Positions 1 to 64,000 of a stretch of 64,000 nucleotides of DNA are shown one piece after another. The position numbers were made by a program, and so were the translations under genes. Under the pieces are notes generated by a model that was not told the origin of the DNA, ran no database searches, and saw only the letters and a list, made by a program, of their open reading frames with translations. Within the stretch, counting starts at the first letter, position 1; the number at the start of each line of letters is the position of its first letter. This DNA is from Nitrospiria bacterium (GTDB lineage: Bacteria; Nitrospirota; Nitrospiria; JACQBZ01): assembly GCA_035498035.1 (NCBI GenBank), contig DATKAN010000055.1, positions 1 through 64,000 of the forward strand, in the 5' to 3' direction.

Positions 1-748
1 CGGTCTGGCGCTGCCACGCCCGGCCTCCGTCCGCGGTGGAGACAACGACCCCGTCCTTGCCGACCGCCCAGCCCTGCCGCTCGTTGAGAAAGAAGACCTC
101 GTAGAGCCAGTAGCCTTCGGGCAGCACTTGATTCTCCCAGGTCTCCCCGCCGTCCCGGGTGTGGAGGATCAGCCCGTCCCGCCCGACGATCCAGCCCCGC
201 TTGGCGTTCACAAAGGACACGCTGTAAAGATAGCTTTGCGTGCCGCTCGCCTGGGGGCGCCAATGCTCCCCCCCGTCCTCGGTATGGAGGATCGTCCCGT
301 CCCGCCCGACGATCCAGCCCCGTTTGGAATCCACAAAACGGAGGCTGAACAGATGGGCCGACGTCCCGGCGTGCTGCGGCCGCCAGCGCATTCCCCCGTC
401 GAGCGTTTTCAGGATGGTCCCGTTGTCCCCGATCACCCATCCCTGCAAGGAATCAAGAAACTGCACGCCGCCCAGTCCGTTCGGGGTACCGCTCGTCTGG
501 GCCGTCCAGTTTTCCCCCCCGTCCTCCGTGTGGAGGATCAAACCCGCCTTGCCGACGATCCAGCCCCGCTGAGGGTCGAGAAAAAAGACGCGGTCCAGAT
601 CCTCCTGGGGCCAGAGGGCCGGCGGCGCCGTTTCACGCCACAGGCCGCAGGCCGAAAGAAGCATCCCGGAGCAGATCAGGCTGACAAAGAACGCGACAAA
701 CCGGACACCGCCGGTCGGGCCGGCGGGAGCCGCGACGTTTTTTCTCAT
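1..748 (-). CDS. Ycf48/BNR-repeat propeller lipoprotein (3' end cut by window)
   Basis: Only the N-terminal 249 codons lie in the window. The protein opens with an n-region, a hydrophobic stretch and a lipobox (MLLSAC), so it is probably a lipoprotein. At least five units then repeat a pattern GWIVGRDGTILHTEDGG-TW, the blade signature of the Ycf48/HCF136 and BNR families. Known members are seven-bladed propellers that help assemble photosystem II or act as extracellular binding modules; no photosystem is expected here, so a binding or assembly role for secreted redox proteins is inference. Its ATG overlaps the TGA of the upstream PD40 gene by four bases (ATGA), implying translational coupling in the same operon. 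Confidence 0.85.
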   Translation of the reverse strand, partial: MRKNVAAPAGPTGGVRFVAFFVSLICSGMLLSACGLWRETAPPALWPQEDLDRVFFLDPQRGWIVGKAGLILHTEDGGENWTAQTSGTPNGLGGVQFLDSLQGWVIGDNGTILKTLDGGMRWRPQHAGTSAHLFSLRFVDSKRGWIVGRDGTILHTEDGGEHWRPQASGTQSYLYSVSFVNAKRGWIVGRDGLILHTRDGGETWENQVLPEGYWLYEVFFLNERQGWAVGKDGVVVSTADGGRAWQRQT

Positions 749-1728
749 TTCGTCTGCTGAGCCACCTGCATCACGGCGATCTCTCCGCGCCCCGCCTCGT
801 TCACGCGGGTAAAGGCCAGATCCCGGCCGTCCGGGCTCCAGGAAAGATAGAGAAAGCTCAGTCCGTCGAAAACCTGTTTGTCCACATTGTATTTCATTTC
901 GCGCGTTCCCAGGACATTCCGGCCGAGGCGCCGCTCGTTGTTCCCGTCGCGGTCCATGACCCAGACGTCCCGATGCCCGTTCCGCTCCGAGACAAAGGCG
1001 ATCCGGGTTCCGTCCGGGCTCCAGGCCGGGAGAAAGTCCCGCCGGGTCTCCGTCTTCTGGGTCAGCTGTTTGATGGTCCGGTCCCGGGTATCGATCAACC
1101 AGATGTCGCTCCTCCCCCGCATCGACGAGACGGCGGCCACCGATCGCGCGTCCGGGCTCCAGGCGGAGACCCAATCGCCGCAGCGGATGTTCGGCATCCC
1201 CTGGACATTCCCGCCGTCCGCATCCATGACCCAGACGAGCACATCCATGGAGCGGGATGAAACGAAGGCGATGCGCTTCCCGTCCGGACTCCAGACCGGC
1301 GCGATATCCAGTCCGTTGTACACGGTCAGTTGACGGTGGTCCGTCCCGTCGAGATTCATGCTCCAGATGTCCCAATTGCCGCCGCGATCGGACGCATAGG
1401 CCAGTCGGGCGCCGTCGGGACTCCAGGAGGGAAAACGCTCGTTGCTCGGCTCGTGCGTGATCTGTTTCAGCCCCGTTCCGTCCCGACGGATCGTCCAGAT
1501 ATCCCAATTTCCGGCCAGGTCGCTTTCGAACGCCAGCGATTTCCCGTCCGGCGACCAGACCGGATGGACCGCGTTGGCGGGCAAGGCCCGGATGGGCAGC
1601 ACCGTGACATCGTTCATCGCGCAGCCCGCGACGAAAAGCTGAAAGGCCAGCAACGGCAGGACGGTCGAAAATATTTTTCTCATTTTAACCTTTAAACTTT
1701 CCGGCCCTTCAACCCCAAGATCCTTCAT
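745..1728 (-). CDS. PD40 (TolB-like) six-bladed propeller lipoprotein
   Basis: A 327-residue protein with six WSPDG-type blade motifs, the PD40 repeat of TolB-like propellers. Two starts are possible. ATG at 1728 has a clean GAGGAGG five bases upstream and is chosen here. ATG at 1683 gives a more compact lipoprotein signal (MRKIFSTVL...FVAGC). With either start the lipobox VAGC precedes the propeller. Fourth-blade WSPDAR departs slightly from consensus. PD40 propellers bind proteins or ligands in the periplasm or at the cell surface; the partner is unknown. The open frame runs on upstream to 2670, but that part is a shadow of the next PD40 gene. The 5' end carries the AAGGTTA-type repeat described in the findings. 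Confidence 0.85.
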   Translation of the reverse strand: MKDLGVEGPESLKVKMRKIFSTVLPLLAFQLFVAGCAMNDVTVLPIRALPANAVHPVWSPDGKSLAFESDLAGNWDIWTIRRDGTGLKQITHEPSNERFPSWSPDGARLAYASDRGGNWDIWSMNLDGTDHRQLTVYNGLDIAPVWSPDGKRIAFVSSRSMDVLVWVMDADGGNVQGMPNIRCGDWVSAWSPDARSVAAVSSMRGRSDIWLIDTRDRTIKQLTQKTETRRDFLPAWSPDGTRIAFVSERNGHRDVWVMDRDGNNERRLGRNVLGTREMKYNVDKQVFDGLSFLYLSWSPDGRDLAFTRVNEAGRGEIAVMQVAQQTK

Positions 1729-1760
1729 CGCATCCTCCTCGCCGCCCCCTCGGTTCCCTT

Positions 1761-2870
1761 CTACGGTTGCCACCGGGGCGCGCCGACCCCGTCGCGGTTG
1801 AAGGTCAAGCGCTTCGGATGGCCGCCGTCGGGATCCATCACGTAAACCTCCTCCGCGCCGTCCCGGTTGGAGATGAAGGCGATCTGCTTGCCGTCCGGCG
1901 ACCAGACCGGCTGGGCATCCACGGCCGGATTTCGCGAAAGGTTCTTCACACCGGAACCGTCCCGGTTCATCACGTAAATTTCGTTGTTGCCGTCCCGCGT
2001 GGTTGTGAAGACGATCTGCCGCCCGTCCGGCGACCAGACCTGCATCCCCATCTGTTCGTCGGATTTGGTCCGCGTGAGGTTCCTCGGCTTCGTACCGTCC
2101 GCATTCATCACGTAGATCTCCCAGTTTCCGTCCCGGTTCATATCGCGGTCCGTTCCCCAGGCGATCGAGGCCCCGTCCGGAGACCAGGAATGGAACCCCC
2201 GCCCGTCCTCGGAGGGATTCTGGGTCAGATTGATCGGATGCCCTCCGTCGGCGTCCATGAGATAGATTTCGTAGTTCTCGTCCCGTCTCGACACGAAGGC
2301 GATCTTGGTGCCGTCCGGCGACCAGTCGGGGCTGTAGTCCCGCGCCTCGCTCCGCGTCAGCCGTCGGACCCGGCCCCCGTCCGCCGTCATGGAATAGATT
2401 TCCTGATTGCCGTCCCGATCCGAGACGAAGGCCACCTGGCCTCCGTCGGGAGACCAGGCCGGGTTGTAATCCTGACCGGCGTTGCGCGTCAGGTCGGCCT
2501 GATGCGAACCGTCGGCATCCATTTTGTAGATCTCCTTGTTTCCGTCCCGCTCCGAAACAAAAACGATCTCTTTCCCGTCCGGGGACCACGCGGGGGCGCG
2601 GTTGTCGGCCCGCCCGTGCGTCAGCCGTGTTGCGCCCGTGCCGTCCGCGTTCATGGTGTAGATTTCCCAATGGCCGTTCTCATTCGACTCGTAAACGATT
2701 TTTTTCTGCCCGGCCATCGCCTCGGGGACAACGGGTAGAAAGGTTAAGAAGGCTGAAAGGATTAAGAACGATCCGACCCTTGAACCCTCTTTGCACTTTT
2801 TCAAATTTAAACCTTGGAGCCTTCGAATCCTGAAATTTTTCGACCTTTGCACCGTTGAACCCTTTTGCAT
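1761..2870 (-). CDS. Secreted PD40 (TolB-like) propeller protein
   Basis: The 369-residue protein has about 40 basic, low-complexity residues, then a hydrophobic segment ending at EAMAG, a plausible signal peptidase site. Seven near-identical blades follow (WSPDGK-I-FVS-RDGN-EIYVMNADG), ending in WQP. The blade unit matches the PD40 repeat of TolB. ATG at 2870 is supported by GAGAGG six bases upstream. It follows the fused propeller gene with an 18-base gap. The first 120 bases are unusual: purine-rich AAGG/GAAA heptamer-like repeats followed by their complement. There is no lipobox, unlike its neighbours, so it is likely soluble or surface-released. Substrate unknown. Confidence 0.85.
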   Translation of the reverse strand: MQKGSTVQRSKNFRIRRLQGLNLKKCKEGSRVGSFLILSAFLTFLPVVPEAMAGQKKIVYESNENGHWEIYTMNADGTGATRLTHGRADNRAPAWSPDGKEIVFVSERDGNKEIYKMDADGSHQADLTRNAGQDYNPAWSPDGGQVAFVSDRDGNQEIYSMTADGGRVRRLTRSEARDYSPDWSPDGTKIAFVSRRDENYEIYLMDADGGHPINLTQNPSEDGRGFHSWSPDGASIAWGTDRDMNRDGNWEIYVMNADGTKPRNLTRTKSDEQMGMQVWSPDGRQIVFTTTRDGNNEIYVMNRDGSGVKNLSRNPAVDAQPVWSPDGKQIAFISNRDGAEEVYVMDPDGGHPKRLTFNRDGVGAPRWQP

Positions 2871-2888
2871 GTTAACCTCTCTTCATCC

Positions 2889-4979
2889 TCACGGTTGCCA
2901 GCGGGGGTAATCCTCCCTCGTCTTCGTAAACGTCAATTGCACTTGATCCCGCCCGTCGGCGTCCATGACGTAGATTTCGTCATGGCCGGTCCGGTTCGAG
3001 ACAAAGGCCATTTTTTCGCCGTCCGGGGACCAAAGGGGGACGTCATCCATCCCCGGGTTTCTCGACAGGTTCAACGAACCGGTCCCGTCCGCATTGACGA
3101 TGTAAACCTCTTCGTTGCCGTCCCGCGTCGAGATGAACGCGATCCGCCGGCTGTCCGGCGACCAGACGAACATGCCGACTCCTTCCTCCGCCGGACTGCG
3201 GGTCACGTTAACCGGTTTGGACCCGTCGGCATTCATGACATAGATTTCCCAATTCCCGTCCCGGTTCGTGACCCAGGCGATTTTGGAGCCGTCCGGCGAC
3301 CACGAATGGCTCCCGCGGCCGTCCTCGGCCGGGTTCTTCGTCAAGTCCACTTGATCCGACCCGTCGGAGTTCATCAGGTAGATTTCATTGTTATGGTCGC
3401 GATTCGACACAAACGCGACTTTTCGGCTGTCGGAGGACCAGTTGGGATTCCAGTTGTCGCCGGCCGCGGTCAGACGGGTCTGGCGCCCTCCCTCCGGATC
3501 CATCCGGTAGATCTCGCGGCTCCCGTCTCGCTTGGAGACGTAGGTGATCCATTGACCGTTCGGCGACCAGGAGGGACTGAAGTCATCCTCCGCGCTTCGG
3601 GTGAGATTGCGCTGTCCCGATCCGTCGGCATTCATCACGTATACTTCCTTGTTTCCGTCCCGGTCCGAAACGAATAGAATTTTTCGGCCGTCGGGGGACC
3701 AGAAGGGGGCCCGATTCTCGGCCGTGGTGTGGGTCAGACGGATTTGATGCGTCCCGTCGGCCTCCATCAGATAGATCTCCCAGTTCCCGGAGCGCCGGGA
3801 TTCGAAGGCAATCTTGTGGTCGCGGTCGGACCGGGTCGGACCGACGGGCGGGGCCTGGGCCGTCGGCCCGGCCAGGGCCACGGTCCTTATTACTTTATAG
3901 TCGGAGGAATCCACGATCGAAACGTCCGAGGACCCTTGATTGACGACATAGACCGTCCGGCCGTCGGGTGAAACGGTGATGTCCCACGGGTCTTTCCCCA
4001 CCGTGACTTTCCTGACCACCCTTTCGCTCGCCGTATCGAGGACCGAGATCTCACGCGCGTCGCGGTGCGCGATGTAAAGGGAGCGGCCGTCCGGCGAGAG
4101 GGCCAATCCGCCGGGGTAGCTCCCGACCTTCACCCTATTCCGGATTTGGTTCGTTCCCGTATCCACGATCGCGATTTCCCCGCTGTTCTCGATCGCCGCA
4201 TAAGCCGCCCGGCCGTCCGGCGCCATCACGATGTCCCTCGGCCCGCTGAAGATCTCCTCGCCGTCCGGAAGGACGACGGTTCGGGCCGCAGCCGAGCCCG
4301 GATCCTCCACGTTCAAGCGGGCCTTGACCTCTCCGGTCGCGGTGTCCACCGCGCGGATCGAATAGAGGTCGGTTACGTAAAGGGATTTTCCGTCCGGGGT
4401 AATCGCAACGCCCTGGGGCCCGATCCCCATCGGGATCCGTTTTTTGACGGTCCGGCTGGCCATGTCCACGACGGAGAGGCTGTCGCCGGACTCGTTGGCC
4501 ACAAAGATCGTTTTGCCGTCGGGCGAGACGGCCATCCCGCCCGGGTCCATATAATGCCCCTGCTCATCCTTCAACGAAATTTTGGCCCGGATGACGTTCG
4601 ATTGGGTATCCACCACCGCGATCGCATCCGCCTCGCCCAGCGCGACGTAAAAATTACGGCCGTTCGATGTGATGAATCCGCCGCAGGGGGGAGAGTCCAC
4701 CGGCACCCTGCGGACCTGCGTCGGATCGTTCCGGTCGATGACATAGAATTGCCGGAGTCCTTTTAACGTCACGTAGAGTTGGGTCGGCCCGTAGATGACC
4801 CGACTTGCCGTGTGCTTCGCCCAAACCGAGGCGGGATGCCAGAGAAAGGACAAGGCCAGGAACACGAAGATCGCCCGGGGCGTGTTGCGAGGGCGAGCCG
4901 GAAGGTTCGCAGCCCCGCTTTTTGCGCCCGCGCCGATCCTTCCGCGTCGTCTCACGATCATCGGGCCCACGATACCCAT
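2889..4979 (-). CDS. Fused YVTN propeller + PD40 propeller, secreted
   Basis: This 696-residue protein joins two propellers. After a signal segment (roughly residues 33-54, ending VWAKH), residues about 60-360 carry YVTN/lactonase-like repeats: VSPDGKTIFVANESGDSLSV, ITPDGKSLYVTD, LSPDGRSLYIAH and VSPDGRTVYVVN. From about residue 385 seven PD40 blades follow with WSPDG and RDGN-EIYVMNADG motifs, closely similar to the next gene downstream. ATG at 4979 has GGAGGAGAA directly upstream. The 5' end overlaps the upstream gene by 22 bases. The C-terminal half looks like a duplication of the neighbouring PD40 gene captured by a YVTN gene. Role inferred: extracytoplasmic scaffold or ligand sensor. Confidence 0.88.
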   Translation of the reverse strand: MGIVGPMIVRRRGRIGAGAKSGAANLPARPRNTPRAIFVFLALSFLWHPASVWAKHTASRVIYGPTQLYVTLKGLRQFYVIDRNDPTQVRRVPVDSPPCGGFITSNGRNFYVALGEADAIAVVDTQSNVIRAKISLKDEQGHYMDPGGMAVSPDGKTIFVANESGDSLSVVDMASRTVKKRIPMGIGPQGVAITPDGKSLYVTDLYSIRAVDTATGEVKARLNVEDPGSAAARTVVLPDGEEIFSGPRDIVMAPDGRAAYAAIENSGEIAIVDTGTNQIRNRVKVGSYPGGLALSPDGRSLYIAHRDAREISVLDTASERVVRKVTVGKDPWDITVSPDGRTVYVVNQGSSDVSIVDSSDYKVIRTVALAGPTAQAPPVGPTRSDRDHKIAFESRRSGNWEIYLMEADGTHQIRLTHTTAENRAPFWSPDGRKILFVSDRDGNKEVYVMNADGSGQRNLTRSAEDDFSPSWSPNGQWITYVSKRDGSREIYRMDPEGGRQTRLTAAGDNWNPNWSSDSRKVAFVSNRDHNNEIYLMNSDGSDQVDLTKNPAEDGRGSHSWSPDGSKIAWVTNRDGNWEIYVMNADGSKPVNVTRSPAEEGVGMFVWSPDSRRIAFISTRDGNEEVYIVNADGTGSLNLSRNPGMDDVPLWSPDGEKMAFVSNRTGHDEIYVMDADGRDQVQLTFTKTREDYPRWQP

Positions 4980-5995
4980 TTCTCCTCCGCATGGCTGTGC
5001 GTCAACCGGGTCGGGTGAGATCCGTCCCGGTCCAGAATCTCAACTTCCGAAAACCGATCGCGGCCCGAGGTATACACGATCCGTCCTCCGTCCGGCGACC
5101 AGGCCGGCCAGAAATGCTCCTCAGCATCGTTCGTCAACCGGGTGAGTTCCGAGCCGTCCGACCGCATACGGTAAATCTGCTCCCCGCCGCCCCGGTCGGA
5201 TACAAACAGAAGAAAGCGTCCATCGGGCGACCAGACCGCTCCGTCATCCGCGGCCGGGTTGTCGGTCAGGTTGCGCAGCCGGGTTCCGTCCGAGGCCATC
5301 ACATAGACCTCGAGGTTCGAATCCCTTTCGGACACGAACGCAATCTGCGTCCCATCCGGCGACCAGAGATGGGTGTCCAGGCCGTCGTTCGCCGGGCTGT
5401 AGGTCAACCGGGTCGGATGGGACCCGTCGGACTCCATGACATAGACCTCGGGGTTTCCGTCCCGGGTCGAGACAAACAGGATCTTCGTTCCATCCGGAGA
5501 CCAGACCGGGATGGCATCCATCGCCGTTCCGTGGGTCAAGCGCCGCTCCCGCGTCGATACGGGCGGGATCTCCGTCCCGACGTCCACCGCGTAGATTTCT
5601 TCGTTCCCGTCTCTTACCGACGTAAACGCGATCCGCGTCCCGTCCGGCGACCAGTCCGGATCCTCCTCGTCGGCGGGCGTGGCGGTCAGCCGGGTCTGAC
5701 CCGTGCCGTCGGCCTTCATGACATAAACTTCCTTATTCCCGTCACGGGTCGAAACGAACGCGATCCGCGTCCCGTCCGGCGACCAGACCGGCCAGATATC
5801 GTCCCCGCGGCTTCGCGTCAGCCGGCTTTCCTCCCCGGTCGCCAGATCCATTCGGTAAACCTCCCAGTTCCCGTCCCGGTTGGAGCTATAAACAAGCCGT
5901 CCGCCCTGAACCCCGCGCTTCGCATCGGACGGCATGACCGCGCAGCCCGCCAGGATCACCGCGGAAATAACGATCGGCCATGCCGCACGGCTCAC
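4958..5995 (-). CDS. PD40 (TolB-like) propeller lipoprotein
   Basis: A 345-residue lipoprotein with a short signal ending in the lipobox ILAGC (Cys18) and seven PD40 blades (WSPDGTRIAFVSTRDGN-EVYVM). The likely start is GTG at 5995; no better in-frame ATG exists before the signal peptide. It is the fourth PD40 gene in a row, and sequence similarity between blades of different genes suggests repeated local duplication. Its 3' end overlaps the start of the fused propeller gene by 22 bases, and it follows the FGE-fold gene after a 30-base gap, consistent with one operon. Expected location is the periplasmic leaflet or outer membrane. Confidence 0.85.
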   Translation of the reverse strand: MSRAAWPIVISAVILAGCAVMPSDAKRGVQGGRLVYSSNRDGNWEVYRMDLATGEESRLTRSRGDDIWPVWSPDGTRIAFVSTRDGNKEVYVMKADGTGQTRLTATPADEEDPDWSPDGTRIAFTSVRDGNEEIYAVDVGTEIPPVSTRERRLTHGTAMDAIPVWSPDGTKILFVSTRDGNPEVYVMESDGSHPTRLTYSPANDGLDTHLWSPDGTQIAFVSERDSNLEVYVMASDGTRLRNLTDNPAADDGAVWSPDGRFLLFVSDRGGGEQIYRMRSDGSELTRLTNDAEEHFWPAWSPDGGRIVYTSGRDRFSEVEILDRDGSHPTRLTHSHAEEKWVSWAR

Positions 5996-6025
5996 CGCTT
6001 CAGCTCACAACGATCCGGCTTCCTC

Positions 6026-6934
6026 TTAATCCTTGGCGCATCGGACACCGTAGGTATAATCCGAATGCCAACCGTCTTTTTCCCGGGGCCCGACCGTCGG
6101 AAGAATCGCCAAACGCGCCGCGGTCCTCGAAAATGCGGCCTCGGTCAAATAGGAGCCTCCCCGGATGATCTTAAAACTTCCGGGATCCTTGACCATCCTC
6201 GACGGATTGCCGGGATAAGAGCGATAGGCCGTGGACGTCCATTCCCTCACGTTGCCGGCCATGTCATACACCCCGTAGGGGCTGACATCCTCCGGGTGGC
6301 CGCCGACCGGGGCCTTCCATCCCGGCACCCGGTAATGCCCCTGACCCGCGGGCGCCTTCCAGGCCGCGCTGCTCTCCAGGGTGTTGGCCCATCCGGGCTC
6401 GAAGCGATCGCCCCAGGGCCAGAGGCGGCCGTCGGTCCCCCGCGCGGCCTTTTCCCACTCGGTCTCGGTCGGGAGGCGCCGCCCCGCCCACCGGCAGTAG
6501 CCCGCCGCATCAAACCAGTCCACGTCCGATACGGGGTATTGGTCATACCCCTCCGGGAAATGATCCGCCCGGCCCGCCTCCTTCCAATAGCCCGGATATT
6601 TCTTCGAGCCCGTCGCGTTTAAAAATTGGAGGTACTGGGCCTCCGTGACCTCATAACGGTCGATGTAAAACCCCCGGACGTAGACCTTCTGCTGCGGAAG
6701 TTCATCCACCCCGATCTCGAACCCGATTCTTCCATCCCGCTCCGTGCTGCCCATGAGAAACCACCCGGCCGGCACGTAGACCATGGGGGTCTCCGGATTC
6801 GGGCGAGGAACCGCGGGCGGCAGGGATGCACAGCCGAACGGAAGCGCCAGGATGAACAAGGAGAATAGACCGGCGGCGAATCCGCTTCGACGGCTTCCAT
6901 GAAATCCCGGTCGGTCTTCAGATCGCCTTGCCAT
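6026..6934 (-). CDS. FGE/SUMF1-fold lipoprotein lacking the catalytic cysteines
   Basis: The 302-residue protein begins with a signal ending in a lipobox (LPFGC) and continues with a complete formylglycine-generating-enzyme (SUMF1) fold: MVYVPAGWFLMGS, FYIDRYEVTEAQY, YPVSDVDWFDAAGYCRWAGRRLPTETEWEKAARG, GVYDMAGNVREWTS and RGGSY near the end. True FGEs carry a Cys pair just after RGGSY; here the segment reads SYLTEAAFSRTAAR, with no Cys. It is therefore unlikely to convert Cys to formylglycine. Non-catalytic members of this fold bind ligands, like the C-type-lectin-like variants. ATG at 6934 shares a base with the upstream TGA (TGATG); GTG at 6937 is an alternative. Confidence 0.85.
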   Translation of the reverse strand: MARRSEDRPGFHGSRRSGFAAGLFSLFILALPFGCASLPPAVPRPNPETPMVYVPAGWFLMGSTERDGRIGFEIGVDELPQQKVYVRGFYIDRYEVTEAQYLQFLNATGSKKYPGYWKEAGRADHFPEGYDQYPVSDVDWFDAAGYCRWAGRRLPTETEWEKAARGTDGRLWPWGDRFEPGWANTLESSAAWKAPAGQGHYRVPGWKAPVGGHPEDVSPYGVYDMAGNVREWTSTAYRSYPGNPSRMVKDPGSFKIIRGGSYLTEAAFSRTAARLAILPTVGPREKDGWHSDYTYGVRCAKD

Positions 6935-7767
6935 CACTTCGGTGGTTCACCCGTACGTTCGTCCGCGTCCTTTGCGCAGCGGAAGCCGAAATCCGGCTGG
7001 GCCAATTCGGCCAGGCGGAAATGCCGATGGGCCGGTCGCGCGAAAGGATTGGCCGGCATGCCCCACGATCCCCCCCTCAGGACGCGAAATTTTTTGTCCG
7101 GGGCCATGGTCTTCGGAGCTCCCCGGTAGGATTGGAGAATGGAGGAGGTCCATTCCATCGCGTTTCCGGCCATGTCGTACACGCCGTACGGGCTGGCCCC
7201 CCCGGGAAAGCTCCCGGCGGGCGTCGTCCAGTTGCGCTTCGAGTCTTCCGTATTGAGCCGTTGGAGGTCCAGGCGGTTTCCCCAGGGCCAGATCCGCCCG
7301 TCCGTTCCCCGCGCGGCCTTCTCCCATTCCTCCTCGCTCGGAAGCCGTTTGCCCGCCCAGCGACAATACGCCTCGGCGTCATAAAAATTCACGTCGATCA
7401 CGGGATGATGGTCCTCCGGAGCGGGATATCCGAATTCTTTATAGTCCTTCCAGATCGAGGGCGTCTCGCGTCCGGTGGCGGCCACGAATTTCCGGTATGG
7501 ACCGATCGTCACTTCATACCGGTCGATCCAGAACGCCGGCACGGAGACGGTGTGCTTCGGAATGGAATCCACGCCCACCTCGAACCCGATCTTCCCGTCG
7601 TTGGCGTCGCTGCCCATCATGAACTCGCCCGCGGGGATCCGCACCATGTCCGCCGGCCCAGCGACGTTTGCGGCCGAAAGGTTGAACGGTTGAAAGGTCA
7701 GCAAGGTTAATAAGGGAAATACCTTCCCCACCTTCAAACCTTTCAACTTTTCCACCTTGAAACTCAT
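6934..7767 (-). CDS. Secreted FGE/SUMF1-fold protein, non-catalytic
   Basis: A 277-residue second member of the FGE-fold trio. Motifs in order: MVRIPAGEFMMGS, FWIDRYEVTIGPY, HHPVIDVNFYDAEAYCRWAGKRLPSEEEWEKAARG, GVYDMAGNAMEWTS, RGGSWGMPANPFARPAHR. The Cys pair expected after RGGS is absent. The signal peptide (residues 1-35) is encoded by AAGGTTGA-type heptamer repeats and their complement, giving an odd KVEKLKGLKVGK then LLTLLTFQPFNLSA. The chosen ATG at 7767 overlaps the preceding TGA by four bases; the frame stays open to 7962, but that part reads as shadow. Very similar to both neighbours, so a tandem triplication is likely. Confidence 0.84.
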   Translation of the reverse strand: MSFKVEKLKGLKVGKVFPLLTLLTFQPFNLSAANVAGPADMVRIPAGEFMMGSDANDGKIGFEVGVDSIPKHTVSVPAFWIDRYEVTIGPYRKFVAATGRETPSIWKDYKEFGYPAPEDHHPVIDVNFYDAEAYCRWAGKRLPSEEEWEKAARGTDGRIWPWGNRLDLQRLNTEDSKRNWTTPAGSFPGGASPYGVYDMAGNAMEWTSSILQSYRGAPKTMAPDKKFRVLRGGSWGMPANPFARPAHRHFRLAELAQPDFGFRCAKDADERTGEPPK

Positions 7768-8576
7768 TTCAAATCTTTGGCGCACCGGAAACCGATCGAC
7801 CGATGCCGCATTCCGGGTTCGCGGGCCATGGTGCGGCTGGCCGACCGGGCATAGGGTTCGCCCGGCAAGGTGTAGGCGCCGCCCTTGACTACCTTGTTTT
7901 TCCCGAAGGCGCTTCGAACGAGCCTGCTCCCCGGATAGGCCTGATACCAATCCGCGGTCCATTCGGCCACATTTCCGGCCATGTCGTAGACCCCGTAGGG
8001 GCTCACGCCCTTCGGAAAACTCCCGACGGGCAAGGTCCCCCCGGATTTATACTCCTGGACATTGGCCTTGCGGGGATCGAAGATGTTTCCCCAGGGCCAG
8101 ATCCGCCCGTCCGTTCCCCGCGCGGCCTTTTCCCATTCCTCCTCGGTCGGAAGCCTTTTGCCCGCCCACCGGCAATACGCCTCGGCGTCGTCCCATGATA
8201 CATAAATAATCGGGTGGTTTTCAAACTCTTTCGGAACCCCGCCCTCCCGGGCCCACGGATAAATTTCAGGGAACCGGGGGTCGCCGGGGGGCTTTCTTCC
8301 CGTTGCCTCAATGAACCGGCCGTACTGCTTCGCCGTCACCTCGTACCGGTCGATATAATACGCCCTCAGATCGACGGTGTGCTGCGGCAACTCGTCCACC
8401 CCCACGGTAAAACCGACCCGCCCGTCTTTCGGCGAGCTGCCCATTAAAAACTTCCCGGCCGGGATCAGGACCATGTTCTCCGGTATCCCCGCCCAGGTCG
8501 TTAAAGGGTTGAAAGGCGTCAGGGCCAGAACGCTTAGAACGGTGGCCAACCCTTTTAACCTTTTTCGACTTTTCAC
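7764..8576 (-). CDS. Secreted FGE/SUMF1-fold protein, non-catalytic
   Basis: The 270-residue first member of the trio in transcription order. Motifs: MVLIPAGKFLMGS, YYIDRYEVTAKQY, HPIIYVSWDDAEAYCRWAGKRLPTEEEWEKAARG, GVYDMAGNVAEWTA, and KGGAYTLPGEPYARSASR, again without the FGE Cys pair. The signal peptide ends around TTWAG. The likely start is GTG at 8576; no ATG precedes the signal. It begins 16 bases after the 12-heme cytochrome stop, so it is probably co-transcribed with it. Role unknown; in this context ligand binding or a structural surface role is more plausible than sulfatase activation, because no sulfatase is present in the window. Confidence 0.84.
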   Translation of the reverse strand: MKSRKRLKGLATVLSVLALTPFNPLTTWAGIPENMVLIPAGKFLMGSSPKDGRVGFTVGVDELPQHTVDLRAYYIDRYEVTAKQYGRFIEATGRKPPGDPRFPEIYPWAREGGVPKEFENHPIIYVSWDDAEAYCRWAGKRLPTEEEWEKAARGTDGRIWPWGNIFDPRKANVQEYKSGGTLPVGSFPKGVSPYGVYDMAGNVAEWTADWYQAYPGSRLVRSAFGKNKVVKGGAYTLPGEPYARSASRTMAREPGMRHRSIGFRCAKDLK

Positions 8577-8592
8577 CTTCGCACCGGCAAGC

Positions 8593-11500
8593 TCACCCGC
8601 TCGTCCCCGGATTCCGGCCTCCGGCGCACCACCGTGCGTTCGGTGTGCCCGTGCTGGTGGCCTGGTAGGCGCAGGAGTCCATCACCTCGTTGTGGCAGCG
8701 CAAGTAACACCGGAACGCGGAGCCGTCGTAGAACCACATCGGCTTATGGTTCGTGGTCCCTTCGACCAGGGGGCCGAAATTGATCAGGTGCGTCCCCCGG
8801 ACGCCGTCCGGCATGCCGTCCACGCCGTCGTCCGCCAGCCCCCCGCCGTGACCGTCGCCGTAAATGGTGTTGAGCGCTTCGATGTTCGAGTGGACGTTGT
8901 AGTGGCATTCATGGCACATCGCGCCGCTCCACCGGAGATGGTACATATGAAGGTTTCCGTTCCACCACGAGTCCACCCCGGCGGAAGAAGGCGCCAGGCC
9001 GAAGAACCGTGTAAGGCTGCGGTCCTTATCCCCCAGGGTCGTCTGCCCGTAATAGGTCGTCGTCACGGCCGGATCGAAGGCCGCGCGATCATGACACTGA
9101 AAACAGAGCAGGAACTTTTGAAAATGGCTGGGGTTCGATCCGGCCCCTCCGCCCGCAATGCCGTGAGTGACCCCGCTCCCGCTGTACCCGTCCCCGCTGG
9201 CGCAACCCGGGGGATCTTGCTGCTCGAAGCAGCGGCCGGGCGCGAGGATGTTGGTATCGTAATTGGCCCGCAGGAGGCGCCGATGGATAGAGCCGTGCGG
9301 TCCGATGGGTTGGCTCGGCCGGCCCGTAATATAATCCACACGAAAATTGAGACCGGGCCAAACATCCGTTGGTCGGAGGTTGGACTCGGTCAACGGACCC
9401 AGGAAACCTCGATCGGAATTGCTTGAGAAACCCGTAACCGGAGTAATGCTTAATAAATTGTTATAGGCATCGTATTTATTGTTGTTATGACAATCCGTGC
9501 ATTGAATGGTTAAGTTGGACAGCGCGCTGGTCGCTGCGCCGGCGGAAGGAAGCGTATCGGCCGGCGTCTGACAATTGCTTATTCCAAATGCGGCGGCCAG
9601 TTGCTTGCACAGCTGGGGGGAGCCGTTGCGGCCCGGAACCACGACGGGATGGTAGGCCGGGTTCGGCTGCTGTGTGTGCGAAAAGACGGCCGTTCCGAAC
9701 CGGGCCAGGTCCACGCTGATCATCGGGGGGGTATCCAGATCATGGGACAGCGGGTTGAACTCGCGCCATTTGTTGCTGAAGCCCATATAGCTGAATTGAT
9801 CGCCCGTCGGACCGTTGGTCGGATCCGTCCGGGGCGAGAAGGGAATGGATACATAGCTGGCATAATTCTGCGGCACATTTAAGGCGATGACATCGTCGGG
9901 ATTCCGGTATTGTCTGGCTGAAATCGGCCCGAAGAGATTCGTATAGCTGTTGCCGTGGCAGCGGAAACAGACCTCGTACACGTAGGGATCCCGGTCCGCG
10001 CTGCTCTTGGTGGCCAGCAACGGGTGTTTCGCATTGATGGTGATGTCGGTTCCGCAGATGACGAACCCCGGCTCGCAACGACCCACCACGATGGGACGGG
10101 TCCCCGTGACGTCGATTCCGATCCCCTTCATTCCCTTGAGCCGTCCCCCCTCCCCGTTCGCGTTGGGCAAACCGGGCGGGGCGACATTCGGCGCGCCGTT
10201 GTAGGACAGGGCGAGTAAATTCGGGCTGTTCACCTGATGCGGGTTGTGGCAGTCCACGCATTCGATATGCGCCTCGTCCGGCGTGTTGCTCCCGGGCGGC
10301 TCCTCATTGAGGACGGGGACCATCGCCAGCCCTTCGCTCTTCAGCTGCACCCCCTCCTGGGAACGGGAGATGAAGACCGGGTCGTGGCCGCGGACCAAGG
10401 TCGGGAGTTGAAGACACATGGCGCTCCCCGTGCCGCTGCCCCCCGCGCAGGTCGAGTTGTCCTTGTTGAATTCGGAAAAGATGTCGGGGGCGTTTCGTGC
10501 GGTCGCGTTGGGTAAAAACCTAGGGTTGGTACTGGAGGTCTTATCTCCGGCCGGCAATAAATTCGCGATGTAATCATCGTTCACGCTTTTCTCGTTGGGC
10601 GCATGGCAAAGGAAGCAGGTGTTTTCGACCGCGTCGCTTCCACCGAAGGTCGTGACCCCTTCCTTATGGATCCTCTTCGCGCCCTGGGCCGTGTGCGGAT
10701 CATGACAGTTGCGGCAGGCGTAGGCCCCCACCGTATGGATCCCGTCGAAATCGTAGTTCTCGGGGTCGGGGGTGGCGGTGTCATCGGCGAGCGGATAGGC
10801 CGCGTGGATCGCCGTGCTCACGGAATGCGTGCTGGGACTCCAACCCGGCTTGCTGTGGCAATAAAGACAGATGATCTGCCCCGTCGCCGGCGTCGGTCCG
10901 CCACCCCCGATACAGGGCGTCGGACTGCAGGGCAGAAACCCCGACTCGCTCGCGTCCTGGAAGCGCGAGGCCCGAAGGAATTTGGGATAGGTCACGGCAT
11001 GGGGATTGTGGCAGGAGGTGCATTGAACGTTTTCAAAGGTCATCGGCGTTACCGTGCTTCCGTATCGCTTCACGCCGGTCTTGTACCCGCCGGCCGGGGC
11101 CAGCGGGGTCGCATCGTTGATCCCCGCCGGCGGCGGTCCGGGATCCACCAGCTCGGTGTCCGTCACCGTGGCCAGCGCGGAGTCGAATCGAAAGGAGATC
11201 GGATGATCGTTCTGAAGGTTACGGCCCAGGTTTCGCGTGTCGCCGGTGAACCCCCCGGATCCCAGGGGCATTTGACCGCCCGGCTGCACGCCGGTCATGC
11301 CGATGGTCGTGCTCAAATAGCCGCCCGATTCGGGCTTGTTAACCACGGTTCCGATCGCGATCGTGCCGTCGTGGCAGGACAGGCAGAGCCGGGAATACCC
11401 CGTGGGTTTGTTCGGATCGTTCAACGTCCCTTCAAACGAAAAGCTCCAGGTATTATCGTAGAGGGTATAGGACTGCGTGTTCTGATAGTCGATGTTGCGA

Positions 11501-11793
11501 TTCCAGATCGGCGCTTTTATTCCGGAGGCCGTGGCACTGGAACCATGGGGGGTGTGGCAGAAGACGCAGATCTCGGACGTTTCGGTGGATTTGACGGTAC
11601 CAAGCCCGGAGCTGGAAAGGTTGTGTTTCGTGATCTTGATGTCCTCTTCGATGGGAACGGTCCCCGGCGGTATGGGCTGGGCAAATACGGCATCCGCCGG
11701 GCCGAAGCCGTGCAGAAGGATCATAAAAATAATCAAGGCCCATGCCCCATGTTTATTAACGGCAAGACTCACTGCGGTACAATTTGGACCCAT
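8593..11793 (-). CDS. 12-heme c-type cytochrome with OmcE-like N-terminal module
   Basis: The 1066-residue precursor has a signal peptide ending near VFAQ. Eleven CXXCH haem sites can be read: CVFCH, CLSCH, CTSCH, CLYCH, CRNCH, CFLCH, CVDCH, CFRCH, CTDCH, CFQCH and CHECH. A twelfth, CYLRCH, has a three-residue spacer near the C-terminus. The first third (KHNLSSSG, EICVFCHTPHG, IWNR, LCLSCHDGTIA, DHPISF, CTSCHNPH) follows the same layout as the tetraheme proteins upstream in the operon. The remaining two thirds are long and haem-sparse. It is probably a secreted or outer-membrane electron-transfer protein. ATG at 11793 with AAGGAG and AAAGGG upstream is preferred over the open frame to 11853. 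It overlaps no neighbour. Confidence 0.93.
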   Translation of the reverse strand: MGPNCTAVSLAVNKHGAWALIIFMILLHGFGPADAVFAQPIPPGTVPIEEDIKITKHNLSSSGLGTVKSTETSEICVFCHTPHGSSATASGIKAPIWNRNIDYQNTQSYTLYDNTWSFSFEGTLNDPNKPTGYSRLCLSCHDGTIAIGTVVNKPESGGYLSTTIGMTGVQPGGQMPLGSGGFTGDTRNLGRNLQNDHPISFRFDSALATVTDTELVDPGPPPAGINDATPLAPAGGYKTGVKRYGSTVTPMTFENVQCTSCHNPHAVTYPKFLRASRFQDASESGFLPCSPTPCIGGGGPTPATGQIICLYCHSKPGWSPSTHSVSTAIHAAYPLADDTATPDPENYDFDGIHTVGAYACRNCHDPHTAQGAKRIHKEGVTTFGGSDAVENTCFLCHAPNEKSVNDDYIANLLPAGDKTSSTNPRFLPNATARNAPDIFSEFNKDNSTCAGGSGTGSAMCLQLPTLVRGHDPVFISRSQEGVQLKSEGLAMVPVLNEEPPGSNTPDEAHIECVDCHNPHQVNSPNLLALSYNGAPNVAPPGLPNANGEGGRLKGMKGIGIDVTGTRPIVVGRCEPGFVICGTDITINAKHPLLATKSSADRDPYVYEVCFRCHGNSYTNLFGPISARQYRNPDDVIALNVPQNYASYVSIPFSPRTDPTNGPTGDQFSYMGFSNKWREFNPLSHDLDTPPMISVDLARFGTAVFSHTQQPNPAYHPVVVPGRNGSPQLCKQLAAAFGISNCQTPADTLPSAGAATSALSNLTIQCTDCHNNNKYDAYNNLLSITPVTGFSSNSDRGFLGPLTESNLRPTDVWPGLNFRVDYITGRPSQPIGPHGSIHRRLLRANYDTNILAPGRCFEQQDPPGCASGDGYSGSGVTHGIAGGGAGSNPSHFQKFLLCFQCHDRAAFDPAVTTTYYGQTTLGDKDRSLTRFFGLAPSSAGVDSWWNGNLHMYHLRWSGAMCHECHYNVHSNIEALNTIYGDGHGGGLADDGVDGMPDGVRGTHLINFGPLVEGTTNHKPMWFYDGSAFRCYLRCHNEVMDSCAYQATSTGTPNARWCAGGRNPGTSG

Positions 11794-11849
11794 CTTGTTC
11801 CCTTTCTCTCCTTCCGCCCCCTGTCTTCGAGGGTGAACGGACGGCCTTG

Positions 11850-12905
11850 TCACGGTTTAGGTTCCCCCAGGAACTGGAAGACCTCCACCCGCTGGTTGTA
11901 GGTGTCCGCCACATAAATCCGGTCCTTTTTGTCGACGGCGATTCCGGCCGGCAACCAGAAATCCCCTTCCTTCTCGCCGGCATGGCCGAAGTTCAGAAGC
12001 AGCTCGCCTTTCCGGTCAAAGATCTGGATCGTGTCGTAGATGCCGTCCACCACATAAATATGTCCGGAAGAGTCCACCGCGACGCCCTTGGGCTTCGAAA
12101 AGCTACCCAGGGTGTTTCCCAACTGACCCAGCTTTCCTAAAAACTTTCCCTCCTCATCGAAAATCTGGACCCTGAAGTTCATCGAGTCTGTGATGTACAA
12201 AGTTCCCTCGGCATCGATCGTGATGTGGGTCGGAAAATTGAGCTCGCCCTCCTTTTCCCCCCGTTGTCCGAACGTCATCAGCTTTTTACCCGAGAGATCA
12301 AAGGCCGATACATTGTGGGCCCCGGTGTCCACCGCATAAAGCCTCCGCGATTTCGGATCATAGGCGATTCCGGTCACACGATGAAACTCCCCCGGCGCCC
12401 CGATCGTCCGGACCAGTCTCCATTTTTTAGGTTCGTAAACAAAGATCCGGTTCAGCTCCGAATCGGACACATAAATGAGGCCGTTTTCATCCAGGGCGAC
12501 CCCCACGGGGGACATCAGGCGGGATCGGCCCCGCTCGATCCAAAATATCTGGTGATAGGACTTGTCCGCAAAATCGTAAATATGGACGGCCTGGAGGCCG
12601 GTATCCGTGACGTAGACCCGCCCCTTTCCGTCCGTGGCCACGGCATAGGGACGAAGCATGTGCGGAGCCGCGCCCTTTCCAAACAGAAATTCCACGGTCA
12701 TTCTGAACCAACTCCGTTTAACACCCAGGTCCTTGGGCTCGGAAAAACTATTAAGATACGAAATCACCGGCGGATCGGGCGGCAACGGCCAGTAGCGTTC
12801 CACCTTGTCGGCCTTCTCAAGCCCGGTCGTCGCGCAGGATGTCAGAATCAAGCCCAGCCCCAAGAGCCTAAAAAGTCCGACGGTGATCTTGGCGCCCCCC
12901 TTCAT
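11850..12905 (-). CDS. NHL-repeat six-bladed propeller lipoprotein
   Basis: A 351-residue lipoprotein: signal ending LILTSC (lipobox), a short linker with WPLPPDPPVISYLNSF, then six NHL-type blades (for example PYAVATDGKGRVYVTDTGLQAVHIYD, PTHITIDAEGTLYITDSMNFRVQIF, PKGVAVDSSGHIYVVDGIYDTIQIFD, PAGIAVDKKDRIYVADTYNQRVEVF). It is a clear paralogue of the NHL lipoprotein at 18.5-19.5 kb. The start is ATG at 12905, sharing one base with the upstream TGA (TGATG), so translation is coupled to the beta-barrel gene. NHL propellers next to multihaem cytochromes and barrels recur in metal-reducing bacteria, where they are proposed to take part in assembly. That role is inferred here. Confidence 0.9.
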   Translation of the reverse strand: MKGGAKITVGLFRLLGLGLILTSCATTGLEKADKVERYWPLPPDPPVISYLNSFSEPKDLGVKRSWFRMTVEFLFGKGAAPHMLRPYAVATDGKGRVYVTDTGLQAVHIYDFADKSYHQIFWIERGRSRLMSPVGVALDENGLIYVSDSELNRIFVYEPKKWRLVRTIGAPGEFHRVTGIAYDPKSRRLYAVDTGAHNVSAFDLSGKKLMTFGQRGEKEGELNFPTHITIDAEGTLYITDSMNFRVQIFDEEGKFLGKLGQLGNTLGSFSKPKGVAVDSSGHIYVVDGIYDTIQIFDRKGELLLNFGHAGEKEGDFWLPAGIAVDKKDRIYVADTYNQRVEVFQFLGEPKP

Positions 12906-14854
12906 CAAAACGGCCTGCTGGCCCGCGCCATGATGGAGCGGGTCCCGTACCGGTCGCCGGACGTCCGGGTTTCAATCTCCTGGAACTGTATTCCCAGGAT
13001 CAACTTGCCGACCTGATAAGTTAAGGTGGCGTCGCCCTCCAATACATTGACATCGGGACGGAAGCGGTTGTCCTCCTCCGTATCCTTAACCGAGGCGAGC
13101 AGGTTCGTGTTCAGCATCAAATAGGTGGTGTACTGGATCTGGCCGGTAAATATCTGCCGATCCAGAAGGAGCTCGATCGGATATTTCTCAATCCGGTAGG
13201 TCGCGTTCGCCACCAGCCCGACCGGGGTGGAGTAGTTGCCCTCCAGGTCGCCCGAAGTCTCTCTTCCGGCCACGCCGAATCCCGTGGTATCGGAGTAACT
13301 GGCCGTGCCCCGGAGCAGGAGGCTATCGGAGTTGATGATCAAATTCCTGTAATACGAGCTGTCGCCAAAAAGTTGAAGGAGATAGGTGTTTTGATCCGTC
13401 CGGACGGAATCGGTCTTGCGCTGGATGTTGCTGTAGGTCCCGTTCAAACCGACATGGAGGATCTGGGTATTGGTGTTATCCACCCCCAGCGTGATATTGT
13501 TGCTCAGGTCGGTGGAATCGACCCCGATCGGATTCGTGGTCGAATCACCGTAGCTGATCTGATAAGAGGTCCGGTACTGAAGATTCTGCCAGGGCCGGAA
13601 ATACATGATGTTATAACGGTATTGCTGGAAGAGATTATTGGTGTCCGGCGTCCCCGTGTTGATCGTGGAGGTCAGCCCGGCGCTGCCGGCCAGGCCGGTC
13701 GTCAGGCCGAAGATCGGACGGTAGTTCAAGGTCGCATCGGCCGATTCGGAGTTGATGGTCGAGTCGGTGACGGAAATGTGCAGGTATCGACCGTCGAAGG
13801 ACGAGTCCGTTTTTTCGTTGTAGCGCAGGTTCGCCAATCCCTGAACGGTCTCGGTCTTAAAATCATTAAAGAAGGGCGTCTCGCTGTAGTTATAACTGGC
13901 CATGCCATCCCACCAGTACAGGAGGGGGCGATAAATCAGCGCGGTGCCGAGACTCCGCTCCTGAAAGAAGGACACCCCGGCGGTCGGTCCTCCCGGAACC
14001 AGGGGAATCGCCGTCACCGCTTCGGGGATATGCCGTTGGGCGTAGCGTCCGTACGCGGTGAGGGTGAGGCTGGTCGTCAATTCGGAATTGAGGTCGAGAT
14101 TGAAGCCGTTCGAGGTGGAGGCGGAGGAGGTGTTGGTGTCCGCTTCACTGTATTGGTAGCCGCCCGACAGATGGCTCGCCCCGATGGTCGTATCGGTGAG
14201 GGCGGTGAATGTCCGGGTGAGATACTGAGTTCCGGTATTCGAGTCGAGATGGGTCTGCTGGAAGTTCAGGACCAATCGCGGTATTTTCTGGAGGTTGACG
14301 ACCCAGTTCGCACCCAGCGAATTAATATGATCGGTGGTAGACAAACTTGTGCCGTTCATGCTCAGGTCGTTCTTCCGGTCCACCCGTTGAGCGCTCAGGT
14401 TCAGGGGAGACCATACCGGAAACAAATTCATGGTGAGCCGGTAATCCATCACATTAAAACGGTTTTCCTGATCCGTCTGGTGAAGCTTCACGTCCTGGTC
14501 CAGCCACGAGACATCGGCGCGATACCCGCCGAGGCGATTGGCGTCCCCAAATACATACAGGCCGTATTGCTGATTGAGCGAACGAATGGTGCTGGTCGTG
14601 TTACTCACGTTGGTGTCCGAAAAAGTCGTGGACGTGTTGTAATTGATGTCTAAGTTGCCCCCGATATTGAGAAGGCGCGCCCGGGCCTCGGAGCATTCCA
14701 CAAGGATCGATAAGACCGCCATCATCCACAGCCAGCGGCCGTTGGGCCTTGGCCACGGCCATCCGGCCCTCCCTGTCTCTCTCCATTGACGACACTTCCC
14801 TGAAAACGCGGAACGGATCCACCGGTTAAAAGACCCCTCGACTCCCCTTTGCAT
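12905..14854 (-). CDS. Outer-membrane beta-barrel protein, putative cytochrome conduit or export porin
   Basis: A 649-residue protein with an N-terminal hydrophobic segment (WMMAVLSILVECSEARA), then alternating polar/hydrophobic strands rich in Tyr, Asn, Ser and Thr (for example LNIGGNLDINYNTST, LGANWVVNLQ, ADATLNYRPIFGL). It ends in ASRPF; a C-terminal Phe is the usual BAM recognition residue. There are no haem motifs. Together with the adjacent multihaem cytochrome, NHL lipoprotein and prolyl isomerase it resembles porin-cytochrome modules (MtrB/PioB-like architecture), though family assignment by eye is not possible. ATG at 14854 lacks a good ribosome site, and the first 45 residues are unusually basic. 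The 74 bases before it show no convincing promoter. Confidence 0.82.
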   Translation of the reverse strand: MQRGVEGSFNRWIRSAFSGKCRQWRETGRAGWPWPRPNGRWLWMMAVLSILVECSEARARLLNIGGNLDINYNTSTTFSDTNVSNTTSTIRSLNQQYGLYVFGDANRLGGYRADVSWLDQDVKLHQTDQENRFNVMDYRLTMNLFPVWSPLNLSAQRVDRKNDLSMNGTSLSTTDHINSLGANWVVNLQKIPRLVLNFQQTHLDSNTGTQYLTRTFTALTDTTIGASHLSGGYQYSEADTNTSSASTSNGFNLDLNSELTTSLTLTAYGRYAQRHIPEAVTAIPLVPGGPTAGVSFFQERSLGTALIYRPLLYWWDGMASYNYSETPFFNDFKTETVQGLANLRYNEKTDSSFDGRYLHISVTDSTINSESADATLNYRPIFGLTTGLAGSAGLTSTINTGTPDTNNLFQQYRYNIMYFRPWQNLQYRTSYQISYGDSTTNPIGVDSTDLSNNITLGVDNTNTQILHVGLNGTYSNIQRKTDSVRTDQNTYLLQLFGDSSYYRNLIINSDSLLLRGTASYSDTTGFGVAGRETSGDLEGNYSTPVGLVANATYRIEKYPIELLLDRQIFTGQIQYTTYLMLNTNLLASVKDTEEDNRFRPDVNVLEGDATLTYQVGKLILGIQFQEIETRTSGDRYGTRSIMARASRPF

Positions 14855-14928
14855 CAACGGCCCCGCGCCCCGATGAAAGATCTATCTTAAAATATCGACC
14901 CTCAGATTGAATCAACGAGTGATACGCA

Positions 14929-16053
14929 TCAATAGATTTTGATTTCAGCCTTCGCACGAAGGCCGTCCATCCATTCTTTCAACCTCGCGTTTGTCGCGGA
15001 CTTCCGCATTTCATTCCGCAACAGGTCCTTGTTGAGATCCTCAAAGGCCATCTGCCGGGCCGGTTGTTTCTCCTCCACCTTGAACACCACGTATCCGTAA
15101 AGCGTCTGAACCGGATCGTTGATGGAACCCACGTCCCGGTCATACGCCACCCCTTCAAGCTCGGCATAGGGCAAACGCCCTTGATGAAGAAGACCCGTAT
15201 CGCCTCCCGTCGCTTTCAGGTCTTCATCCTCCGAAAACTCCCGCACCAGTTTTTCAAAATCCTCCCCCTTTTTGGCGCGGTCGGCCAATTCCTGCGCCCT
15301 CTGACGGCCCTTTTCCCAATCCGCCGCACGCCCGGAGGGATCCACCCGGATCAATAAAATCCGCAACCGGATTTGCTGCGGCCGCATGAACTGTTCCGGA
15401 TGACGGTCATAATATACTTTCATCTGATCATCGCTGATGCTGATTTTTGAACGAACCTCCCGATCGGTCAACTGCTGAATGGCCAGATGTCTCTCGACCC
15501 CGGTTCGGATATCCTCCGGGGTCAGCCCTTGAACCTCCAGCGCCCGCCGGTATTTTTCCTCCGACGGAAACCGGCCCTGGATCTTCCGGATCTCGGCCTC
15601 GACGGCCTCCGCCTTCACATTGATCTTCAAGCGCCGGGCCTCTTGATACAGGATCTCCTGGCCGATGAGTTTATCCAGCTCTTCGCTTTGGATCTCGGCC
15701 AGTCGCTTCTGGGAAATCGTGCGATGACCGGTCTCCGGGATGCGTTCCTCCATGGCCTTCTGAAGATCGGCCGCCCGGATATCGACGCCGTTCACCGAAG
15801 CGACCGGTTTGGATAACGCGGTCCCTACGTTGTCGCCGCCGGCATGCGTTTCCGGCCCGCCGGCCTGGACGCCGCCGCCCGAAACAGAGAGCAGCGCGAA
15901 CAATAAGATCGCTTGGATCCGGCCCCCTCCATTCCCGCCGCGGGCTTGTCTATGTAAAGGGGCTCGACTGAGCTCGCCGAAGTCGGGACGGAGCGGCTCG
16001 ACTGAGCTCTCCGAAGTCCTCCCCCTCTCGCTCCCCTTGCTCGCTGAGCCCAT
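14929..16053 (-). CDS. SurA-N/PPIC peptidyl-prolyl isomerase, periplasmic
   Basis: The 374-residue protein has a hydrophobic signal segment (IQAILLFALLSVSGGGVQA, about residues 47-65), a SurA-like N-terminal helical region (about 80-215: VASVNGVDIRAADLQKAMEER..., KLIGQEILYQEARRLKI) and one parvulin PPIC domain (about 218-320: QIRLRILLIRVDP, EDFEKLVREFSED, GGDTGLLHQGRLP). It ends without a lipobox. Family role: folding of outer-membrane or secreted proteins. Next to a beta-barrel and secreted cytochromes it probably chaperones them. The first roughly 45 residues are encoded by repeat DNA (two 24-bp copies) and look non-native; no ribosome site precedes ATG 16053, so the mapped start is uncertain. 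Confidence 0.87.
   Translation of the reverse strand: MGSASKGSERGRTSESSVEPLRPDFGELSRAPLHRQARGGNGGGRIQAILLFALLSVSGGGVQAGGPETHAGGDNVGTALSKPVASVNGVDIRAADLQKAMEERIPETGHRTISQKRLAEIQSEELDKLIGQEILYQEARRLKINVKAEAVEAEIRKIQGRFPSEEKYRRALEVQGLTPEDIRTGVERHLAIQQLTDREVRSKISISDDQMKVYYDRHPEQFMRPQQIRLRILLIRVDPSGRAADWEKGRQRAQELADRAKKGEDFEKLVREFSEDEDLKATGGDTGLLHQGRLPYAELEGVAYDRDVGSINDPVQTLYGYVVFKVEEKQPARQMAFEDLNKDLLRNEMRKSATNARLKEWMDGLRAKAEIKIY
15961..16018. repeat. Two 24-bp direct repeats inside the isomerase 5' end
   Basis: Positions 15961-15984 and 15995-16018 read GGCTCGACTGAGCTC, then G or T, then CCGAAGTC, so the copies differ at one base and start 34 bases apart. The unit contains an inverted core (GACTGAGCTC and flanking GACTTCGG on the other strand). 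Similar TCGACTGAGCTCGCCGAAG units occur as dispersed repeats in many genomes (from memory). Here it supplies codons for the N-terminal extension of the prolyl isomerase. Confidence 0.75.
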
Positions 16054-16074
16054 TTGATTTTATTTATCCATATA

Positions 16075-16116
16075 TAAAAAACAGGATGCCTCACCTCGGA
16101 ACAGCGGGAAGCATCC
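16075..16116 (-). terminator. Intrinsic terminator after the tetraheme cytochrome genes
   Basis: Read on the minus strand, GGATGC and GCATCC form a six-base stem around a 21-base interior, followed by TG and a run of six T. It lies between the stop of the tetraheme gene (16228) and the isomerase start (16053), so it separates the upstream cytochrome unit from the isomerase/barrel unit. Confidence 0.65.
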
Positions 16117-16143
16117 AGGAAATGAACCGCGATATTTCGGCCT

Positions 16144-16170
16144 GCGGGGACGGGTTCACCCCGCCCCCGC
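16144..16170. other. Strong GC hairpin in the cytochrome-isomerase gap
   Basis: GCGGGGACGGG and CCCGCCCCCGC flank a TTCA-type loop, with one bulge per arm. There is no T-run beside it, so it is not a terminator by itself. It sits 57 bases past the tetraheme stop and may protect the mRNA 3' end or act with the terminator 30 bases further on. Confidence 0.5.
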
Positions 16171-16227
16171 AATGCCGTTGGTTTATCCCCTCAAGATCCT
16201 ATCGCAGGGCCCTGCGCCCTTTTTCCC

Positions 16228-17283
16228 TTATTTCTGATGGCAGGAGATGCAGATCAAACTTCCCGCGTTTGGATTATCCGCGAGCAAGGTGGCATCCCCA
16301 TTACCCAATAGGTCGTTCACAGTCGTCGCCCCGCCGCCGGATGGAAGCGCCAACGCCGAATCATAGCGGCTGGGGAGCCGGAGGAACATCGGCCGTGGCG
16401 CATGCGGATTGTGGCAAGAGGCGCACTCGATATATTTACCGCCCGCAGGCCGGCCGCCCCCCGCGGCCGGATAGGCACGGAGGGTATCCCGCTTATCCTG
16501 ATTGACCGTTCCCGTCCGTGTCAAAAGCGTCAACCCGCTTGGATCGGGCGCGCCCGAATTATTGATCAACTGGTCAAACTGGGGATCGGGACCGGCGCCG
16601 GTGGAGGGGATCTCCATGCTGATCGGGTGATCATCGCTCAGGTCCGTTGTCAGGTTCGGAAACGGCGCGGCGCCTCCCAGGATCTGCTCATAATTTGGAC
16701 CGGTATCCGTCCTCTGCGCATTGTTCATGGTATTGGTGCCCGCGCTCAGGAAGGCCGACCCCCCCGCCGGTTGGATCAAATTCGTGGTGCCTCCCGGAGG
16801 GGTTTCGTTGGCCACCCGGAATCCGCCGGATCCGGGCATGTTGATCAAGGAATCGAGCGCGATCGTTCCGTCGTGACAGGACAGACAGGCGAGGGAAACG
16901 CCCTGGGGCTGGCCGGAATTGGTCCCGTCGAAATTGGGGCTTGTGTAAATCGTGTAGCTTCCCGACGCCCCGACCGTCCGGTTCCACAACGGCGGCGCAC
17001 CCGGCGTCCCGATCGTGTTGGGATTCGCGCCGTGCGGCGTGTGACAGAAGACGCAGACCTCCGCCGTCGAGGTCGCCGTCCCGTTGATGTTGATCCCGGC
17101 CATGATGTTGGACGTGCTTAGATTGTGCAGCGTGTTCCTAACGTCCTCCGCCGCGCGAGGTCCCGCGGCACCCTCGGGGTGGCCGAGCGTCGTGGTCCCC
17201 AAGTGCATCGCCCAGCCCACGATCGGGGCGGCCAGCACCAGCGCGCCGGCAATCAGCATGAAAATTTTGCGTTTCAATGGCAT
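16228..17283 (-). CDS. Tetraheme c-type cytochrome, OmcE-like
   Basis: A 351-residue precursor with signal peptide (residues 1-25, ending VGWA). Four CXXCH sites: CVFCH (77-81), CLSCH (133-137), CASCH (287-291) and CISCH (345-349). Between them are the landmarks seen in OmcE-type filament cytochromes: LHNLSTS before haem 1, CVFCHTPHG, PLWNR, a Tyr-rich turn, SLACLSCHDGTIALD, DLSDDHPISMEIP, IECASCHNPH, FLRLPS and a C-terminal LICISCHQK. The protein is therefore a candidate subunit of an extracellular cytochrome filament; this is inference from motif order. ATG at 17283 has AAGGAGG nine bases upstream. It is the closest paralogue of the gene 60 bases upstream. Confidence 0.93.
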   Translation of the reverse strand: MPLKRKIFMLIAGALVLAAPIVGWAMHLGTTTLGHPEGAAGPRAAEDVRNTLHNLSTSNIMAGININGTATSTAEVCVFCHTPHGANPNTIGTPGAPPLWNRTVGASGSYTIYTSPNFDGTNSGQPQGVSLACLSCHDGTIALDSLINMPGSGGFRVANETPPGGTTNLIQPAGGSAFLSAGTNTMNNAQRTDTGPNYEQILGGAAPFPNLTTDLSDDHPISMEIPSTGAGPDPQFDQLINNSGAPDPSGLTLLTRTGTVNQDKRDTLRAYPAAGGGRPAGGKYIECASCHNPHAPRPMFLRLPSRYDSALALPSGGGATTVNDLLGNGDATLLADNPNAGSLICISCHQK

Positions 17284-17343
17284 CGCCCTATCCTCCTTTC
17301 CGGTGACATGTTTACCGCAACCATCCTTGATCTTATCCTCAAA

Positions 17344-18465
17344 TTACTTTGCATGACAGGACAAACAGATCGCACTGCCCGCATTGGGCATTTGACCCCA
17401 CATTTTCCCGGCGGGGTTTCCGGCAGTATCCGACGGAGAAAGGTCCTTCTGGACCAAGCCCGGAACGCCGCTCGGCAGCCTCAGAAACGACACCCGGGGG
17501 GTATGGGGGTTGTGACAGGAGGCGCACTCGATATAATACCGCCCGGGCTGCTCCGTCGACGGATAGGCGCGGAGGCGGTCCCGTTTTTCCAACGGCCAGA
17601 CCGCCAGTCCGGGGGGCGGCAGCGATCGGCTGATATAAGCGACGCTGGTCCCGTCCGTCCCGCCGTCCAGTTTGGACGTCGTCAGGTCCTGGCAGATTTG
17701 ATTGAACTGGGCATCGGTGAGGCAGGGGATCTCGATTCCGATCGGGTGATCATCCCGGAGATCCAGACCCAGGTTCGGGAAAGGCTGCGCTCCCTCGCCC
17801 CCGCCGCCGCCGTGCACCAGATCGTGAAGGCCCCCGGAAAAAGGACTCTCGCCGGTCTTCTCCACCTCCGTGGTATCCCGCAGTCCCTCGTTAAAGGTCT
17901 TGTCGCCGTCCACGATCCCGCCCCCGAAAAAATTGATCGAGTTGGTGCTGGTCCCCGGACCGCGGCCAAAGCCGAGATTGGTCGGATTGAATCCCCCCGA
18001 TCCCGGCCCGTTGACCAGCGCATCAAAGGCGATGCTTCCGTCGTGGCAAGACAGGCAGGCGAGGGACACCCCCTTGGGCCGGCGCGTCCCGGTGACGTCC
18101 TGCGCGTCGAAGTTCGGGGAGCCGTAAACCTCGTAACTGGTATCGTCCGGCAGGAGGCGGTTCCAGAGGGGGGCGTTGCTCGAGGCGGCCATATTGGCCC
18201 CGTGCGGTGTGTGGCAGAAGACACAGATCTCGGTCGTGCCGGTGGCGTTGATATCGGGATTGGAGGAGAGATTGTGCTTGGTCCGGCTCACGTCTTCCGA
18301 CAGCCTCACATCGTGTGTGGCCTGCGCCGGCGGCTCCAGGGCGACCATCAAAAGCACCCCCAGGAACACGCCGAGGATTCCTCGCTCCAGGCGGAATCGG
18401 CCAAGGGTCGAATGCCGCCCGATCCGTTTGTCTCCCGACCGATCCTGACCCGTGGAAAATCGCAT
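17344..18465 (-). CDS. Tetraheme c-type cytochrome, OmcE-like
   Basis: A 373-residue precursor. Residues 1-49 form a long n-region plus signal (GVFLGVLLMVALEPPAQA). Haem sites: CVFCH (81-85), CLSCH (137-141), CASCH (314-318) and CLSCH (367-371). Same landmark order as its neighbours: RTKHNLSSN, CVFCHTPHG, PLWNR, CLSCHDGSIAFDAL, DLRDDHPIGIEIP, IECASCHNPHTP, FLRLPS and ICLSCHAK. A Gly/Asn-rich insertion of about 80 residues lies between haems 2 and 3. Two extra Cys (CLTDAQFNQIC, 248 and 258) could form a disulfide. ATG at 18465 is preceded by AGGGAG. Predicted secreted electron-transfer or filament subunit. Confidence 0.92.
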   Translation of the reverse strand: MRFSTGQDRSGDKRIGRHSTLGRFRLERGILGVFLGVLLMVALEPPAQATHDVRLSEDVSRTKHNLSSNPDINATGTTEICVFCHTPHGANMAASSNAPLWNRLLPDDTSYEVYGSPNFDAQDVTGTRRPKGVSLACLSCHDGSIAFDALVNGPGSGGFNPTNLGFGRGPGTSTNSINFFGGGIVDGDKTFNEGLRDTTEVEKTGESPFSGGLHDLVHGGGGGEGAQPFPNLGLDLRDDHPIGIEIPCLTDAQFNQICQDLTTSKLDGGTDGTSVAYISRSLPPPGLAVWPLEKRDRLRAYPSTEQPGRYYIECASCHNPHTPRVSFLRLPSGVPGLVQKDLSPSDTAGNPAGKMWGQMPNAGSAICLSCHAK

Positions 18466-18487
18466 GCGACTCCCTGTACGGCCCGAC

Positions 18488-19546
18488 TCATTTCTTTAGG
18501 GCGGCCGCCTGCCTGGCCTTGTAATTCTCGCTCAGGTACTGATAAACATTAATCCGATGGTTGTATTGATCGGCGACGTAAATCAGGTCGTCCTGGTCAA
18601 TGTACATCCCGGCAGGAAGCCAAAACTGTCCATCCCGGTTTCCGAACCCGCCGAAGAACAGAAGCAGCTGGCCCTTCGGGTCGAATATCTGGACATTGTT
18701 GAACGCGGCGTCCACCACATAGATGTGCCCTTCGGAATCGACCGCGATTCCCTTGGGCTTCGCAAATTGGCCCAGCCCCGTGCCGACGCTTCCGAACTTG
18801 GACAAAAACTTCCCGTCCGGGTCGAAAATCTGGACGCGAAAATTAAACGTATCCATGATATACAGCTTGCCGTCTTTGTCGATCGCGATGTTGGTGGGAA
18901 AATTGAACTGGCCGTCCTCGACGCCGCGAGTCCCAAATTCGAATAGAAATTTCCCCTCTTTGGAGTCGAAGACGGAGACCTTGTGTTTTTTGGTATCGAC
19001 GATGTAGACGCGATTGAGCGCCTCGTTGACCACGATGCCGACCGGTTGATCAAACCGGCCCTTCTCGCCGATTCCGAACAAAAAGTTTCCGTCGTGATCG
19101 TACACCACGGCCCGATTCTCCAGCGTGTCGGTCACGTAGATCCGGCCGGCCGAATCGGTCGTGACCCCCATCGGCTTGGCCAGCACGCCCGGTCCTTCCA
19201 GACCGATGATCGTGAATTCCTGTTTTTTGGTGTCGAACACCAAAACGGTAGGCCACCCGCTGTCCGTCACAAACAAGCGCCCTTCTCCGTCCATGTGGAC
19301 GGCATAAGGCTTGGCGATGCGCGCGGCCGATTGGGATCCGGTGATGAATTCTTCGAGTGATTTCCAAAAACTTTTCCGTTCGACGTCGTTCGAACTTCGG
19401 ATGCTCTTGACGTATTTGATTCTCGGTTCCTCGGGCGGCAAGGGCCAGATGACGTCCACGGGCTTCGGGGCCGTGGCACAGCCCGTCGCGATCAGGACAA
19501 GGATCATCGGCCAGATGGGAGGGTTCCGTTGAATTTTTATCCCCAT
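18488..19546 (-). CDS. NHL-repeat six-bladed propeller lipoprotein
   Basis: The 352-residue paralogue of the NHL lipoprotein at 11.9-12.9 kb. Signal ending VLIATGC (lipobox), a WPLPPEEPRIKYVKS linker almost identical to that paralogue, then six NHL blades (PYAVHMDGEGRLFVTDSG, PMGVTTDSAGRIYVTDT, PTNIAIDKDGKLYIMDTFNFRVQIFDPDGKF, PKGIAVDSEGHIYVVD, PAGMYIDQDDLIYVADQYNHRINVYQ). ATG at 19546 is chosen over the upstream in-frame start at 19582, which would overlap the pentaheme gene. It sits between haem proteins: 11 bases after the pentaheme stop and 22 bases before the tetraheme gene, so tight co-expression is expected. Confidence 0.91.
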   Translation of the reverse strand: MGIKIQRNPPIWPMILVLIATGCATAPKPVDVIWPLPPEEPRIKYVKSIRSSNDVERKSFWKSLEEFITGSQSAARIAKPYAVHMDGEGRLFVTDSGWPTVLVFDTKKQEFTIIGLEGPGVLAKPMGVTTDSAGRIYVTDTLENRAVVYDHDGNFLFGIGEKGRFDQPVGIVVNEALNRVYIVDTKKHKVSVFDSKEGKFLFEFGTRGVEDGQFNFPTNIAIDKDGKLYIMDTFNFRVQIFDPDGKFLSKFGSVGTGLGQFAKPKGIAVDSEGHIYVVDAAFNNVQIFDPKGQLLLFFGGFGNRDGQFWLPAGMYIDQDDLIYVADQYNHRINVYQYLSENYKARQAAALKK

Positions 19547-19557
19547 GGTTCCATCCG

Positions 19558-20358
19558 TTATTTTTGATGACAGGTCAGGCACAAGGCGCTGAACCGGTTC
19601 GATGTCCGGAGAAACGGGTCTCGTCCCTCGATATTCTTCTCGTCCGGATTATGCGGATCATGACACGAGGCGCATTGAACTTTGTCGCCCTCGAAGGTCT
19701 GAACCCCGTTCGGGAAGCTGCGCCCCCCGTCTTCCTTGGCAATGAGCGGCTGGTTGAAGGCCGAATCCTGGCTGAAGGTCGGGTAGGGAATCGAAATCGG
19801 GTGGTCGTCCCGCAGGTTCCGGGTCAGGTAACGGATGGTCGCGTCATGGGCCCCGCTCAACGCGCCGTAGGCTCCCCGCTGACGGTTATGACATTTCCCG
19901 CAGCTGTCCGAACCCACATTTCCTTCCGGACTCATGCGGTAATGGACCCCGGAATCGTACCAGTCGTGAAACTTCGGTTTGTTGAGTACGGCGTCCACCG
20001 CCACGGATCCGTCGTGACAGGAGAGGCATCCGAGTGATATGCCGTCGGGAGCGGACGCGCTCGAATCGAAATTGGGACTGGAATACATTTCATAACCGAG
20101 CGGAGTAGGAAGCTGGCGGTTCCAGAGGGGCGCCGTGGTTCCGGCGTTATGGGGCGTGTGGCAGTAAATACAGGTCTCTCCGTAATCGTTGAATGACCCG
20201 CCGGTCATCGGGCCGGTCGGGCTGCCGTAGCCCCTTCGGTTCAGGGCCGAAAGGTCATGCCTCGATCCCACGATCGTTCCGCCCAGTGCGGACATCGCGA
20301 GGACGATCAGCCCTCCGCCGACGAGAACACCCGCAACAACATAGCGAGAGGTCTTCAT
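19558..20358 (-). CDS. Pentaheme c-type cytochrome, OmcE-like, first gene of the unit
   Basis: A 266-residue precursor with signal anchor (residues 5-27). Haem sites: CIYCH (63-67), CLSCH (111-115), CGKCH (153-157), CASCH (229-233) and CLTCH (260-264). The OmcE-type landmarks are compact here: SRHDLSALN, CIYCHTPHN, APLWNRQL, YEMYSSPNFD, CLSCHDGSVAVDAVLN, LRDDHPISIPYP, VQCASCHDPHN, FLRTSN and ALCLTCHQK. This is the closest of the three to the reported OmcE length and motif order, with one additional haem (CGKCH) inserted between haems 2 and 3. ATG at 20358 follows GAGGGGG. A sigma70-like promoter lies about 155 bases upstream. Confidence 0.94.
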   Translation of the reverse strand: MKTSRYVVAGVLVGGGLIVLAMSALGGTIVGSRHDLSALNRRGYGSPTGPMTGGSFNDYGETCIYCHTPHNAGTTAPLWNRQLPTPLGYEMYSSPNFDSSASAPDGISLGCLSCHDGSVAVDAVLNKPKFHDWYDSGVHYRMSPEGNVGSDSCGKCHNRQRGAYGALSGAHDATIRYLTRNLRDDHPISIPYPTFSQDSAFNQPLIAKEDGGRSFPNGVQTFEGDKVQCASCHDPHNPDEKNIEGRDPFLRTSNRFSALCLTCHQK

Positions 20359-20494
20359 GCCCCCTCTTCGTGGTGAGTCAAAAAGGCGCTTCTTCGACTC
20401 CCCGCTTCGCTCCCGGGCAAGGCCTGGGAAACGGAGTCCGGTAGGGAGACGCCTCGTTCATTTACCAACACGTTATCCCGTGACGACAAAAACC

Positions 20495-20540
20495 TGACAC
20501 CACAGGTGTCCTAGGCTACAAAATTTCATCAGTGGTGTCA
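20495..20540. promoter_or_regulatory. Nested inverted repeats over the cytochrome promoter (putative operator)
   Basis: TGACACCAC (20495-20503) and GTGGTGTCA (20532-20540) are a perfect 9-base inverted pair 28 bases apart. GACACC/GGTGTC (20496-20510) forms a second, tight palindrome just after the predicted start site. Arms overlap both the -35 element and the +1 region, a typical place for repressor or looping operators. No regulator gene can be assigned. Confidence 0.55.
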
Positions 20541-20541
20541 A
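20513..20541 (-). promoter_or_regulatory. Sigma70-like promoter for the cytochrome unit
   Basis: On the minus strand TTGACA (20541-20536), a 17-base spacer and TAGCCT (20518-20513) give a consensus -35 and a weak -10. The predicted start site is about 150 bases before the pentaheme ATG. The -35 overlaps one arm of the inverted repeat listed separately, suggesting regulation. Confidence 0.6.
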
Positions 20542-20633
20542 GCAAAAAACTGTCACAAATCTGTTGAATGTCTTGTATTTCCGTCATTTCACGCAGGGTC
20601 TCCGTGGGCCGGAAGACGAAGGCCCCGAGGGGA

Positions 20634-21701
20634 CTATTCCGGTGCGGAAAAACCTTCCAGCTTGCTGATCCCTTTGAGCGTCCCGAACCATTTGGACCCG
20701 AAAGGATCCATGACCGCGGCGAAGACGCCATCGTCGACCAAACCGTCCTTGGTTGTGAAGCGGCTCCAACGGCCCCGGCTGAACACGCTCACCCCCCCCT
20801 CCGTCGCGGCATAAAGGTTGTCGCTCGAATCGATCAGGATGTCCGAGATGAAGTTGCCCGACAGGCCATCCCGCGTCGTGTAGGTCGTCCAACGTTTGCC
20901 GTCGAAGCGGCTGAGCCCCGCGCCCCAGGTCCCGAACCACTTGTTGTTTTGAGAATCGACCGCGGCGGCCAGGATGTAATTGGGGTTGTATCCCTCGGCT
21001 TCTTTTCCCGGCGTCGTGCGATGGTGAAAGCTGGGATTGGCGATTTTTTCATACGATCCGATGGTCTTGAGGTCCGCCCCGACGCCGTCCTTATGCGTAT
21101 AGCTTACAAATCCACGGCCGTCGTAGCGCGTCACGCCGCCCTCCGTTCCCAACCAGATCACTCCGTCCTGATCCATGGCCAGGGCATAGACCCAGTCATC
21201 CACAATTCCGTCTTTTTTGGTGTAGCTCTTCCAACGGGTCCCGTCAAAGATGCTGACCCCTTTCCAGTTCGCCACCCACATCCGTCCCGCCCGATCGAAC
21301 AGGATGTCGTAAACATAGGGATCCGCCAGATCCGGAACGTTGAAATTCTGCCAGATCTTTCCATCAAACCGGGCCAGCCCTCCCCCGTGCGTCCCGATCC
21401 ATTTGTTTCCCTTCGAATCCACTTTGATCGTGGTCACGATGTCCGACACAAGACCCTTCTTGCTGTCATACCGGGCGACGATCCTATCCTGAGTCAGATC
21501 GTATTCGATCAGTCCCTGTTCGGTCCCGACCCAGACATCGTTTTTTTCAAACGCCAGGCTGAAGACGCTGACGTTCATCTCGTAATTGGTCCAGACGGGA
21601 TGCGGCGAGACCGGGGCTCGCGAAGAAGTGCAGTTCGTTACGGCAAAGAAACTGAGGGATCCGATAAAGATGATCGAGGGGAAGAGACGACAACGAATCA
21701 T
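20634..21701 (-). CDS. Two-component-regulator-type propeller lipoprotein
   Basis: The 355-residue lipoprotein has the lipobox VTNC at about residue 24. At least seven propeller repeats of the Reg_prop type follow (GLVSDIVTTIKVDSKGNKWIGTHGGGLARFDGKIW, ILFDRAGRMWVANWKGVSIFDGTRW, LAMDQDGVIWLGTEGGVTRYDGRGF). This repeat usually forms the sensor of hybrid two-component proteins, but no kinase domain follows, so it is a stand-alone periplasmic propeller. ATG at 21701 has AAGGAG six bases upstream and its own promoter. It precedes the cytochrome unit by 275 bases, a gap that holds the cytochrome promoter and operator. Confidence 0.88.
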   Translation of the reverse strand: MIRCRLFPSIIFIGSLSFFAVTNCTSSRAPVSPHPVWTNYEMNVSVFSLAFEKNDVWVGTEQGLIEYDLTQDRIVARYDSKKGLVSDIVTTIKVDSKGNKWIGTHGGGLARFDGKIWQNFNVPDLADPYVYDILFDRAGRMWVANWKGVSIFDGTRWKSYTKKDGIVDDWVYALAMDQDGVIWLGTEGGVTRYDGRGFVSYTHKDGVGADLKTIGSYEKIANPSFHHRTTPGKEAEGYNPNYILAAAVDSQNNKWFGTWGAGLSRFDGKRWTTYTTRDGLSGNFISDILIDSSDNLYAATEGGVSVFSRGRWSRFTTKDGLVDDGVFAAVMDPFGSKWFGTLKGISKLEGFSAPE

Positions 21702-21725
21702 GTTGCTCCTTACTGGGGCGTGATG

Positions 21726-21754
21726 ATTCTACGCGCCCGAAGCGAACGAGTCAA
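21726..21754 (-). promoter_or_regulatory. Promoter of the Reg_prop lipoprotein gene
   Basis: TTGACT (21754-21749), 17 bases, TAGAAT (21731-21726) on the minus strand. The predicted transcript start leaves a leader of about 20 bases with AAGGAG before ATG 21701. Its -35 is 9 bases from the -35 of the divergent plus-strand promoter. Confidence 0.65.
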
Positions 21755-21763
21755 GGCCGTTTC

Positions 21764-21792
21764 TTGACAAACTTCCTTGTCTTACCTAAGAT
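21764..21792 (+). promoter_or_regulatory. Promoter of the UbiA-family gene
   Basis: TTGACA (21764-21769), 17 bases, TAAGAT (21787-21792). The TTG codon at 21777 lies inside the promoter, so the CDS must start at the later ATG 21822. Divergent with the Reg_prop promoter. Confidence 0.7.
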
Positions 21793-21821
21793 TAAAGCCG
21801 GCGTTTTTTGGGGTTTTGCTG

Positions 21822-22730
21822 ATGGCCGTCCATTCATCCGAGCAGGTTTTCCCATCCACGAAAAACCGGACTTCCGGGGCCGCCGCAGGGCTTACGGCAT
21901 TGCGGCCCCTCGATTGGCTCAAAAACCTCTTTGTCCTCGCCCCCCTTTTATTCTCGGGTCGTCTCATAGATTATCCGCTGGCGGCCAAGTCCCTGTTGGG
22001 CTTTCTCCTGTTCTGCATTCTGTCCAGCGGGGCCTATCTGTTTAACGACCTCATGGATCGAGAGGAGGACCGGCGCCATCCCGCCAAGGCCCTTCGTCCC
22101 ATCGCGTCCGGCCTTCTTCCTCCTTCCATGGCCGGCGGGATTTCCTTCGGACTGATCCTGGTCGGCTTGATCGGAGCCTCCGCGCTCGACCTTCGCTTCG
22201 GAATGGTCGCCTTTGTTTTCAGCCTGCTGCACCTCGCCTACTCCATCGGGCTTAAAGACTGGGTGATCGTGGACGTCCTCCTGATCGCGGCCGGGTTTGT
22301 CCTGAGGGTTTTGGCCGGATCGGCGCTCGTCGCAGTCCTCCCCTCGGCCTGGATCATTTTGTGCACCATGCTGCTCTCCGTGTTTTTAGGGTTCTCCAAG
22401 CGACGACACGAATTGGTCCTCCTGGGCGGGCAGGCGAAGGCCCATCGGAAAGTGCTTGAGCAGTACTCCCTGGCCTTTCTCGATCAGATGATCGGCGCCG
22501 TCCTGGCCGCGACGGTCGTGTCCTACGCCCTGTATACGATCAATAATGGTCCGCTCCAAATCTATTCGGTTTTCTTTGTGCTGTACGGGATGTTTCGCTA
22601 CCTGTACTTGATCCATCACCGAGGCCATGGAGGTCGCGCGGCGGAATCCTTTTTGACCGATCGACCCCTTCTGGCCACCGTGCTGGGATGGACCCTGTTT
22701 ATGTTATGGGATATCTATCTCAGGGGCTAG
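21822..22730 (+). CDS. UbiA-family prenyltransferase, DPPR-synthase-like
   Basis: A 302-residue polytopic membrane protein with the Asp-rich motif NDLMDREEDRRHPAKALRPIASG, diagnostic of the decaprenyl-phosphate phosphoribosyltransferase branch of UbiA enzymes, and a second motif region around FSLLHLAYSIGLKDWVIVDVLLIAAGFVLR. Family reaction: transfer of a phosphoribosyl group from PRPP to polyprenyl phosphate. Eight or nine hydrophobic segments are visible. Standing at the head of a glycan cluster, it may provide a lipid-linked pentose donor; no epimerase partner (DprE1/2) is visible in the window. ATG 21822 follows the promoter by about 22 bases of leader; upstream TTG 21777 is rejected. Confidence 0.87.
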   Translation: MAVHSSEQVFPSTKNRTSGAAAGLTALRPLDWLKNLFVLAPLLFSGRLIDYPLAAKSLLGFLLFCILSSGAYLFNDLMDREEDRRHPAKALRPIASGLLPPSMAGGISFGLILVGLIGASALDLRFGMVAFVFSLLHLAYSIGLKDWVIVDVLLIAAGFVLRVLAGSALVAVLPSAWIILCTMLLSVFLGFSKRRHELVLLGGQAKAHRKVLEQYSLAFLDQMIGAVLAATVVSYALYTINNGPLQIYSVFFVLYGMFRYLYLIHHRGHGGRAAESFLTDRPLLATVLGWTLFMLWDIYLRG

Positions 22731-22790
22731 CGTCGCCATTATCCTCCCCCGCTCGCCCGCCTTGCTCGCCGGATAGATTCGTTGGGCCTC

Positions 22791-22818
22791 TTGACAATTA
22801 TTTTTTTTGGCTTAATAT
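22791..22818 (+). promoter_or_regulatory. Promoter of the winged-helix regulator gene
   Basis: TTGACA (22791-22796), 16 bases, TAATAT (22813-22818). The predicted start site is at most a few bases before ATG 22828, so the mRNA would be leaderless if that codon is used. Confidence 0.6.
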
Positions 22819-22836
22819 GTTCATCCTATGAACATA
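22816..22836. promoter_or_regulatory. Perfect palindrome over -10 and start codon (putative autoregulatory operator)
   Basis: TATGTTCAT (22816-22824) and ATGAACATA (22828-22836) are perfect inverted 9-mers separated by CCT. The left arm overlaps the -10 element and the right arm begins at the regulator's ATG. Size and symmetry fit a dimeric winged-helix binding site. Confidence 0.7.
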
Positions 22837-23460
22837 CCTCCTTCGTCTACAGAATCTCCGGAGATGGACAGGGAAGTGTTAAACCGGGAGTCCTTGCACA
22901 CGCTTCAAATCCTGGACGAAGTCGCGACCGGAAAACCCCTGACCCAGCGGGACCTGAGTGACAAACTCGGGATCGCCCTGGGAATGACCAACAATTACCT
23001 TAAACGCCTGGCCCGGGAAGGCCACATCCAGATCATTCAGGCCGAACGAAAACGACTTCATTATCTTCTGACGCCGAAAGGGATCGCCGAGAAAAGCGCG
23101 CTGACCTATCGTTATATTAAAAGATCCTATCAATTTTTTACCGTTGCGCGAGGGAAACTGGAGACGTTTTTTCTTGACCTGGAGAAAGCCGGCGTCCGTT
23201 CTATCGTGCTTTACAAGGCCACCGTAATCGCCGAAATCGCGGCATTGGTCCTTCAAGATTGTCCGATTCAACTTCTCGCGATCGTGGACGATGCCCGGGC
23301 CGGAAAAAAGTTTTTGGGATACGTGCTTGAGCCGGTCAAGACGTTGAGCGATCTGAACTATGACCGGGTCCTGGTCACGACGGAAGAAACGGCCGAAGAG
23401 GTCTTCAAGGATCTGAGTCGAAACGGCGTCCATAAAGAGAAAATCTGTTATCTGCAATGA
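22828..23460 (+). CDS. Winged-helix (MarR-type, EPS-associated) transcriptional regulator
   Basis: The 210-residue protein has an N-terminal winged helix (about residues 18-95: LQILDEVATGKPLTQRDLSDKLGIALGMTNNYLKRLAREGHIQI, then a wing ERKRLHYLLTPKGIAEK). The C-terminal region (about 125-210: SIVLYKATVIAEIAALVLQD, IVDDARAGKKFLGYVL, YDRVLVTTEETAEEVFKDL) looks like the Rossmann-type domain found in sugar-acyltransferase and capsule regulators. It precedes glycan genes directly, and exopolysaccharide clusters often start with such MarR-type regulators. ATG 22828 has no ribosome site; ATG 22864 (Met13) is an alternative start. The palindrome at its start suggests autoregulation. Confidence 0.85.
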   Translation: MNIPPSSTESPEMDREVLNRESLHTLQILDEVATGKPLTQRDLSDKLGIALGMTNNYLKRLAREGHIQIIQAERKRLHYLLTPKGIAEKSALTYRYIKRSYQFFTVARGKLETFFLDLEKAGVRSIVLYKATVIAEIAALVLQDCPIQLLAIVDDARAGKKFLGYVLEPVKTLSDLNYDRVLVTTEETAEEVFKDLSRNGVHKEKICYLQ

Positions 23461-23464
23461 ATAA

Positions 23465-24166
23465 ATGACGGGCCGGTTAAAACAATTTACGGAAGCGGTG
23501 TCGAACCGCATGGGTTTCGCCCGGCATCGATGCGATGATTTCTTGGGTCTGAAACGTTTACCGATCCGGTCCGTCATTGATGTGGGGGCCAACCAAGGTC
23601 AGTTTGCCCGGAAAATATCGTCCGTGTTTCCGGAAGCGCAAATCTACTGTTTTGAGCCCCTGCCGGAACCTTTTGACAAGTTAAGGCACTGGTCGGACCG
23701 CCGGCGAGGCGCGGTGACGGTTTTTAATGTGGCTTTGGGGGATCGGGAAGGAGCGGCTGATATGTTTTTCCACGCGGAGCACAGTCCTTCATCCTCCCTG
23801 TTGCGGTCAACCGCCGCCTGTGAAACTCTCTACCCGTTCACGAGAAATCAGGCGACGGTGTCGGTCTCGATGACGACCTTGGACCGTATCTTCGGTCATC
23901 CGCCTCCGCTTAGGCCCGATACACTGATCAAGCTGGATGTGCAGGGATTCGAAGACCGGGTAATTTCAGGCGGCCCCCAAACCTTCCGGAACGCCAGGGC
24001 GTGCCTCGTGGAGGTCTCCCTGGATGTCTTGTATGAAAAACAGGCCGCTTTCAAAGGCATCGTCCTTCTCCTCGACAACCTGGGATACCGGTATGCCGGA
24101 AATACGGAACAAATTTGCGCGGAGGACGGGCATGTCATCTATCTGGATGCGCTATTTGTGAAATAG
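23465..24166 (+). CDS. FkbM-family SAM-dependent methyltransferase
   Basis: A 233-residue protein with the SAM-binding motif VIDVGANQGQFARKIS (about residues 38-53), CFEPLPEPFDKL, FNVALGDREGAADM and LIKLDVQGFEDRVISGG, the landmark set of FkbM methyltransferases. Members O-methylate sugars or polyketides; in a glycan cluster, sugar O-methylation is likely. It starts five bases after the regulator stop (TGAATAAATG), so the two are co-transcribed. Length matches the family. Substrate cannot be told from sequence. Confidence 0.9.
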   Translation: MTGRLKQFTEAVSNRMGFARHRCDDFLGLKRLPIRSVIDVGANQGQFARKISSVFPEAQIYCFEPLPEPFDKLRHWSDRRRGAVTVFNVALGDREGAADMFFHAEHSPSSSLLRSTAACETLYPFTRNQATVSVSMTTLDRIFGHPPPLRPDTLIKLDVQGFEDRVISGGPQTFRNARACLVEVSLDVLYEKQAAFKGIVLLLDNLGYRYAGNTEQICAEDGHVIYLDALFVK

Positions 24167-24190
24167 CGAAGTCGCGGGATCAAACGAAGC

Positions 24191-25039
24191 ATGAGCGATA
24201 GACCGGTTCTTTCCATCATCACTCCCTCGCTCAATCAGGGGAGGTTCCTTGAGGAGACGATCCTTTCGATCCAGAATCAGGATTATGCCCCTATCGAACA
24301 CATCATTATAGACGGGGGCTCCACCGACGGCAGCGTCGACCTCCTGAGACGATTCGAGGGCCGTTACAACATGCGCTGGGTTTCGGAGCCGGACGGGGGA
24401 CAGGCGGACGCCATTCGCAAGGGATTCCGGCTGGCGAAAGGCGAACTCCTGTGTTGGTTGAATGCGGACGATGTTTATGTTTCCCGAAAAACCGCCAGCC
24501 GGGCGGCGGGTTTTTTCCACGAATATCCATCGGTGGATGTCGTTACGGGGGGAGGGGTCTACATCACCGAAGAAGGTCATTGGACACAGTTGATCGAGGC
24601 GTCCCAAAAACGGTCCAGCTTCCGTTATCTGCGTTGCATGGACGCGATCCTGCAACCGGCGACTTTTTTTAAGCGGTCGGTTCTTGAAAGAGTCCCGATC
24701 GATGTTTCCCTCCGCTACGCATTTGATTGGGATTTCTTCATCCGGTTATCGAAGCAGTACAACCTCCTGGCCGTTAATGAAATTTGGGCGGGCTATCGCG
24801 TTGGGGGCTATAACAAAACAGTGACCGGCGGGGCCGCACGCGTCGGAGAACTTCGGGAGGTCACAAAACGGTACCTGGGAAAAACCGCCTGGCAATATTG
24901 GGTCGTCGCGTTTTATTACGTTCTCTACCGGGGGATTGAAAGGGCGCCCAATCCATATCAGGGGTATTTAAAGACCTGGATCAAGGAGACATCCCGGGTC
25001 GTCAGCTTTCTTTGCGATGAACGAATCACAACCCTATAG
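24191..25039 (+). CDS. Glycosyltransferase family 2
   Basis: The 282-residue enzyme has the GT-A fold start LSIITPSLNQGRFLEETILSIQNQDY, the nucleotide-sugar motif IIIDGGSTDGSVDLL, the metal-binding CWLNADDVY and the acceptor-side QPATFFKRSVLERV. It is soluble or peripheral; no membrane segment is visible. Its paralogue follows 24 bases downstream, with an identical opening motif (PSLNQG). Predicted to add a sugar to a lipid-linked oligosaccharide on the cytoplasmic face. ATG 24191 is 25 bases after the methyltransferase stop. Confidence 0.9.
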   Translation: MSDRPVLSIITPSLNQGRFLEETILSIQNQDYAPIEHIIIDGGSTDGSVDLLRRFEGRYNMRWVSEPDGGQADAIRKGFRLAKGELLCWLNADDVYVSRKTASRAAGFFHEYPSVDVVTGGGVYITEEGHWTQLIEASQKRSSFRYLRCMDAILQPATFFKRSVLERVPIDVSLRYAFDWDFFIRLSKQYNLLAVNEIWAGYRVGGYNKTVTGGAARVGELREVTKRYLGKTAWQYWVVAFYYVLYRGIERAPNPYQGYLKTWIKETSRVVSFLCDERITTL

Positions 25040-25063
25040 CGTCGCCTCTTGATCCCAAAGCGT

Positions 25064-26014
25064 ATGAAGGCCCAACCGCTCGTCTCGATCGTGACCCCCT
25101 CGCTGAATCAGGGACCGTATATTGAGCAGACGATCCGGAGCGTTCTGGGGCAGGATTATCCCCATATCGAGTATATCGTCATCGACGGGGGTTCCACGGA
25201 CGGAACGCTGGACATTCTAGATAGATACAAAGGACGCTTGTTCTATACGTCGGAGCCGGACACGGGGCAGGCCGATGCGATCAACAAAGGCTGGCGGCGA
25301 TCGAAGGGTGAAATTCTGGCTTATTTAAACTCGGACGACACGTATTGCCCGGGGACCGTGCGAAAGGCGGTCGAGGGATTCCATCTCCATCCGGAAGCCG
25401 GGATCGTCTATGGAGACTGTTACGGGATGGATCCCGAAGGCCGCATCATCCGGCGCTTGCGCCTCGGGGAGATCGGACTGCCGGATCTCCTTGGCTTTAC
25501 GATCCTTCACCAGCCCGCGGTTTTCCTGCGCAGAGCCGTCACGGATTGCGTAGGGCTGCTCGACACCCGATTGGAGGGACTGATGGATCACGACCTCTGG
25601 ATCCGCGCGGCGTTCCGGTTCCCTTTCCATCACATCTCCGAATTTCTCGCCTGCGGTCGAGAGCATCCCCGATCGAAAAACGCCAGTCTGGGCGCCCGTT
25701 TTGGACAGGAAGCGATCGCCATCCTGGACCGGACCTTTTCCGATCCTCTGAAGTCCCAGCGGGTCCATGCCTTAAAAAATAAGGCCTATGCGGGATCCTA
25801 TTTGATGGCCGCCTTCTGGGGTTGTCTTTCCGGAGAGCGACAACGGTCGAAAGGATATCTCCTCAACGCCTTGAAGCTCAACCCCCGGCTGCTGTTCCAT
25901 GAGCTGACCCTCCCGCTCATGCTCGAATGCTATTTGAGGATTCCCGTTATCCCTGCCCTTCGAGGGATCAAACACCAATGGCTTCATCGATTGGAAAAAA
26001 TCAAGGGGTTTTGA
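25064..26014 (+). CDS. Glycosyltransferase family 2
   Basis: A 316-residue GT2 enzyme: VSIVTPSLNQGPYIEQTIRSVLGQDY, IVIDGGSTDGTLDIL, AYLNSDDTY (DXD-type site), ILHQPAVFLRRAV and a C-terminal helical tail. It is paralogous to the previous gene. ATG 25064 is preferred; the frame is open from a TTG at 25049 that has no ribosome site. The C-terminal roughly 60 residues (GSYLMAAFWGCLSGERQRSKGYLLNALKLNPRLL) resemble a TPR-like helical hairpin seen in several bacterial GT2 proteins. Confidence 0.9.
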   Translation: MKAQPLVSIVTPSLNQGPYIEQTIRSVLGQDYPHIEYIVIDGGSTDGTLDILDRYKGRLFYTSEPDTGQADAINKGWRRSKGEILAYLNSDDTYCPGTVRKAVEGFHLHPEAGIVYGDCYGMDPEGRIIRRLRLGEIGLPDLLGFTILHQPAVFLRRAVTDCVGLLDTRLEGLMDHDLWIRAAFRFPFHHISEFLACGREHPRSKNASLGARFGQEAIAILDRTFSDPLKSQRVHALKNKAYAGSYLMAAFWGCLSGERQRSKGYLLNALKLNPRLLFHELTLPLMLECYLRIPVIPALRGIKHQWLHRLEKIKGF

Positions 26015-26070
26015 AAATACGTTTCCGGTGAAAAGGCTCCGCTCAACGATGTTATTAAGAAGGTAACGCC

Positions 26071-27315
26071 TTGAAGGTTCTCGTGTTCCAACCCTATGGC
26101 CACCGCGAAGGACATTTTGGGGAATACACTTCCCAGGTGTCCCAGGAGCTCGCACGGCTCGGACACGCCGTGACCGTGGTCACGACCCGCTTGAAGGCCT
26201 CGCGTTACCTTTCTTCCGGGCCCCGGTTTGAAGTGATCGAGAGCCTCCGGACCGCCGGCGGGCTCCCGGCAGGACGCTCTGGGGCGGTGAAGAGCGCCTT
26301 TCGGGGAGTCGGTCTGATCCTGGACAATGTCCGGGTCCTTTTCAGGCTCCTCCGCGTCTTTCGGAAAAGCGATTTCGACGTCGTCCATTTTTTTGACTTT
26401 GAACCCGTTTCGACGGTCGTCCTGTTGACCGTTTATTCATGGCTCTTCCGACGGCGCCTCCGGAGGCTTTTCGTGGTCGTTCACGCGCCGGACCCCTCCT
26501 TTCAGGGCCATGCGAACACCCTGTACCATCTTTACGGGAAGCTGTCGCGTCCCATGTTAAGGCGCCTCCTTTCGACTTACGCAACGGCCGTCACGGCCCA
26601 CGGCTCCTGGCCCCCGGGCGAGCTCGAAGGGTTGCTGGGGATCCGGCCGTCCGGACGCGCCGTCCTGACGGTTCCCTACGGCGCCCGGCTTCGAAACCAC
26701 ATGCCCGGCCGGAATGAAGCGAGGAAAGCCCTGGGCATCCATTATGCCGCGACCTTGCTCCTTTTCTTCGGCATGCTTCGGAAAGACAAGGGAATCGAAT
26801 TTCTCCTTCAGGCGGCCGGCCACGTTCGGGGGGAATGCAAAATCCTGATCGCCGGCCTGCCGTTTGATTGGGACACGGAAGACATCCACCGGATGATCCG
26901 GAAGTATCACTGTGAGGACCGGGTCCTTACCACACTCGGGTATATCCCGGAAGAGGCGATTCCGGACTATTTCGCCGCGGCGGACGGACTGGTCCTCCCG
27001 TACATGAAACATTACATGGGCGCAGCCGGTCCGTTGAAGACGGCCCTCGGGTTCGGAAAACCCGTCATCGCCACGAAGGTCAGAGAGCTTTCCGAATACC
27101 TCGGGATGTCTCCGATCGGAATCGCCGTCGATCCCGAAGACGCCGACTCCCTGAAAGAAGGCATCGAACGGTTTGTATCCCTGCCTCAATCCCGGAAGGA
27201 GGAAATGGCCGAAAACAGCCGCCGCTTGGCGGGAACCTTCACTTGGACCGCCGTGGCCGAACGATTCTCGGATATCTACCAATCGGCACACGCCCCCGGA
27301 GGCCTTCCCCGATGA
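26071..27315 (+). CDS. Glycosyltransferase family 4 (GT-B fold)
   Basis: A 414-residue enzyme. N-domain: VLVFQPYGHREGHFGEYTSQVSQELARLGHAVTVVTTR. C-domain: LLFFGMLRKDKGIEFLLQAA, ILIAGLPFD, TLGYIPEEAIPDYFAAADGLVLPY, then GFGKPVIATKVRELSEYL, which occupies the usual EX7E donor region in altered form. A hydrophobic patch around residues 95-135 suggests membrane association. The start is TTG 26071 with AAGGT seven bases upstream; no ATG is near. ATGA overlap with the next gene gives coupled translation. Predicted to act on the same glycan as its neighbours. Confidence 0.88.
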   Translation: MKVLVFQPYGHREGHFGEYTSQVSQELARLGHAVTVVTTRLKASRYLSSGPRFEVIESLRTAGGLPAGRSGAVKSAFRGVGLILDNVRVLFRLLRVFRKSDFDVVHFFDFEPVSTVVLLTVYSWLFRRRLRRLFVVVHAPDPSFQGHANTLYHLYGKLSRPMLRRLLSTYATAVTAHGSWPPGELEGLLGIRPSGRAVLTVPYGARLRNHMPGRNEARKALGIHYAATLLLFFGMLRKDKGIEFLLQAAGHVRGECKILIAGLPFDWDTEDIHRMIRKYHCEDRVLTTLGYIPEEAIPDYFAAADGLVLPYMKHYMGAAGPLKTALGFGKPVIATKVRELSEYLGMSPIGIAVDPEDADSLKEGIERFVSLPQSRKEEMAENSRRLAGTFTWTAVAERFSDIYQSAHAPGGLPR

Positions 27316-28403
27316 TCCGCCAACGGGAAATCCTCTTGCCCCTCGATCGTCTCTTCGGCCGGGCCCTTGTCCGTTTGCTGGGTCTGCGGCCGCGTCCTTC
27401 GCCGCCGAGCCCCGTTCCGGAACTCCGGAGGTTTCTGATCCTTCGGCCCGGGGGAATGGGCGATGCGATCTTGCTCATTCCACTGCTGCGCGCCCTCAAA
27501 GAGCGCTTCCCGGCGGCGACCATCGAGATCCTGGCCGAACGGCGCAACGCGGAGATCTTCGGGCTGGTCGAGGATCTCGTTTCGGTCGTTTTCCGTTATG
27601 ACCGCCTCGGGGAGTTCCTCCGCGTGCTGGCGCGGCGATACGATGCGGTGATCGACACCGAACAATGGTACCGTCTCTCGGCCGTGGCGGCCCGGCTGAT
27701 CCGGGCTCCGATACGCTGCGGGTTTGCGACCAACGAACGCTCACGGTTGTTCGACATCCCGGTCGGCTATGATCCGGGACGTTACGAGGCCGAAAATTTT
27801 CTCGCCGGGCTGGCCGCCCTTACCGGGGAACCCGTTCATTTTGATCCGACCCGGCCTTTCCTGACGAACTCGACCCCGGTCTCCGACGCTTCGGGATTCG
27901 TCTTGATCTCCCCGGGGGCCAGTTATCCCGAAAAACAATGGGGACTCGGAAAATTCCGGGAACTGACCGAAGGGCTCGCGGCCGACGGTCGCCCGGTCGG
28001 GCTGATCGGGGGAACGGCCGATATCCCCCTCGCCGGGGATATCGTGAGAGGGCTGCCGATCCGCAATTTTGTGGGACGGACTTCGCTTCAGGAGACGGCC
28101 CGCTTGATCGCGGCGGCCGAATTGGTGATCGGCGGGGACAGCGTGGCCTTGCACCTGGCCGCGGCCTTCGGGACACCCTCCATCGCGTTGTTCGGGCCGA
28201 CGGCGCCGTCCCAGTGGGCGCCGCGCGGGAAAGGACATCGGACCCTCCACCATCCCCCGCCGTGCAGTCCCTGTTCCCGATTCGGTTACATCCCTCCCTG
28301 CCCGTACGAGGTCGACTGCTTGAAGCGGATTTCGGTCGAAGAGGTGCTCGCGACGGCCCGCGAAATCCTGCCCGTTGGCCCGGCGAAGGCTCCGGGCGGC
28401 TGA
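27312..28403 (+). CDS. Glycosyltransferase family 9 (heptosyltransferase-like)
   Basis: The 363-residue enzyme has the ADP-heptose:LPS transferase layout: FLILRPGGMGDAILLIPLLRALKERFP, YDAVIDTEQWYR, VLISPGASYPEKQWGLGKFRELTEGL, GLIGGTADIPLAGDI, FVGRTSLQETARLIAAAELVIGGDSVALHLAAAFGTPSIALFGPTAP and a Cys-containing tail (CSPCSRFGYIPPCPYEVDCLKRI). Family members add heptose to LPS or act in glycoprotein synthesis. ATG 27312 overlaps the previous TGA by four bases; the longer frame from 27243 is rejected for that reason. Cytoplasmic face of the inner membrane. Confidence 0.9.
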   Translation: MIRQREILLPLDRLFGRALVRLLGLRPRPSPPSPVPELRRFLILRPGGMGDAILLIPLLRALKERFPAATIEILAERRNAEIFGLVEDLVSVVFRYDRLGEFLRVLARRYDAVIDTEQWYRLSAVAARLIRAPIRCGFATNERSRLFDIPVGYDPGRYEAENFLAGLAALTGEPVHFDPTRPFLTNSTPVSDASGFVLISPGASYPEKQWGLGKFRELTEGLAADGRPVGLIGGTADIPLAGDIVRGLPIRNFVGRTSLQETARLIAAAELVIGGDSVALHLAAAFGTPSIALFGPTAPSQWAPRGKGHRTLHHPPPCSPCSRFGYIPPCPYEVDCLKRISVEEVLATAREILPVGPAKAPGG

Positions 28404-28410
28404 AAAAACC

Positions 28411-30201
28411 ATGGAGAAAGTGTCCGGAATGAATTTCCATCGGTGGTCCTGGTTGATCCCCCTCCTGCTGGCCCTGGCGTTCAACCTCAACGTCCTTCAG
28501 AATGGCTTCGGTTGGGATGATGAATGGATTATCCCCCACCTGAAATCACCCGATGACTGGATGGATCTTTTTCTGCCGGACAAACCTCCCCCTCATTCCC
28601 CGAAATCGGCCTATTTGCATTTTCGTCCCCTGACCACGATTTCATATCTTCTGGACCATGAATTCTGGGGCGACCGGCCTTTTGGTTTTCATCTCTCGGT
28701 CTGGTTGGCCCACATTCTAAACTCGGCCCTCGTATTCTTTCTCGCGAGAGACCTGTCGAACAGGTCCGCGCCGATGGATGCCTATATCCCCCCGCTGGCC
28801 GCCTCCCTGTTCGCGGTCCACCCCGTCCACGCCGAGGCGGTCGCCTGGATCGCCGGCCGCAACGACGTGTTTTGCACCTCTTTTCTTCTCGCCTCCCTCC
28901 TCCTCTATCTGCGCTTTCATCGCACAGAACGCCGAGTCCTCCTCCATCTTTCGATGCTCGCTTTCTTCGGCGCCCTCCTCATTAAAGAGATCGCGGTGGG
29001 CTTGATCGTCCTGTTCCCGTTGGTCGAATTCCTTGAGACGGACCGGGGCCAACCGGTTCATTGGAGACGGCTCGCCCTTCGCTCCGCGCTTCCGCTGGCG
29101 ATCCTGGTCGCCTACTTCTGGATGCGAAGCGCCACGTTGCAGTTTTTGCCCGGAGGTTCGTCGTCTTCCGAGACCCTTTCTATTTCCGTCCTTCCGGACA
29201 TCGTCCGGGCCTATGGATTCTACCTTGACCGGATGCTGGTTCCCTATCCTCACAAGCCCTTCATCACCGGGTTGCCCGCATCCGATCTTTTTTGGCTCTG
29301 GTCCGCCTTCACCCTGGCTCTGTTAATGGCGGGTCTCCTCCTGGCCGTGGTTCGTCGCCAAGCCCTTTTAGGGATGGGACTGGGCTGGACGGTTATTTTT
29401 ATCTTGCCGGCGGCCGGCGTGAGCGCTTTCCATCTGGCCGCTACTCCGGGGGCCGAACGCTACGTCTACGCTCCCTCGGCCGGATTTTTGGTCGTGAGCG
29501 CATGGTTGCTCCTGAAGGGGTCAGAAAAACTCGCTCTCCCGTCCATAAAAAATTTGCACCGGCTTCCTCTCGCTCCGAGTCACCTCCTGGTGATCGCATT
29601 TACGACCTGTATTGTTGGTCTGTGGGGCTGGCAAAGCTGGCACCGCAATACGGTATGGCGGAGTCCCTTGACCTTTTGGGAAGCGGCGGTGTCGGCCGCA
29701 CCCGAAGCCGGGTTCCCTCACCGATTGCTCGGAATCCAATATGTCTCAGCGGGGCGGTATTCCGAGGCGGAGGAGCAATTTCGGCAGGCGATTGCCAACT
29801 TTCAGAAGACACTCGGACCCCGGCACCTTGCCGTCGCGGACAGCCTGTTCAGCCTCGCCAATGTCTACAATGATCAGGGAAAATATGGTGAAGCCGAGCC
29901 CCTTTATCTCCGGGTGATCACAACCTGGAAGCAAGTGCTGGGACCGGATCATCCCGATGTGGCCACCGCCTTGCAAAATCTGGCGCTGCTCTATCAGGCG
30001 CAGGGCCGGTACGCCGAGGCCGAGCCCCTTTATCGGAAGGCGCTGGGGATTTCGGAAAGAGCCTTAAAGCCGAACGACCCAAGGCTGGGAGTGTTGTTGG
30101 AAGACTACGCTCGTTTACTCCGGTCGATGCGGCGTGACGATGAGGCCCTTGGACTGGAGTCGCGGGCCCGGGAAATCCTCGCCCATCAACCCCCCGATTG
30201 A
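28411..30201 (+). CDS. GT-C membrane glycosyltransferase fused to TPRs (TMTC-like)
   Basis: A 596-residue protein. Residues about 10-420 are polytopic and carry GT-C landmarks: NVLQNGFGWDDEWII in the first periplasmic loop (Asp pair), RPLTTISYLLDHEFWG, GFHLSVWLAHILNSALVFFLAR, FAVHPVHAEAVAWIAGRNDVFCTSFLLASLLLYL and AERYVYAPSAGFLV. Residues about 455-590 hold three or four TPRs (FSLANVYNDQGKYGEAEPLYLRVI). The architecture resembles eukaryotic TMTC O-mannosyltransferases, which use polyprenyl-linked sugars. Periplasmic protein or glycan glycosylation is inferred. ATG 28411 is seven bases after the GT9 stop; ATG 28429 with GGAG upstream is an alternative. Confidence 0.85.
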   Translation: MEKVSGMNFHRWSWLIPLLLALAFNLNVLQNGFGWDDEWIIPHLKSPDDWMDLFLPDKPPPHSPKSAYLHFRPLTTISYLLDHEFWGDRPFGFHLSVWLAHILNSALVFFLARDLSNRSAPMDAYIPPLAASLFAVHPVHAEAVAWIAGRNDVFCTSFLLASLLLYLRFHRTERRVLLHLSMLAFFGALLIKEIAVGLIVLFPLVEFLETDRGQPVHWRRLALRSALPLAILVAYFWMRSATLQFLPGGSSSSETLSISVLPDIVRAYGFYLDRMLVPYPHKPFITGLPASDLFWLWSAFTLALLMAGLLLAVVRRQALLGMGLGWTVIFILPAAGVSAFHLAATPGAERYVYAPSAGFLVVSAWLLLKGSEKLALPSIKNLHRLPLAPSHLLVIAFTTCIVGLWGWQSWHRNTVWRSPLTFWEAAVSAAPEAGFPHRLLGIQYVSAGRYSEAEEQFRQAIANFQKTLGPRHLAVADSLFSLANVYNDQGKYGEAEPLYLRVITTWKQVLGPDHPDVATALQNLALLYQAQGRYAEAEPLYRKALGISERALKPNDPRLGVLLEDYARLLRSMRRDDEALGLESRAREILAHQPPD

Positions 30202-30211
30202 AAGAAGGCGT

Positions 30212-32173
30212 ATGCAGGATAACCAAGCGTCGGCCCCAAGATCCCTCACTCGCTTCGACCGGCTTCAGCCATGGCTTTGGGCGATCCCGGTCCTGCTGGC
30301 CTTGGTGGTCAACTTCAACGTGCTTCAAAACGGCTTCGGCTGGGATGATGAAGCGATTATCTCGAACCTCAGACCGCCCGACTCATGGGGGTCCTTGTTC
30401 CTGCCCGATCCCGGCCTGCCCAAACAGACCTCCGCTTATTATCGTCCCCTCGTGTCGGTCTCTTATCTTCTGGATTACGGACTCTGGGGAAATCGGCCCT
30501 TCGGATATCATCTCTCGGTCTGGTTGGCCCACATCCTGAACACGGCCCTCGTATTCTTTCTGGCCCGAAGCCTGATCCGCTTCACGCAAACTTCCCGGCA
30601 CCCTGTGGCTCCGGACGCGGCACCGCTCATGCCCCAAGGCGCCTTGCCTTGGCTCTCCGCCTCGCTCTTTGCGGTCCACCCGGCCCATGCCGAGGCGGTG
30701 GCCTGGATTGCCGGACGCAACGACGTCTTCTGCACCTCTTTCCTTCTCGCCTCCCTCCTGCTCTATCTGCGCTTTCATCGCACCGGCCGCCGACTCCTAT
30801 TCATTCTTTCGATGCTCGCCTTCTTTTTCGCGCTGCTGACCAAAGAAATCGCCGTCGGTTTGATCGTCCTGTTCCCGTTGGTGGAATTCCTCGCGACGGA
30901 GAGGGGACAAGCGCTTCCCTGGAAACGCCTCGCCCTCCGCTTCGCGCTTCCGCTGGCTATCCTGGGCGCCTACTTCCGGATGCGCGCGGCCAACCTCGCC
31001 GCTCCCTACGGTCCGGGCCAACCCCTGACCGCTTCCGGAGGGAAGGCGGTCGAAATGATCCTTGCCATTTATGGTCTCTACCTGAAGATGCTGATCTTTC
31101 CGTTCCCCCATTCCCCTTTCATCGCAACGCTGCCGGACTCCCGGCCGTTTTTAATCGCGTCGGGTCTAATCTTGACCGCGGCCACGGGGGGGTTCCTTCT
31201 TGCCGTGATGCGCCGAGATCGAATCATCGGGATCGGCCTGGGGTGGACGGCGCTGTTCTTAATTCCGGCGGCGGCGGTTGCCTTCCAGCCGTTGGCGGCG
31301 GTATCGGCGGCCGAACGCTACGTTTATGCCCCCTCGGTGGGTTTCGTAATTGTGGCGGCCTGGTTGATTTTAAAAAGCCTCCGGCTCCTCCGGACGGACT
31401 CCATGCGGGTTCAGCGCCAAACGACGATCGGTGCGGCGCTTCTGTTACTGGCCGTAATCGGAACAGGGGGCCGGGAGACCTGGACACGAAACGCCGTCTG
31501 GGGAAGCCCGCTCACCTTTTGGGAAGCGGCCGTGGCGGCGTCGCCCCGGGCCGCTCTTCCCTACAGTGAGTTGGGTATTCAATACGCCAGATCGGGCCGG
31601 GGCGCCGAGGCGGAAGCGCTATTTAAAAAATCGATTTCCATTCTTGAAAGGACCGTGGGACCGATGCATCCGGACCTTGCAAAAGGTCTCAACAACCTGG
31701 CGGAACTGTATCGCAGCGAGAACCGGGAAACGGAAGCCGAACCCATCCATCGGCGGATCCTGGCGATCCGCGAGAGAACGCTTGGACCCGACCACTGGGA
31801 GGTGGCGAAGAGTCTGAACAACCTCGCCTTGATCTATCACGCCCAGAAGCAGTATGCCGCGGCGGAGGCCTTCTACCGGCGGGCCATCTCGATCTGGGAG
31901 AAAACCCCCTCCCCGGATCCCTCCGATCTGGCCAAGATCCTCAATAACCTGGCGACCCTCTATAGCACCGAGGGTCGGTACTCCGAAGCCGAGCCCCTTT
32001 TTCGGCAATCGCTGAGGACCTGGGAGAAGGCCTACGGTGCCGACTATCCCGATTCAGTCATGAGTCTAGAGAACTATGCCGTCCTTCTCCGGCAGACGCA
32101 TCGGGAAGCCGAGGCCGCGGAACTGGAAGGACGGGCGAACTCGATCAGGCGCAAACAGGTTCAGGGAAATTAA
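30212..32173 (+). CDS. GT-C membrane glycosyltransferase fused to TPRs (TMTC-like), paralogue
   Basis: A 653-residue tandem paralogue of the previous gene, with the same landmarks: NVLQNGFGWDDEAII, RPLVSVSYLLDYGLWG, GYHLSVWLAHILNTALVFFLAR, FAVHPAHAEAVAWIAGRNDVFCTSF and AERYVYAPSVGFVI. About five TPRs are at the C-terminus (LNNLAELYRSENRETEAEPIHRRIL, LNNLATLYSTEGRYSEAEPLFRQSL). The GRNDVFCTSFLLASLLLYLRFHRT stretch is identical in both proteins, pointing to recent duplication. ATG 30212 has GAAGG five bases upstream. The TPR region may recruit the protein to be glycosylated. Its stop overlaps the convergent hydrolase stop by four bases. Confidence 0.86.
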   Translation: MQDNQASAPRSLTRFDRLQPWLWAIPVLLALVVNFNVLQNGFGWDDEAIISNLRPPDSWGSLFLPDPGLPKQTSAYYRPLVSVSYLLDYGLWGNRPFGYHLSVWLAHILNTALVFFLARSLIRFTQTSRHPVAPDAAPLMPQGALPWLSASLFAVHPAHAEAVAWIAGRNDVFCTSFLLASLLLYLRFHRTGRRLLFILSMLAFFFALLTKEIAVGLIVLFPLVEFLATERGQALPWKRLALRFALPLAILGAYFRMRAANLAAPYGPGQPLTASGGKAVEMILAIYGLYLKMLIFPFPHSPFIATLPDSRPFLIASGLILTAATGGFLLAVMRRDRIIGIGLGWTALFLIPAAAVAFQPLAAVSAAERYVYAPSVGFVIVAAWLILKSLRLLRTDSMRVQRQTTIGAALLLLAVIGTGGRETWTRNAVWGSPLTFWEAAVAASPRAALPYSELGIQYARSGRGAEAEALFKKSISILERTVGPMHPDLAKGLNNLAELYRSENRETEAEPIHRRILAIRERTLGPDHWEVAKSLNNLALIYHAQKQYAAAEAFYRRAISIWEKTPSPDPSDLAKILNNLATLYSTEGRYSEAEPLFRQSLRTWEKAYGADYPDSVMSLENYAVLLRQTHREAEAAELEGRANSIRRKQVQGN

Positions 32174-33135
32174 TTGGGGCGGGGTGCGGGCTTCGAAAGG
32201 GCGTTCTTCGATATAAAGGCTCGTATCAGGTCGGCCACCTTGTCGGGCTGATCCAGAATGGCAAAGTGGCCGGCCTTGGGGATGACCTGATAATCCACCG
32301 TCACTTTTCGGACCTGGCTGCGCGTCCGCTGGGCAAACTTTTCGTTGTCGGGAAGCAACTGATCGCTATCGCCCCGGATTAGAAGAAAGGGGCGGTTGAA
32401 ATTGGGAAGCATCGCCAGGATATAACTCTCCTGAACATCGGAGGTAAAGGCCTTAAATCGGTCGTGAACCGCCTTTTTCTGGTCCTCTTCCTGAATCGGG
32501 ACGAGCCATTTCTCCGCGGCCTCTCGGGACGGCGCCTGTTCCCGATACTTCATCGATCCGCTCGACAGGAGCATGCCGAACCCCCCGCTCCCCGCCTTTT
32601 CGAAGAGGTTCAACATCCCCCCAAATCCTTCGGACCAATTGACCGACTCAAACCCATTGATGCTCACGACGGCCCCGATCATCTCCGGGAAATGGTGCCC
32701 CAGGGCCACCGCAAGCCCGCCCCCCTCGCCCTCGCCCATGACGTGAACGGTGTTCAAGCCCAGGGCTTTGATGAAGTCCCGGTAAATGTAAAGCAGATGC
32801 TGCGATGAGTAATCCCCGCCCATGGACGATGGGGCCCGGATCCCGGGAGGCTCCACCACGATCACGCGCAAAGACGGGCCGAGGCGGGCCGCCATATCCG
32901 TCCAGAACCCGGGGCCGAACGGATAGGAAGGCAGGATGATCAGCGGATCGCCCTTGCCTTGATCGCTGTACACGATCGGGATATTTTGTACCGACACTGA
33001 ATGAAGATCCGGCGGCAGATTTTTGGGGTCGAATGCAACTCGGAGCGGATCGGCTGCAATTAAAGGCGACCCTCCGAAAAACAGGAAAGCGGCCGTGAAG
33101 AGGATCCCGAGACTTCGAAAAGGGATGGGGGGCAT
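32170..33135 (-). CDS. Secreted alpha/beta-hydrolase-fold protein with altered nucleophile elbow
   Basis: A 321-residue protein with a signal peptide (residues 1-28, ending LIAADP). Hydrolase-fold landmarks: IVYSDQGKGDPLIILPSYPFGPGFW (oxyanion strand), RVIVVEPPGIRAPS, a nucleophile elbow read as VMGEGEGGGLAVALGHHFP, FLLIRGDSDQLLPDNEKF (acid) and KAGHFAILDQPDKVADLI (His). The GXSXG serine is replaced: the elbow is GEGEG. Catalysis by the usual serine is therefore not possible. ATG 33135 lies about four bases after the predicted transcription start, giving a leaderless mRNA. The frame from 33174 begins with a TTG inside the -35 and is rejected. Confidence 0.82.
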   Translation of the reverse strand: MPPIPFRSLGILFTAAFLFFGGSPLIAADPLRVAFDPKNLPPDLHSVSVQNIPIVYSDQGKGDPLIILPSYPFGPGFWTDMAARLGPSLRVIVVEPPGIRAPSSMGGDYSSQHLLYIYRDFIKALGLNTVHVMGEGEGGGLAVALGHHFPEMIGAVVSINGFESVNWSEGFGGMLNLFEKAGSGGFGMLLSSGSMKYREQAPSREAAEKWLVPIQEEDQKKAVHDRFKAFTSDVQESYILAMLPNFNRPFLLIRGDSDQLLPDNEKFAQRTRSQVRKVTVDYQVIPKAGHFAILDQPDKVADLIRAFISKNALSKPAPRPN

Positions 33136-33145
33136 GATGTGCGCA

Positions 33146-33174
33146 TTTATACAACAGACCCTTGTCCGTGTCAA
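33146..33174 (-). promoter_or_regulatory. Near-consensus promoter of the hydrolase-fold gene
   Basis: TTGACA (33174-33169), 17 bases, TATAAA (33151-33146) on the minus strand, one mismatch from perfect consensus. Only ten bases separate the -10 from ATG 33135, so the transcript should be leaderless or nearly so. Confidence 0.75.
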
Positions 33175-33563
33175 GTCAAACCAGGCTTCAAAAATTTAAT
33201 CCTAAAATTCCCTTGTTTAAAATGCCCCGAAATTTCGGGAGCAGGTCAGACTGCCGCAGCATAGTCGCATTGAAGATCGTGGGATGGCACTTAACTCCCT
33301 GTCCGTGAAATCAGGGCTACCTCAACCTGACCCTATCTTTTGTGACAAAAAAAGTGGAATGTCTTGCATTCAAGCATTTTCCAATTCAGAGTGGATGTGT
33401 TAATGCAAGACTTGGAACTAACTTTCCGTCTCAATAATCCTAATGGCACTGTTAGATATGAGAATTTGCCGGACGCGATCCCAGAGATGTTGAAATACTT
33501 CCCGATCAGGCTTATGAAAAAAGCGCTTCACTACGTTAATGCCTGGATCGCATAAAAAGATTG
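33175..33563. other. Intergenic stretch left of the first RAYT element
   Basis: This 389-base stretch has lower GC than the flanking genes. It holds the palindrome CCCGAAATTTCGGG (33226-33239) without a T-run, and short fragments resembling the RAYT terminus (for example AACCTGACCC near 33317). The only reading frame is the doubtful 50-codon one listed next. It reads as decayed accessory DNA. Confidence 0.5.
33403..33555 (+). CDS. Doubtful 50-residue orphan frame
   Basis: ATG 33403 opens MQDLELTFRLNNPNGTVRYENLPDAIPEMLKYFPIRLMKKALHYVNAWIA (split here: residues 1-14 basic/polar; 15-30 YENLPDAIPEMLKYFP; 31-50 IRLMKKALHYVNAWIA). No ribosome site is convincing and I do not recognise a family. It ends eight bases before the RAYT element. 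It could be a remnant of a longer gene cut by that insertion. Low confidence that it is expressed. Confidence 0.25.
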   Translation: MQDLELTFRLNNPNGTVRYENLPDAIPEMLKYFPIRLMKKALHYVNAWIA

Positions 33564-34477
33564 GGGTCAGGTCTTGAATTATCAGTTTTGGATCTTTGAT
33601 TCCACATTTTTAATGATTTTACTCACTGTCGTGTAATGCAAATCCAGTTGGTCCGAAATTTCACGCAAGGTGTAACCGTACTCCACATGCGCCTGATACA
33701 TCGACCGATCCCTTGAACTCCCTTTGATGATTTCCTCCAGCCGTGGCCGGGCCGCATGCCGTTGACGCCTCGGGATCTCCTTGATCTTCACCGCCTCTTT
33801 CAAACGCCTCCGATGACGCTCGACAAACGTCTCCCGCCCTAATAGAATCTGTCCCTTCAGGGCATCCCAGGGTGACTCGCTTGCCATTCCATCGGAAACG
33901 AACGCTTGATACCGCTGCCGAGCCTCTCGCTTCTTTTCTGAAAACTGTCCCAAGACCCAATCCACTGTTAAACAGTCGGGTGTCTCACCCTTTCCAGCCG
34001 TCGCCCGGTAGCTGCTCCACGGCCATTGGCCCGCCTGCTTCGTCATCTTCGCTCGAACCGGATTCAAAACCACGTAGCGGCACAGCTCCAGTAAATGACT
34101 CTCCTTGTCCACCACAATCGCTTTATATCTCCCTTGAAACAGATGTCCCACGCGATGATGGGTTCGATTAAACCACTGGGTATAGATCCCGTTGAGCTGG
34201 CGCATCCCTTTTGATAGATTGGCTTCCGGCGTCTCGATCAGGAGATGGTAGTGATTATCCATCAGACAGTATGCATGGCAAAACCAGTGTGACCGGTTTA
34301 CAACGGAGGAAAGGATTCCAAGAAAGGCCTGACGATCTGTGTCCGAAGCATAAATCCGCTGACGGGCATTGCCCCTACTGGTCACGTGGTACACACCCCC
34401 TGGATATTCAAGTCGCAGCGGCCTCGTCATGGTCGGGAAGATTACCACAATCAAACTGATAATTCAAGACCTGACCC
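33564..34477 (-). mobile_element. RAYT element copy 1 (914 bp, 25-bp terminal inverted repeats)
   Basis: The ends are perfect inverted 25-mers, starting GGGTCAGGTCTTGAATTATC at 33564 and closing with its complement at 34477. They enclose one Y1-transposase gene. Copy 2 at 36511-37424 has the same length and ends, in the same orientation. No target duplication is apparent. Confidence 0.85.
33582..34430 (-). CDS. REP-associated tyrosine transposase (Y1_Tnp, IS200-like), copy 1
   Basis: A 282-residue transposase opening MTRPLRLEYPGGVYHVTSRGNARQ. The HUH-type metal site appears as YCLMDNHYHLLIETP, followed by LSKGMRQLNGIYTQWFNRTHHRVGHLFQGRYKAIVVD and the catalytic-Tyr region LCRYVVLNPVRA. A C-terminal helix-turn-helix is seen (GYTLREISDQLDLHYTTVSKIIKNVES). 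RAYTs cut single-stranded DNA at palindromic repeats. ATG 34430 is the family-typical start; the longer frame to 34454 begins with TTG in the terminal repeat. The stop codon also lies in the terminal repeat. It is almost identical to copy 2. Confidence 0.92.
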   Translation of the reverse strand: MTRPLRLEYPGGVYHVTSRGNARQRIYASDTDRQAFLGILSSVVNRSHWFCHAYCLMDNHYHLLIETPEANLSKGMRQLNGIYTQWFNRTHHRVGHLFQGRYKAIVVDKESHLLELCRYVVLNPVRAKMTKQAGQWPWSSYRATAGKGETPDCLTVDWVLGQFSEKKREARQRYQAFVSDGMASESPWDALKGQILLGRETFVERHRRRLKEAVKIKEIPRRQRHAARPRLEEIIKGSSRDRSMYQAHVEYGYTLREISDQLDLHYTTVSKIIKNVESKIQN

Positions 34478-34540
34478 TGGCTTCCTGACCCTGGCTTCCA
34501 ACCGGCACCCATTCCTTGACTCCAGCAGTGCAAACTGTGC

Positions 34541-34645
34541 TCAATATAGGAATCTCCTTATCAGCTTCACAATCAAGACTACAAATAACACTAGTATTGG
34601 TATAATAACAATTAACAAGTTTATAATTGCCTGCTTTTTAAACAC
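34541..34645 (-). CDS. Possible 34-residue single-span membrane peptide after the RHS gene
   Basis: A GTG codon at 34645, with AAAGG ten bases upstream and an in-frame stop two codons before it, opens 34 codons. They encode a short basic start (KK), a 23-residue hydrophobic span of Ile, Leu and Val (AIINLLIVIIPILVLFVVLI) and a basic end (KLIRRFLY). It lies 46 bases past the RHS stop on the same strand, where immunity genes of RHS toxins usually sit. Either a small membrane protein or chance AT-rich coding; it is too short to decide. Confidence 0.35.
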   Translation of the reverse strand: MFKKQAIINLLIVIIPILVLFVVLIVKLIRRFLY

Positions 34646-34691
34646 TCGTCACTGCCTTTCAGAGAAATAGGTCAATACGGAACTCACAAGA

Positions 34692-36554
34692 TTATGTAGG
34701 CCCAGGTGGTGGAGGGCCTAAAATTGCCCCCCATTGCCAACAAGGTCGGAAGTTGCTCTTCTGTCCGCAAGTCTCATCATAACAAATGCAGGTTCTAATA
34801 CACATTTGAGGCAAAGGAAATGGAGGAACTAATGGAGCACAGGACCACTGATCACACTTTGAATAAACCGTTCTTGTTTTGCCGGAACATTTTTCTAATC
34901 CTGTAGGGTCTATAAAGTTTAATGGTTGGTTATTGACGTAAATGTAAGGATTCGGTGGATCGGTAAAAAGATGTCGGTTTGCAGTTTTTAAACACGTTGG
35001 GAGATCAGCAGAAAGTTGAGTTATTTGTTTGTAACCAAGTGATAGGATCGGATCCTCGCTAATAAACCTTTGCAAGGCGGGGCTGTAGTAGCGGGCTCGG
35101 TAGTAATACAGCCCAGTACCATCATTTTCCCTGTCAGTGTATTGGAAGGAATTGGTAGCAGCTGACCCGGTGGTGGTGGTTCGTCCAAACGGTTCATATG
35201 TGTACTCGGTCTGTACAGTACTGGTGGGATCTGTCAGGGCCAACGTAGAACCCAAGGCGTCTGTGAGCAACGCAGTGGTCCCGGATGAATCCATTCGAGT
35301 GAAGAATTGGTCAGTCCCAAGACCAGTCAAGAGATTTGCCGTCGGCGTGGCTCCGGAGAGTTCCTGCACGGGATTCTGCCCGTCGTAAAGGAAGCTGGTA
35401 GAAGTACCGCTGATAGTTTTGGTCACACGCCGACCTAACGGATCATAAACAAAACTGGCCCCCGTCATCGAGACCAAACGATTCCGTGCATCCCAGGTAT
35501 AAGTGTTGGTCCCGTCGTTTGTTAGATTTCCGTTGGCATCGTATGTAAGAGTTTGATTACCGAAGGCGGTCATCTGATTAGCAGCGTTATAGGTTGCAGA
35601 GGTTGCTGCCTGCGGTAAGCCCGTCCTGGCCCAGCTTCCCCCGATCTGGGTGCGATTTCCTGCCGCATCGTAGGTGTACGTCAGATTACCCAATAAGGTT
35701 GTCCCGTTCCAATAATCAATTTCTGTCAGATGAGATGCAGCGTCATAAGTATAATCCTGCGCCACGCCGTTCGGCATGGTAACGCTGGTTCGACGACCGG
35801 CTGCGTCATACGTAAACGTCACGGTGGATGTTCCCTGCGTAATCTGCGTTAGTCGATTGGCATTGTTATAAGTGTAAGTCACGGCTGTCTGACCGGCTAC
35901 CGTCATGCTTGTCCTTCGCCCTACTGCATCGTACGTGTAGCTGACGCTACCTTGTGGTGTGGTCTCGGAAGTGAGCCGGTCTAGATTATCATAGCTCCGA
36001 GTAATCATACCTGACACAGAGTCCGCGATCTCCGTCAGCCGATTCCCGGCGTCGTAGGTGTACGTGACCGTGGATGAATCGGCGTACGTCGCCTGGGTCC
36101 TCCGGTTCAGGGCGTCATACGTGAAGCCCGTCGCCTGAGTTTTACGATCCGTAAATGTCGTCAAGTTCCCCTCGGCATCATACCCGTAACTCTCGGAAGC
36201 TTGCAGCGGATCGGTCCGTGTTGCGAGCCGATCCATATTGTTATAAGTATAGCCGGTCACTCCATTTCGCGCATCCGTCACACTTAATAAATTGCCGTTG
36301 GGATCGTATGAAAATGAGGTCATTCCGCCAAGTGAATCTGTCACTCTCGTCAGTTGATTGACCGGATCGTAGTCATAGATTGTCAGGAAGCCGAGCGAAT
36401 TTGTCACGGAACGCAATCGACCCACGCTGTCCATAATTCGAGTCGAGGAATGGCCCAACGGATCGGTCACGGTCGCAAGGTCGCCCATATCATACGTATA
36501 CTGAACAACAGGGTCAGGTCTTGAATTATCAGTTTTAGATTTTGGATTCAACAT
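34692..36554 (-). CDS. 5'-truncated RHS/YD-repeat protein with Cys-rich C-terminal tip
   Basis: The 620-residue frame contains about 20 YD repeats (YTYDAAGRRTSVT, YNNANRLTQIT), the RHS-associated core (YYRARYYSPALQRFISEDPI...NPYIYVNNQPLNFIDPTGL) and a 64-residue tip with eight Cys ending GPPPPGPT. RHS proteins enclose a C-terminal toxin in a shell of repeats. Full-length members are 1000-2000 residues with an N-terminal export or PAAR region. Here the first 15 residues (MLNPKSKTDNSRPDP) are encoded by the end of RAYT copy 2, so the native 5' part is gone. The chimeric ATG has no evident export signal, so it is probably a pseudogene or silent cassette. Confidence 0.85.
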   Translation of the reverse strand: MLNPKSKTDNSRPDPVVQYTYDMGDLATVTDPLGHSSTRIMDSVGRLRSVTNSLGFLTIYDYDPVNQLTRVTDSLGGMTSFSYDPNGNLLSVTDARNGVTGYTYNNMDRLATRTDPLQASESYGYDAEGNLTTFTDRKTQATGFTYDALNRRTQATYADSSTVTYTYDAGNRLTEIADSVSGMITRSYDNLDRLTSETTPQGSVSYTYDAVGRRTSMTVAGQTAVTYTYNNANRLTQITQGTSTVTFTYDAAGRRTSVTMPNGVAQDYTYDAASHLTEIDYWNGTTLLGNLTYTYDAAGNRTQIGGSWARTGLPQAATSATYNAANQMTAFGNQTLTYDANGNLTNDGTNTYTWDARNRLVSMTGASFVYDPLGRRVTKTISGTSTSFLYDGQNPVQELSGATPTANLLTGLGTDQFFTRMDSSGTTALLTDALGSTLALTDPTSTVQTEYTYEPFGRTTTTGSAATNSFQYTDRENDGTGLYYYRARYYSPALQRFISEDPILSLGYKQITQLSADLPTCLKTANRHLFTDPPNPYIYVNNQPLNFIDPTGLEKCSGKTRTVYSKCDQWSCAPLVPPFPLPQMCIRTCICYDETCGQKSNFRPCWQWGAILGPPPPGPT

Positions 36555-37424
36555 TTTTAATGATTTTACTCACCGTCGTGTAATGCAAATCCAGTTGGTC
36601 CGAAATTTCACGCAAGGTGTAACCGTACTCCACATGCGCCTGATACATCGACCGATCCCTTGAACTCCCTTTGATGATTTCCTCCAGCCGCGGCCGGGCT
36701 GCATGCCGCTGATGCCTCGGGATCTCCTTGACCTTCACCGCCTCTTTCAAACGGCTCCGGTGACGCTCGACAAACGTTTCCCGCCCTAATAGAATTTGCC
36801 CTTTCATTGCATCCCAGGGTGACTGACCTGCCATTCCATCGGAAACAAACGCTTGATAGCGCTCCTGGGCCTCTCGCTTCTTTTCCGAAAATTGTCCCAA
36901 GACCCAATCCACCGTTAAATAGTCGGGTGTCTCACCCTTTCCAGCCGTTGCCCGATAACTGCTCCACGGCCATTGGCCCGCTTGCTTCGTCATCTTTACC
37001 CGAACCGGATTCAAAACCACGTAGCGGCACAGCTCCAGTAAATGACTCTCCTTGTCCACCACAATCGCTTTATATCGCCCTTGAAACAGATGTCCCACGC
37101 GATGATGGGTTCGATTAAACCACTGGGTATAGACCCCGTTGAGTTGGCGCATCCCTCTTGAAAGATTGGCTTCCGGCGTCTCGATCAGAAGATGGTAGTG
37201 ATTATCCATGAGGCAGTAGGCATGGCAAAGCCAATGGGACCGGTTTACAACGGAGGAAAGGATTCCAAGAAAGGCCTGCCGATCGGCATCCGAAGCATAA
37301 ATCCGCTGACGGGCATTCCCCCGACTCGTTACGTGGTAAACACCCCCTGGATATTCAAGTCGCAGCGGCCTCGTCATGGGCGGGAAGACTACCACAGTAA
37401 AACTGATAATTCAAGACCTGACCC
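36511..37424 (-). mobile_element. RAYT element copy 2 (914 bp)
   Basis: Same 25-bp inverted ends and same length as copy 1, inserted at the 5' side of the RHS fragment. Right-hand flanks of the two copies share TGGCTT beyond the repeat; left-hand flanks differ. The insertion junction supplies ATG 36554 to the RHS frame. Confidence 0.85.
36535..37377 (-). CDS. REP-associated tyrosine transposase (Y1_Tnp, IS200-like), copy 2
   Basis: A 280-residue near-identical copy of the transposase at 33.6-34.4 kb. Differences are scattered single residues (for example LSRGMRQLNGVYTQ, QSPWDAMKG, VKEIPRHQRH). All landmarks are intact: CLMDNHYHLLIE, LCRYVVLNPVRV and the C-terminal helix-turn-helix. TAA at 36535 versus TGA in copy 1. 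Start ATG 37377; the frame to 37395 is an extension into the terminal repeat. Both copies look functional, and their similarity suggests recent movement. Confidence 0.92.
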   Translation of the reverse strand: MTRPLRLEYPGGVYHVTSRGNARQRIYASDADRQAFLGILSSVVNRSHWLCHAYCLMDNHYHLLIETPEANLSRGMRQLNGVYTQWFNRTHHRVGHLFQGRYKAIVVDKESHLLELCRYVVLNPVRVKMTKQAGQWPWSSYRATAGKGETPDYLTVDWVLGQFSEKKREAQERYQAFVSDGMAGQSPWDAMKGQILLGRETFVERHRSRLKEAVKVKEIPRHQRHAARPRLEEIIKGSSRDRSMYQAHVEYGYTLREISDQLDLHYTTVSKIIKNVESKI

Positions 37425-37462
37425 TGGCTTTCAACCTCTACGACGGGAGTATCGGTCTGAGG

Positions 37463-37960
37463 TCAATCATTATCATATAATGTAATTTGGTTAAGGGGTG
37501 TTTCTACATCTTTATCAACAGCAACCAACTTAATATTGTTAATCTTCGCATACTTATTTATTAAATCCAGCAATTCCTTTGCACCATTTATTTTCTCGTG
37601 AAACCTGATTTTTTTGATTTGATTGTTCTTTATTCCCTCTACCAAATAACTATTATAATATCTCGATTTAAGGTCAAAATAATTCGGCAATTTTTTAACA
37701 AAAATTCCATTGATCTTGTTCCAGTCAATTGATACCCTATCATGGTTATAAAATGCTTGCCGAATACCATCATCATTTATAATAATTTTCAAAGCAGTCC
37801 GATAAGAACCCCAAAGAAAAAGGCAAAAGCATAAAAAAAATAATAGTGCCAATAAATTGTCTCCTTCTTTCACAAAAGAAATAACCATTATTAATAACAC
37901 TAGAACACTAAGTAAACCACAGATTACATAAACTTTTGAATACGAAAATGTCCTGTCCAT
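37463..37960 (-). CDS. AT-rich two-span membrane protein, PH-domain-like
   Basis: A 165-residue protein with two hydrophobic spans (about residues 11-28 and 35-53: YVICGLLSVLVLLIMVISFV, LLALLFFLCFCLFLW). A hydrophilic beta-rich region follows (IIINDDGIRQAFYNHDRVSIDWNKINGIFV...), resembling the bacterial PH-like domain that follows paired spans in such proteins. Codon use is strongly AT-biased, unlike the surrounding genome, so recent transfer is likely. ATG 37960 has AAGGA upstream; TTG 37975 is the alternative. It lies 39 bases from RAYT copy 2. Function unknown. Confidence 0.7.
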   Translation of the reverse strand: MDRTFSYSKVYVICGLLSVLVLLIMVISFVKEGDNLLALLFFLCFCLFLWGSYRTALKIIINDDGIRQAFYNHDRVSIDWNKINGIFVKKLPNYFDLKSRYYNSYLVEGIKNNQIKKIRFHEKINGAKELLDLINKYAKINNIKLVAVDKDVETPLNQITLYDND

Positions 37961-38040
37961 CAATTCCTTATTCAAGGCTTATTATATAGCATTTGGAGAT
38001 TTTGCCAACAATGAAAAGTTCTTATTTGCTTAAACCCGTT

Positions 38041-38364
38041 CTATTTATTGCAACCACTGAATGTATTGTCATGAACGGAACCGAGTACGCCAAACACACC
38101 GCTTTTAAACACAAGAATACCCTCTCCAACCGTGCCTAATTCAGCACCCAAACCGGCGACCATCGCCTCTCCGCTAAGGGCTGGCGCTGACCTGCCCCCC
38201 GGAACTAGACCGTTTGAGAGTTTAAAATCGGCTCTTCTGAGCTGATCTAGACCGGTTGTTGTAGAAGCTTCTTTATGAAGATGATAGGTTGCGGTTGCAG
38301 CTTGGACGTACGCGGGAAGGAAGAGAATCAGATGAAGAGCAATTGCCCAGACTATCCTAAACAT
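38041..38364 (-). CDS. Short secreted protein, probably the N-terminal remnant of a larger one
   Basis: A 107-residue frame with a clear signal peptide (MFRIVWAIALHLILFLPAYVQA, cleavage after Ala22) followed by TATYHLHKEASTTTGLDQLRRADFKLSNG. The rest is Gly/Ala-rich with no recognisable domain. The mature start resembles the beginning of long secreted repeat proteins, so it could be what is left of one, possibly the lost 5' half of an RHS-like gene. It stops at CNK without a domain end. Expression and function are uncertain. Confidence 0.5.
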   Translation of the reverse strand: MFRIVWAIALHLILFLPAYVQAATATYHLHKEASTTTGLDQLRRADFKLSNGLVPGGRSAPALSGEAMVAGLGAELGTVGEGILVFKSGVFGVLGSVHDNTFSGCNK

Positions 38365-38527
38365 CGACTACGCCTTTAGCCAATCCCGAGGTCAGGATCC
38401 ATCGGGATGCGGGTTGCGACAGGGATCATCGATTGCTGATTCTGAGGTGTTGTACAATAAATTATTTCATATTTCAAGTCCTAAAAAAAGCGTAAAACCA
38501 GGCGATTTCTGCAGAGGTCTCCCGACC

Positions 38528-38556
38528 TTGACAGACATCGGCCTTTTCGATACGCT
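38528..38556 (+). promoter_or_regulatory. Promoter of the WGSS-repeat propeller gene
   Basis: TTGACA (38528-38533), 17 bases, TACGCT (38551-38556), leaving about 55 bases of leader before ATG 38619. The 254 bases between 38364 and 38619 hold nothing else I can support. Confidence 0.5.
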
Positions 38557-38618
38557 TCGTCCATCCCGTTGTCACTCACACACGGCGAGCGTTCTACCCT
38601 TTACGACCCGGAATCTCC

Positions 38619-39566
38619 ATGAGCCCGTTCGTTCCAGTCCTCAGTGATCTCACCCGGCGTCGCGCGATGATGGCCGGCCTCCTGCTGACCCTCACCTTCT
38701 TCACCGCAGCCACCGCTCAAATCCCGTCTCCTCAAACTTCGACCTGGACCGGAATCTGGGGAAGTTCTCCCACCGACATTTTCATGGTGGGCGAGTACGG
38801 CGCCATCGGTCATTACGACGGAAGGAACGTGGCTCCGATGGAAAGCGGGACGGTGATCTGGCTGTCGGCCGTTACCGGTACGACACCCACCTCCCTTTAT
38901 GCCGCGGGCTACAACGGCCTGATCCTTCATTACGATGGTCACCGGTGGAATCGGATGGACAGCACGGTCACCAACGATTTAAACGGAATCTGGTGCAGCT
39001 CCCCGACCGACGTTTATGCCGTGGGCGACCGAGGAACGATCATCCACTACGACGGAAGCCGCTGGAAAAAAGTCCCCAGCGGCACCCAAAACCTGCTATT
39101 CAGCATCTGGGGTAGCTCCCCTCAGGACATTTACGCCGCCGGGGGGCGGAGCACGGTGCTTCACTTCGACGGTCAAGCATGGAAGCCCGTGCCCGTGCCC
39201 CTGCAGACCCACCTGGTCGGGATCTGGGGAAGTTCGCCCCGGGACATTTTTCTAGTCGGTGACGAAGGCGCCATCGTGCACTTTGACGGCCGGAGCTGGA
39301 TTCCGGTCAATAGCGGGGTACAGGACGTGTTCCGGGCGGTCTGGGGCAGCTCCGGCCAGGATGTTTTCGTTGCCGGTGAAAGCGGCCTGATTCTTCATTA
39401 TAACGGTCGCTCCTGGCAAAAGCAGCGTGTCCCGATGGTGGAACCGCTTCGAGGCCTTTGGGGATCCGGACCGACCGATGTTTTCGCGATCGGGGAAGAC
39501 GGTATTTTTCTTCGTTTCGATGGCCAGAGTTGGAAAAGCCTGGGCGAAGGGCCGCCGGTGCATTAA
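38619..39566 (+). CDS. Secreted WGSSPTD-repeat beta-propeller
   Basis: A 315-residue protein. A twin-Arg-like [11 protein letters not shown] precedes a hydrophobic signal segment ([14 protein letters not shown]), so Tat export is possible though the motif is incomplete. Seven repeats follow, each reading [26 protein letters not shown] with variation. This repeat occurs in large extracellular proteins of deltaproteobacteria and builds a seven-bladed propeller. It opens the second electron-transfer cluster, which mirrors region 1 in pairing propellers with cytochromes. No catalytic residues are evident. Met18 (ATG 38670) is an alternative start. Confidence 0.85.
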   Translation: [315 protein letters not shown]

Positions 39567-39614
39567 CCGTATTTTATTCCGATTTAAACCGGGGAAAGCG
39601 TCGGGGTTTTTCGC

Positions 39615-39644
39615 TTGACATCATAAGGGACTCCTTAGTACGAT
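39615..39644 (+). promoter_or_regulatory. Promoter of the unknown secreted protein gene
   Basis: TTGACA (39615-39620), 18 bases, TACGAT (39639-39644), with a leader of about 55 bases before ATG 39707 and its GGGAGGG ribosome site. Confidence 0.55.
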
Positions 39645-39706
39645 GCGACGGCGTTACAAAAATATGTTTCCTGGAAAAAAGTTTTTTTGTTCTCGGGAGG
39701 GTCCGG

Positions 39707-40306
39707 ATGCAGAAACCTTTATTGACACTGCTCGTTGTAGTTTGCCTTGTCGAGTTATTAACCATTCCGGCCGACACCTCCGCGATGATGCAGAAACTGA
39801 CCCCGGAGCAAAGAGAAGCCGCCGTCAAGTACGGAAAAAAGGGCGTTCGAATGGACGTGACGGATTTCATCAAAGAATGGTCCGTCAACAACGGCGACAA
39901 GGGTTTTGCCTTCATCGTTACGGAATTTCTGGCCCTCGCCTTCGCCGCGCAGCAGGCCGCCCTGAAATCCGCAGAGTTGAATAATTTTGATATCGAGGAC
40001 AATCTGGCCAAAAGCGCCGGCAAGCTGGTGTTTCGGGTAACCTTGTTCGGAAGTACGGACACGTTTGCAAAGGACTACACGGCCGTCATTCAGGCGGGGG
40101 GCAAGACCTTTCCAGCCACGTATTCGGACATCCCGCCCGGCGAATCGTACGGGGATGGAAAAACAAAACCGGCCTTCGTGACGGACAGCGACTTCTATTT
40201 TCCGGCGGAAGGGATTGATCCAAACTCCTTGATTACGCTGATGGTACAGGATAAGGACGGAAAAGAGGTTGCAAAATTTCAGTTCGATCTGGCCAAAATT
40301 CGTTAA
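39707..40306 (+). CDS. Secreted protein of unknown function
   Basis: A 199-residue protein with a signal peptide ending around ADTSA (residue 25). The mature part reads MMQKLTPEQREAAVKYGKKGVRMDVTDFIKEWSVNNGDKGFAFIVTEFLALAFAAQQAALKS (shown for orientation in pieces): a helical N-terminal half, then a beta-rich C-terminal half (LVFRVTLFGSTDTFAKDYTAVIQ, ITLMVQDKDGKEVAKFQFDLAKIR). No haem motif, lipobox or known domain is recognised. ATG 39707 has GGGAGGG five bases upstream, which overrides the longer frame from 39458. It has its own promoter and lies 166 bases before the triheme genes. Confidence 0.75.
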   Translation: MQKPLLTLLVVVCLVELLTIPADTSAMMQKLTPEQREAAVKYGKKGVRMDVTDFIKEWSVNNGDKGFAFIVTEFLALAFAAQQAALKSAELNNFDIEDNLAKSAGKLVFRVTLFGSTDTFAKDYTAVIQAGGKTFPATYSDIPPGESYGDGKTKPAFVTDSDFYFPAEGIDPNSLITLMVQDKDGKEVAKFQFDLAKIR

Positions 40307-40330
40307 GGCGCGTCCGCTTGCGATGTTTAC

Positions 40331-40347
40331 GGCCGAAGCCATTTTTT
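40331..40347 (+). terminator. Weak intrinsic terminator candidate
   Basis: GGC-CGAA-GCC followed by A and six T, 25 bases after the secreted-protein stop. The stem is only three or four pairs, so it is a weak candidate. Confidence 0.3.
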
Positions 40348-40382
40348 CATAAGGGGTTCGACCCTTTCGGATGGGAACTGTA

Positions 40383-40411
40383 TTGACAAAGAAAAAAAAA
40401 TATGATAATGA
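40383..40411 (+). promoter_or_regulatory. Promoter of the triheme cytochrome cluster
   Basis: TTGACA (40383-40388) followed by an A-rich spacer and a TATGATAATGA segment (40401-40411). The exact -10 is ambiguous (GATAAT with 15 bases or TAATGA with 17). ATG 40472 follows after about 55 bases. Confidence 0.6.
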
Positions 40412-40471
40412 TCGCTACCTGATTCCGGCAGCGGTCACAAGCCAACTTTTCCTCGGAGAAGGGAGTGGGAG

Positions 40472-40852
40472 ATGAAAAAGCGATGGTTGGTCGGTGGTTT
40501 CCTTTTACCGATTCTGGTTGTAGGGCTTATCCTCACTTTCGATATTCCGAAGGTTTCAAAAGCCGAGTACGGTGACATTACCCTGAATCATTACGCTGAA
40601 AAAGCGGGGATGCCCCCCGTTGTTTTTCCGCACTGGTTCCATCGAATCCGGTTTAAATGCAAAGTTTGCCACCCCGCGATCTTTGAAATGCGTCAGGGAG
40701 CAAACGATATCAACATGATTAAGATCATTAAGGGTGATTTCTGCGGCAAATGCCATAACGGTCGCATCGCTTGGCCTCCCATTTACTGCGACCGGTGTCA
40801 TTCCGGAAAAAGCGATATTACAATCCCAAAGGCCAGAGGGTTTATAAAATAG
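40472..40852 (+). CDS. Triheme c7-type cytochrome
   Basis: A 126-residue protein with an N-terminal signal or anchor (residues 5-23). The c7-type triheme domain: VVFPHWFHRIRFKCKVCH (haem 1, 63-67), FCGKCH (91-95) and YCDRCH (106-110), with upstream His54 and His57 as likely distal ligands. This matches the c(7)-type cytochrome triheme family found in metal-reducing bacteria. It is the smallest of four such genes here and lacks their N-terminal VDW-SLDP region. Location: periplasm, possibly membrane-anchored. ATG 40472 is preceded by AGGGAG. It ends 51 bases before the next triheme gene. Confidence 0.92.
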   Translation: MKKRWLVGGFLLPILVVGLILTFDIPKVSKAEYGDITLNHYAEKAGMPPVVFPHWFHRIRFKCKVCHPAIFEMRQGANDINMIKIIKGDFCGKCHNGRIAWPPIYCDRCHSGKSDITIPKARGFIK

Positions 40853-40903
40853 GCGGGACAGCCAACCCAACCTCACCATCATCCAGAAGAGAGGGTCGCT
40901 TTC

Positions 40904-41617
40904 ATGAAGCTCCAACGTCTCCTGAAACCCGTCGTGTTGTTTTTCCTGGGCACGGCCGCCCTGTACGTCCTTATCGCCTCGTTCGGGATTAGCATACCCC
41001 GTTCGAATGCGGCCGAACCCGCCGAGAAGCCTTCCGCGCCCCCGCCCGCAGCCAAAAAGCTTCCCTGCGATCCTATTTACATCAGCGGCATAACGGGTGA
41101 ATGCACCGGCACCGGCGACCCGACGAGCTTCGCGGGAGACGCTGAAAAAGCGGGATTGGCCGAACACCCGCTCGCCCTGGAACTTTCGGACCTTCCGAAG
41201 GACCGCTACGGACTGATCGACTGGGCCACCTCGATTAAAGAAGGCAAGGTTAAACCCCGGGATTCTTTGGATCCCAATGACAAGCCCATGCCTCCCTTTG
41301 ACCTGGATATCGCGATCTTCACGAAAAGTCAATTCGTGGACGATGTCATTTTCCCGCATTTCGTCCATACGCTCTGGTTGACCTGCACCAACTGTCATCC
41401 GGCCATCTTTCCGATGAATGCGAAAGAGGCCAACAAGATGCAGACGATGCCCAAGATTGCCGCGGGAGAATTCTGCGGGCGCTGTCACAATCGGATCGCT
41501 TTTCCTTTGAGCGATTGCCAGCGGTGTCATGTCAAACCCAAAGACACCCCGCCGGTGGATCCGATGCTCGAAAAGTTTCGCGCGGGCGAGAACCCGTTTC
41601 GGCAGGCTTCGCCCTAG
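40904..41617 (+). CDS. Triheme c7-type cytochrome with VDW-SLDP N-terminal region
   Basis: A 237-residue protein. Signal/anchor at residues 8-30, a Pro/Ala-rich linker, two Cys (55 and 67) that could form a disulfide, then the shared module GLIDWATSIKEGKVKPRDSLDP (103-124). The triheme domain follows: CTNCH (161-165), CGRCH (191-195), CQRCH (205-209), with IFPHFVHTLW upstream. Residues after the third haem form a polar tail. ATG 40904 has GAGGG nine bases upstream. Predicted periplasmic or surface electron carrier, in one operon with the preceding gene. Confidence 0.92.
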   Translation: MKLQRLLKPVVLFFLGTAALYVLIASFGISIPRSNAAEPAEKPSAPPPAAKKLPCDPIYISGITGECTGTGDPTSFAGDAEKAGLAEHPLALELSDLPKDRYGLIDWATSIKEGKVKPRDSLDPNDKPMPPFDLDIAIFTKSQFVDDVIFPHFVHTLWLTCTNCHPAIFPMNAKEANKMQTMPKIAAGEFCGRCHNRIAFPLSDCQRCHVKPKDTPPVDPMLEKFRAGENPFRQASP

Positions 41618-41833
41618 CTAAAATACGGCCGTATTAACCGCTCCGGTCCCGGCGTATCGACGGAGTTGTCGCCGTTCCCCTGAAGACATTTCCTGAGGGA
41701 AAGCCCGGTCAGGTATTCTACCGCCGGTCGTTCCGATCAGGTCACCGTCCATGAGACCTTGTGCCTGTCTGACCGTTGCCCGACCATCGGCGCTGTAAGG
41801 CCCGTTTCCCGTTCTACCGGCGCCGCGCGGCGA
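41618..41833. other. Gap between triheme and cupredoxin genes
   Basis: Holds a perfect palindrome AATACGGCCGTATT (41622-41635) five bases after the triheme stop, with no T-run. No gene-like frame is seen. The structured GC-rich remainder matches no riboswitch I recognise. Confidence 0.4.
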
Positions 41834-41862
41834 TTGACAAGACAAAATCCGTTCGATATACT
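41834..41862 (+). promoter_or_regulatory. Promoter of the cupredoxin gene
   Basis: TTGACA (41834-41839), 17 bases, TATACT (41857-41862); 35 bases precede ATG 41898, with AAGGAG in the leader. One of the best promoters in the window. Confidence 0.75.
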
Positions 41863-41897
41863 TTTTATAATATCTCGTTTTAGAAGGAGTTCGGCTC

Positions 41898-42257
41898 ATG
41901 AAAAAGGTTTTTGGGGCCATCCTTGCCCTGCAGGCCGTCTTGACCTTTTTGCCGCTTGCGTCCGCCACGGGAGAAGAAGGAACCGTGTACGAGGTGACGG
42001 TCATCCGAAACACCTTTAAACTCAATCCGCAAAACCTCACGATCAAGGTCGGGGACACCGTCAAGTGGACGAATACCGATGAGCGCAAACATAACCTGGC
42101 CAGCATACCGGGGTCCGGTCCGGGCGACGAACTGGAGATCTTCGCGGTCATGGAACCGGGTGCGGTCTATTCTCATACGTTTAAAGTTCCCGGTGAGTAT
42201 CCTTATTTCTGTTTCATCCACAATCAAATGACCGGAAAGATCACGGTCGAAAAATAG
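41898..42257 (+). CDS. Cupredoxin (plastocyanin/azurin-like blue copper protein)
   Basis: A 119-residue precursor with signal peptide (cleavage near ASATG, residue 24). Type-1 copper ligands are all visible: His65 (ERKHNLAS), then Cys105, His108 and Met111 (YFCFIHNQM). The strand VGDTVKWTNTDE is the usual cupredoxin landmark. These proteins carry single electrons in the periplasm. Being flanked by triheme cytochromes, it may shuttle electrons between them and an inner-membrane complex, or serve copper supply; the first is inferred from context. It has its own strong promoter, so it may be expressed independently. Confidence 0.92.
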   Translation: MKKVFGAILALQAVLTFLPLASATGEEGTVYEVTVIRNTFKLNPQNLTIKVGDTVKWTNTDERKHNLASIPGSGPGDELEIFAVMEPGAVYSHTFKVPGEYPYFCFIHNQMTGKITVEK

Positions 42258-42272
42258 GTACGGCTACCTGCG

Positions 42273-42935
42273 ATGAGGCGCGTGAGTAGGGGTGGACGGA
42301 TCGGGGCCATTTGCGCGGGCCTCATGCTCGTCATCCTTTATTCCTACGGGCAAAACCGGATCGAGGCCCAGACGACACAGGATCAACCTGCAACCGCTCC
42401 GGCTCAAGCCCCGGTCGTAACCCCCGCCCCGATCGAGACCCCGCCCGCCCAAACTCCGCCGGCCGCCCCCCCTCCATCGCCCGTCGTAACCCCGGCGCCG
42501 ACCGAACCTCAACCCTCCCAGCCTCCCCCGCCCGTCCAAACTCCACCGGCCGCCGAAGAGGAAGAACATCCCTTGGCCTTTGATTATCTGCCCAAGACCA
42601 AGATGGGCTACGTTGACTGGGTCGCCGCAATCAAACAAGGCGTGATCCATCCAAGAGACTCCTTGGATCCGAATGCGGTCACGATGAAGGCACTCGACTT
42701 TAATATTATTTTTAAGGTCAATGTCAGCGGCCTTCCCGATGTGGTGTATCCCCATTATCCTCATACGTTATGGCTTGACTGTCGGAACTGCCATCCCGGC
42801 ATATTTTTGATGCGGGCTGGCGCCAATCCCGTCACGATGGAGAAAATACTAAAGGGGGAGTACTGCGGTCGCTGTCATGGGATTGTCGCTTTTCCAATCT
42901 CGGACTGCTTTCGTTGCCATTCAAGACCCAAATAA
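42273..42935 (+). CDS. Triheme c7-type cytochrome with Pro-rich spacer
   Basis: A 220-residue protein. Signal/anchor at about residues 9-25, then about 60 residues very rich in Pro, Ala, Thr and Gln (periplasm-spanning spacer), an EEEE patch, and the shared module MGYVDWVAAIKQGVIHPRDSLDP (111-133). The triheme domain follows: CRNCH (170-174), CGRCH (198-202), CFRCH (212-216), with VVYPHYPHTLW upstream. It ends four residues after haem 3. The extended spacer suggests the haem domain is held away from the membrane. ATG 42273 begins 15 bases after the cupredoxin stop. Confidence 0.92.
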   Translation: MRRVSRGGRIGAICAGLMLVILYSYGQNRIEAQTTQDQPATAPAQAPVVTPAPIETPPAQTPPAAPPPSPVVTPAPTEPQPSQPPPPVQTPPAAEEEEHPLAFDYLPKTKMGYVDWVAAIKQGVIHPRDSLDPNAVTMKALDFNIIFKVNVSGLPDVVYPHYPHTLWLDCRNCHPGIFLMRAGANPVTMEKILKGEYCGRCHGIVAFPISDCFRCHSRPK

Positions 42936-42993
42936 TCACACAGCATCTTTCTTTTCCGATGGGGATCCTTCAAGCGGAGACCGTGGTTTTCCT

Positions 42994-44250
42994 ATGACAA
43001 AGTTGATCCGGATCGAAAGCCCGGGGACTACCCTCCGGACAACCTGCATCGTGTTCTTGGTGATGGTTTCCTGCTGGGCCGTTCCGGACCCGGTCGCCGC
43101 TTTGGATCTGGCCTCGGCGACCGGGTCGGAGTGGCTTCCGTTCGGACAACCGGTGAAGGCCTACCCGTCCACGTTTACATACGTGGACGCCTCAAGACAT
43201 GCCCTGAATCCCGCCCTGGTTTTTTCCGACGCCGTGCCGATGCTGGGATGGATCGAGCTCGATGTTCACGGGATCTCCCAGGTCTATTCCGGCCGTTGGG
43301 ACCGTTCCGGATGGACCACGGACCGGAGGGCGCAGAACATGGATGGAACCCATCGGGCCTTTGATCTGACGATGGGCTCGGACGGTAAAATCCCTTATCT
43401 GGCTTGGGTCGAACTGAACGCCAAAAGCATTCCCCAACTCTACGTTAAACATCGGTCGGGAGGTCGTTGGATCGTCGATGAAGGAAGTTTAAACCTCGAC
43501 CCCTCCCAAGGCGCGGCCAACCCGGCGCTCTCGACCGGGGGGCCTGTTCCATACCTGGCCTGGTGCGAGTACAGCCCCCAAAGAGTGTTTCAACTGCATG
43601 TCAAGCAACGTTCGGCCGACGGCTGGCATCCGGATGGACCCGGCAGCTTAAACATCTCCTCGGCCCGGGATGCGATCAAACCCGCGATGGCTCTTCAGGG
43701 ATCGGTCCTTTATCTGACCTGGACAGAATTGTCGGACGAAAATTATTACAATGTTTATGTCAAGCGATGGGACGGCTCGAAGTGGGATTTATTAGGCCAG
43801 AGTCTTAATATGGATCCGGGGCATCAGGCCCTGAATCCGTCGATCGCGGTTCTCGGCGATACGCCCTATGTCGCCTGGATCGAGACGGATGGAAACGGGA
43901 TATTTCAGCTTCACGTCAAGCGCTGGGATCAGGGCCGGTGGATCGTCGATGGAAAAAACCTCAATATGGACCCCGGGCGCCATGCCATGAGTCCTTCCCT
44001 GGTCCAATCCGGCCCCACGGTTTACCTGGCCTGGATGGAATACGACGCGAAAGGAATTTCCCAGCTTCATGTCAAACATCGGAGCGGCCCTCGGTGGGAA
44101 TCGGACGACCAAAGGCTGAATGCCATCCCGCCCACGGCCTCATCCGCTCCGTCGTTGGCCGCATGGAACGGGGCGATCTATATCGCATGGAAAGAGGTTT
44201 ATCCGAATGGGCTGGCTCAAATCCTCGTCAAGCATCTTGCGTCCCGATAA
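42994..44250 (+). CDS. Secreted beta-propeller (sialidase-like fold) between triheme genes
   Basis: A 418-residue protein with a signal peptide (VFLVMVSCWAVPDPVAA). About seven repeats follow, each of the form NPALVFSDAVPMLGWIELDVHGISQVYSGRWDRSGW, with recurring LNMDPG, PYLAWVE and QLHVKRWDG segments. This resembles Asp-box-poor sialidase-like propellers used for binding. No catalytic residues are visible. ATG 42994 is chosen; the frame from 42877 overlaps the upstream cytochrome. Its 3' end overlaps the next cytochrome start by 44 bases, so it is firmly in the operon. It is the third propeller type paired with cytochromes in this window. Confidence 0.86.
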   Translation: MTKLIRIESPGTTLRTTCIVFLVMVSCWAVPDPVAALDLASATGSEWLPFGQPVKAYPSTFTYVDASRHALNPALVFSDAVPMLGWIELDVHGISQVYSGRWDRSGWTTDRRAQNMDGTHRAFDLTMGSDGKIPYLAWVELNAKSIPQLYVKHRSGGRWIVDEGSLNLDPSQGAANPALSTGGPVPYLAWCEYSPQRVFQLHVKQRSADGWHPDGPGSLNISSARDAIKPAMALQGSVLYLTWTELSDENYYNVYVKRWDGSKWDLLGQSLNMDPGHQALNPSIAVLGDTPYVAWIETDGNGIFQLHVKRWDQGRWIVDGKNLNMDPGRHAMSPSLVQSGPTVYLAWMEYDAKGISQLHVKHRSGPRWESDDQRLNAIPPTASSAPSLAAWNGAIYIAWKEVYPNGLAQILVKHLASR

Positions 44251-44734
44251 ACGTTGGCTGGTTCTCGCCTCGCTGCTGCCCTGGCTTCTATCCGGCTGCG
44301 TGCAACCCAAACTGACCAAGGCCGAGATCGTTCAAAAATCCGGACTGGATGCCCAGGGACATCCGGTCGCCTTCAGCGTGCTTCCGAAAACACAGGTGGG
44401 AGGCGTCGATTGGGTAGCCGCGCTTAAAGAAGGAATCCTGAAACCCAGAGGATCCCTCGATCCGACCGGTCCGCCGGAGAGCCCGCCATTAAACCTGGAT
44501 ATCGTGTTTAACATCGGCGACGCCTATCCCGTACCCAACGTCGTCTTCCCGCATACGCCGCACACGATGTGGCTCAGCTGCAATAACTGCCATCCTTCCA
44601 TCTTCATCATGAAACAAGGAGCGAACCCTGTCAGCATGGACCGGATAATAAAGGGAGAGTACTGCGGCCGGTGCCACGGGGTGGTGGCCTTTCCGTTCGT
44701 GGACTGTCTGCGCTGTCATTCACGTCCGAAATAA
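44207..44734 (+). CDS. Triheme c7-type cytochrome lipoprotein
   Basis: A 175-residue lipoprotein. Signal with lipobox WLLSGC (Cys31), then the shared module VGGVDWVAALKEGILKPRGSLDP (64-86) and the triheme domain CNNCH (125-129), CGRCH (153-157), CLRCH (167-171), with VVFPHTPHTMW upstream. Lipid anchoring distinguishes it from the other three and suggests the outer membrane. ATG 44207 has AGAGG nine bases upstream and lies inside the end of the propeller gene. Last gene of the plus-strand cluster; the next gene is convergent, with a 36-base gap that has no clear terminator. Confidence 0.92.
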   Translation: MGWLKSSSSILRPDKRWLVLASLLPWLLSGCVQPKLTKAEIVQKSGLDAQGHPVAFSVLPKTQVGGVDWVAALKEGILKPRGSLDPTGPPESPPLNLDIVFNIGDAYPVPNVVFPHTPHTMWLSCNNCHPSIFIMKQGANPVSMDRIIKGEYCGRCHGVVAFPFVDCLRCHSRPK

Positions 44735-44770
44735 TGATCCATCGGCCGGAATACAAACGGAGGGCCTGAA

Positions 44771-45811
44771 TCAACCGGAAACCGAAAACGTGATGGGGTA
44801 AGATACCGTGACGTCCCCGGCGGGAACCGGGGGGAATTTCCATTGCAGTACCCGTTTGACCAGTTCTTCCTCGAATAGCGGGCTCTTCACCGAACTGGAC
44901 ACCACATGGCAGTCGCTCACATCCCCGCTGGCGGCAATGATGAACTCAACCGTCACCGTGCCCCGGAGTGTCGGATTTTCCCGTAGGGCCCTATTGTAAA
45001 GGAAGCTGATTCCGCCTTTGTAGGAATCCACCACCTGCGCGATCGACTCATAGTCTCGGGGACTTTTCCCCTCTTCAAATCCCTTGATCTGAAACGGACT
45101 ATCCACCTTCGTGGTCTTGCGCTCGGCCAGGGACGATGAGCCCAGGTCCGGCTGTAGATTCCCGATCATCTGATTGATCCCGCCGCTCCCGTTAAGAGCG
45201 GAATGGGTCCCGGGTCCATCCGATTCCTTGATCGATTTTTCCAGCTTGGACACGATATCATCAATCCCCTGACTCGCCGTGGGCATGGGTTGAGGGGTCC
45301 CGCCGGCCGTCGTCTTGGGTGCCTCGTTAAGGCCTTTGATCTCGGTGAAAACTTTTTTCAGTTTCTGATCCGGGACGCTGCCCCCCTTGGCATCGGACTG
45401 CTTTAAAAGCTTAAGAAGCCCGCTGTTCATGGCCACTTCCATGTTCTTCTTTCGCTGAGCCTCTTGTTGGGCCCGTATTTCTTCGGGGGTGGGCCCTTCC
45501 TGTTTGGCCACTTCCGGAGCCGGCTTTCGGGGCTGTTCCGATTTGGGCTCCGCTTTTTTTTCTTCCGTGGGTTTCTGCTCGACCTTGGGCTCCTCCTTCT
45601 TGGCCTTCGGGACAGGAACCGGCGCGGGTTTCGAGGCCTCAACGATCAGGCGGGCGATCCGAGGATCGATGCGGGTATAGTCCGAGCGCGATGGCGTTTT
45701 GACGGTGAGGAGGTTGAACGCGAGGGCGGCCACACCATAGAGCAGGACGCAGGTCCAGGCGATCCGTTTAAAGTTTTGGTCGCTGTCCTGACCTCCCCAA
45801 ATCGAAATCAT
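44771..45811 (-). CDS. TonB/AgmX-type periplasm-spanning protein
   Basis: A 346-residue protein: one N-terminal span (WTCVLLYGVAALAFNLLTV), a Lys/Glu/Pro-rich stretch (residues 55-115, KAKKEEPKVEQKPTEEKK), a coiled helical middle and a C-terminal TonB/AgmX-PglI-like domain (SFLYNRALRENPTLRGTVTVEFIIAASGDVSDCHVVSSSVKSPLFEEELVKRVLQWKFPPVPAGDVTVSYPITF, in outline). It should couple the ExbB/ExbD motor to outer-membrane partners. ATGA overlap with the upstream ExbD gene. The C-terminal domain resembles those of myxobacterial gliding proteins. End of the operon. Confidence 0.88.
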   Translation of the reverse strand: MISIWGGQDSDQNFKRIAWTCVLLYGVAALAFNLLTVKTPSRSDYTRIDPRIARLIVEASKPAPVPVPKAKKEEPKVEQKPTEEKKAEPKSEQPRKPAPEVAKQEGPTPEEIRAQQEAQRKKNMEVAMNSGLLKLLKQSDAKGGSVPDQKLKKVFTEIKGLNEAPKTTAGGTPQPMPTASQGIDDIVSKLEKSIKESDGPGTHSALNGSGGINQMIGNLQPDLGSSSLAERKTTKVDSPFQIKGFEEGKSPRDYESIAQVVDSYKGGISFLYNRALRENPTLRGTVTVEFIIAASGDVSDCHVVSSSVKSPLFEEELVKRVLQWKFPPVPAGDVTVSYPITFSVSG

Positions 45812-46329
45812 CCGGCGGACTCTTTCTGAATCACGGCGAGATCGATCTGCCCGAACTCGGCCTGACTGCAGGTGTACATCACCTTTTCCAGCAATCGAAA
45901 CGGAATATTCTTATCGCCCAGGATCGTGACACGACCCTCAAAGGGTTTTCCGGCGCTGATGTTCGAAAAATATTTCCCCCTCTCGGCCGCGTAGTCCATC
46001 TCTTTTTTGAGGGCCGGAATCAAAAGATCACTTTCCTTCAAGACCTGACCGATCTCGGCCACCTTTGTCCCATCCACAAGAATGTCGGATCGGGTGATCA
46101 TAACGGTCAGGGTCGTCTGGGGCGTGAGCTGGGCCAGGGATTCCGGCAGCTTCATATGCTCCGCGGCCGGGATGGCCGAGGCCTCACCCGAAAAGTTATA
46201 GAGAAGAAAAAGCACCAGGTTTGTGAACAGGTCCACAAGGGACGTGAGGGTTAAAACCGTGGAGACCGTCGTGGCTCCCTTCCGGCGTTCCGAGAATCGA
46301 GACCGGGCCCGCATATGACTTTTTCTCAT
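45808..46329 (-). CDS. ExbD/TolR-like protein (second copy)
   Basis: A 173-residue ExbD-like protein with one N-terminal span (TLTSLVDLFTNLVLFLLYNF). The Asp in the span (SLVDLFTN) corresponds to the proton-carrying residue of ExbD/TolR. The periplasmic domain includes LTVMITRSDILVDGTKV, ALKKEMDYAAERG, RVTILGDKNIPFRLLEKVMYTCSQAEFGQIDLAVI. Having two different ExbD proteins with one ExbB is typical of Agl/Glt-type motors rather than simple Tol or Ton systems. Overlaps both neighbours by ATGA. Confidence 0.88.
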   Translation of the reverse strand: MRKSHMRARSRFSERRKGATTVSTVLTLTSLVDLFTNLVLFLLYNFSGEASAIPAAEHMKLPESLAQLTPQTTLTVMITRSDILVDGTKVAEIGQVLKESDLLIPALKKEMDYAAERGKYFSNISAGKPFEGRVTILGDKNIPFRLLEKVMYTCSQAEFGQIDLAVIQKESAG

Positions 46330-46826
46330 TGGATCTCCCCCAGTGAGATATTCGGAAACAACGAATAACTGGTTTTCCGGCCTTCGGTGACCACAAAGGC
46401 GACTCTCGTCGCGTCCATCACCTTAACCAGTTCGTCATACGCAATATCCGGCTTGCTGAGGATGATCGCGTTGTCCACCGTCGGAAACCGGGCTTTGATC
46501 TGCTGGAGCACGGTCGAGAGCGTTTGCAGGTCCTGCCCCTGTGAGGTCGGCTGGACGAAGCTGATGATCTTATTCCCGTTGGCCACCACCAGCCCTTTTT
46601 CAGTGATCGAAATCGTCAGGACGAGCGGTTCGTCGGGGGAAGGCAACTGGCTCATCAATTCGGCCGATGCCGGAGGCGGAAGATAGATCTCCAGAACCGC
46701 CAGGCGGGTGAAGACTGCCGTGATGAGGAGAAACGGGGCCAGAACCACCAGCAGATTCATGTACGGGGTCAGATCGATTTCGGTGGATTCCATCCGCCTA
46801 ACTCGTCTTCGGGACCGCGGCAACAT
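46326..46826 (-). CDS. ExbD/TolR-like protein (first copy)
   Basis: A 166-residue ExbD-like protein: cytoplasmic basic start (LPRSRRRVRRMESTEIDLTPYMNLLVVLAPFLLITAVF, with the usual I-D-LTPYMN Asp), then a periplasmic domain (VLTISITEKGLVVANGNKII, PTVDNAIILSKPDIAYDELVKVMDATR). ATG 46826 has AAGGAG upstream and lies inside the end of the ExbB gene (29-base overlap). The open frame to 46919 is ExbB shadow. The two ExbD copies differ markedly, so they probably form a heteromeric stator. Confidence 0.9.
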   Translation of the reverse strand: MLPRSRRRVRRMESTEIDLTPYMNLLVVLAPFLLITAVFTRLAVLEIYLPPPASAELMSQLPSPDEPLVLTISITEKGLVVANGNKIISFVQPTSQGQDLQTLSTVLQQIKARFPTVDNAIILSKPDIAYDELVKVMDATRVAFVVTEGRKTSYSLFPNISLGEIQ

Positions 46827-47490
46827 GTCCTTGACTCCTTTCCAGGCTCGCGCCCGTTGGCTGGCGATTCGCGAAAAAGTTGACCAGCTTCGTCGAATAT
46901 TGGTCCAGGGAATCGACAATCTTTGTGGTTCTGGACTGAAGAAACGCGTAGAACAGAATCAAGGGAACGGCGACCATCAACCCGAAGGCCGTCATATTGA
47001 GGGCGACCGAGATACCGCGGGCCAGGAGCACCGCCTTTTGGGACGGGTCGGCGGCGGAGACGGCCGAAAAGGCCTCGATCACGCCGATGATCGTCCCCAG
47101 CAGTCCCAACAACGTGGCCACATTGGCCAGGATCGGAAGGTAGGGCGTCCGTCGCTCCAGGGGGGGAAGGACTTCCAGCATCGTCTCTTCCATCGATCGC
47201 TGGATGGGTTCCCGCGCGCCCGTGGGCTTGGCCGCCTTAAGGCCCGCCGCGAGCACGCGATAAATCGGACGCGTACTCGATTGGCAGAGCTTGATGGCCT
47301 CATCAATCCGCTGATCCGCCAGGGCGGACCGCACCTTCTGCCAAAGGGAGTCCGCATTGGCCGAGGCCCGGGTGATGTAGAGCATCCGTTCGATGACTAT
47401 GGCCGTTCCAAGCGCGGCAACGAAGAGAACGGGGTACATGAAAAACCCGCCCTCGATAAAAAAATTCCCGATCACATTTAAAATTTCCAT
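46798..47490 (-). CDS. MotA/TolQ/ExbB proton-channel protein
   Basis: A 230-residue inner-membrane protein with three spans (about residues 8-33, 112-140 and 155-180). Signature region: LPILANVATLLGLLGTIIGVIEAFSAV, then GISVALNMTAFGLMVAVPLILFYAFL, the TolQ/ExbB conserved core. ATG 47490 is supported by AGGAG at the right spacing; the open frame to 47586 is an extension. It forms the proton-powered motor with the two ExbD proteins downstream. The 17-base gap after the small secreted gene keeps it in the same operon as the TPR genes. Confidence 0.92.
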   Translation of the reverse strand: MEILNVIGNFFIEGGFFMYPVLFVAALGTAIVIERMLYITRASANADSLWQKVRSALADQRIDEAIKLCQSSTRPIYRVLAAGLKAAKPTGAREPIQRSMEETMLEVLPPLERRTPYLPILANVATLLGLLGTIIGVIEAFSAVSAADPSQKAVLLARGISVALNMTAFGLMVAVPLILFYAFLQSRTTKIVDSLDQYSTKLVNFFANRQPTGASLERSQGHVAAVPKTS

Positions 47491-47506
47491 TGGGTCTCCT
47501 TTCCGT

Positions 47507-47896
47507 TTATGGAACCTGGCGCGCCCTCTCCGACCGTATTTCTTGACTGTACGTGTCCTTATCCAGCGGGGTGTAAATCTCCTCAAGAAATACCCCCCGA
47601 CTGTCTCCCTCCTCCAATAATGACGGATCGGGATCTTTCCAGGGCAGCGAATAGCTCAGCCGAGGGCGTTCGACCGATCCGACGACCTCGGTTTCCAAGA
47701 GCTTGAGTGACCCCAAGACGTCTTTTAATTTCCCGGTGATCTCGATTTCCTTCAATTGAACCGATCCCTGGCTCTTTGGCGGCGTCTTTGGGGCTTCCTG
47801 GGCATAGCTCCCTCCGCGGCCGCCGGATCCCACCGTCAAAGCGATTCCGACCATCGTTATCATCATGAACCTTCGGCTAGGGTTGCCCAACGACAT
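47507..47896 (-). CDS. Small secreted protein of the Exb/TPR operon, unknown
   Basis: A 129-residue protein with signal peptide (MMITMVGIALTVGSGGRGGSYAQ). The mature part of about 95 residues includes VQLKEIEITGKLKDVLGSLKLLETEVVGSVERPRLSY in segments and SLPWKDPDPSLLEEGDSRGVFLEEIYTPLDKDTY. The pattern I-E-I-T-G-K...ERPR-SY-LPW looks conserved-motif-like, but I do not recognise a family. ATG 47896 overlaps the preceding TPR lipoprotein stop by 20 bases; the frame to 48001 is shadow. Its position between TPR proteins and motor suggests a periplasmic adaptor. Confidence 0.75.
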   Translation of the reverse strand: MSLGNPSRRFMMITMVGIALTVGSGGRGGSYAQEAPKTPPKSQGSVQLKEIEITGKLKDVLGSLKLLETEVVGSVERPRLSYSLPWKDPDPSLLEEGDSRGVFLEEIYTPLDKDTYSQEIRSERARQVP

Positions 47897-48581
47897 TTCC
47901 CGTCTTGCGAGTTGTTCTCTGTTCCAGGTCCGCGATCCAGACCTCCACGGTTTGATTCTGACCCGCCAGTCGCTCGTACTCCCGGTAGCACCGCACGGCA
48001 TCCGTAGGCTGGTTGAGATAAAGGTCGTAAAGCACCCCCAGGTTGTAATAGGCGGCCGCCAAATTAGGATTCAGCTTTATGGATTTTTGATACGCCTCCT
48101 CCGCCTTTCGAAAGTCTCCGTGCTCACGATGCGCAATGGCCAGATTGTTGTACACCTCGGCGGACACCGTCCGCCCCGAAACAGTGGACGTCAACGACTC
48201 GGATAAAACGATCGCCTTCCTGTACTCCGCAATCGATTTGTCCAGCATGCCCCTTCGACGATAAAGAACACCCAGTGTATTATGAACCTCAATCCCGTCC
48301 GGATGGGATTGGGCCAAAGACTCAAAGATCCGTTGGGCGTTATCAAGCTGCCCTTGTTCCAGATAGGAGAGGCCCTGCCCGTATTCGGAACGGAGCTCTC
48401 CGTTCGCCGGTGAGGCGTTATCCGCACGGGACCTTCCTTTCTCCGTGGAACCCGGCGGCGCCGAATCCCTCGGCGCATTCACCGAAGCGCACCCGATCGC
48501 CGCCAAAAAAACCAGCCCTCCTACCGTCGCCCGGAGAACCGGGAGGCCCGAAAATATTCCGGATCGTCCGACGCTTTTCAT
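47877..48581 (-). CDS. TPR lipoprotein
   Basis: A 234-residue lipoprotein with lipobox AAIGC (about Cys31) and three to four TPRs (GLSYLEQGQLDNAQRIFESLAQSHPDGIEVHNTLGVLYRRRGMLDKSIAEYRKAI; VYNNLAIAHREHGDFRKAEEAYQKSIKLNPNLAAAYYNLGVLYDLY). It resembles the NlpI/PilF-type TPR lipoproteins that assist outer-membrane assembly machines. ATG 48581 overlaps the big TPR gene by ATGA. Likely on the inner face of the outer membrane. Confidence 0.87.
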   Translation of the reverse strand: MKSVGRSGIFSGLPVLRATVGGLVFLAAIGCASVNAPRDSAPPGSTEKGRSRADNASPANGELRSEYGQGLSYLEQGQLDNAQRIFESLAQSHPDGIEVHNTLGVLYRRRGMLDKSIAEYRKAIVLSESLTSTVSGRTVSAEVYNNLAIAHREHGDFRKAEEAYQKSIKLNPNLAAAYYNLGVLYDLYLNQPTDAVRCYREYERLAGQNQTVEVWIADLEQRTTRKTGNVVGQP

Positions 48582-51500
48582 GGGTTGATGGCCGCTTCCC
48601 TGTGGATGATTTCATCCAGTTCCGGCTTATGATAACGGGCCGGGATCAGCCGCGCCAGATCTTCGTAGCTTTGCTTGACCCAGGAATCGTACAAACCCAA
48701 CTGTTGCGCCCGATGGACATTGCTTTCGTAGGCCGCGATCGCCTTTTCTTCGAACGGATAGGCCTGCTCTTCGAGAAGATAATTGTATTGCTCCAGTTGT
48801 TGAGGCGTTAAATTCTGCGGGCGCTCGGATTCCAAGAGCGCGGTCCGGAATTTTTCGAACACCGTCCCTATTTTCTGGGTGGCGGCCGTCGTGACCTCGG
48901 ACACGTTAAAGTCGGCCGCCTGGGCATATTCCTCCAAAACATCTTTCAGCAATTTTTTCTTTCGGTCCAGGTTTTGTTCGAGGGGGGAAATAAGCTTCAC
49001 CTCGTCAAACTGGTTCGCGAGATCATCCGCCCTCAATAAATGTGCCTTGGCGATGTAGTAAGCCACCGGCGATCCGGCCGTCTCACCCTGTCCGTACCGA
49101 TCGATCAAGGTCTGAAGAATAGGCAGGGCGTCCTGGCGGCGGCCTTGCTGGAGTTTGGCCCAGGCCAATTTATATGTGGTCTCTACCACCTGTTGGTACT
49201 CGCCGGAGAATTGGGCCAGATAGGTACCGTAAACCTCATCCGCTTTGGCCCAGTCTCCGAGTTGCTCGTAGAGCCGACCGGCTGATAACAGCATTTCGCC
49301 CGCGGTTTTACGATCCAGGTTCAAGTTTACCACAGATGCATACTCCCGGGCTGCATCCTCCAAGCGGCCGGTTTGCTCATGGATCCTGGCCACTTGTATC
49401 GTCGCGCGAGGACTGTATTCGGACGACGGATATTCCCGCGTCAAGGTCGTAAAGGCCTGGACCGCTCCGTCGAGATCTCTCCGAGCCAGGGCGATGTTTC
49501 CGGCATCAAACAAGGCAATCGGTGCGACCTCGCTTCCAGCCATTTCGCTCTGAACTCTCATGAAACCGGCCTGCGCCTCCTGCAGTTTTCCGGCCTTGCG
49601 GAGACCCTCGGCCTGCTTGTATAAAGCGGAGGCCCATAGCCGTTTCAGCTCTTCCCGTTCTTGATTTTTGGCCGAGGCCTCCTCCTGGGCAAGTTTTCGG
49701 TAGGCGGTCGCCGCCTGGTCATAGGCCTTTTCCTCAAAATAGCGGTCCGCCAGCAGCCGTTCGGAGCGGTAGGCCAGATCCTCTTGCGATGAAACCTGGA
49801 TCGATTTAATCTTTTCCGAGAAGGACCGGGCTTCCTGTATTTTCCCGGTTTCCAGGAGATTGCGCTCCACCTGCAGCAATACCTCCGGTACTTTTTGACT
49901 CAAGGCATGAGTTGGATAGCGCTGCATCTGGATCTGAAACAGTTGCAGCGCCTCGTCTCTCTGATTTCGGAGCAGGGCCACGCTGGCCGCATCGTACAGG
50001 GCCACCGGGGCCACGTCGCTTCCCGGCACTTCGGCCTGAACCCGCATGAATTCCGTCTGCGCTTCCCGCAACTTTCCGGCATTTTTAAAAACTTCCCCCT
50101 GCTTGTATAACGACGATGCCCATAACTGTCTCACTTCCTTGTCGTCTCCAGCCTCTCCCCCGCTTCGCGCCAGGCGCCGATAGGCCGCCGCGGCCTGCTC
50201 ATACGCTCCGGCCTCGAAATACGTTCGGGCGATCAGTCGTTGGGCCTTTACCGCCGTGGGATCTATCGGGAGGGAGGTCTTTACGATCGTTTCGGCCATG
50301 GAACGGGCCGCCGGAAGATTCCCGGCACGGTAATAGGTCTCGGCCCCTTTCCAAAGGATCGCCGCGGCTCGGGGATCGTTGGGAAAGCTCTCCGCGAAAC
50401 GCTTACAATCCTGAGCGAGCCGCCTCCCCCACGGATCCGACGGGGAGGCTGGACCCTCCCGGTTCATGATCTTATCCAGCGTCGTGACGGCGGCATATCC
50501 CGCTTCCGCGCTGTCATGGTGAAGGAAATAACCGTAAGCGGTGTGCTCATATTCATCCGCGGCCTCCGGGTAGCGTTGCAGTTCGAAAAGGCCCTCCGCC
50601 AAAAGAAAATTCATCCGGGGCGCGTCCGGCTCTCTCGGAAACGCCTTCAGGTAGCGTCGGTACCACATCAGGGCCCTTTCATAATCCGCAGGCCGCTTTG
50701 TTTGCTGCGCTTCCGAGTGATAGAACAGGGCCAGTTGACTGGTGAGTTGGCGGTAAAACGGTCGAACTTTTTCCCGGGAATCGACCGAGGCTTTTTGGTA
50801 CCACAGGCTTTCTTCGCCGAAGCGTTCCACGAAATTTATGCGCGCGCGATTGGCCAAATCCACCAATTTTAATTGCTGGTAGGCCTCGACGATCTGCATT
50901 TGCACGGCGGGAGCGTCGGGATGGAGGGGATAGGTTTTGATGAAGGCTTCGTAGGTTCCGACCGCATCCTGGACCCGCTTCTGGGCCATGTACAGATCCC
51001 CCAGCTTTCGATAGATCAGCGACTCGTAGTCCCGGTGTCCTGTTTTCTCGAAATAATCTTGGATCTTTGTCGGCGGTCCCATATAGGAAAAGGCGAACGC
51101 CATGCCCCGGATATACTCCAGCACTTCATCCCACTCGGCGGCCGTCATTCCCGTCGGATCAAGCTGCGGTTGACCGCCGGACTTCACGACCCGTTTCCGA
51201 TCGACCAGCCGCACAAACATCCCCGCCGCGCTCTCGTATTCTTGAAGCGAAAGATAAGTCCAGCCCAACTTGTACATCGCCTGCTCCGCCAGAGTGGGAT
51301 CCTTCGCGCTGACCGCCTGTTCATAAGCGGCCCGGGCCTGTCGGTAGCGGTTCGAGTCGTAATACGCCTCGGCCATGCGGAAGACCGCCTCCTGTCGCAA
51401 CGGGCTGGAGGGGTACCGCTCCACGAGTCGTTGCATCGAAGCCATCGCGGGCTGGATCTGCCCTTCATCGTCATAAATGTGCGCCAACTGGTAGAGCACC

Positions 51501-51982
51501 CGATCGTTGTCGGGGCGATCGGGATACTCGGCCAGCAGTTTTTCGTAGATCCTTCGGGAACGCATGTGATCGATCTTGGGTAGAACCGGGCGCCCGCTCT
51601 TCCGACCTTGTTGTGATTGCCGAAGCAGCTGATTATATCGTTCAAGCTGACGGCGATAGGCCAACTCTTCCAGCTTCAGGTACAGATCGGCCAAACGGTG
51701 CATGGTTCTGGCCCTGAGCTCACTCCTTTGTCCGGAATCGTTGAAGAGGCTGTCTTCGTATTGGTCCAAAGATTTTAATGTATAGTCTTTGGAGCTGGGG
51801 GCCGCCTGGTCTTCCATCACTTCCGTCACGACGGTTTTGATCTCATGCGGGGACAAGTCGTCCGGATTGCGGTAAGCGGAGCAACCGCCCAATTCGCTCC
51901 ACAACGCCGTAACAGCGAGAATCATCCCCATCTTCGCGGGGCGGTTTTGAATCCATCGATTTTTTCTAGGGCACCGTTTCAT
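48578..51982 (-). CDS. Giant TPR lipoprotein (1134 aa)
   Basis: The 1134-residue protein has the lipobox ELGGC (about Cys34), then helical repeats throughout: TPR and TPR_6 units such as RVLYQLAHIYDDEGQIQPAMASMQRLVERYPSSPLRQEAVFRMAEAYYDSNRYRQARAAYEQAV. Two long, nearly duplicated segments (about 590-690 and 745-845, each with ELKRLWASALYKQAEGLRKAGKLQEAQAGFMRVQSEMAGSEVAPIALFDAGNIAL-like wording) show internal duplication. Such proteins scaffold envelope machines, for example GltE/AglT in Myxococcus. It follows the previous TPR gene with a 17-base overlap. Predicted inner face of the outer membrane. Confidence 0.88.
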   Translation of the reverse strand: MKRCPRKNRWIQNRPAKMGMILAVTALWSELGGCSAYRNPDDLSPHEIKTVVTEVMEDQAAPSSKDYTLKSLDQYEDSLFNDSGQRSELRARTMHRLADLYLKLEELAYRRQLERYNQLLRQSQQGRKSGRPVLPKIDHMRSRRIYEKLLAEYPDRPDNDRVLYQLAHIYDDEGQIQPAMASMQRLVERYPSSPLRQEAVFRMAEAYYDSNRYRQARAAYEQAVSAKDPTLAEQAMYKLGWTYLSLQEYESAAGMFVRLVDRKRVVKSGGQPQLDPTGMTAAEWDEVLEYIRGMAFAFSYMGPPTKIQDYFEKTGHRDYESLIYRKLGDLYMAQKRVQDAVGTYEAFIKTYPLHPDAPAVQMQIVEAYQQLKLVDLANRARINFVERFGEESLWYQKASVDSREKVRPFYRQLTSQLALFYHSEAQQTKRPADYERALMWYRRYLKAFPREPDAPRMNFLLAEGLFELQRYPEAADEYEHTAYGYFLHHDSAEAGYAAVTTLDKIMNREGPASPSDPWGRRLAQDCKRFAESFPNDPRAAAILWKGAETYYRAGNLPAARSMAETIVKTSLPIDPTAVKAQRLIARTYFEAGAYEQAAAAYRRLARSGGEAGDDKEVRQLWASSLYKQGEVFKNAGKLREAQTEFMRVQAEVPGSDVAPVALYDAASVALLRNQRDEALQLFQIQMQRYPTHALSQKVPEVLLQVERNLLETGKIQEARSFSEKIKSIQVSSQEDLAYRSERLLADRYFEEKAYDQAATAYRKLAQEEASAKNQEREELKRLWASALYKQAEGLRKAGKLQEAQAGFMRVQSEMAGSEVAPIALFDAGNIALARRDLDGAVQAFTTLTREYPSSEYSPRATIQVARIHEQTGRLEDAAREYASVVNLNLDRKTAGEMLLSAGRLYEQLGDWAKADEVYGTYLAQFSGEYQQVVETTYKLAWAKLQQGRRQDALPILQTLIDRYGQGETAGSPVAYYIAKAHLLRADDLANQFDEVKLISPLEQNLDRKKKLLKDVLEEYAQAADFNVSEVTTAATQKIGTVFEKFRTALLESERPQNLTPQQLEQYNYLLEEQAYPFEEKAIAAYESNVHRAQQLGLYDSWVKQSYEDLARLIPARYHKPELDEIIHREAAINP

Positions 51983-53582
51983 GGTCCTGCATAAACGTCA
52001 TGTTTTTGGCGATTCCCAAGTTCGCACGGAGGGCCAGTTCGTCAATCTGGGCCAGTTGAGATGAGATCTGGTGGGTGGCGGAAGCCCGGAGGAGTTTGTC
52101 CAAATCCTGTCCAAGTTCCTGCATCTTCATATGAAGGGGCCCGAGATCCGGACCCGTGCCCTGCTCCATCTTACGCCCGGCAAGGTTTCCGTCCCGCCGA
52201 ACGTCCTCCGCCATCTCCTCGTGGAGTCGGAACCACTCGGCATACACATTCACCAACTCCGTAAACCCGGGTTCCCTCGCCAGGCTCGGAGTTAGAAAAA
52301 CGAACGGGGCCCCGTCAGCGGATTTTTCCGTTCCCGATTTAATCATCCAGTCTTCCAGATTCCTCGTCTTAATTTCCTGAACAAGTTTTTTTAAACTCCC
52401 CGCACGCTCGGAATAGGCCTTGAGCGCATCTTGATAACTGTCCACGGCCCGATGATAGGCGCTCAGCTTCGAATAACAGCTCCCGATCTGAAGATGGGCC
52501 TCCAGGGCATCCGATTGGGAGGCCGCCTGCACGATTAGATCCTTAAATACCACGATGGCCTTCACACAGTCCTCCATTCCCATAAAGGCCTTGCCAAGCC
52601 CGAATCGGGCCTGTGCACGGTAGCGGCTCTGAGGAGGTATCGCTTCAAAGACCGCCACGGCTTCCGGATAGCGTTTCTGATCCATAAAGAAAAACCCCAG
52701 GGTCACGCGCGTCTTGTTAATCAATTCCTGAAGAACGGGATCCTCCTTGGGGTTCAGGCCGACGAGTTTCTGAAACTGGAGCTGAGTCGAAGACCACGCA
52801 TCTCCCAGATTCAGATAGGCCAGGCCGCTTGAATATACTGCAAAGGGGTAATAATCGCTTCCTTCCCCGATCTTGCTCAAAAGATCGATCGCTTTAAGAT
52901 TGTCCTTAAGATAAAGATAGCTGTTCCCGGCCAGGTAGGTGGCTTCCTCCCGAAACGGCCATGTTTTATTCATCGGAATCTTAAAGAAGGCCCCGAGCGC
53001 CTGCGGATAATCACCCTGCCGATAGTACAATCTTTCCAATCGAAACCACGCCTCGGCCGCGATCGGGGGGCGACGGCTCTGGATCGCCAAATCCTTCAAT
53101 ATCGGCTCTGCCTGTGAACTCAGGTTCGCCTCCGACAATCGGTTCGCCAGCTGGAGCCGCATCTCCTCGGCCGAAGGTGGGCCGGCGTCGTCGGATGAGA
53201 CCGGCCGCTCGCCCCTCCCTTGAAGTCGATTCGTCAAGACGGCAATTTCCCGTAGACGGGTCTCGATTCCTTGCGAGGTTACGTCCCCCGGAGCGGACCC
53301 TCCCGCGGCGAGTCCCGCGGAGTCCCGAGATGTGGGAGGTCGGGAGGAATGATTCGCCCCCTCCAAAGGGGTTTCGTCGGCTTGATACCGGCGAATCAGG
53401 TCCGTCTTAATGAGGGCGAATTTGACCCGGACCTGATCAAGCTGTTGCTGAAAAGGGGCGGCGGACGTCTCGGCCCGACCGGGAGAGACGGCTGAAACCA
53501 TCACCATAAGCACGCCGAGGCCCCGACCAATAATACCGCGGCTGGATGAACCGAACTCAAAAAAAGGAATCCGGGTGTTCAT
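51966..53582 (-). CDS. Secreted TPR protein (538 aa)
   Basis: A 538-residue protein with signal segment (GVLMVMVSAVSPGRAE) and a helical N-terminal region. TPR-like repeats follow (AWFRLERLYYRQGDYPQALGAFFKIPM, TYLAGNSYLYLKDNLKAIDLLSKIG, VTLGFFFMDQKRYPEAVAVFEAIPPQSRYRAQARFGLGKAF, LQIGSCYSKLSAYHRAVDSYQDALKAYSE), then a C-terminal coiled-coil-like region. Starts at 53633, 53615 and 53582 are all in frame; 53582 best fits a signal peptide, but none has a good ribosome site. First gene of the Exb/TPR operon; its 3' end overlaps the giant TPR gene. Confidence 0.84.
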   Translation of the reverse strand: MNTRIPFFEFGSSSRGIIGRGLGVLMVMVSAVSPGRAETSAAPFQQQLDQVRVKFALIKTDLIRRYQADETPLEGANHSSRPPTSRDSAGLAAGGSAPGDVTSQGIETRLREIAVLTNRLQGRGERPVSSDDAGPPSAEEMRLQLANRLSEANLSSQAEPILKDLAIQSRRPPIAAEAWFRLERLYYRQGDYPQALGAFFKIPMNKTWPFREEATYLAGNSYLYLKDNLKAIDLLSKIGEGSDYYPFAVYSSGLAYLNLGDAWSSTQLQFQKLVGLNPKEDPVLQELINKTRVTLGFFFMDQKRYPEAVAVFEAIPPQSRYRAQARFGLGKAFMGMEDCVKAIVVFKDLIVQAASQSDALEAHLQIGSCYSKLSAYHRAVDSYQDALKAYSERAGSLKKLVQEIKTRNLEDWMIKSGTEKSADGAPFVFLTPSLAREPGFTELVNVYAEWFRLHEEMAEDVRRDGNLAGRKMEQGTGPDLGPLHMKMQELGQDLDKLLRASATHQISSQLAQIDELALRANLGIAKNMTFMQDHETVP

Positions 53583-53688
53583 CCGACGCTCGGGTTTTTT
53601 GAAGGTGCTCTCCATCGGTATTAAAGGAAACATAAACAGGCCGGGGAAAAGCAGGCGGGGTTCTCCTCTCCCCTTGGGGGCCGGTTAA

Positions 53689-55002
53689 TCAGATGGCTTC
53701 TCTTCCCCTTCCTACACCGACATACCGAAAACCGGCCTGTTTCATGCGCTGTTCGTCGTAGACGTTGCGGAGATCAATGAAGATGGGGTTGCGTACCGAT
53801 TGGCGAAGTCGGCTCAAATCGAGGCTGCGAAATTCGTTCCACTCTGTTATCAAAACTACGGCGTCCGCATCCTCCGCCGTATCATAGGGATCCTCGCAAT
53901 AGCGTATCTCTTTTAAGATCTTCCGGGCTTCATGCATGGCCGCCGGGTCATATGCGCGGATCTTCACCCCTGCTTTCACCAGGGTTTGGATGATCTCGAT
54001 CGCCGGGGCCTCCCGAATATCGTCCGTGTTCGGTTTAAAGGCCAGTCCAAGAACGGCCAAATTTTTTCCGTCCGCACCTCCCAAGGCCTGAAGAATTTTC
54101 TGAACCATCACGGCCTTCTGTTTCGCATTGACACGGATCACCGCATTGAGGAGTTCTAATTCACACTCATTCTGCCTGGCCATCTGAACCAGGGCCAGCG
54201 TGTCCTTGGGCAGGCAGGACCCACCGAAGCCGGGACCCGGATGGAGAAATTTGGGGCCGATTCGACCGTCCAAACCCATCCCCTTCGCCACTTGATGCAC
54301 ATCCGCTCCGACCTTTTCGCAAAGATTTGCCATTTCATTGATAAAGGATATCTTTGTGGCCAGAAAGGCATTGGAGGCGTATTTAATCATCTCCGCCGTT
54401 GCCACATCCGTTACAATGAACGGAGTCTCGATCAGGTAGAGCGGTCGATAGAGGTTTTTCATGATCGCTTCCGCCTGCGGACTGTTTGTTCCGATCACCA
54501 CGCGATTGGGCCTTAAAAAATCCTCAATGGCCGAACCTTCTCGTAAAAACTCGGGATTGGAAACAATGTCAAAGTCTAAATGCTCTTTGAGATTTTTCCC
54601 GATGATCTTACGAAGCCGCTCTCCCGTTCCCACCGGTACCGTGCTTTTGGTAATGATCAGTTTATAGCTATCGAGATGTCGGGCGATCGTTTCGGCCACG
54701 CTCTCCACATAGGCCAGATTGGCCGACCCGTCTCCCCGGGGAGGCGTCCCAACCGCAATGAAGACGGCCAGCGCCCCTCGAACCGCCCCGGCGATATCGG
54801 TGGTAAAATCGAGACGGCCACCGGCCCTATTTTTGGCGACCATTTCAGCCAAGCCCGGTTCGTAAATAGGGATCTGGCCTTTTCGGAGGGCCTCAATTTT
54901 TTCCACATCTTTATCCACACAGGTGACATGGACACCAAACTCGGCAAAACAAGCGCCGGTCACAAGACCGACATATCCTGTCCCAACAACGGCGATATGC
55001 AT
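53689..55002 (-). CDS. ugd: UDP-glucose 6-dehydrogenase
   Basis: A 437-residue enzyme converting UDP-glucose to UDP-glucuronate with two NAD+. N-terminal Rossmann motif AVVGTGYVGLVTGACFAEFG, the GTPPRGDGSANL loop, STVPVGTGERL, NPEFLREGSAIEDFLRPNRVVIG, the central helix EMIKYASNAFLATKISFINEMANLCE, the catalytic Cys in GFGGSCLPKD and the C-terminal GLAFKPNTDDIREAPAI. Full family length. It feeds glycan synthesis, and so may serve the cluster at 22-32 kb. Monocistronic between the TPR operon and the divergent rsmI; GAGGTG precedes the ATG. Confidence 0.97.
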   Translation of the reverse strand: MHIAVVGTGYVGLVTGACFAEFGVHVTCVDKDVEKIEALRKGQIPIYEPGLAEMVAKNRAGGRLDFTTDIAGAVRGALAVFIAVGTPPRGDGSANLAYVESVAETIARHLDSYKLIITKSTVPVGTGERLRKIIGKNLKEHLDFDIVSNPEFLREGSAIEDFLRPNRVVIGTNSPQAEAIMKNLYRPLYLIETPFIVTDVATAEMIKYASNAFLATKISFINEMANLCEKVGADVHQVAKGMGLDGRIGPKFLHPGPGFGGSCLPKDTLALVQMARQNECELELLNAVIRVNAKQKAVMVQKILQALGGADGKNLAVLGLAFKPNTDDIREAPAIEIIQTLVKAGVKIRAYDPAAMHEARKILKEIRYCEDPYDTAEDADAVVLITEWNEFRSLDLSRLRQSVRNPIFIDLRNVYDEQRMKQAGFRYVGVGRGREAI

Positions 55003-55072
55003 AACACCTCGATTTTACTTACGTATAAAATCATTATAATATATCAGATCACCCGACCGATATCAAGCTCTC

Positions 55073-55101
55073 TTGCTTTGATATCTATAAACGCCTATAC
55101 T
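55073..55101 (+). promoter_or_regulatory. Promoter of rsmI
   Basis: TTGCTT (55073-55078), 17 bases, TATACT (55096-55101), with 46 bases to ATG 55148. The intergenic region is AT-rich and also contains TATAAT on the minus strand (55038-55033), a likely -10 for ugd, though its -35 is unclear. Confidence 0.5.
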
Positions 55102-55147
55102 ATCGCCTCAATCGTGCCAATGTATTAAATAATATCGGTTCCCATTT

Positions 55148-55852
55148 ATGGACGACACAAAATCCGGCTGTCTTTACGTTGTCAGCACCCCGATCGGTCA
55201 TCTGGAAGACATCACATTGCGGGCGCTCCGAACTCTCAAGGAAGTCCATCTTGTCGCGGCGGAGGACACCCGCCATACCCAAAAACTGTTCAACCACTAT
55301 GAAATACACACGCCCCTGACGAGCTACCATGATCACAATAAAGAGGAAAAAACCGCGGTCCTGGTTCAGCGACTCAAAGAAGGCCGTTCGATCGCCCTCG
55401 TTACGGATGCCGGCACACCGGGGATTTCGGATCCAGGATACTATCTGATCAACCGTTGCATTCAAGCCGGGATACCTGTTTCTCCCGTTCCCGGACCATC
55501 CGCCTTCCTTGCCGCGTTGACTGTATCCGGTCTCCCCACGGATGCTTTCCTATTCGAGGGCTTCCTTCCGAAGAAGCACGCCGGACGAATCAAACACCTC
55601 CGGACCCTGAAAGACGAACCCCGCACGATCATTCTCTACGAATCCCCCCATCGCCTGGTTCGTTGTCTTCACGATCTGCACGAGATTTGGGGCGACCGCC
55701 GGGCCGTGGTGGCCCGTGAATTGACCAAGCTGTTTGAAGAAATCATCCGGGGTAGACTTTCTCAGGTCATCGCAAAGATGGAGGGAGGATCCATCCGGGG
55801 AGAAATTACGCTGATCATCGAGGGTTGTCGCCCTCTATCATCGATGTGGTGA
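55148..55852 (+). CDS. rsmI: 16S rRNA 2'-O-ribose C1402 methyltransferase
   Basis: A 234-residue tetrapyrrole-methylase-fold enzyme with LYVVSTPIGHLEDITLRALRTLKEVHLVAAEDTRHTQKL, SYHDHNKEEK, ALVTDAGTPGISDPGYYLI, PGPSAFLAALTVSGLPTDAFLFEGFLP, YESPHRL and ARELTKLFEEIIRG: the full RsmI motif set. It methylates the ribose of C1402 in 16S rRNA and works with RsmH in decoding fidelity. It is slightly shorter than the E. coli protein, lacking a C-terminal extension. Plus strand, isolated between two minus-strand units. Confidence 0.96.
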   Translation: MDDTKSGCLYVVSTPIGHLEDITLRALRTLKEVHLVAAEDTRHTQKLFNHYEIHTPLTSYHDHNKEEKTAVLVQRLKEGRSIALVTDAGTPGISDPGYYLINRCIQAGIPVSPVPGPSAFLAALTVSGLPTDAFLFEGFLPKKHAGRIKHLRTLKDEPRTIILYESPHRLVRCLHDLHEIWGDRRAVVARELTKLFEEIIRGRLSQVIAKMEGGSIRGEITLIIEGCRPLSSMW

Positions 55853-55853
55853 T

Positions 55854-56339
55854 TTATTTCAATTCCCGTCGCTTCTTCTCGGATTGCATGTCGAGGTCCA
55901 GCAAACGCTGAAGGTCGCTCTTGAGTTTCTCTTTTTCCGTCTTAATAACCTCCCACTGGGTCAAAACATTCAACCAATTTTCGGCGGGATCTTTCCAAGA
56001 GCTGTTCGGGTACTTCTGAATCAATTTTTGAAAATCTTTCACGGCCATCCCGTAGTCGGAATCCGTATTCCTAAAATAAATCCCGGTATAGCCCGCCCGG
56101 TATTGCGCTTCGGCCGCGAGTTCATCGTTTGGAAATTGATCCGCCACGTACCGGTATTCCTTAATGGCCTCGGGATACCGACCCGCTTCAAAATACGCGT
56201 TGGCCGTCTTGAAATGCTCGGCGGCCGCGGTGGGTTCCTTCACCGGGGCCGCAAAGCCCGAACAGCTCGATAAAAGTTGAAGGAGGACGAAAAACCCGGC
56301 CCCCCGGCGTCGAAGCGTCCCGTGAAACGATGCGCCCAT
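55854..56339 (-). CDS. TPR lipoprotein (YbgF/BamD-like)
   Basis: A 161-residue lipoprotein with lipobox LLSSC (about Cys26), two or three TPR_6 repeats (HFKTANAYFEAGRYPEAIKEYRYVADQFPNDELAAEAQYRAGYTGIYF, MAVKDFQKLIQKYPNSSWKDPAENWLNVL) and a basic coiled-coil end (KLKSDLQRLLDLDMQSEKKRRELK). It resembles the TPR unit of YbgF or BamD but is too short for BamD. ATG 56339 has AAAGGG upstream; the frame to 56366 starts with TTG. It overlaps the GGDEF gene stop, so the two are co-transcribed. Confidence 0.82.
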   Translation of the reverse strand: MGASFHGTLRRRGAGFFVLLQLLSSCSGFAAPVKEPTAAAEHFKTANAYFEAGRYPEAIKEYRYVADQFPNDELAAEAQYRAGYTGIYFRNTDSDYGMAVKDFQKLIQKYPNSSWKDPAENWLNVLTQWEVIKTEKEKLKSDLQRLLDLDMQSEKKRRELK

Positions 56340-56362
56340 CCGACAAACCCTTTCCCCGACGC

Positions 56363-57688
56363 TCAAGCGGTCCTCCGTTGGTCCACGACATAAACGCTGC
56401 GGGGAAAGGTCTTCGCGTACTGCTTGAGTTGCGCGGCGATTTCTGCAACCTGCATGGGACTGGTGATCGCGCGCTTCTGGTTGGTGACCACTGCGATCGA
56501 AACGGTCATGAACGGAAACTGTTGTTCAACATCCTTGCGGTCGCGGGAAATTATGTAACCCCTTTGACGGTCCTCCTCGTCGTAAAAACCGGGAATGGTC
56601 TCATCAAAATCATGAATGACTTTTTCACACAATTTTTCCATGCGCAGAGGGTCCGTAATGATGACATAGTCGTCTCCGCCGATATGCCCGAGGAAATCCG
56701 GTACCGACCCGAGCGCCTTGACGGCCTCGGTCAAAATACCGGCCACTTTTTTCAAGACCTCGCTGCCCCGGATATATCCATATCGATCGCCGAACGCCTT
56801 GAAGTTGTCCAGATCGACCAGGCAAAAAGCAAAGGGTACCTTCTCCTGGAGCCGGGTCAACAGGGCCTTTTCAATGGCCAAGTTTCCCGGAAGGCGCGTA
56901 AGGGGATTGGCGTCCAGATTCATCTCGCCCAATTCCTTCAACCGCTTCGACATCCAACGAAAAGACTCCGCCAATTCCTGAACTTCTTCCGTAGCTTTGA
57001 CATTCAGGGCCCGGTCAAACAGCCCCTGGCCGATGTAATGCGCCGCCTCCTGAAGCTGCTTGATCGAATAGGTCAGACTGGAATTGATGAACACGGCAAA
57101 CCCGACGCCGAAGAAAAAACTGATCGTCACCAATACCACCGTGATGTTAAACGCTTGGAGACTCGATTGATTGGCCTGTAGGGTCTTCGAGTTTTGATCC
57201 TCGCGGCCACGGCGTTCGAACTCTCGAAGCAGCTTCACCATTTCATTTAAACGGGACTGCATCGGACCTTCCGAAACCGCCTTCGCCATCGACTCCTGCT
57301 TGCGGTCGAGATAGTCTTGTTCTTCCTTAAAAAACTGGTCGTACTCTTGATGGAGGCTGTGGATTCGTCCTTTGAGGTCTTCGTCCTCCGGAGATGAAAA
57401 ATTCAGCTGGGCCAGTTTGAGGCGAAATTCGTCACTTCGGTTGAAGAACAGGGTCCGGACCGCCGGATCCCGAAGTATGACGGAGCGCTTCTCATAGAGA
57501 TCTTGGGCCAATAGGTTTTCCGTCATCTGACCGGCGGTTTCAATTATGGGAAGGTCTCTTTGAACAACGGCGTCGCTCATCCGGCGAATGTCCCGCAGAC
57601 TCACGACGGCGTACAACCCGGTCAACAAGGTCAGCAGGACCATGATCGAAAAACCGAGCAGCATTTTATTAATGAGCGTCAATCGCAT
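56363..57688 (-). CDS. Membrane GGDEF-domain protein with degenerate signature
   Basis: A 441-residue protein: span 1 (MLLGFSIMVLLTLLTGLYAVV), a periplasmic four-helix sensor of about 140 residues, span 2 (FNITVVLVTISFFFGVGFAVF), a HAMP-like linker and a C-terminal GGDEF domain (about 270-430). The substrate region PFAFCLVDLDNFKAFGDRYGYIRGSEVLKKVA is intact, but the active-site loop reads GGDDYV (337-342) instead of GG(D/E)EF. Diguanylate cyclase activity is therefore doubtful; it may bind GTP or c-di-GMP without making it. A PilZ gene lies 3.2 kb away in the window. ATG 57688 has no good ribosome site. Confidence 0.88.
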   Translation of the reverse strand: MRLTLINKMLLGFSIMVLLTLLTGLYAVVSLRDIRRMSDAVVQRDLPIIETAGQMTENLLAQDLYEKRSVILRDPAVRTLFFNRSDEFRLKLAQLNFSSPEDEDLKGRIHSLHQEYDQFFKEEQDYLDRKQESMAKAVSEGPMQSRLNEMVKLLREFERRGREDQNSKTLQANQSSLQAFNITVVLVTISFFFGVGFAVFINSSLTYSIKQLQEAAHYIGQGLFDRALNVKATEEVQELAESFRWMSKRLKELGEMNLDANPLTRLPGNLAIEKALLTRLQEKVPFAFCLVDLDNFKAFGDRYGYIRGSEVLKKVAGILTEAVKALGSVPDFLGHIGGDDYVIITDPLRMEKLCEKVIHDFDETIPGFYDEEDRQRGYIISRDRKDVEQQFPFMTVSIAVVTNQKRAITSPMQVAEIAAQLKQYAKTFPRSVYVVDQRRTA

Positions 57689-57787
57689 AGGGAGGATTTC
57701 TCTACCCAAGCCCGCAGGCCGCCTCGGATGGCGGTGTTCGGAATCTTCGAAAGAACTCGTCGATCAAAAACCGCCTGATGAGAACAG

Positions 57788-57808
57788 GGTGACATCACCT
57801 TAATTATA
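57788..57808. promoter_or_regulatory. Palindrome and -10-like TATAAT upstream of the GGDEF gene
   Basis: GGTGA-CA-TCACC (57788-57799) is a short perfect inverted repeat, and TATAAT (minus, 57808-57803) lies next to it, about 115 bases upstream of ATG 57688. No matching -35 was found, so the promoter is tentative. Confidence 0.3.
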
Positions 57809-57920
57809 GATGATAAATAAAAGACGGGAGGACGACATAAGAATTCTTTGAGGGGTGGGACAGGCCAGTCGTTAGACCCTGTATAACGTATAATACTTTG
57901 ATATTAACGGCGGTTTGTGA

Positions 57921-58169
57921 TCAGCCTTGTTTTCGAATCAACACTCGAAAGGAGTTACCAACCTTTTCTTTTTTGAGAATCGTGTGCCCGTCTTCAGCGA
58001 TGCTACGGGGGACGTTACGAATCGGCTCGCCATCATCCACAATCACCGACAGAATCTGCCCAACCTCCATCGATTCCAATTTTAATTTTGTTTTCACATA
58101 GTTATATGGACACATTACCCCCCGAAGATCTAACTCTGCAGGGGTTGTGGTCTCGGTGATTTCAGTCAT
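57921..58169 (-). CDS. TusA/SirA-family sulfur-carrier protein
   Basis: An 82-residue protein with the family core ELDLRGVMCPYNYVKTKLKLESMEVGQILSVIVDDGEPIRNVPRSIAEDGHTI (split reading) and the invariant CP motif (Cys20). TusA proteins accept persulfide sulfur for tRNA thiolation, or deliver it in dissimilatory sulfur oxidation. The Tyr-Asn-Tyr after CP is typical of the branch found with sulfur-trafficking genes, but no such genes are adjacent. ATG 58169 is chosen; GTG 58181 would be leaderless. Monocistronic, with its own promoter and a palindrome upstream. Confidence 0.9.
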   Translation of the reverse strand: MTEITETTTPAELDLRGVMCPYNYVKTKLKLESMEVGQILSVIVDDGEPIRNVPRSIAEDGHTILKKEKVGNSFRVLIRKQG

Positions 58170-58191
58170 CGCGTCGCTCACTTTATTTTAT

Positions 58192-58221
58192 ATTATCATA
58201 TTGTTTCCCACGAGAAGTCAA
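58192..58221 (-). promoter_or_regulatory. Promoter of the TusA-like gene
   Basis: TTGACT (58221-58216), 18 bases, GATAAT (58197-58192) on the minus strand. The predicted start site leaves about 16 bases before ATG 58169. Confidence 0.55.
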
Positions 58222-58229
58222 GTCATCGC

Positions 58230-58245
58230 GTGTGGGATCCCACAC
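58230..58245. promoter_or_regulatory. Perfect 16-bp palindrome upstream of the TusA-like promoter
   Basis: GTGTGGGATCCCACAC is perfectly symmetric and lies eight bases upstream of the -35 and 25 bases past the pyrF stop. With no T-run on either side it is more likely a protein-binding site than a terminator. Confidence 0.5.
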
Positions 58246-58270
58246 AATAAGAAGGTTCCCAAACGGGCAA

Positions 58271-59032
58271 TCAGGACTGGATGGAAAGATGACCGAGAGC
58301 CGTTTTGATCTCATCAACGATCCGGTCTGCCGCTTGTACGGGGTCCTTTGCCTTTCGGATCGGACGGCCCACGACAACGTAGTCCGCGCCGTCCAGTATG
58401 GCCTGGCGCGGGATCGTGACCCGAACTTGATCATCGTTAGGCACCGCGGTCCATTCCGGACGAACCCCCGGGACAACAACGATCAAGTCCTGACCGATTC
58501 TCTCTTTGACCTGCCGGACCTCCGATCCGGAGCAGACCACGCCGGCGCAACCCGCCTCATGCGCCCATTGGGCCCTCCGGAGAACCAGTTCGGGGATGTC
58601 GAGGCGGGTATTCAATCCTGAATCCCGCATATCTTCCGGCCCAAAACTGGTCAAGACCGTAACGGCAAGCACCTTGGTGTCGCTGTGTATTTGATCGACA
58701 ACCGTTTTGAGCAGCCTCTTCCCTTCCGAGGCATGTACCGTTACAAATCGGACCTTATAGGCCGCGGCGGCCCTCGCGGCGGCCTGAACCGTTTCCGGGA
58801 TATCGTGAAATTTCAGGTCAAGGAAAACGCCGCAATCACTGTGTTCCGAAATAACCTTGAAGATGGCGGGCCCCGAACCTACGAAAAGCTCCAGCCCCAC
58901 CTTGAACAAACCGACGTGCCCATTTAAAGAGACCACGGCCTTTTTTGCTTCGTCCAGGTTCGAATAATCGAGGGCAAAAATCAGTCGGTCTCTTGCGGTG
59001 AGGGAAGGATCGCTTTGGAGAATCGTGCTCAA
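58271..59032 (-). CDS. pyrF: Orotidine 5'-phosphate decarboxylase
   Basis: A 253-residue enzyme giving UMP in pyrimidine synthesis. Motifs: LIFALDYSNLDEAKKAV, FKVGLELFVGSGP, VFLDLKFHDIPETVQAAARAAA (catalytic DXKXXD), VTVHASEGKRLL, LAVTVLTSF, VVVPGVRPEW and ADYVVVGRPIRKAKDP. Full bacterial length. The start appears to be TTG 59032: an in-frame TAA lies six codons upstream and no ATG or GTG occurs before the first conserved strand. It lies downstream of tRNA-Leu on the same strand. Confidence 0.96.
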   Translation of the reverse strand: MSTILQSDPSLTARDRLIFALDYSNLDEAKKAVVSLNGHVGLFKVGLELFVGSGPAIFKVISEHSDCGVFLDLKFHDIPETVQAAARAAAAYKVRFVTVHASEGKRLLKTVVDQIHSDTKVLAVTVLTSFGPEDMRDSGLNTRLDIPELVLRRAQWAHEAGCAGVVCSGSEVRQVKERIGQDLIVVVPGVRPEWTAVPNDDQVRVTIPRQAILDGADYVVVGRPIRKAKDPVQAADRIVDEIKTALGHLSIQS

Positions 59033-59115
59033 TGAAGATTTACCGACTTAACCCGTTTCTATGGCTCCAGGGATCCAAGGCTCGAAGGTAAAGAATTTAT
59101 GTTCCGCAAAGAATC

Positions 59116-59201
59116 TGGTGCCGGAGGAGAGGGTTGAACTCTCATGAGGTTGCCCTCGGCGGATTTTGAGTCCGCTGCGTCTGCCATTCCGCCACTCCGG
59201 C
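59116..59201 (-). tRNA. tRNA-Leu (anticodon CAA)
   Basis: An 86-base class II tRNA with a long variable arm. Acceptor stem GCCGGAG pairs with CTCCGGC, followed by A73 and an encoded CCA. The anticodon stem GCGGA/TCCGC encloses the loop CTCAAAA, reading anticodon CAA for UUG codons. The T arm reads GAGAG-TTCAACC-CTCTC. It begins ten bases after the HEAT gene stop and may be processed from that transcript. Confidence 0.96.
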
Positions 59202-59211
59202 GAACCGTGGG

Positions 59212-59736
59212 TCAAGGCTTTTGGGCGCGCTGAAGCTTTTCCAATCCATACTTCGCGATCTGTTGGATCGATGGATCCGGATGCTTCTGCTCAATCTCTT
59301 TGAGCGGTTCGATCGCCTTGGGATCTCCCACTTCTTCCAAGACCCGGATGGCATTCCATAAAAAAATGGGGTCGTTGTCGTGTTTCACGGCCTCGATGAG
59401 AGGATCGACCACCGGCTTGCCGATCTCGATCAAGGCGCCGGAGACATCCAGCCGGACCATGGGCTCCTCATCTTTGAGCGCTGCAATCAACGGCGAAACG
59501 GCACGCGGATCTTTGAGCCTGCCCAACTCGTGTGCGGCTTCCCGGCGGTCCATTGGGGTTTTGGACTGGAGCATTTTCAAAAGATCCTCGACCTGATCCG
59601 CCAGAGCCACTCCGGTCGCGCAGAAAAAGAGGATGCCGGCGACCCAAATCAGAAATCCCGTTTGCGCTCTCGAACCGCTTCCTCTCCCAACCCGAAGATA
59701 ATGTGAAAAGCCAGGGGCGTTAAACCGTATCCGCAT
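59212..59736 (-). CDS. Secreted or anchored HEAT-repeat protein
   Basis: A 174-residue protein with one N-terminal hydrophobic segment (FLIWVAGILFFCATGVALA; a signal or anchor) and about four HEAT/PBS-lyase-type repeats (LLKMLQSKTPMDRREAAHELGRLKDPRAVSPLIAALKDEEPMVRLDVSGALIEIGKPVVDPLIEAVKHDNDPIF in outline). HEAT arrays bind proteins. ATG 59736 has GGAGG seven bases upstream and starts two bases after the peptidase stop, so translation is coupled. The longer frame to 59850 is shadow. Role unknown. Confidence 0.85.
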   Translation of the reverse strand: MRIRFNAPGFSHYLRVGRGSGSRAQTGFLIWVAGILFFCATGVALADQVEDLLKMLQSKTPMDRREAAHELGRLKDPRAVSPLIAALKDEEPMVRLDVSGALIEIGKPVVDPLIEAVKHDNDPIFLWNAIRVLEEVGDPKAIEPLKEIEQKHPDPSIQQIAKYGLEKLQRAQKP

Positions 59737-59738
59737 GA

Positions 59739-60680
59739 TCACTCCTCCGTCAATGCCGCTTCGACCAGAAAAGCCACGATGGCTCTTGTCACCTTGGCCA
59801 TGTAGGGAAGATCCAAGGTCTCCAACCGATCCCCGGGTTGATGATACCAAGGGTTTCGAAAGTTCGCGGTGTCGGTCAGCATCAGGGCCGGATAGCCGAC
59901 ATCCCAGAACGGAGCATGGTCGCTCCGGCGGGTGTCCGGAAAATCTCGCCCCGCGTTCGGGACGACAAGACCCACGACGGGCAGATCCGGCACAAAACGA
60001 CCGGCCGCACTCTCAAATCGCTGCTTCAACGCCGCCGCCTCCGGATTCCCCACCACACCCAAAAAATTTCCCACATCCGGAACGGGGATCGGAAGCTCTG
60101 TCAGGCGCTGCTGTGAACCGGTTTCATGGCTGGCGTAGCCGACGCATTCCAGGGCGATCATCCCCCGAATGTTGAGACCCGACCGTCGGGCTTTGAGGGC
60201 GTAATGCGTGCTTCCCAGGCATTGCTGTTCTTCTTGGGCGAACCCGATAAAAAGGACCCGACCCGGCCGATCCAAATCGGCCAACGTTCGGGCCGTCTCG
60301 AGCATAACGGCCACGCCGCTGGCGTTATCATCCGCGCCCGGGCTTTGAGCCACCGTATCATAATGAGCCGCCAGAATCAAGAGGGGCCGGCCCGTAACAT
60401 TTCCGGCTCGATCACGAATTGATCCGACGACATTCCGGTTTTGATGGCCAAAGGCTTCGAACCCGTGGTGACGAACCGAGAGGCCAGCGGCTCGGAATTG
60501 ATCCGTGATATAATCGCCCGCCGCCTCCAGCGCCGCGGGGGCCGACCGATGATGCCGGATGCCAACGATCCGTTTGAGATGTTCCTTCAATCGGGCCTCG
60601 GTGATTTGAGCGACCCGATTTTGAATGATCCCTTCCAGGCTATTTCCTGGGCGGAACCATCCTGGCCGAACGATAGGCAT
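59739..60680 (-). CDS. M28-family zinc aminopeptidase
   Basis: A 313-residue peptidase with the M28 zinc ligands: LAAHYDTVAQSPGADDNASGVAVML (His, Asp), FIGFAQEEQQCLGSTHYA (catalytic Glu and zinc Glu), ALECVGYAS, and SDHAPFWDVGYPALMLTDTA with a later YHQPGDRLETLD (His). All ligands appear intact. No signal peptide is seen, so it may be cytoplasmic; family members are often secreted. ATG 60680 overlaps the small membrane gene by 41 bases. Substrate unknown. Confidence 0.92.
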   Translation of the reverse strand: MPIVRPGWFRPGNSLEGIIQNRVAQITEARLKEHLKRIVGIRHHRSAPAALEAAGDYITDQFRAAGLSVRHHGFEAFGHQNRNVVGSIRDRAGNVTGRPLLILAAHYDTVAQSPGADDNASGVAVMLETARTLADLDRPGRVLFIGFAQEEQQCLGSTHYALKARRSGLNIRGMIALECVGYASHETGSQQRLTELPIPVPDVGNFLGVVGNPEAAALKQRFESAAGRFVPDLPVVGLVVPNAGRDFPDTRRSDHAPFWDVGYPALMLTDTANFRNPWYHQPGDRLETLDLPYMAKVTRAIVAFLVEAALTEE

Positions 60681-60915
60681 CCACCATGCTCCAGACCAGA
60701 AGGGCCAGCAAGACCAACAAAAGACCCAGGGCCTTTCCCGCGTGCGACGTGTCTCCGGCCATCAGCTCCTCAGCCGGAAATCGTTCAGTCACCATCCCGC
60801 TCAACACTCCGGATGCGATAAAAAAACCGATGCCCTTGAACCATTGCCGGTTATAAAACTGTCCGAGACCCGGAAAGATTGCGGAGAGTACGGCGGCTGC
60901 GCGGGGGTTTTTCAT
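60640..60915 (-). CDS. Small two-span membrane protein
   Basis: A 91-residue protein: AAVLSAIFPGLGQFYNRQWFKGIGFFIASGVLSGMV, a pattern typical of the TM2/DUF5683-like small membrane proteins (FPGLGQ-YN...KG), followed by a second hydrophobic span LGLLLVLLALLVWSMVDAY and a basic end. ATG 60915 overlaps the PilZ stop by four bases (ATGA). Function of the family is not established. Confidence 0.78.
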   Translation of the reverse strand: MKNPRAAAVLSAIFPGLGQFYNRQWFKGIGFFIASGVLSGMVTERFPAEELMAGDTSHAGKALGLLLVLLALLVWSMVDAYRSARMVPPRK

Positions 60916-61292
60916 GGATGGCTTTCCGATTGACCCAGAAGGACGCGCATGACAAACTGTTTGATTTTTTCGCGGTCGGTTTCGTTGATCTTCCGAAATT
61001 GAATAGCCATCCCGGGGGAAAACCCTTTCGGATCAAAGTCGGAACGGACCCAGGCCACTTGGCCGTCCACTCTGACCGAACCCACTTGGCCCGGAAGACC
61101 AAACTCCAGGCTGACGGGCGTTCCGATCGGTAGAGGGGAAACGGTATCGATGAACAGCCCCCCGCCGCCCATGATGGCCGTAAACCCTTCCTTGATTCCC
61201 TTCTGGGGTTGTTGATACTGAATCCGAATCGAGATCGGGGCGCGCGGATATTTCCTCTTTTCGGGAGAAGGGGGTTTTGGGCTCTTCGCCAT
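60912..61292 (-). CDS. PilZ-domain protein
   Basis: A 126-residue stand-alone PilZ protein. The c-di-GMP-binding N-motif reads RKYPRAPISIRIQY (residues 13-26), where RXXXR is expected; the second Arg is at 17. The second motif, usually (D/N)XSXXG, reads IMGGGGLFIDT, so the conserved Asp and Ser are missing. The rest (GTPVSLEFGLPGQVGSVRVDGQVAWVRSD, GMAIQFRKINETDREKIKQFV) is typical. c-di-GMP binding may be weakened. It overlaps the following small membrane gene. Confidence 0.86.
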   Translation of the reverse strand: MAKSPKPPSPEKRKYPRAPISIRIQYQQPQKGIKEGFTAIMGGGGLFIDTVSPLPIGTPVSLEFGLPGQVGSVRVDGQVAWVRSDFDPKGFSPGMAIQFRKINETDREKIKQFVMRVLLGQSESHP

Positions 61293-61298
61293 GATCGG

Positions 61299-61751
61299 TC
61301 ACCTTTTAAATTGTGCCCGTCGAGCGATGATATAAATCAAGAACGGCGTCAAGAAAACCAAAAAAATGGTGCGGATGCGTCCGAACCCTTCCTGAACGAA
61401 TCCCAGTACGGTACTGGTCAAGACATCGCCGGCGTAGAATATGGCCAAGTAGAAGGCCCACCGACGCAGCGTAAGAAATCCGTATCCGATGGCGAGGTGG
61501 AGAACCGGTTGGGCCGCCAGGATGCCGACGGCCACGGCCCCGGTCGTCGTCATTCCGAAAAACTTCGGGTGATACCGCCAGTTTGTCGACATAATATTGG
61601 CCAGCTCGCCGAAGGCGCTTAAAATGAAGGCGACCCCGAAAAAGGTCAAATCGAAGGTCCGCAGCGTCCGCCTGAACCCGTAGAAATGCAACGGAACCGC
61701 GATGAGACCCACGACCGCTAAATACGCCGCAGTGATTATGGCATATTTCAT
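61299..61751 (-). CDS. Four-span membrane protein, unknown
   Basis: A 150-residue hydrophobic protein with about four spans (YAIITAAYLAVVGLIAVPLHF, LTFFGVAFILSAFGELANI, GAVAVGILAAQPVLHLAIGYGFL, TIFLVFLTPFLIYIIA). No family recognised. ATG 61751 is preferred, with GGGGAG at an acceptable distance; ATG 61769 would have its GGGG abutting the start. It is seven bases from the PilZ gene and 30 from argB, in the same direction. Confidence 0.7.
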   Translation of the reverse strand: MKYAIITAAYLAVVGLIAVPLHFYGFRRTLRTFDLTFFGVAFILSAFGELANIMSTNWRYHPKFFGMTTTGAVAVGILAAQPVLHLAIGYGFLTLRRWAFYLAIFYAGDVLTSTVLGFVQEGFGRIRTIFLVFLTPFLIYIIARRAQFKR

Positions 61752-61781
61752 GGCCGGATTGCTCCCCATCCCCTGCCGTGG

Positions 61782-63522
<1,741 letters not shown>

Positions 63523-63526
<4 letters not shown>

Positions 63527-64000
63527 AAAATATACCGACTCAGGTCCTCGCTTTTAATAATGTCGTTCAGCCGTTCTCGGACATATTTCGCGTCGATCGT
63601 CATCTTCTTCTCGGTTCGATCCGGCGCGTCGAAGGCCACGTCGTCCAGCAGCCTCTCTAGAATGGTGAACAGCCGTCGCGCGCCGATATTCTCCGTCCGC
63701 TCGTTTACCAACACCGCGATCGAGGCGATTTCCTCGATGGCGTCCGCCTTAAATTCGAGCGTGATGCCTTCCGTTTCCATCAAGGCGATGTATTGTTTGA
63801 TCAGCGCGTTCCTCGGCTCGGTCAGGATGCGGACGAAATCCTCTTTGGTTAATGGGCCCAGCTCGACGCGGATGGGAAAGCGACCCTGGAGTTCGGGGAT
63901 AAGATCCGACGGCTTCGCGACATGAAACGCGCCGGCCGCAATGAAAAGGATATGGTCGGTTCGAACCATGCCGTGCTTGGTATTGACCGTGGAACCTTCC
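63523..64000 (-). CDS. hslU: ATP-dependent protease ATPase subunit HslU (C-terminal part)
   Basis: The last 158 codons are in the window. [46 protein letters not shown] contains the sensor-1 region and the arginine finger of HslU. The end [29 protein letters not shown] (sensor 2) and EDLSRYIL is the conserved C-terminal tail that inserts into HslV. HslU unfolds substrates for the HslV peptidase. The 5' part and hslV would lie beyond the right edge on the minus strand. Confidence 0.97.

Follow-up and report, generated by a model that had tools for sequence, protein, structure and literature searches.

A conserved Nitrospirota gene cluster that probably encodes an OmcE-type cytochrome wire together with its accessory and candidate end-piece proteins

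To our knowledge, the cytochrome wires described so far are homopolymers, and their termini are not known. Little is likewise said to be known of how such nanowires fold, reach the outside, become anchored and come to an end (PMC12307469). A twelve-gene cluster of an uncultivated groundwater Nitrospiria bacterium (Nitrospirota), located within the window analysed here (a contig stretch of 64,000 nucleotides), raises the question of whether one locus can hold both the subunits of a wire and the proteins that serve it. All of the listed genes are on the minus strand (Table 1), and the cytochrome part of the cluster has the order A5-NHL1-B-C-PPI-barrel-NHL2-BIG, so that the cytochromes alternate with propellers, as the first-pass annotation had put it, only loosely. 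Most likely the locus makes and exports a cytochrome wire of the OmcE type with two apparently specialised subunits, A5 and BIG, and we hold this reading to be probable.

Table 1. Genes and modules of the cluster, with positions in the window
Feature	Position	Strand	Description
PROP	20634..21701	-	Putative lipoprotein opening the cluster; propeller repeats of the two-component-regulator type; Pfam Reg_prop 2.7e-21
A5	19558..20358	-	Secreted OmcE-type cytochrome, 5 CxxCH; 7tfs E=1.1e-20 (phmmer vs PDB)
NHL1	18488..19582	-	NHL-repeat beta-propeller, putative lipoprotein (lipobox ATGC); Pfam NHL 6.7e-33
B	17344..18465	-	OmcE-type cytochrome with four haems; may be the repeating unit of the filament; 9yuq 7.4e-17, 7tfs 1.4e-15 (phmmer)
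C	16228..17283	-	OmcE-type paralogue of B, also with four haems; may likewise be a repeating subunit; 7tfs E=1.3e-15 (phmmer)
PPI	14929..16053	-	SurA_N/PPIC-type prolyl isomerase, putative periplasmic chaperone; Pfam SurA_N_3 2.6e-18, Rotamase 1.7e-15
BARREL	12905..14857	-	Uncharacterised family; predicted beta-barrel of the outer membrane that may act as a secretion channel or an anchor
NHL2	11850..12908	-	Second NHL-repeat beta-propeller, putative lipoprotein (lipobox LTSC); Pfam NHL 2.1e-38
BIG	8593..11853	-	12-haem cytochrome, 1086 aa; 11 CxxCH and 1 CX3CH (last site)
OmcE module inside BIG (residues 60-336)	10846..11676	-	All eight ligand His kept; chain runs on past CHxK
FGE1-3	7764-8576, 6934-7962, 6026-6937 (span 6026..8576)	-	Three SUMF1/FGE-fold proteins downstream of BIG

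Three secreted cytochromes with the motif order of OmcE had been noticed in the first reading of the DNA, and both their positions and their motifs were confirmed. The motif order of A5, B and C coincides column for column with that of OmcE and its relative PDB 9yuq and, taken together with phmmer E-values of 1.1e-20 to 1.4e-15 against 7tfs, this alignment means that the resemblance to OmcE is not a matter of chance. For B, the A2 profile matched 7tfs at 8e-30. B and C contain four CxxCH sites each and A5 contains five. The bis-histidine set of four c-type haems in OmcE order, eight histidines in all, is invariant in 72 sequences of the phylum, comprising 30 of the B/C type, where 30/30 aligned sequences keep them, 24 of the A5 type and 18 of BIG. 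Every standalone module (54/54) stops exactly at CxxCHxK, and the same C-terminus is found in OmcE and 9yuq. Counting histidines per subunit was considered as a test of inter-subunit ligation and dropped, because one histidine lent and one borrowed leave the count unchanged, with four distal histidines for four core haems either way. The AlphaFold2 model of mature B, built on an 11-sequence alignment, was unusable (pLDDT 33.4, pTM 0.27).

In A5 the fifth CxxCH (residues 153-157) is an insertion that separates the second core haem from the third. It had been taken for a haem gained by one copy, which does not hold: the core histidines and the fifth CxxCH are invariant in all 24 aligned A5-type sequences, and a gain by a single copy is thereby ruled out. 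A5 is therefore a separate old subunit type rather than a local oddity, and 23 of the 24 sequences form one clade (support 95/91). Between the same families B retains 50% identity versus 67% for A5, and it is the tetrahaem type, not A5, that was duplicated within the family of the host, giving B and C. Such divergence and duplication are as expected if B were the repeating unit, exposed at the surface, and A5 an adaptor under tighter constraint.

A component absent from the first-pass annotation is the fourth complete OmcE module, which forms the N-terminal part of BIG and is followed by eight further haem sites. The BIG profile matched 9yuq at 7.7e-18 and 7tfs at 4.5e-17, and these two structures were the only strong PDB matches for all four modules. 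The eight ligand histidines of the OmcE core and the set of 11 CxxCH plus one CX3CH are both present in 18/18 BIG orthologues, whose heads form one clade (100/100). The free C-terminus, otherwise invariant among the modules, is replaced here by the eight-haem extension, and judging from this architecture BIG is a candidate filament end-piece. Its tail gave a weak local match to NrfA; nitrite reductase activity was rejected, as CxxCK occurs in none of the orthologues.

In eight families the cassette A5-NHL-B-PPIase-barrel-NHL-BIG is retained with its genes in the same order and with unchanged haem counts of 5, 4 and 12. Among 296 Nitrospirota genomes, 61 have a member of the barrel family; an OmcE-type cytochrome is encoded in 60 of these as well, and in at least 42 the two genes are within 10 kb of each other. 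Genes for a prolyl isomerase, propellers and a putative channel, for which we take BARREL, thus adjoin the filament-type cytochrome and are co-inherited with it. Sequence, together with a gene order shared across the phylum, gives strong support to homology with OmcE and to linkage with an assembly and export set.

The isomerase and the two NHL proteins, the latter with lipoboxes, were recognised in the first reading and are borne out by Pfam. The position of NHL1 between A5 and B and the place of PPI in the gene order are conserved among relatives, and syntenic orthologues of PROP adjoin A5 in several families. One to three FGE genes follow BIG in most complete loci; the FGE-sulfatase matches of FGE1-3 in Pfam were 4.6e-60 and 9.3e-52. 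The outer-membrane beta-barrel proposed earlier is favoured by composition, by the lack of Cys and by a C-terminal Phe that is invariant in 19/19 aligned homologues and in 8/8 families, but BARREL has no match in Pfam or NCBIfam and no barrel match in the PDB, and the 19 homologues gave nothing in Pfam except DUF2490 in one of them (0.0061). An MtrB/PioB-type identity accordingly has no profile support in Pfam or the PDB, and the AlphaFold2 model from a 3-sequence alignment was unusable (pLDDT 25.9). Scanning for sigma-70 promoters gave 9 sites against 6.0 (sd 2.4) expected, and for terminators 24 against 17.7 (sd 4.2); the only scan result that fits is a divergent promoter pair at 21726-21792 at the operon start. 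No Rfam elements were found within the cluster.

Based on these data one can propose how the parts would act together. PPI would help the loop-rich cytochromes to fold in the periplasm, while BARREL, together with the two propeller lipoproteins, would export the cytochromes and anchor them at the outer membrane. Once outside, B and C would assemble into a polymer whose stacked haems form an insulated chain, each subunit joint being crossed by a histidine, as in OmcE. Since the core is common to all of them, A5 and BIG could join this chain too, perhaps as starting, capping or anchoring pieces. With its additional haem, A5 would act at a branch or contact point; BIG would sit at an end, its OmcE head closing off the chain and its tail of eight haems passing electrons on. 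From homology, ligands, haem counts, gene order and co-occurrence as read in the genomes we infer that the subunits polymerise, how they are exported and what A5 and BIG do. More tentatively, and with somewhat less than even expectation, the wire may be a heteropolymer with genetically encoded ends, in which BIG terminates the chain and connects it to a donor or acceptor and A5 takes a second dedicated position, at the start or at a branch.

Homology to OmcE does not prove polymerisation, which counts against the wire, and OmcS is the only one of the G. sulfurreducens hexahaem paralogues known to form wires (PMC12977616). Whether cytochrome filaments act as physiological conduits at all is disputed (PMC11077965, PMC13194489). 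It also counts against the wire that the electron path to it is untraced, since the genome has no NapC/CymA-type quinol cytochrome above cut-off, and its TIGR03508 matches, which would indicate an MtrA/DmsE-type decahaem, are all far below cut-off. BARREL and BIG might instead span the outer membrane as a porin-cytochrome conduit, A5, B and C being non-polymerising surface or soluble partners. The two genes are near neighbours in complete loci, with NHL2 between them, the genome encodes a haem-copper oxidase, and three porin-dodecahaem complexes are described in Ca. Manganitrophus Mn1, of the same class, PCC_1 being proposed for Mn(II) oxidation (PMC9040806). PCC_1 is, however, reported only from Ca. 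Manganitrophaceae, whereas the cassette occurs in many families, so identity with PCC_1 is not supported. Besides, the BIG tail, with about 94 residues per haem, is unlike the peptide-minimised cytochromes threaded through a barrel, and four OmcE-type modules would be left without explanation. We regard the conduit as unlikely.

Polymerisation may also be confined to B (and C), with A5 and BIG as separate electron-transfer proteins of common ancestry that have no end-piece role. This possibility overlaps with the wire of specialised subunits and differs from it solely on A5 and BIG. As clades, the BIG heads and A5 are both old and distinct, so there was time enough for a change of role; yet both retain every core ligand and remain in the same cluster across families, and we find such a restriction rather doubtful, if less so than the conduit. 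Independently of both alternatives, the wire might import electrons from Fe(II) or Mn(II) oxidation rather than export them for mineral reduction. Mn(II) oxidation is known in the class from Ca. Manganitrophus (PMC9040806), and the haem-copper oxidase is accompanied by no dsrA reaching cut-off in the genome. On the other hand, direction is not readable from sequence and no specific donor-side gene was identified here, which makes import a real possibility that we do not favour.

For the OmcE-type wire with specialised subunits, which we prefer, the fixed gene order, the constant haem counts and a barrel family almost never found without an OmcE-type cytochrome provide a short, testable parts list. 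With its OmcE unit joined to a domain of eight haems, BIG is a tangible candidate for the wire end that has been missing so far, and the likely system extends across a phylum with manganese oxidisers and many groundwater lineages.

Among known systems, PCC_1-3 of Ca. Manganitrophus resemble the cluster in class and in joining a barrel to a 12-haem cytochrome, while neither an OmcE module nor additional OmcE-type cytochromes are described in the accessible part of PMC9040806, besides the restriction of PCC_1 to one family. In the SEEP-SRB operon (Skennerton 2017, as cited in PMC12246660) a PPIase and a beta-propeller protein likewise accompany large multihaem cytochromes, but these have 26 and 16 haems and the citing passage reports no OmcE modules. 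By published role, the osc (omcS-companion) operon of G. sulfurreducens (GSU2500-2493) resembles the cluster in its parts, namely isomerase, propeller, channel and large multihaem cytochrome; it serves OmcS, which lacks sequence similarity to OmcE. Shen et al. 2025 reportedly identify OscH as a prolyl isomerase and OscD as propeller-like. The operon was proposed to act in OmcS folding, secretion and morphology, with OscH as folding factor, OscE, F and G for secretion, OscD for morphology, and large multihaem cytochromes, all beside a filament cytochrome (PMC13194489, PMC12977616). PDB 9YUQ, "Putative multiheme cytochrome c" (16 copies in the entry), is the best or second-best match of every module and has the same motif order, though with four haems only. 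The OmcE filament of Geobacter sulfurreducens (GSU0618, PDB 7TFS), with a helical rise of 34 A (PMC12954529), differs in its mature chain of about 210 residues, versus about 320 with long insertions in the candidate subunits here; the present cluster also unites two tetrahaem paralogues with a five-haem and a 12-haem relative. OmcE shares with these cytochromes a homology detectable by sequence, four CxxCH sites, the same four distal histidine positions, the PLWNR and DHP motifs and a C-terminus at CxxCHxK.

The secreted cytochromes A5, B and C, carrying five, four and four CxxCH sites, respectively, each have only two strong PDB relatives: OmcE (7tfs), the filament of Geobacter sulfurreducens, and 9yuq ("Putative multiheme cytochrome c"). 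A profile of 30 B/C sequences matched 7tfs at 8e-30, and in the joint alignment with both chains four CxxCH, KH, CHTPH, PLWNR, DHP and CHxxH were all in register, so that the OmcE-like motif order noted for these proteins in the first-pass annotation was borne out. Its OmcE-type locus was described with three modules, which are real, but a fourth, at the start of the 12-haem cytochrome BIG, was overlooked. Outside CxxCH sites the aligned chains of OmcE and 9yuq contain five and exactly four His, and since 9yuq has just those of KH, CHxPH, DHP and CHxxH, these four residues, invariant in the modules studied here, are likely to be the distal haem ligands. A stand-alone tetrahaem cytochrome of L001/L069 (contig C38, about 94.1 kb) follows the OmcE-like order KHN, DHP, CxxCHNPH, FLR, but with CHIKG replacing CHTPH it misses one distal His, and so provides a naturally occurring contrast with B and C.

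The module of BIG (1086 aa) is complete, occupies residues about 60–336 with all eight ligand His present, and is followed by eight more haem sites, the final one being CX3CH; eleven CxxCH and one CX3CH were registered in 18/18 orthologues. CxxCHxK is the exact chain end in 54/54 standalone modules, likewise in OmcE and 9yuq, and BIG is the sole module type extending beyond it. If, as we infer, a free C-terminus is located at or near the subunit joint, BIG would fit only at an end of the chain. Having about 94 residues per haem, its tail is closer to surface terminal cytochromes than to conduits of the peptide-minimised type and therefore probably sits outside the barrel.

The window belongs to a Nitrospirota genome of 2.67 Mb (67 contigs), whose near relatives with a name are groundwater Nitrospirae/Nitrospiria MAGs.

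Features of the cytochrome locus and its surroundings (window positions unless a contig is named)
Feature	Position	Strand	Description
Twelve-gene cluster	21701 down to 6026	-	co-directional, gaps mostly small or overlaps; order PROP (propeller), A5, NHL1 (propeller), B, C, PPI (SurA_N/PPIC-type isomerase), BARREL, NHL2 (propeller), BIG, FGE1-3
A5	19558-20358	-	cytochrome
B	17344-18465	-	cytochrome
C	16228-17283	-	cytochrome
BIG	8593-11853	-	12-haem cytochrome
FGE1-3	6026-8576	-	three FGE/SUMF1-fold proteins, in tandem and downstream of BIG
PD40/WD40-like	745-4979	-	two large propeller proteins immediately downstream of the cluster
REP-associated-transposase-like ORFs	33582-34454, 36535-37395	-	near-identical pair, by eye in ORF survey
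RHS-like-looking ORF	34692-36554		between the preceding pair, by eye in ORF survey
Cytochrome_C7 (Pfam)	42273-42935, 44120-44734	+	trihaem cytochrome c7 proteins
L073, contig C61	1105-2346	-	413-aa frame, 14 regularly repeated CxxCH, peptide-minimised

In the source's family the cytochromes were found in 7/7 genomes, with identical order where contigs permit; in G003 BIG is displaced within the same contig and a B copy is added. Loci L030/L031 of this genome represent a cassette split in one genus (NHL2–BIG distance about 14 kb, same contig) and contain a third B-type tetrahaem cytochrome. The OmcE-type profile matched 96 of the 296 genomes in the phylum sample. In profile searches none of the listed f2 genomes had these cytochromes or the barrel. 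The order A5-NHL1-B-PPI-barrel-NHL2-BIG recurs in fetched loci of families f4–f8 (same class), f12 and f19 (other classes), mostly with FGE after BIG; in f19 this applies to L063, the two others fetched having BIG on a different contig. In the more distant f13, f15 and f17 NHL genes adjoin OmcE-type cytochromes with different partners, PPI being beside them in f15 and f17. BIG–FGE linkage is kept in most other families, and FGE1 matches the T9SS GldK/PorK model under its cut-off. In a tree of 74 modules BIG heads (100/100), 23/24 A5 (95/91) and 28/30 B/C (93/96) form separate clades, and the three types thus appear to predate the sampled families.

The barrel has no Pfam match; its profile hits 61/296 genomes, 60 of which also belong to the 96 genomes matched by the OmcE-type profile (hypergeometric 4.5e-36, uncorrected for kinship). 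Among the cytochrome matches listed, the two genes lie within 10 kb in at least 42 genomes (median 2.5 kb). Absence of Cys, C-terminal Phe in all sequences and a composition rich in Thr/Asn/Tyr point indirectly to a putative beta-barrel; the strand-alternation score is weakly higher than in shuffles (30 vs 25.0, sd 2.9).

For the osc operon accompanying OmcS wires, OscH was proposed for folding, OscE-G for secretion and OscD for morphology (PMC13194489). By analogy, PPI would be a folding helper, BARREL an exporter or anchor, and the NHL lipoproteins shapers or holders of the wire. Best candidates for the repeating unit are B and C, because their sequences vary more from family to family than that of A5 (mean identity 50% against 67%) and because in the source's family it is the B type that is duplicated; outer-surface cytochromes, including wire proteins, rank among the fastest-changing (PMC12977616). 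The extra haem of A5 is located between core haems 2 and 3; its distal ligand may be H171 (GAHDAT) or H139, and in the simplest reading this haem would form a side branch from the main chain. Two AlphaFold runs (B and the barrel) were both of poor quality, probably from too few sequences. The two c7 proteins resemble trihaem proteins directly flanking the cassette in Nitrospiria families f6–f8 and may serve as its periplasmic feeders; the L073 protein could be a periplasmic conduit. In the genome a haem-copper oxidase was found, NapC/CymA was not, MtrA/DmsE gave nothing over cut-off and dsrA remained below its own.

Wires can be overcalled on homology alone (PMC12977616), and what part cytochrome filaments play in physiology is disputed (PMC13194489). 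The first-pass observation was confirmed and extended; a nanowire locus is a plausible interpretation, which gene order supports more strongly than motifs alone. The kind of system is already known; new are a design of several subunits, among them a fused 12-haem one, and a dedicated barrel family.
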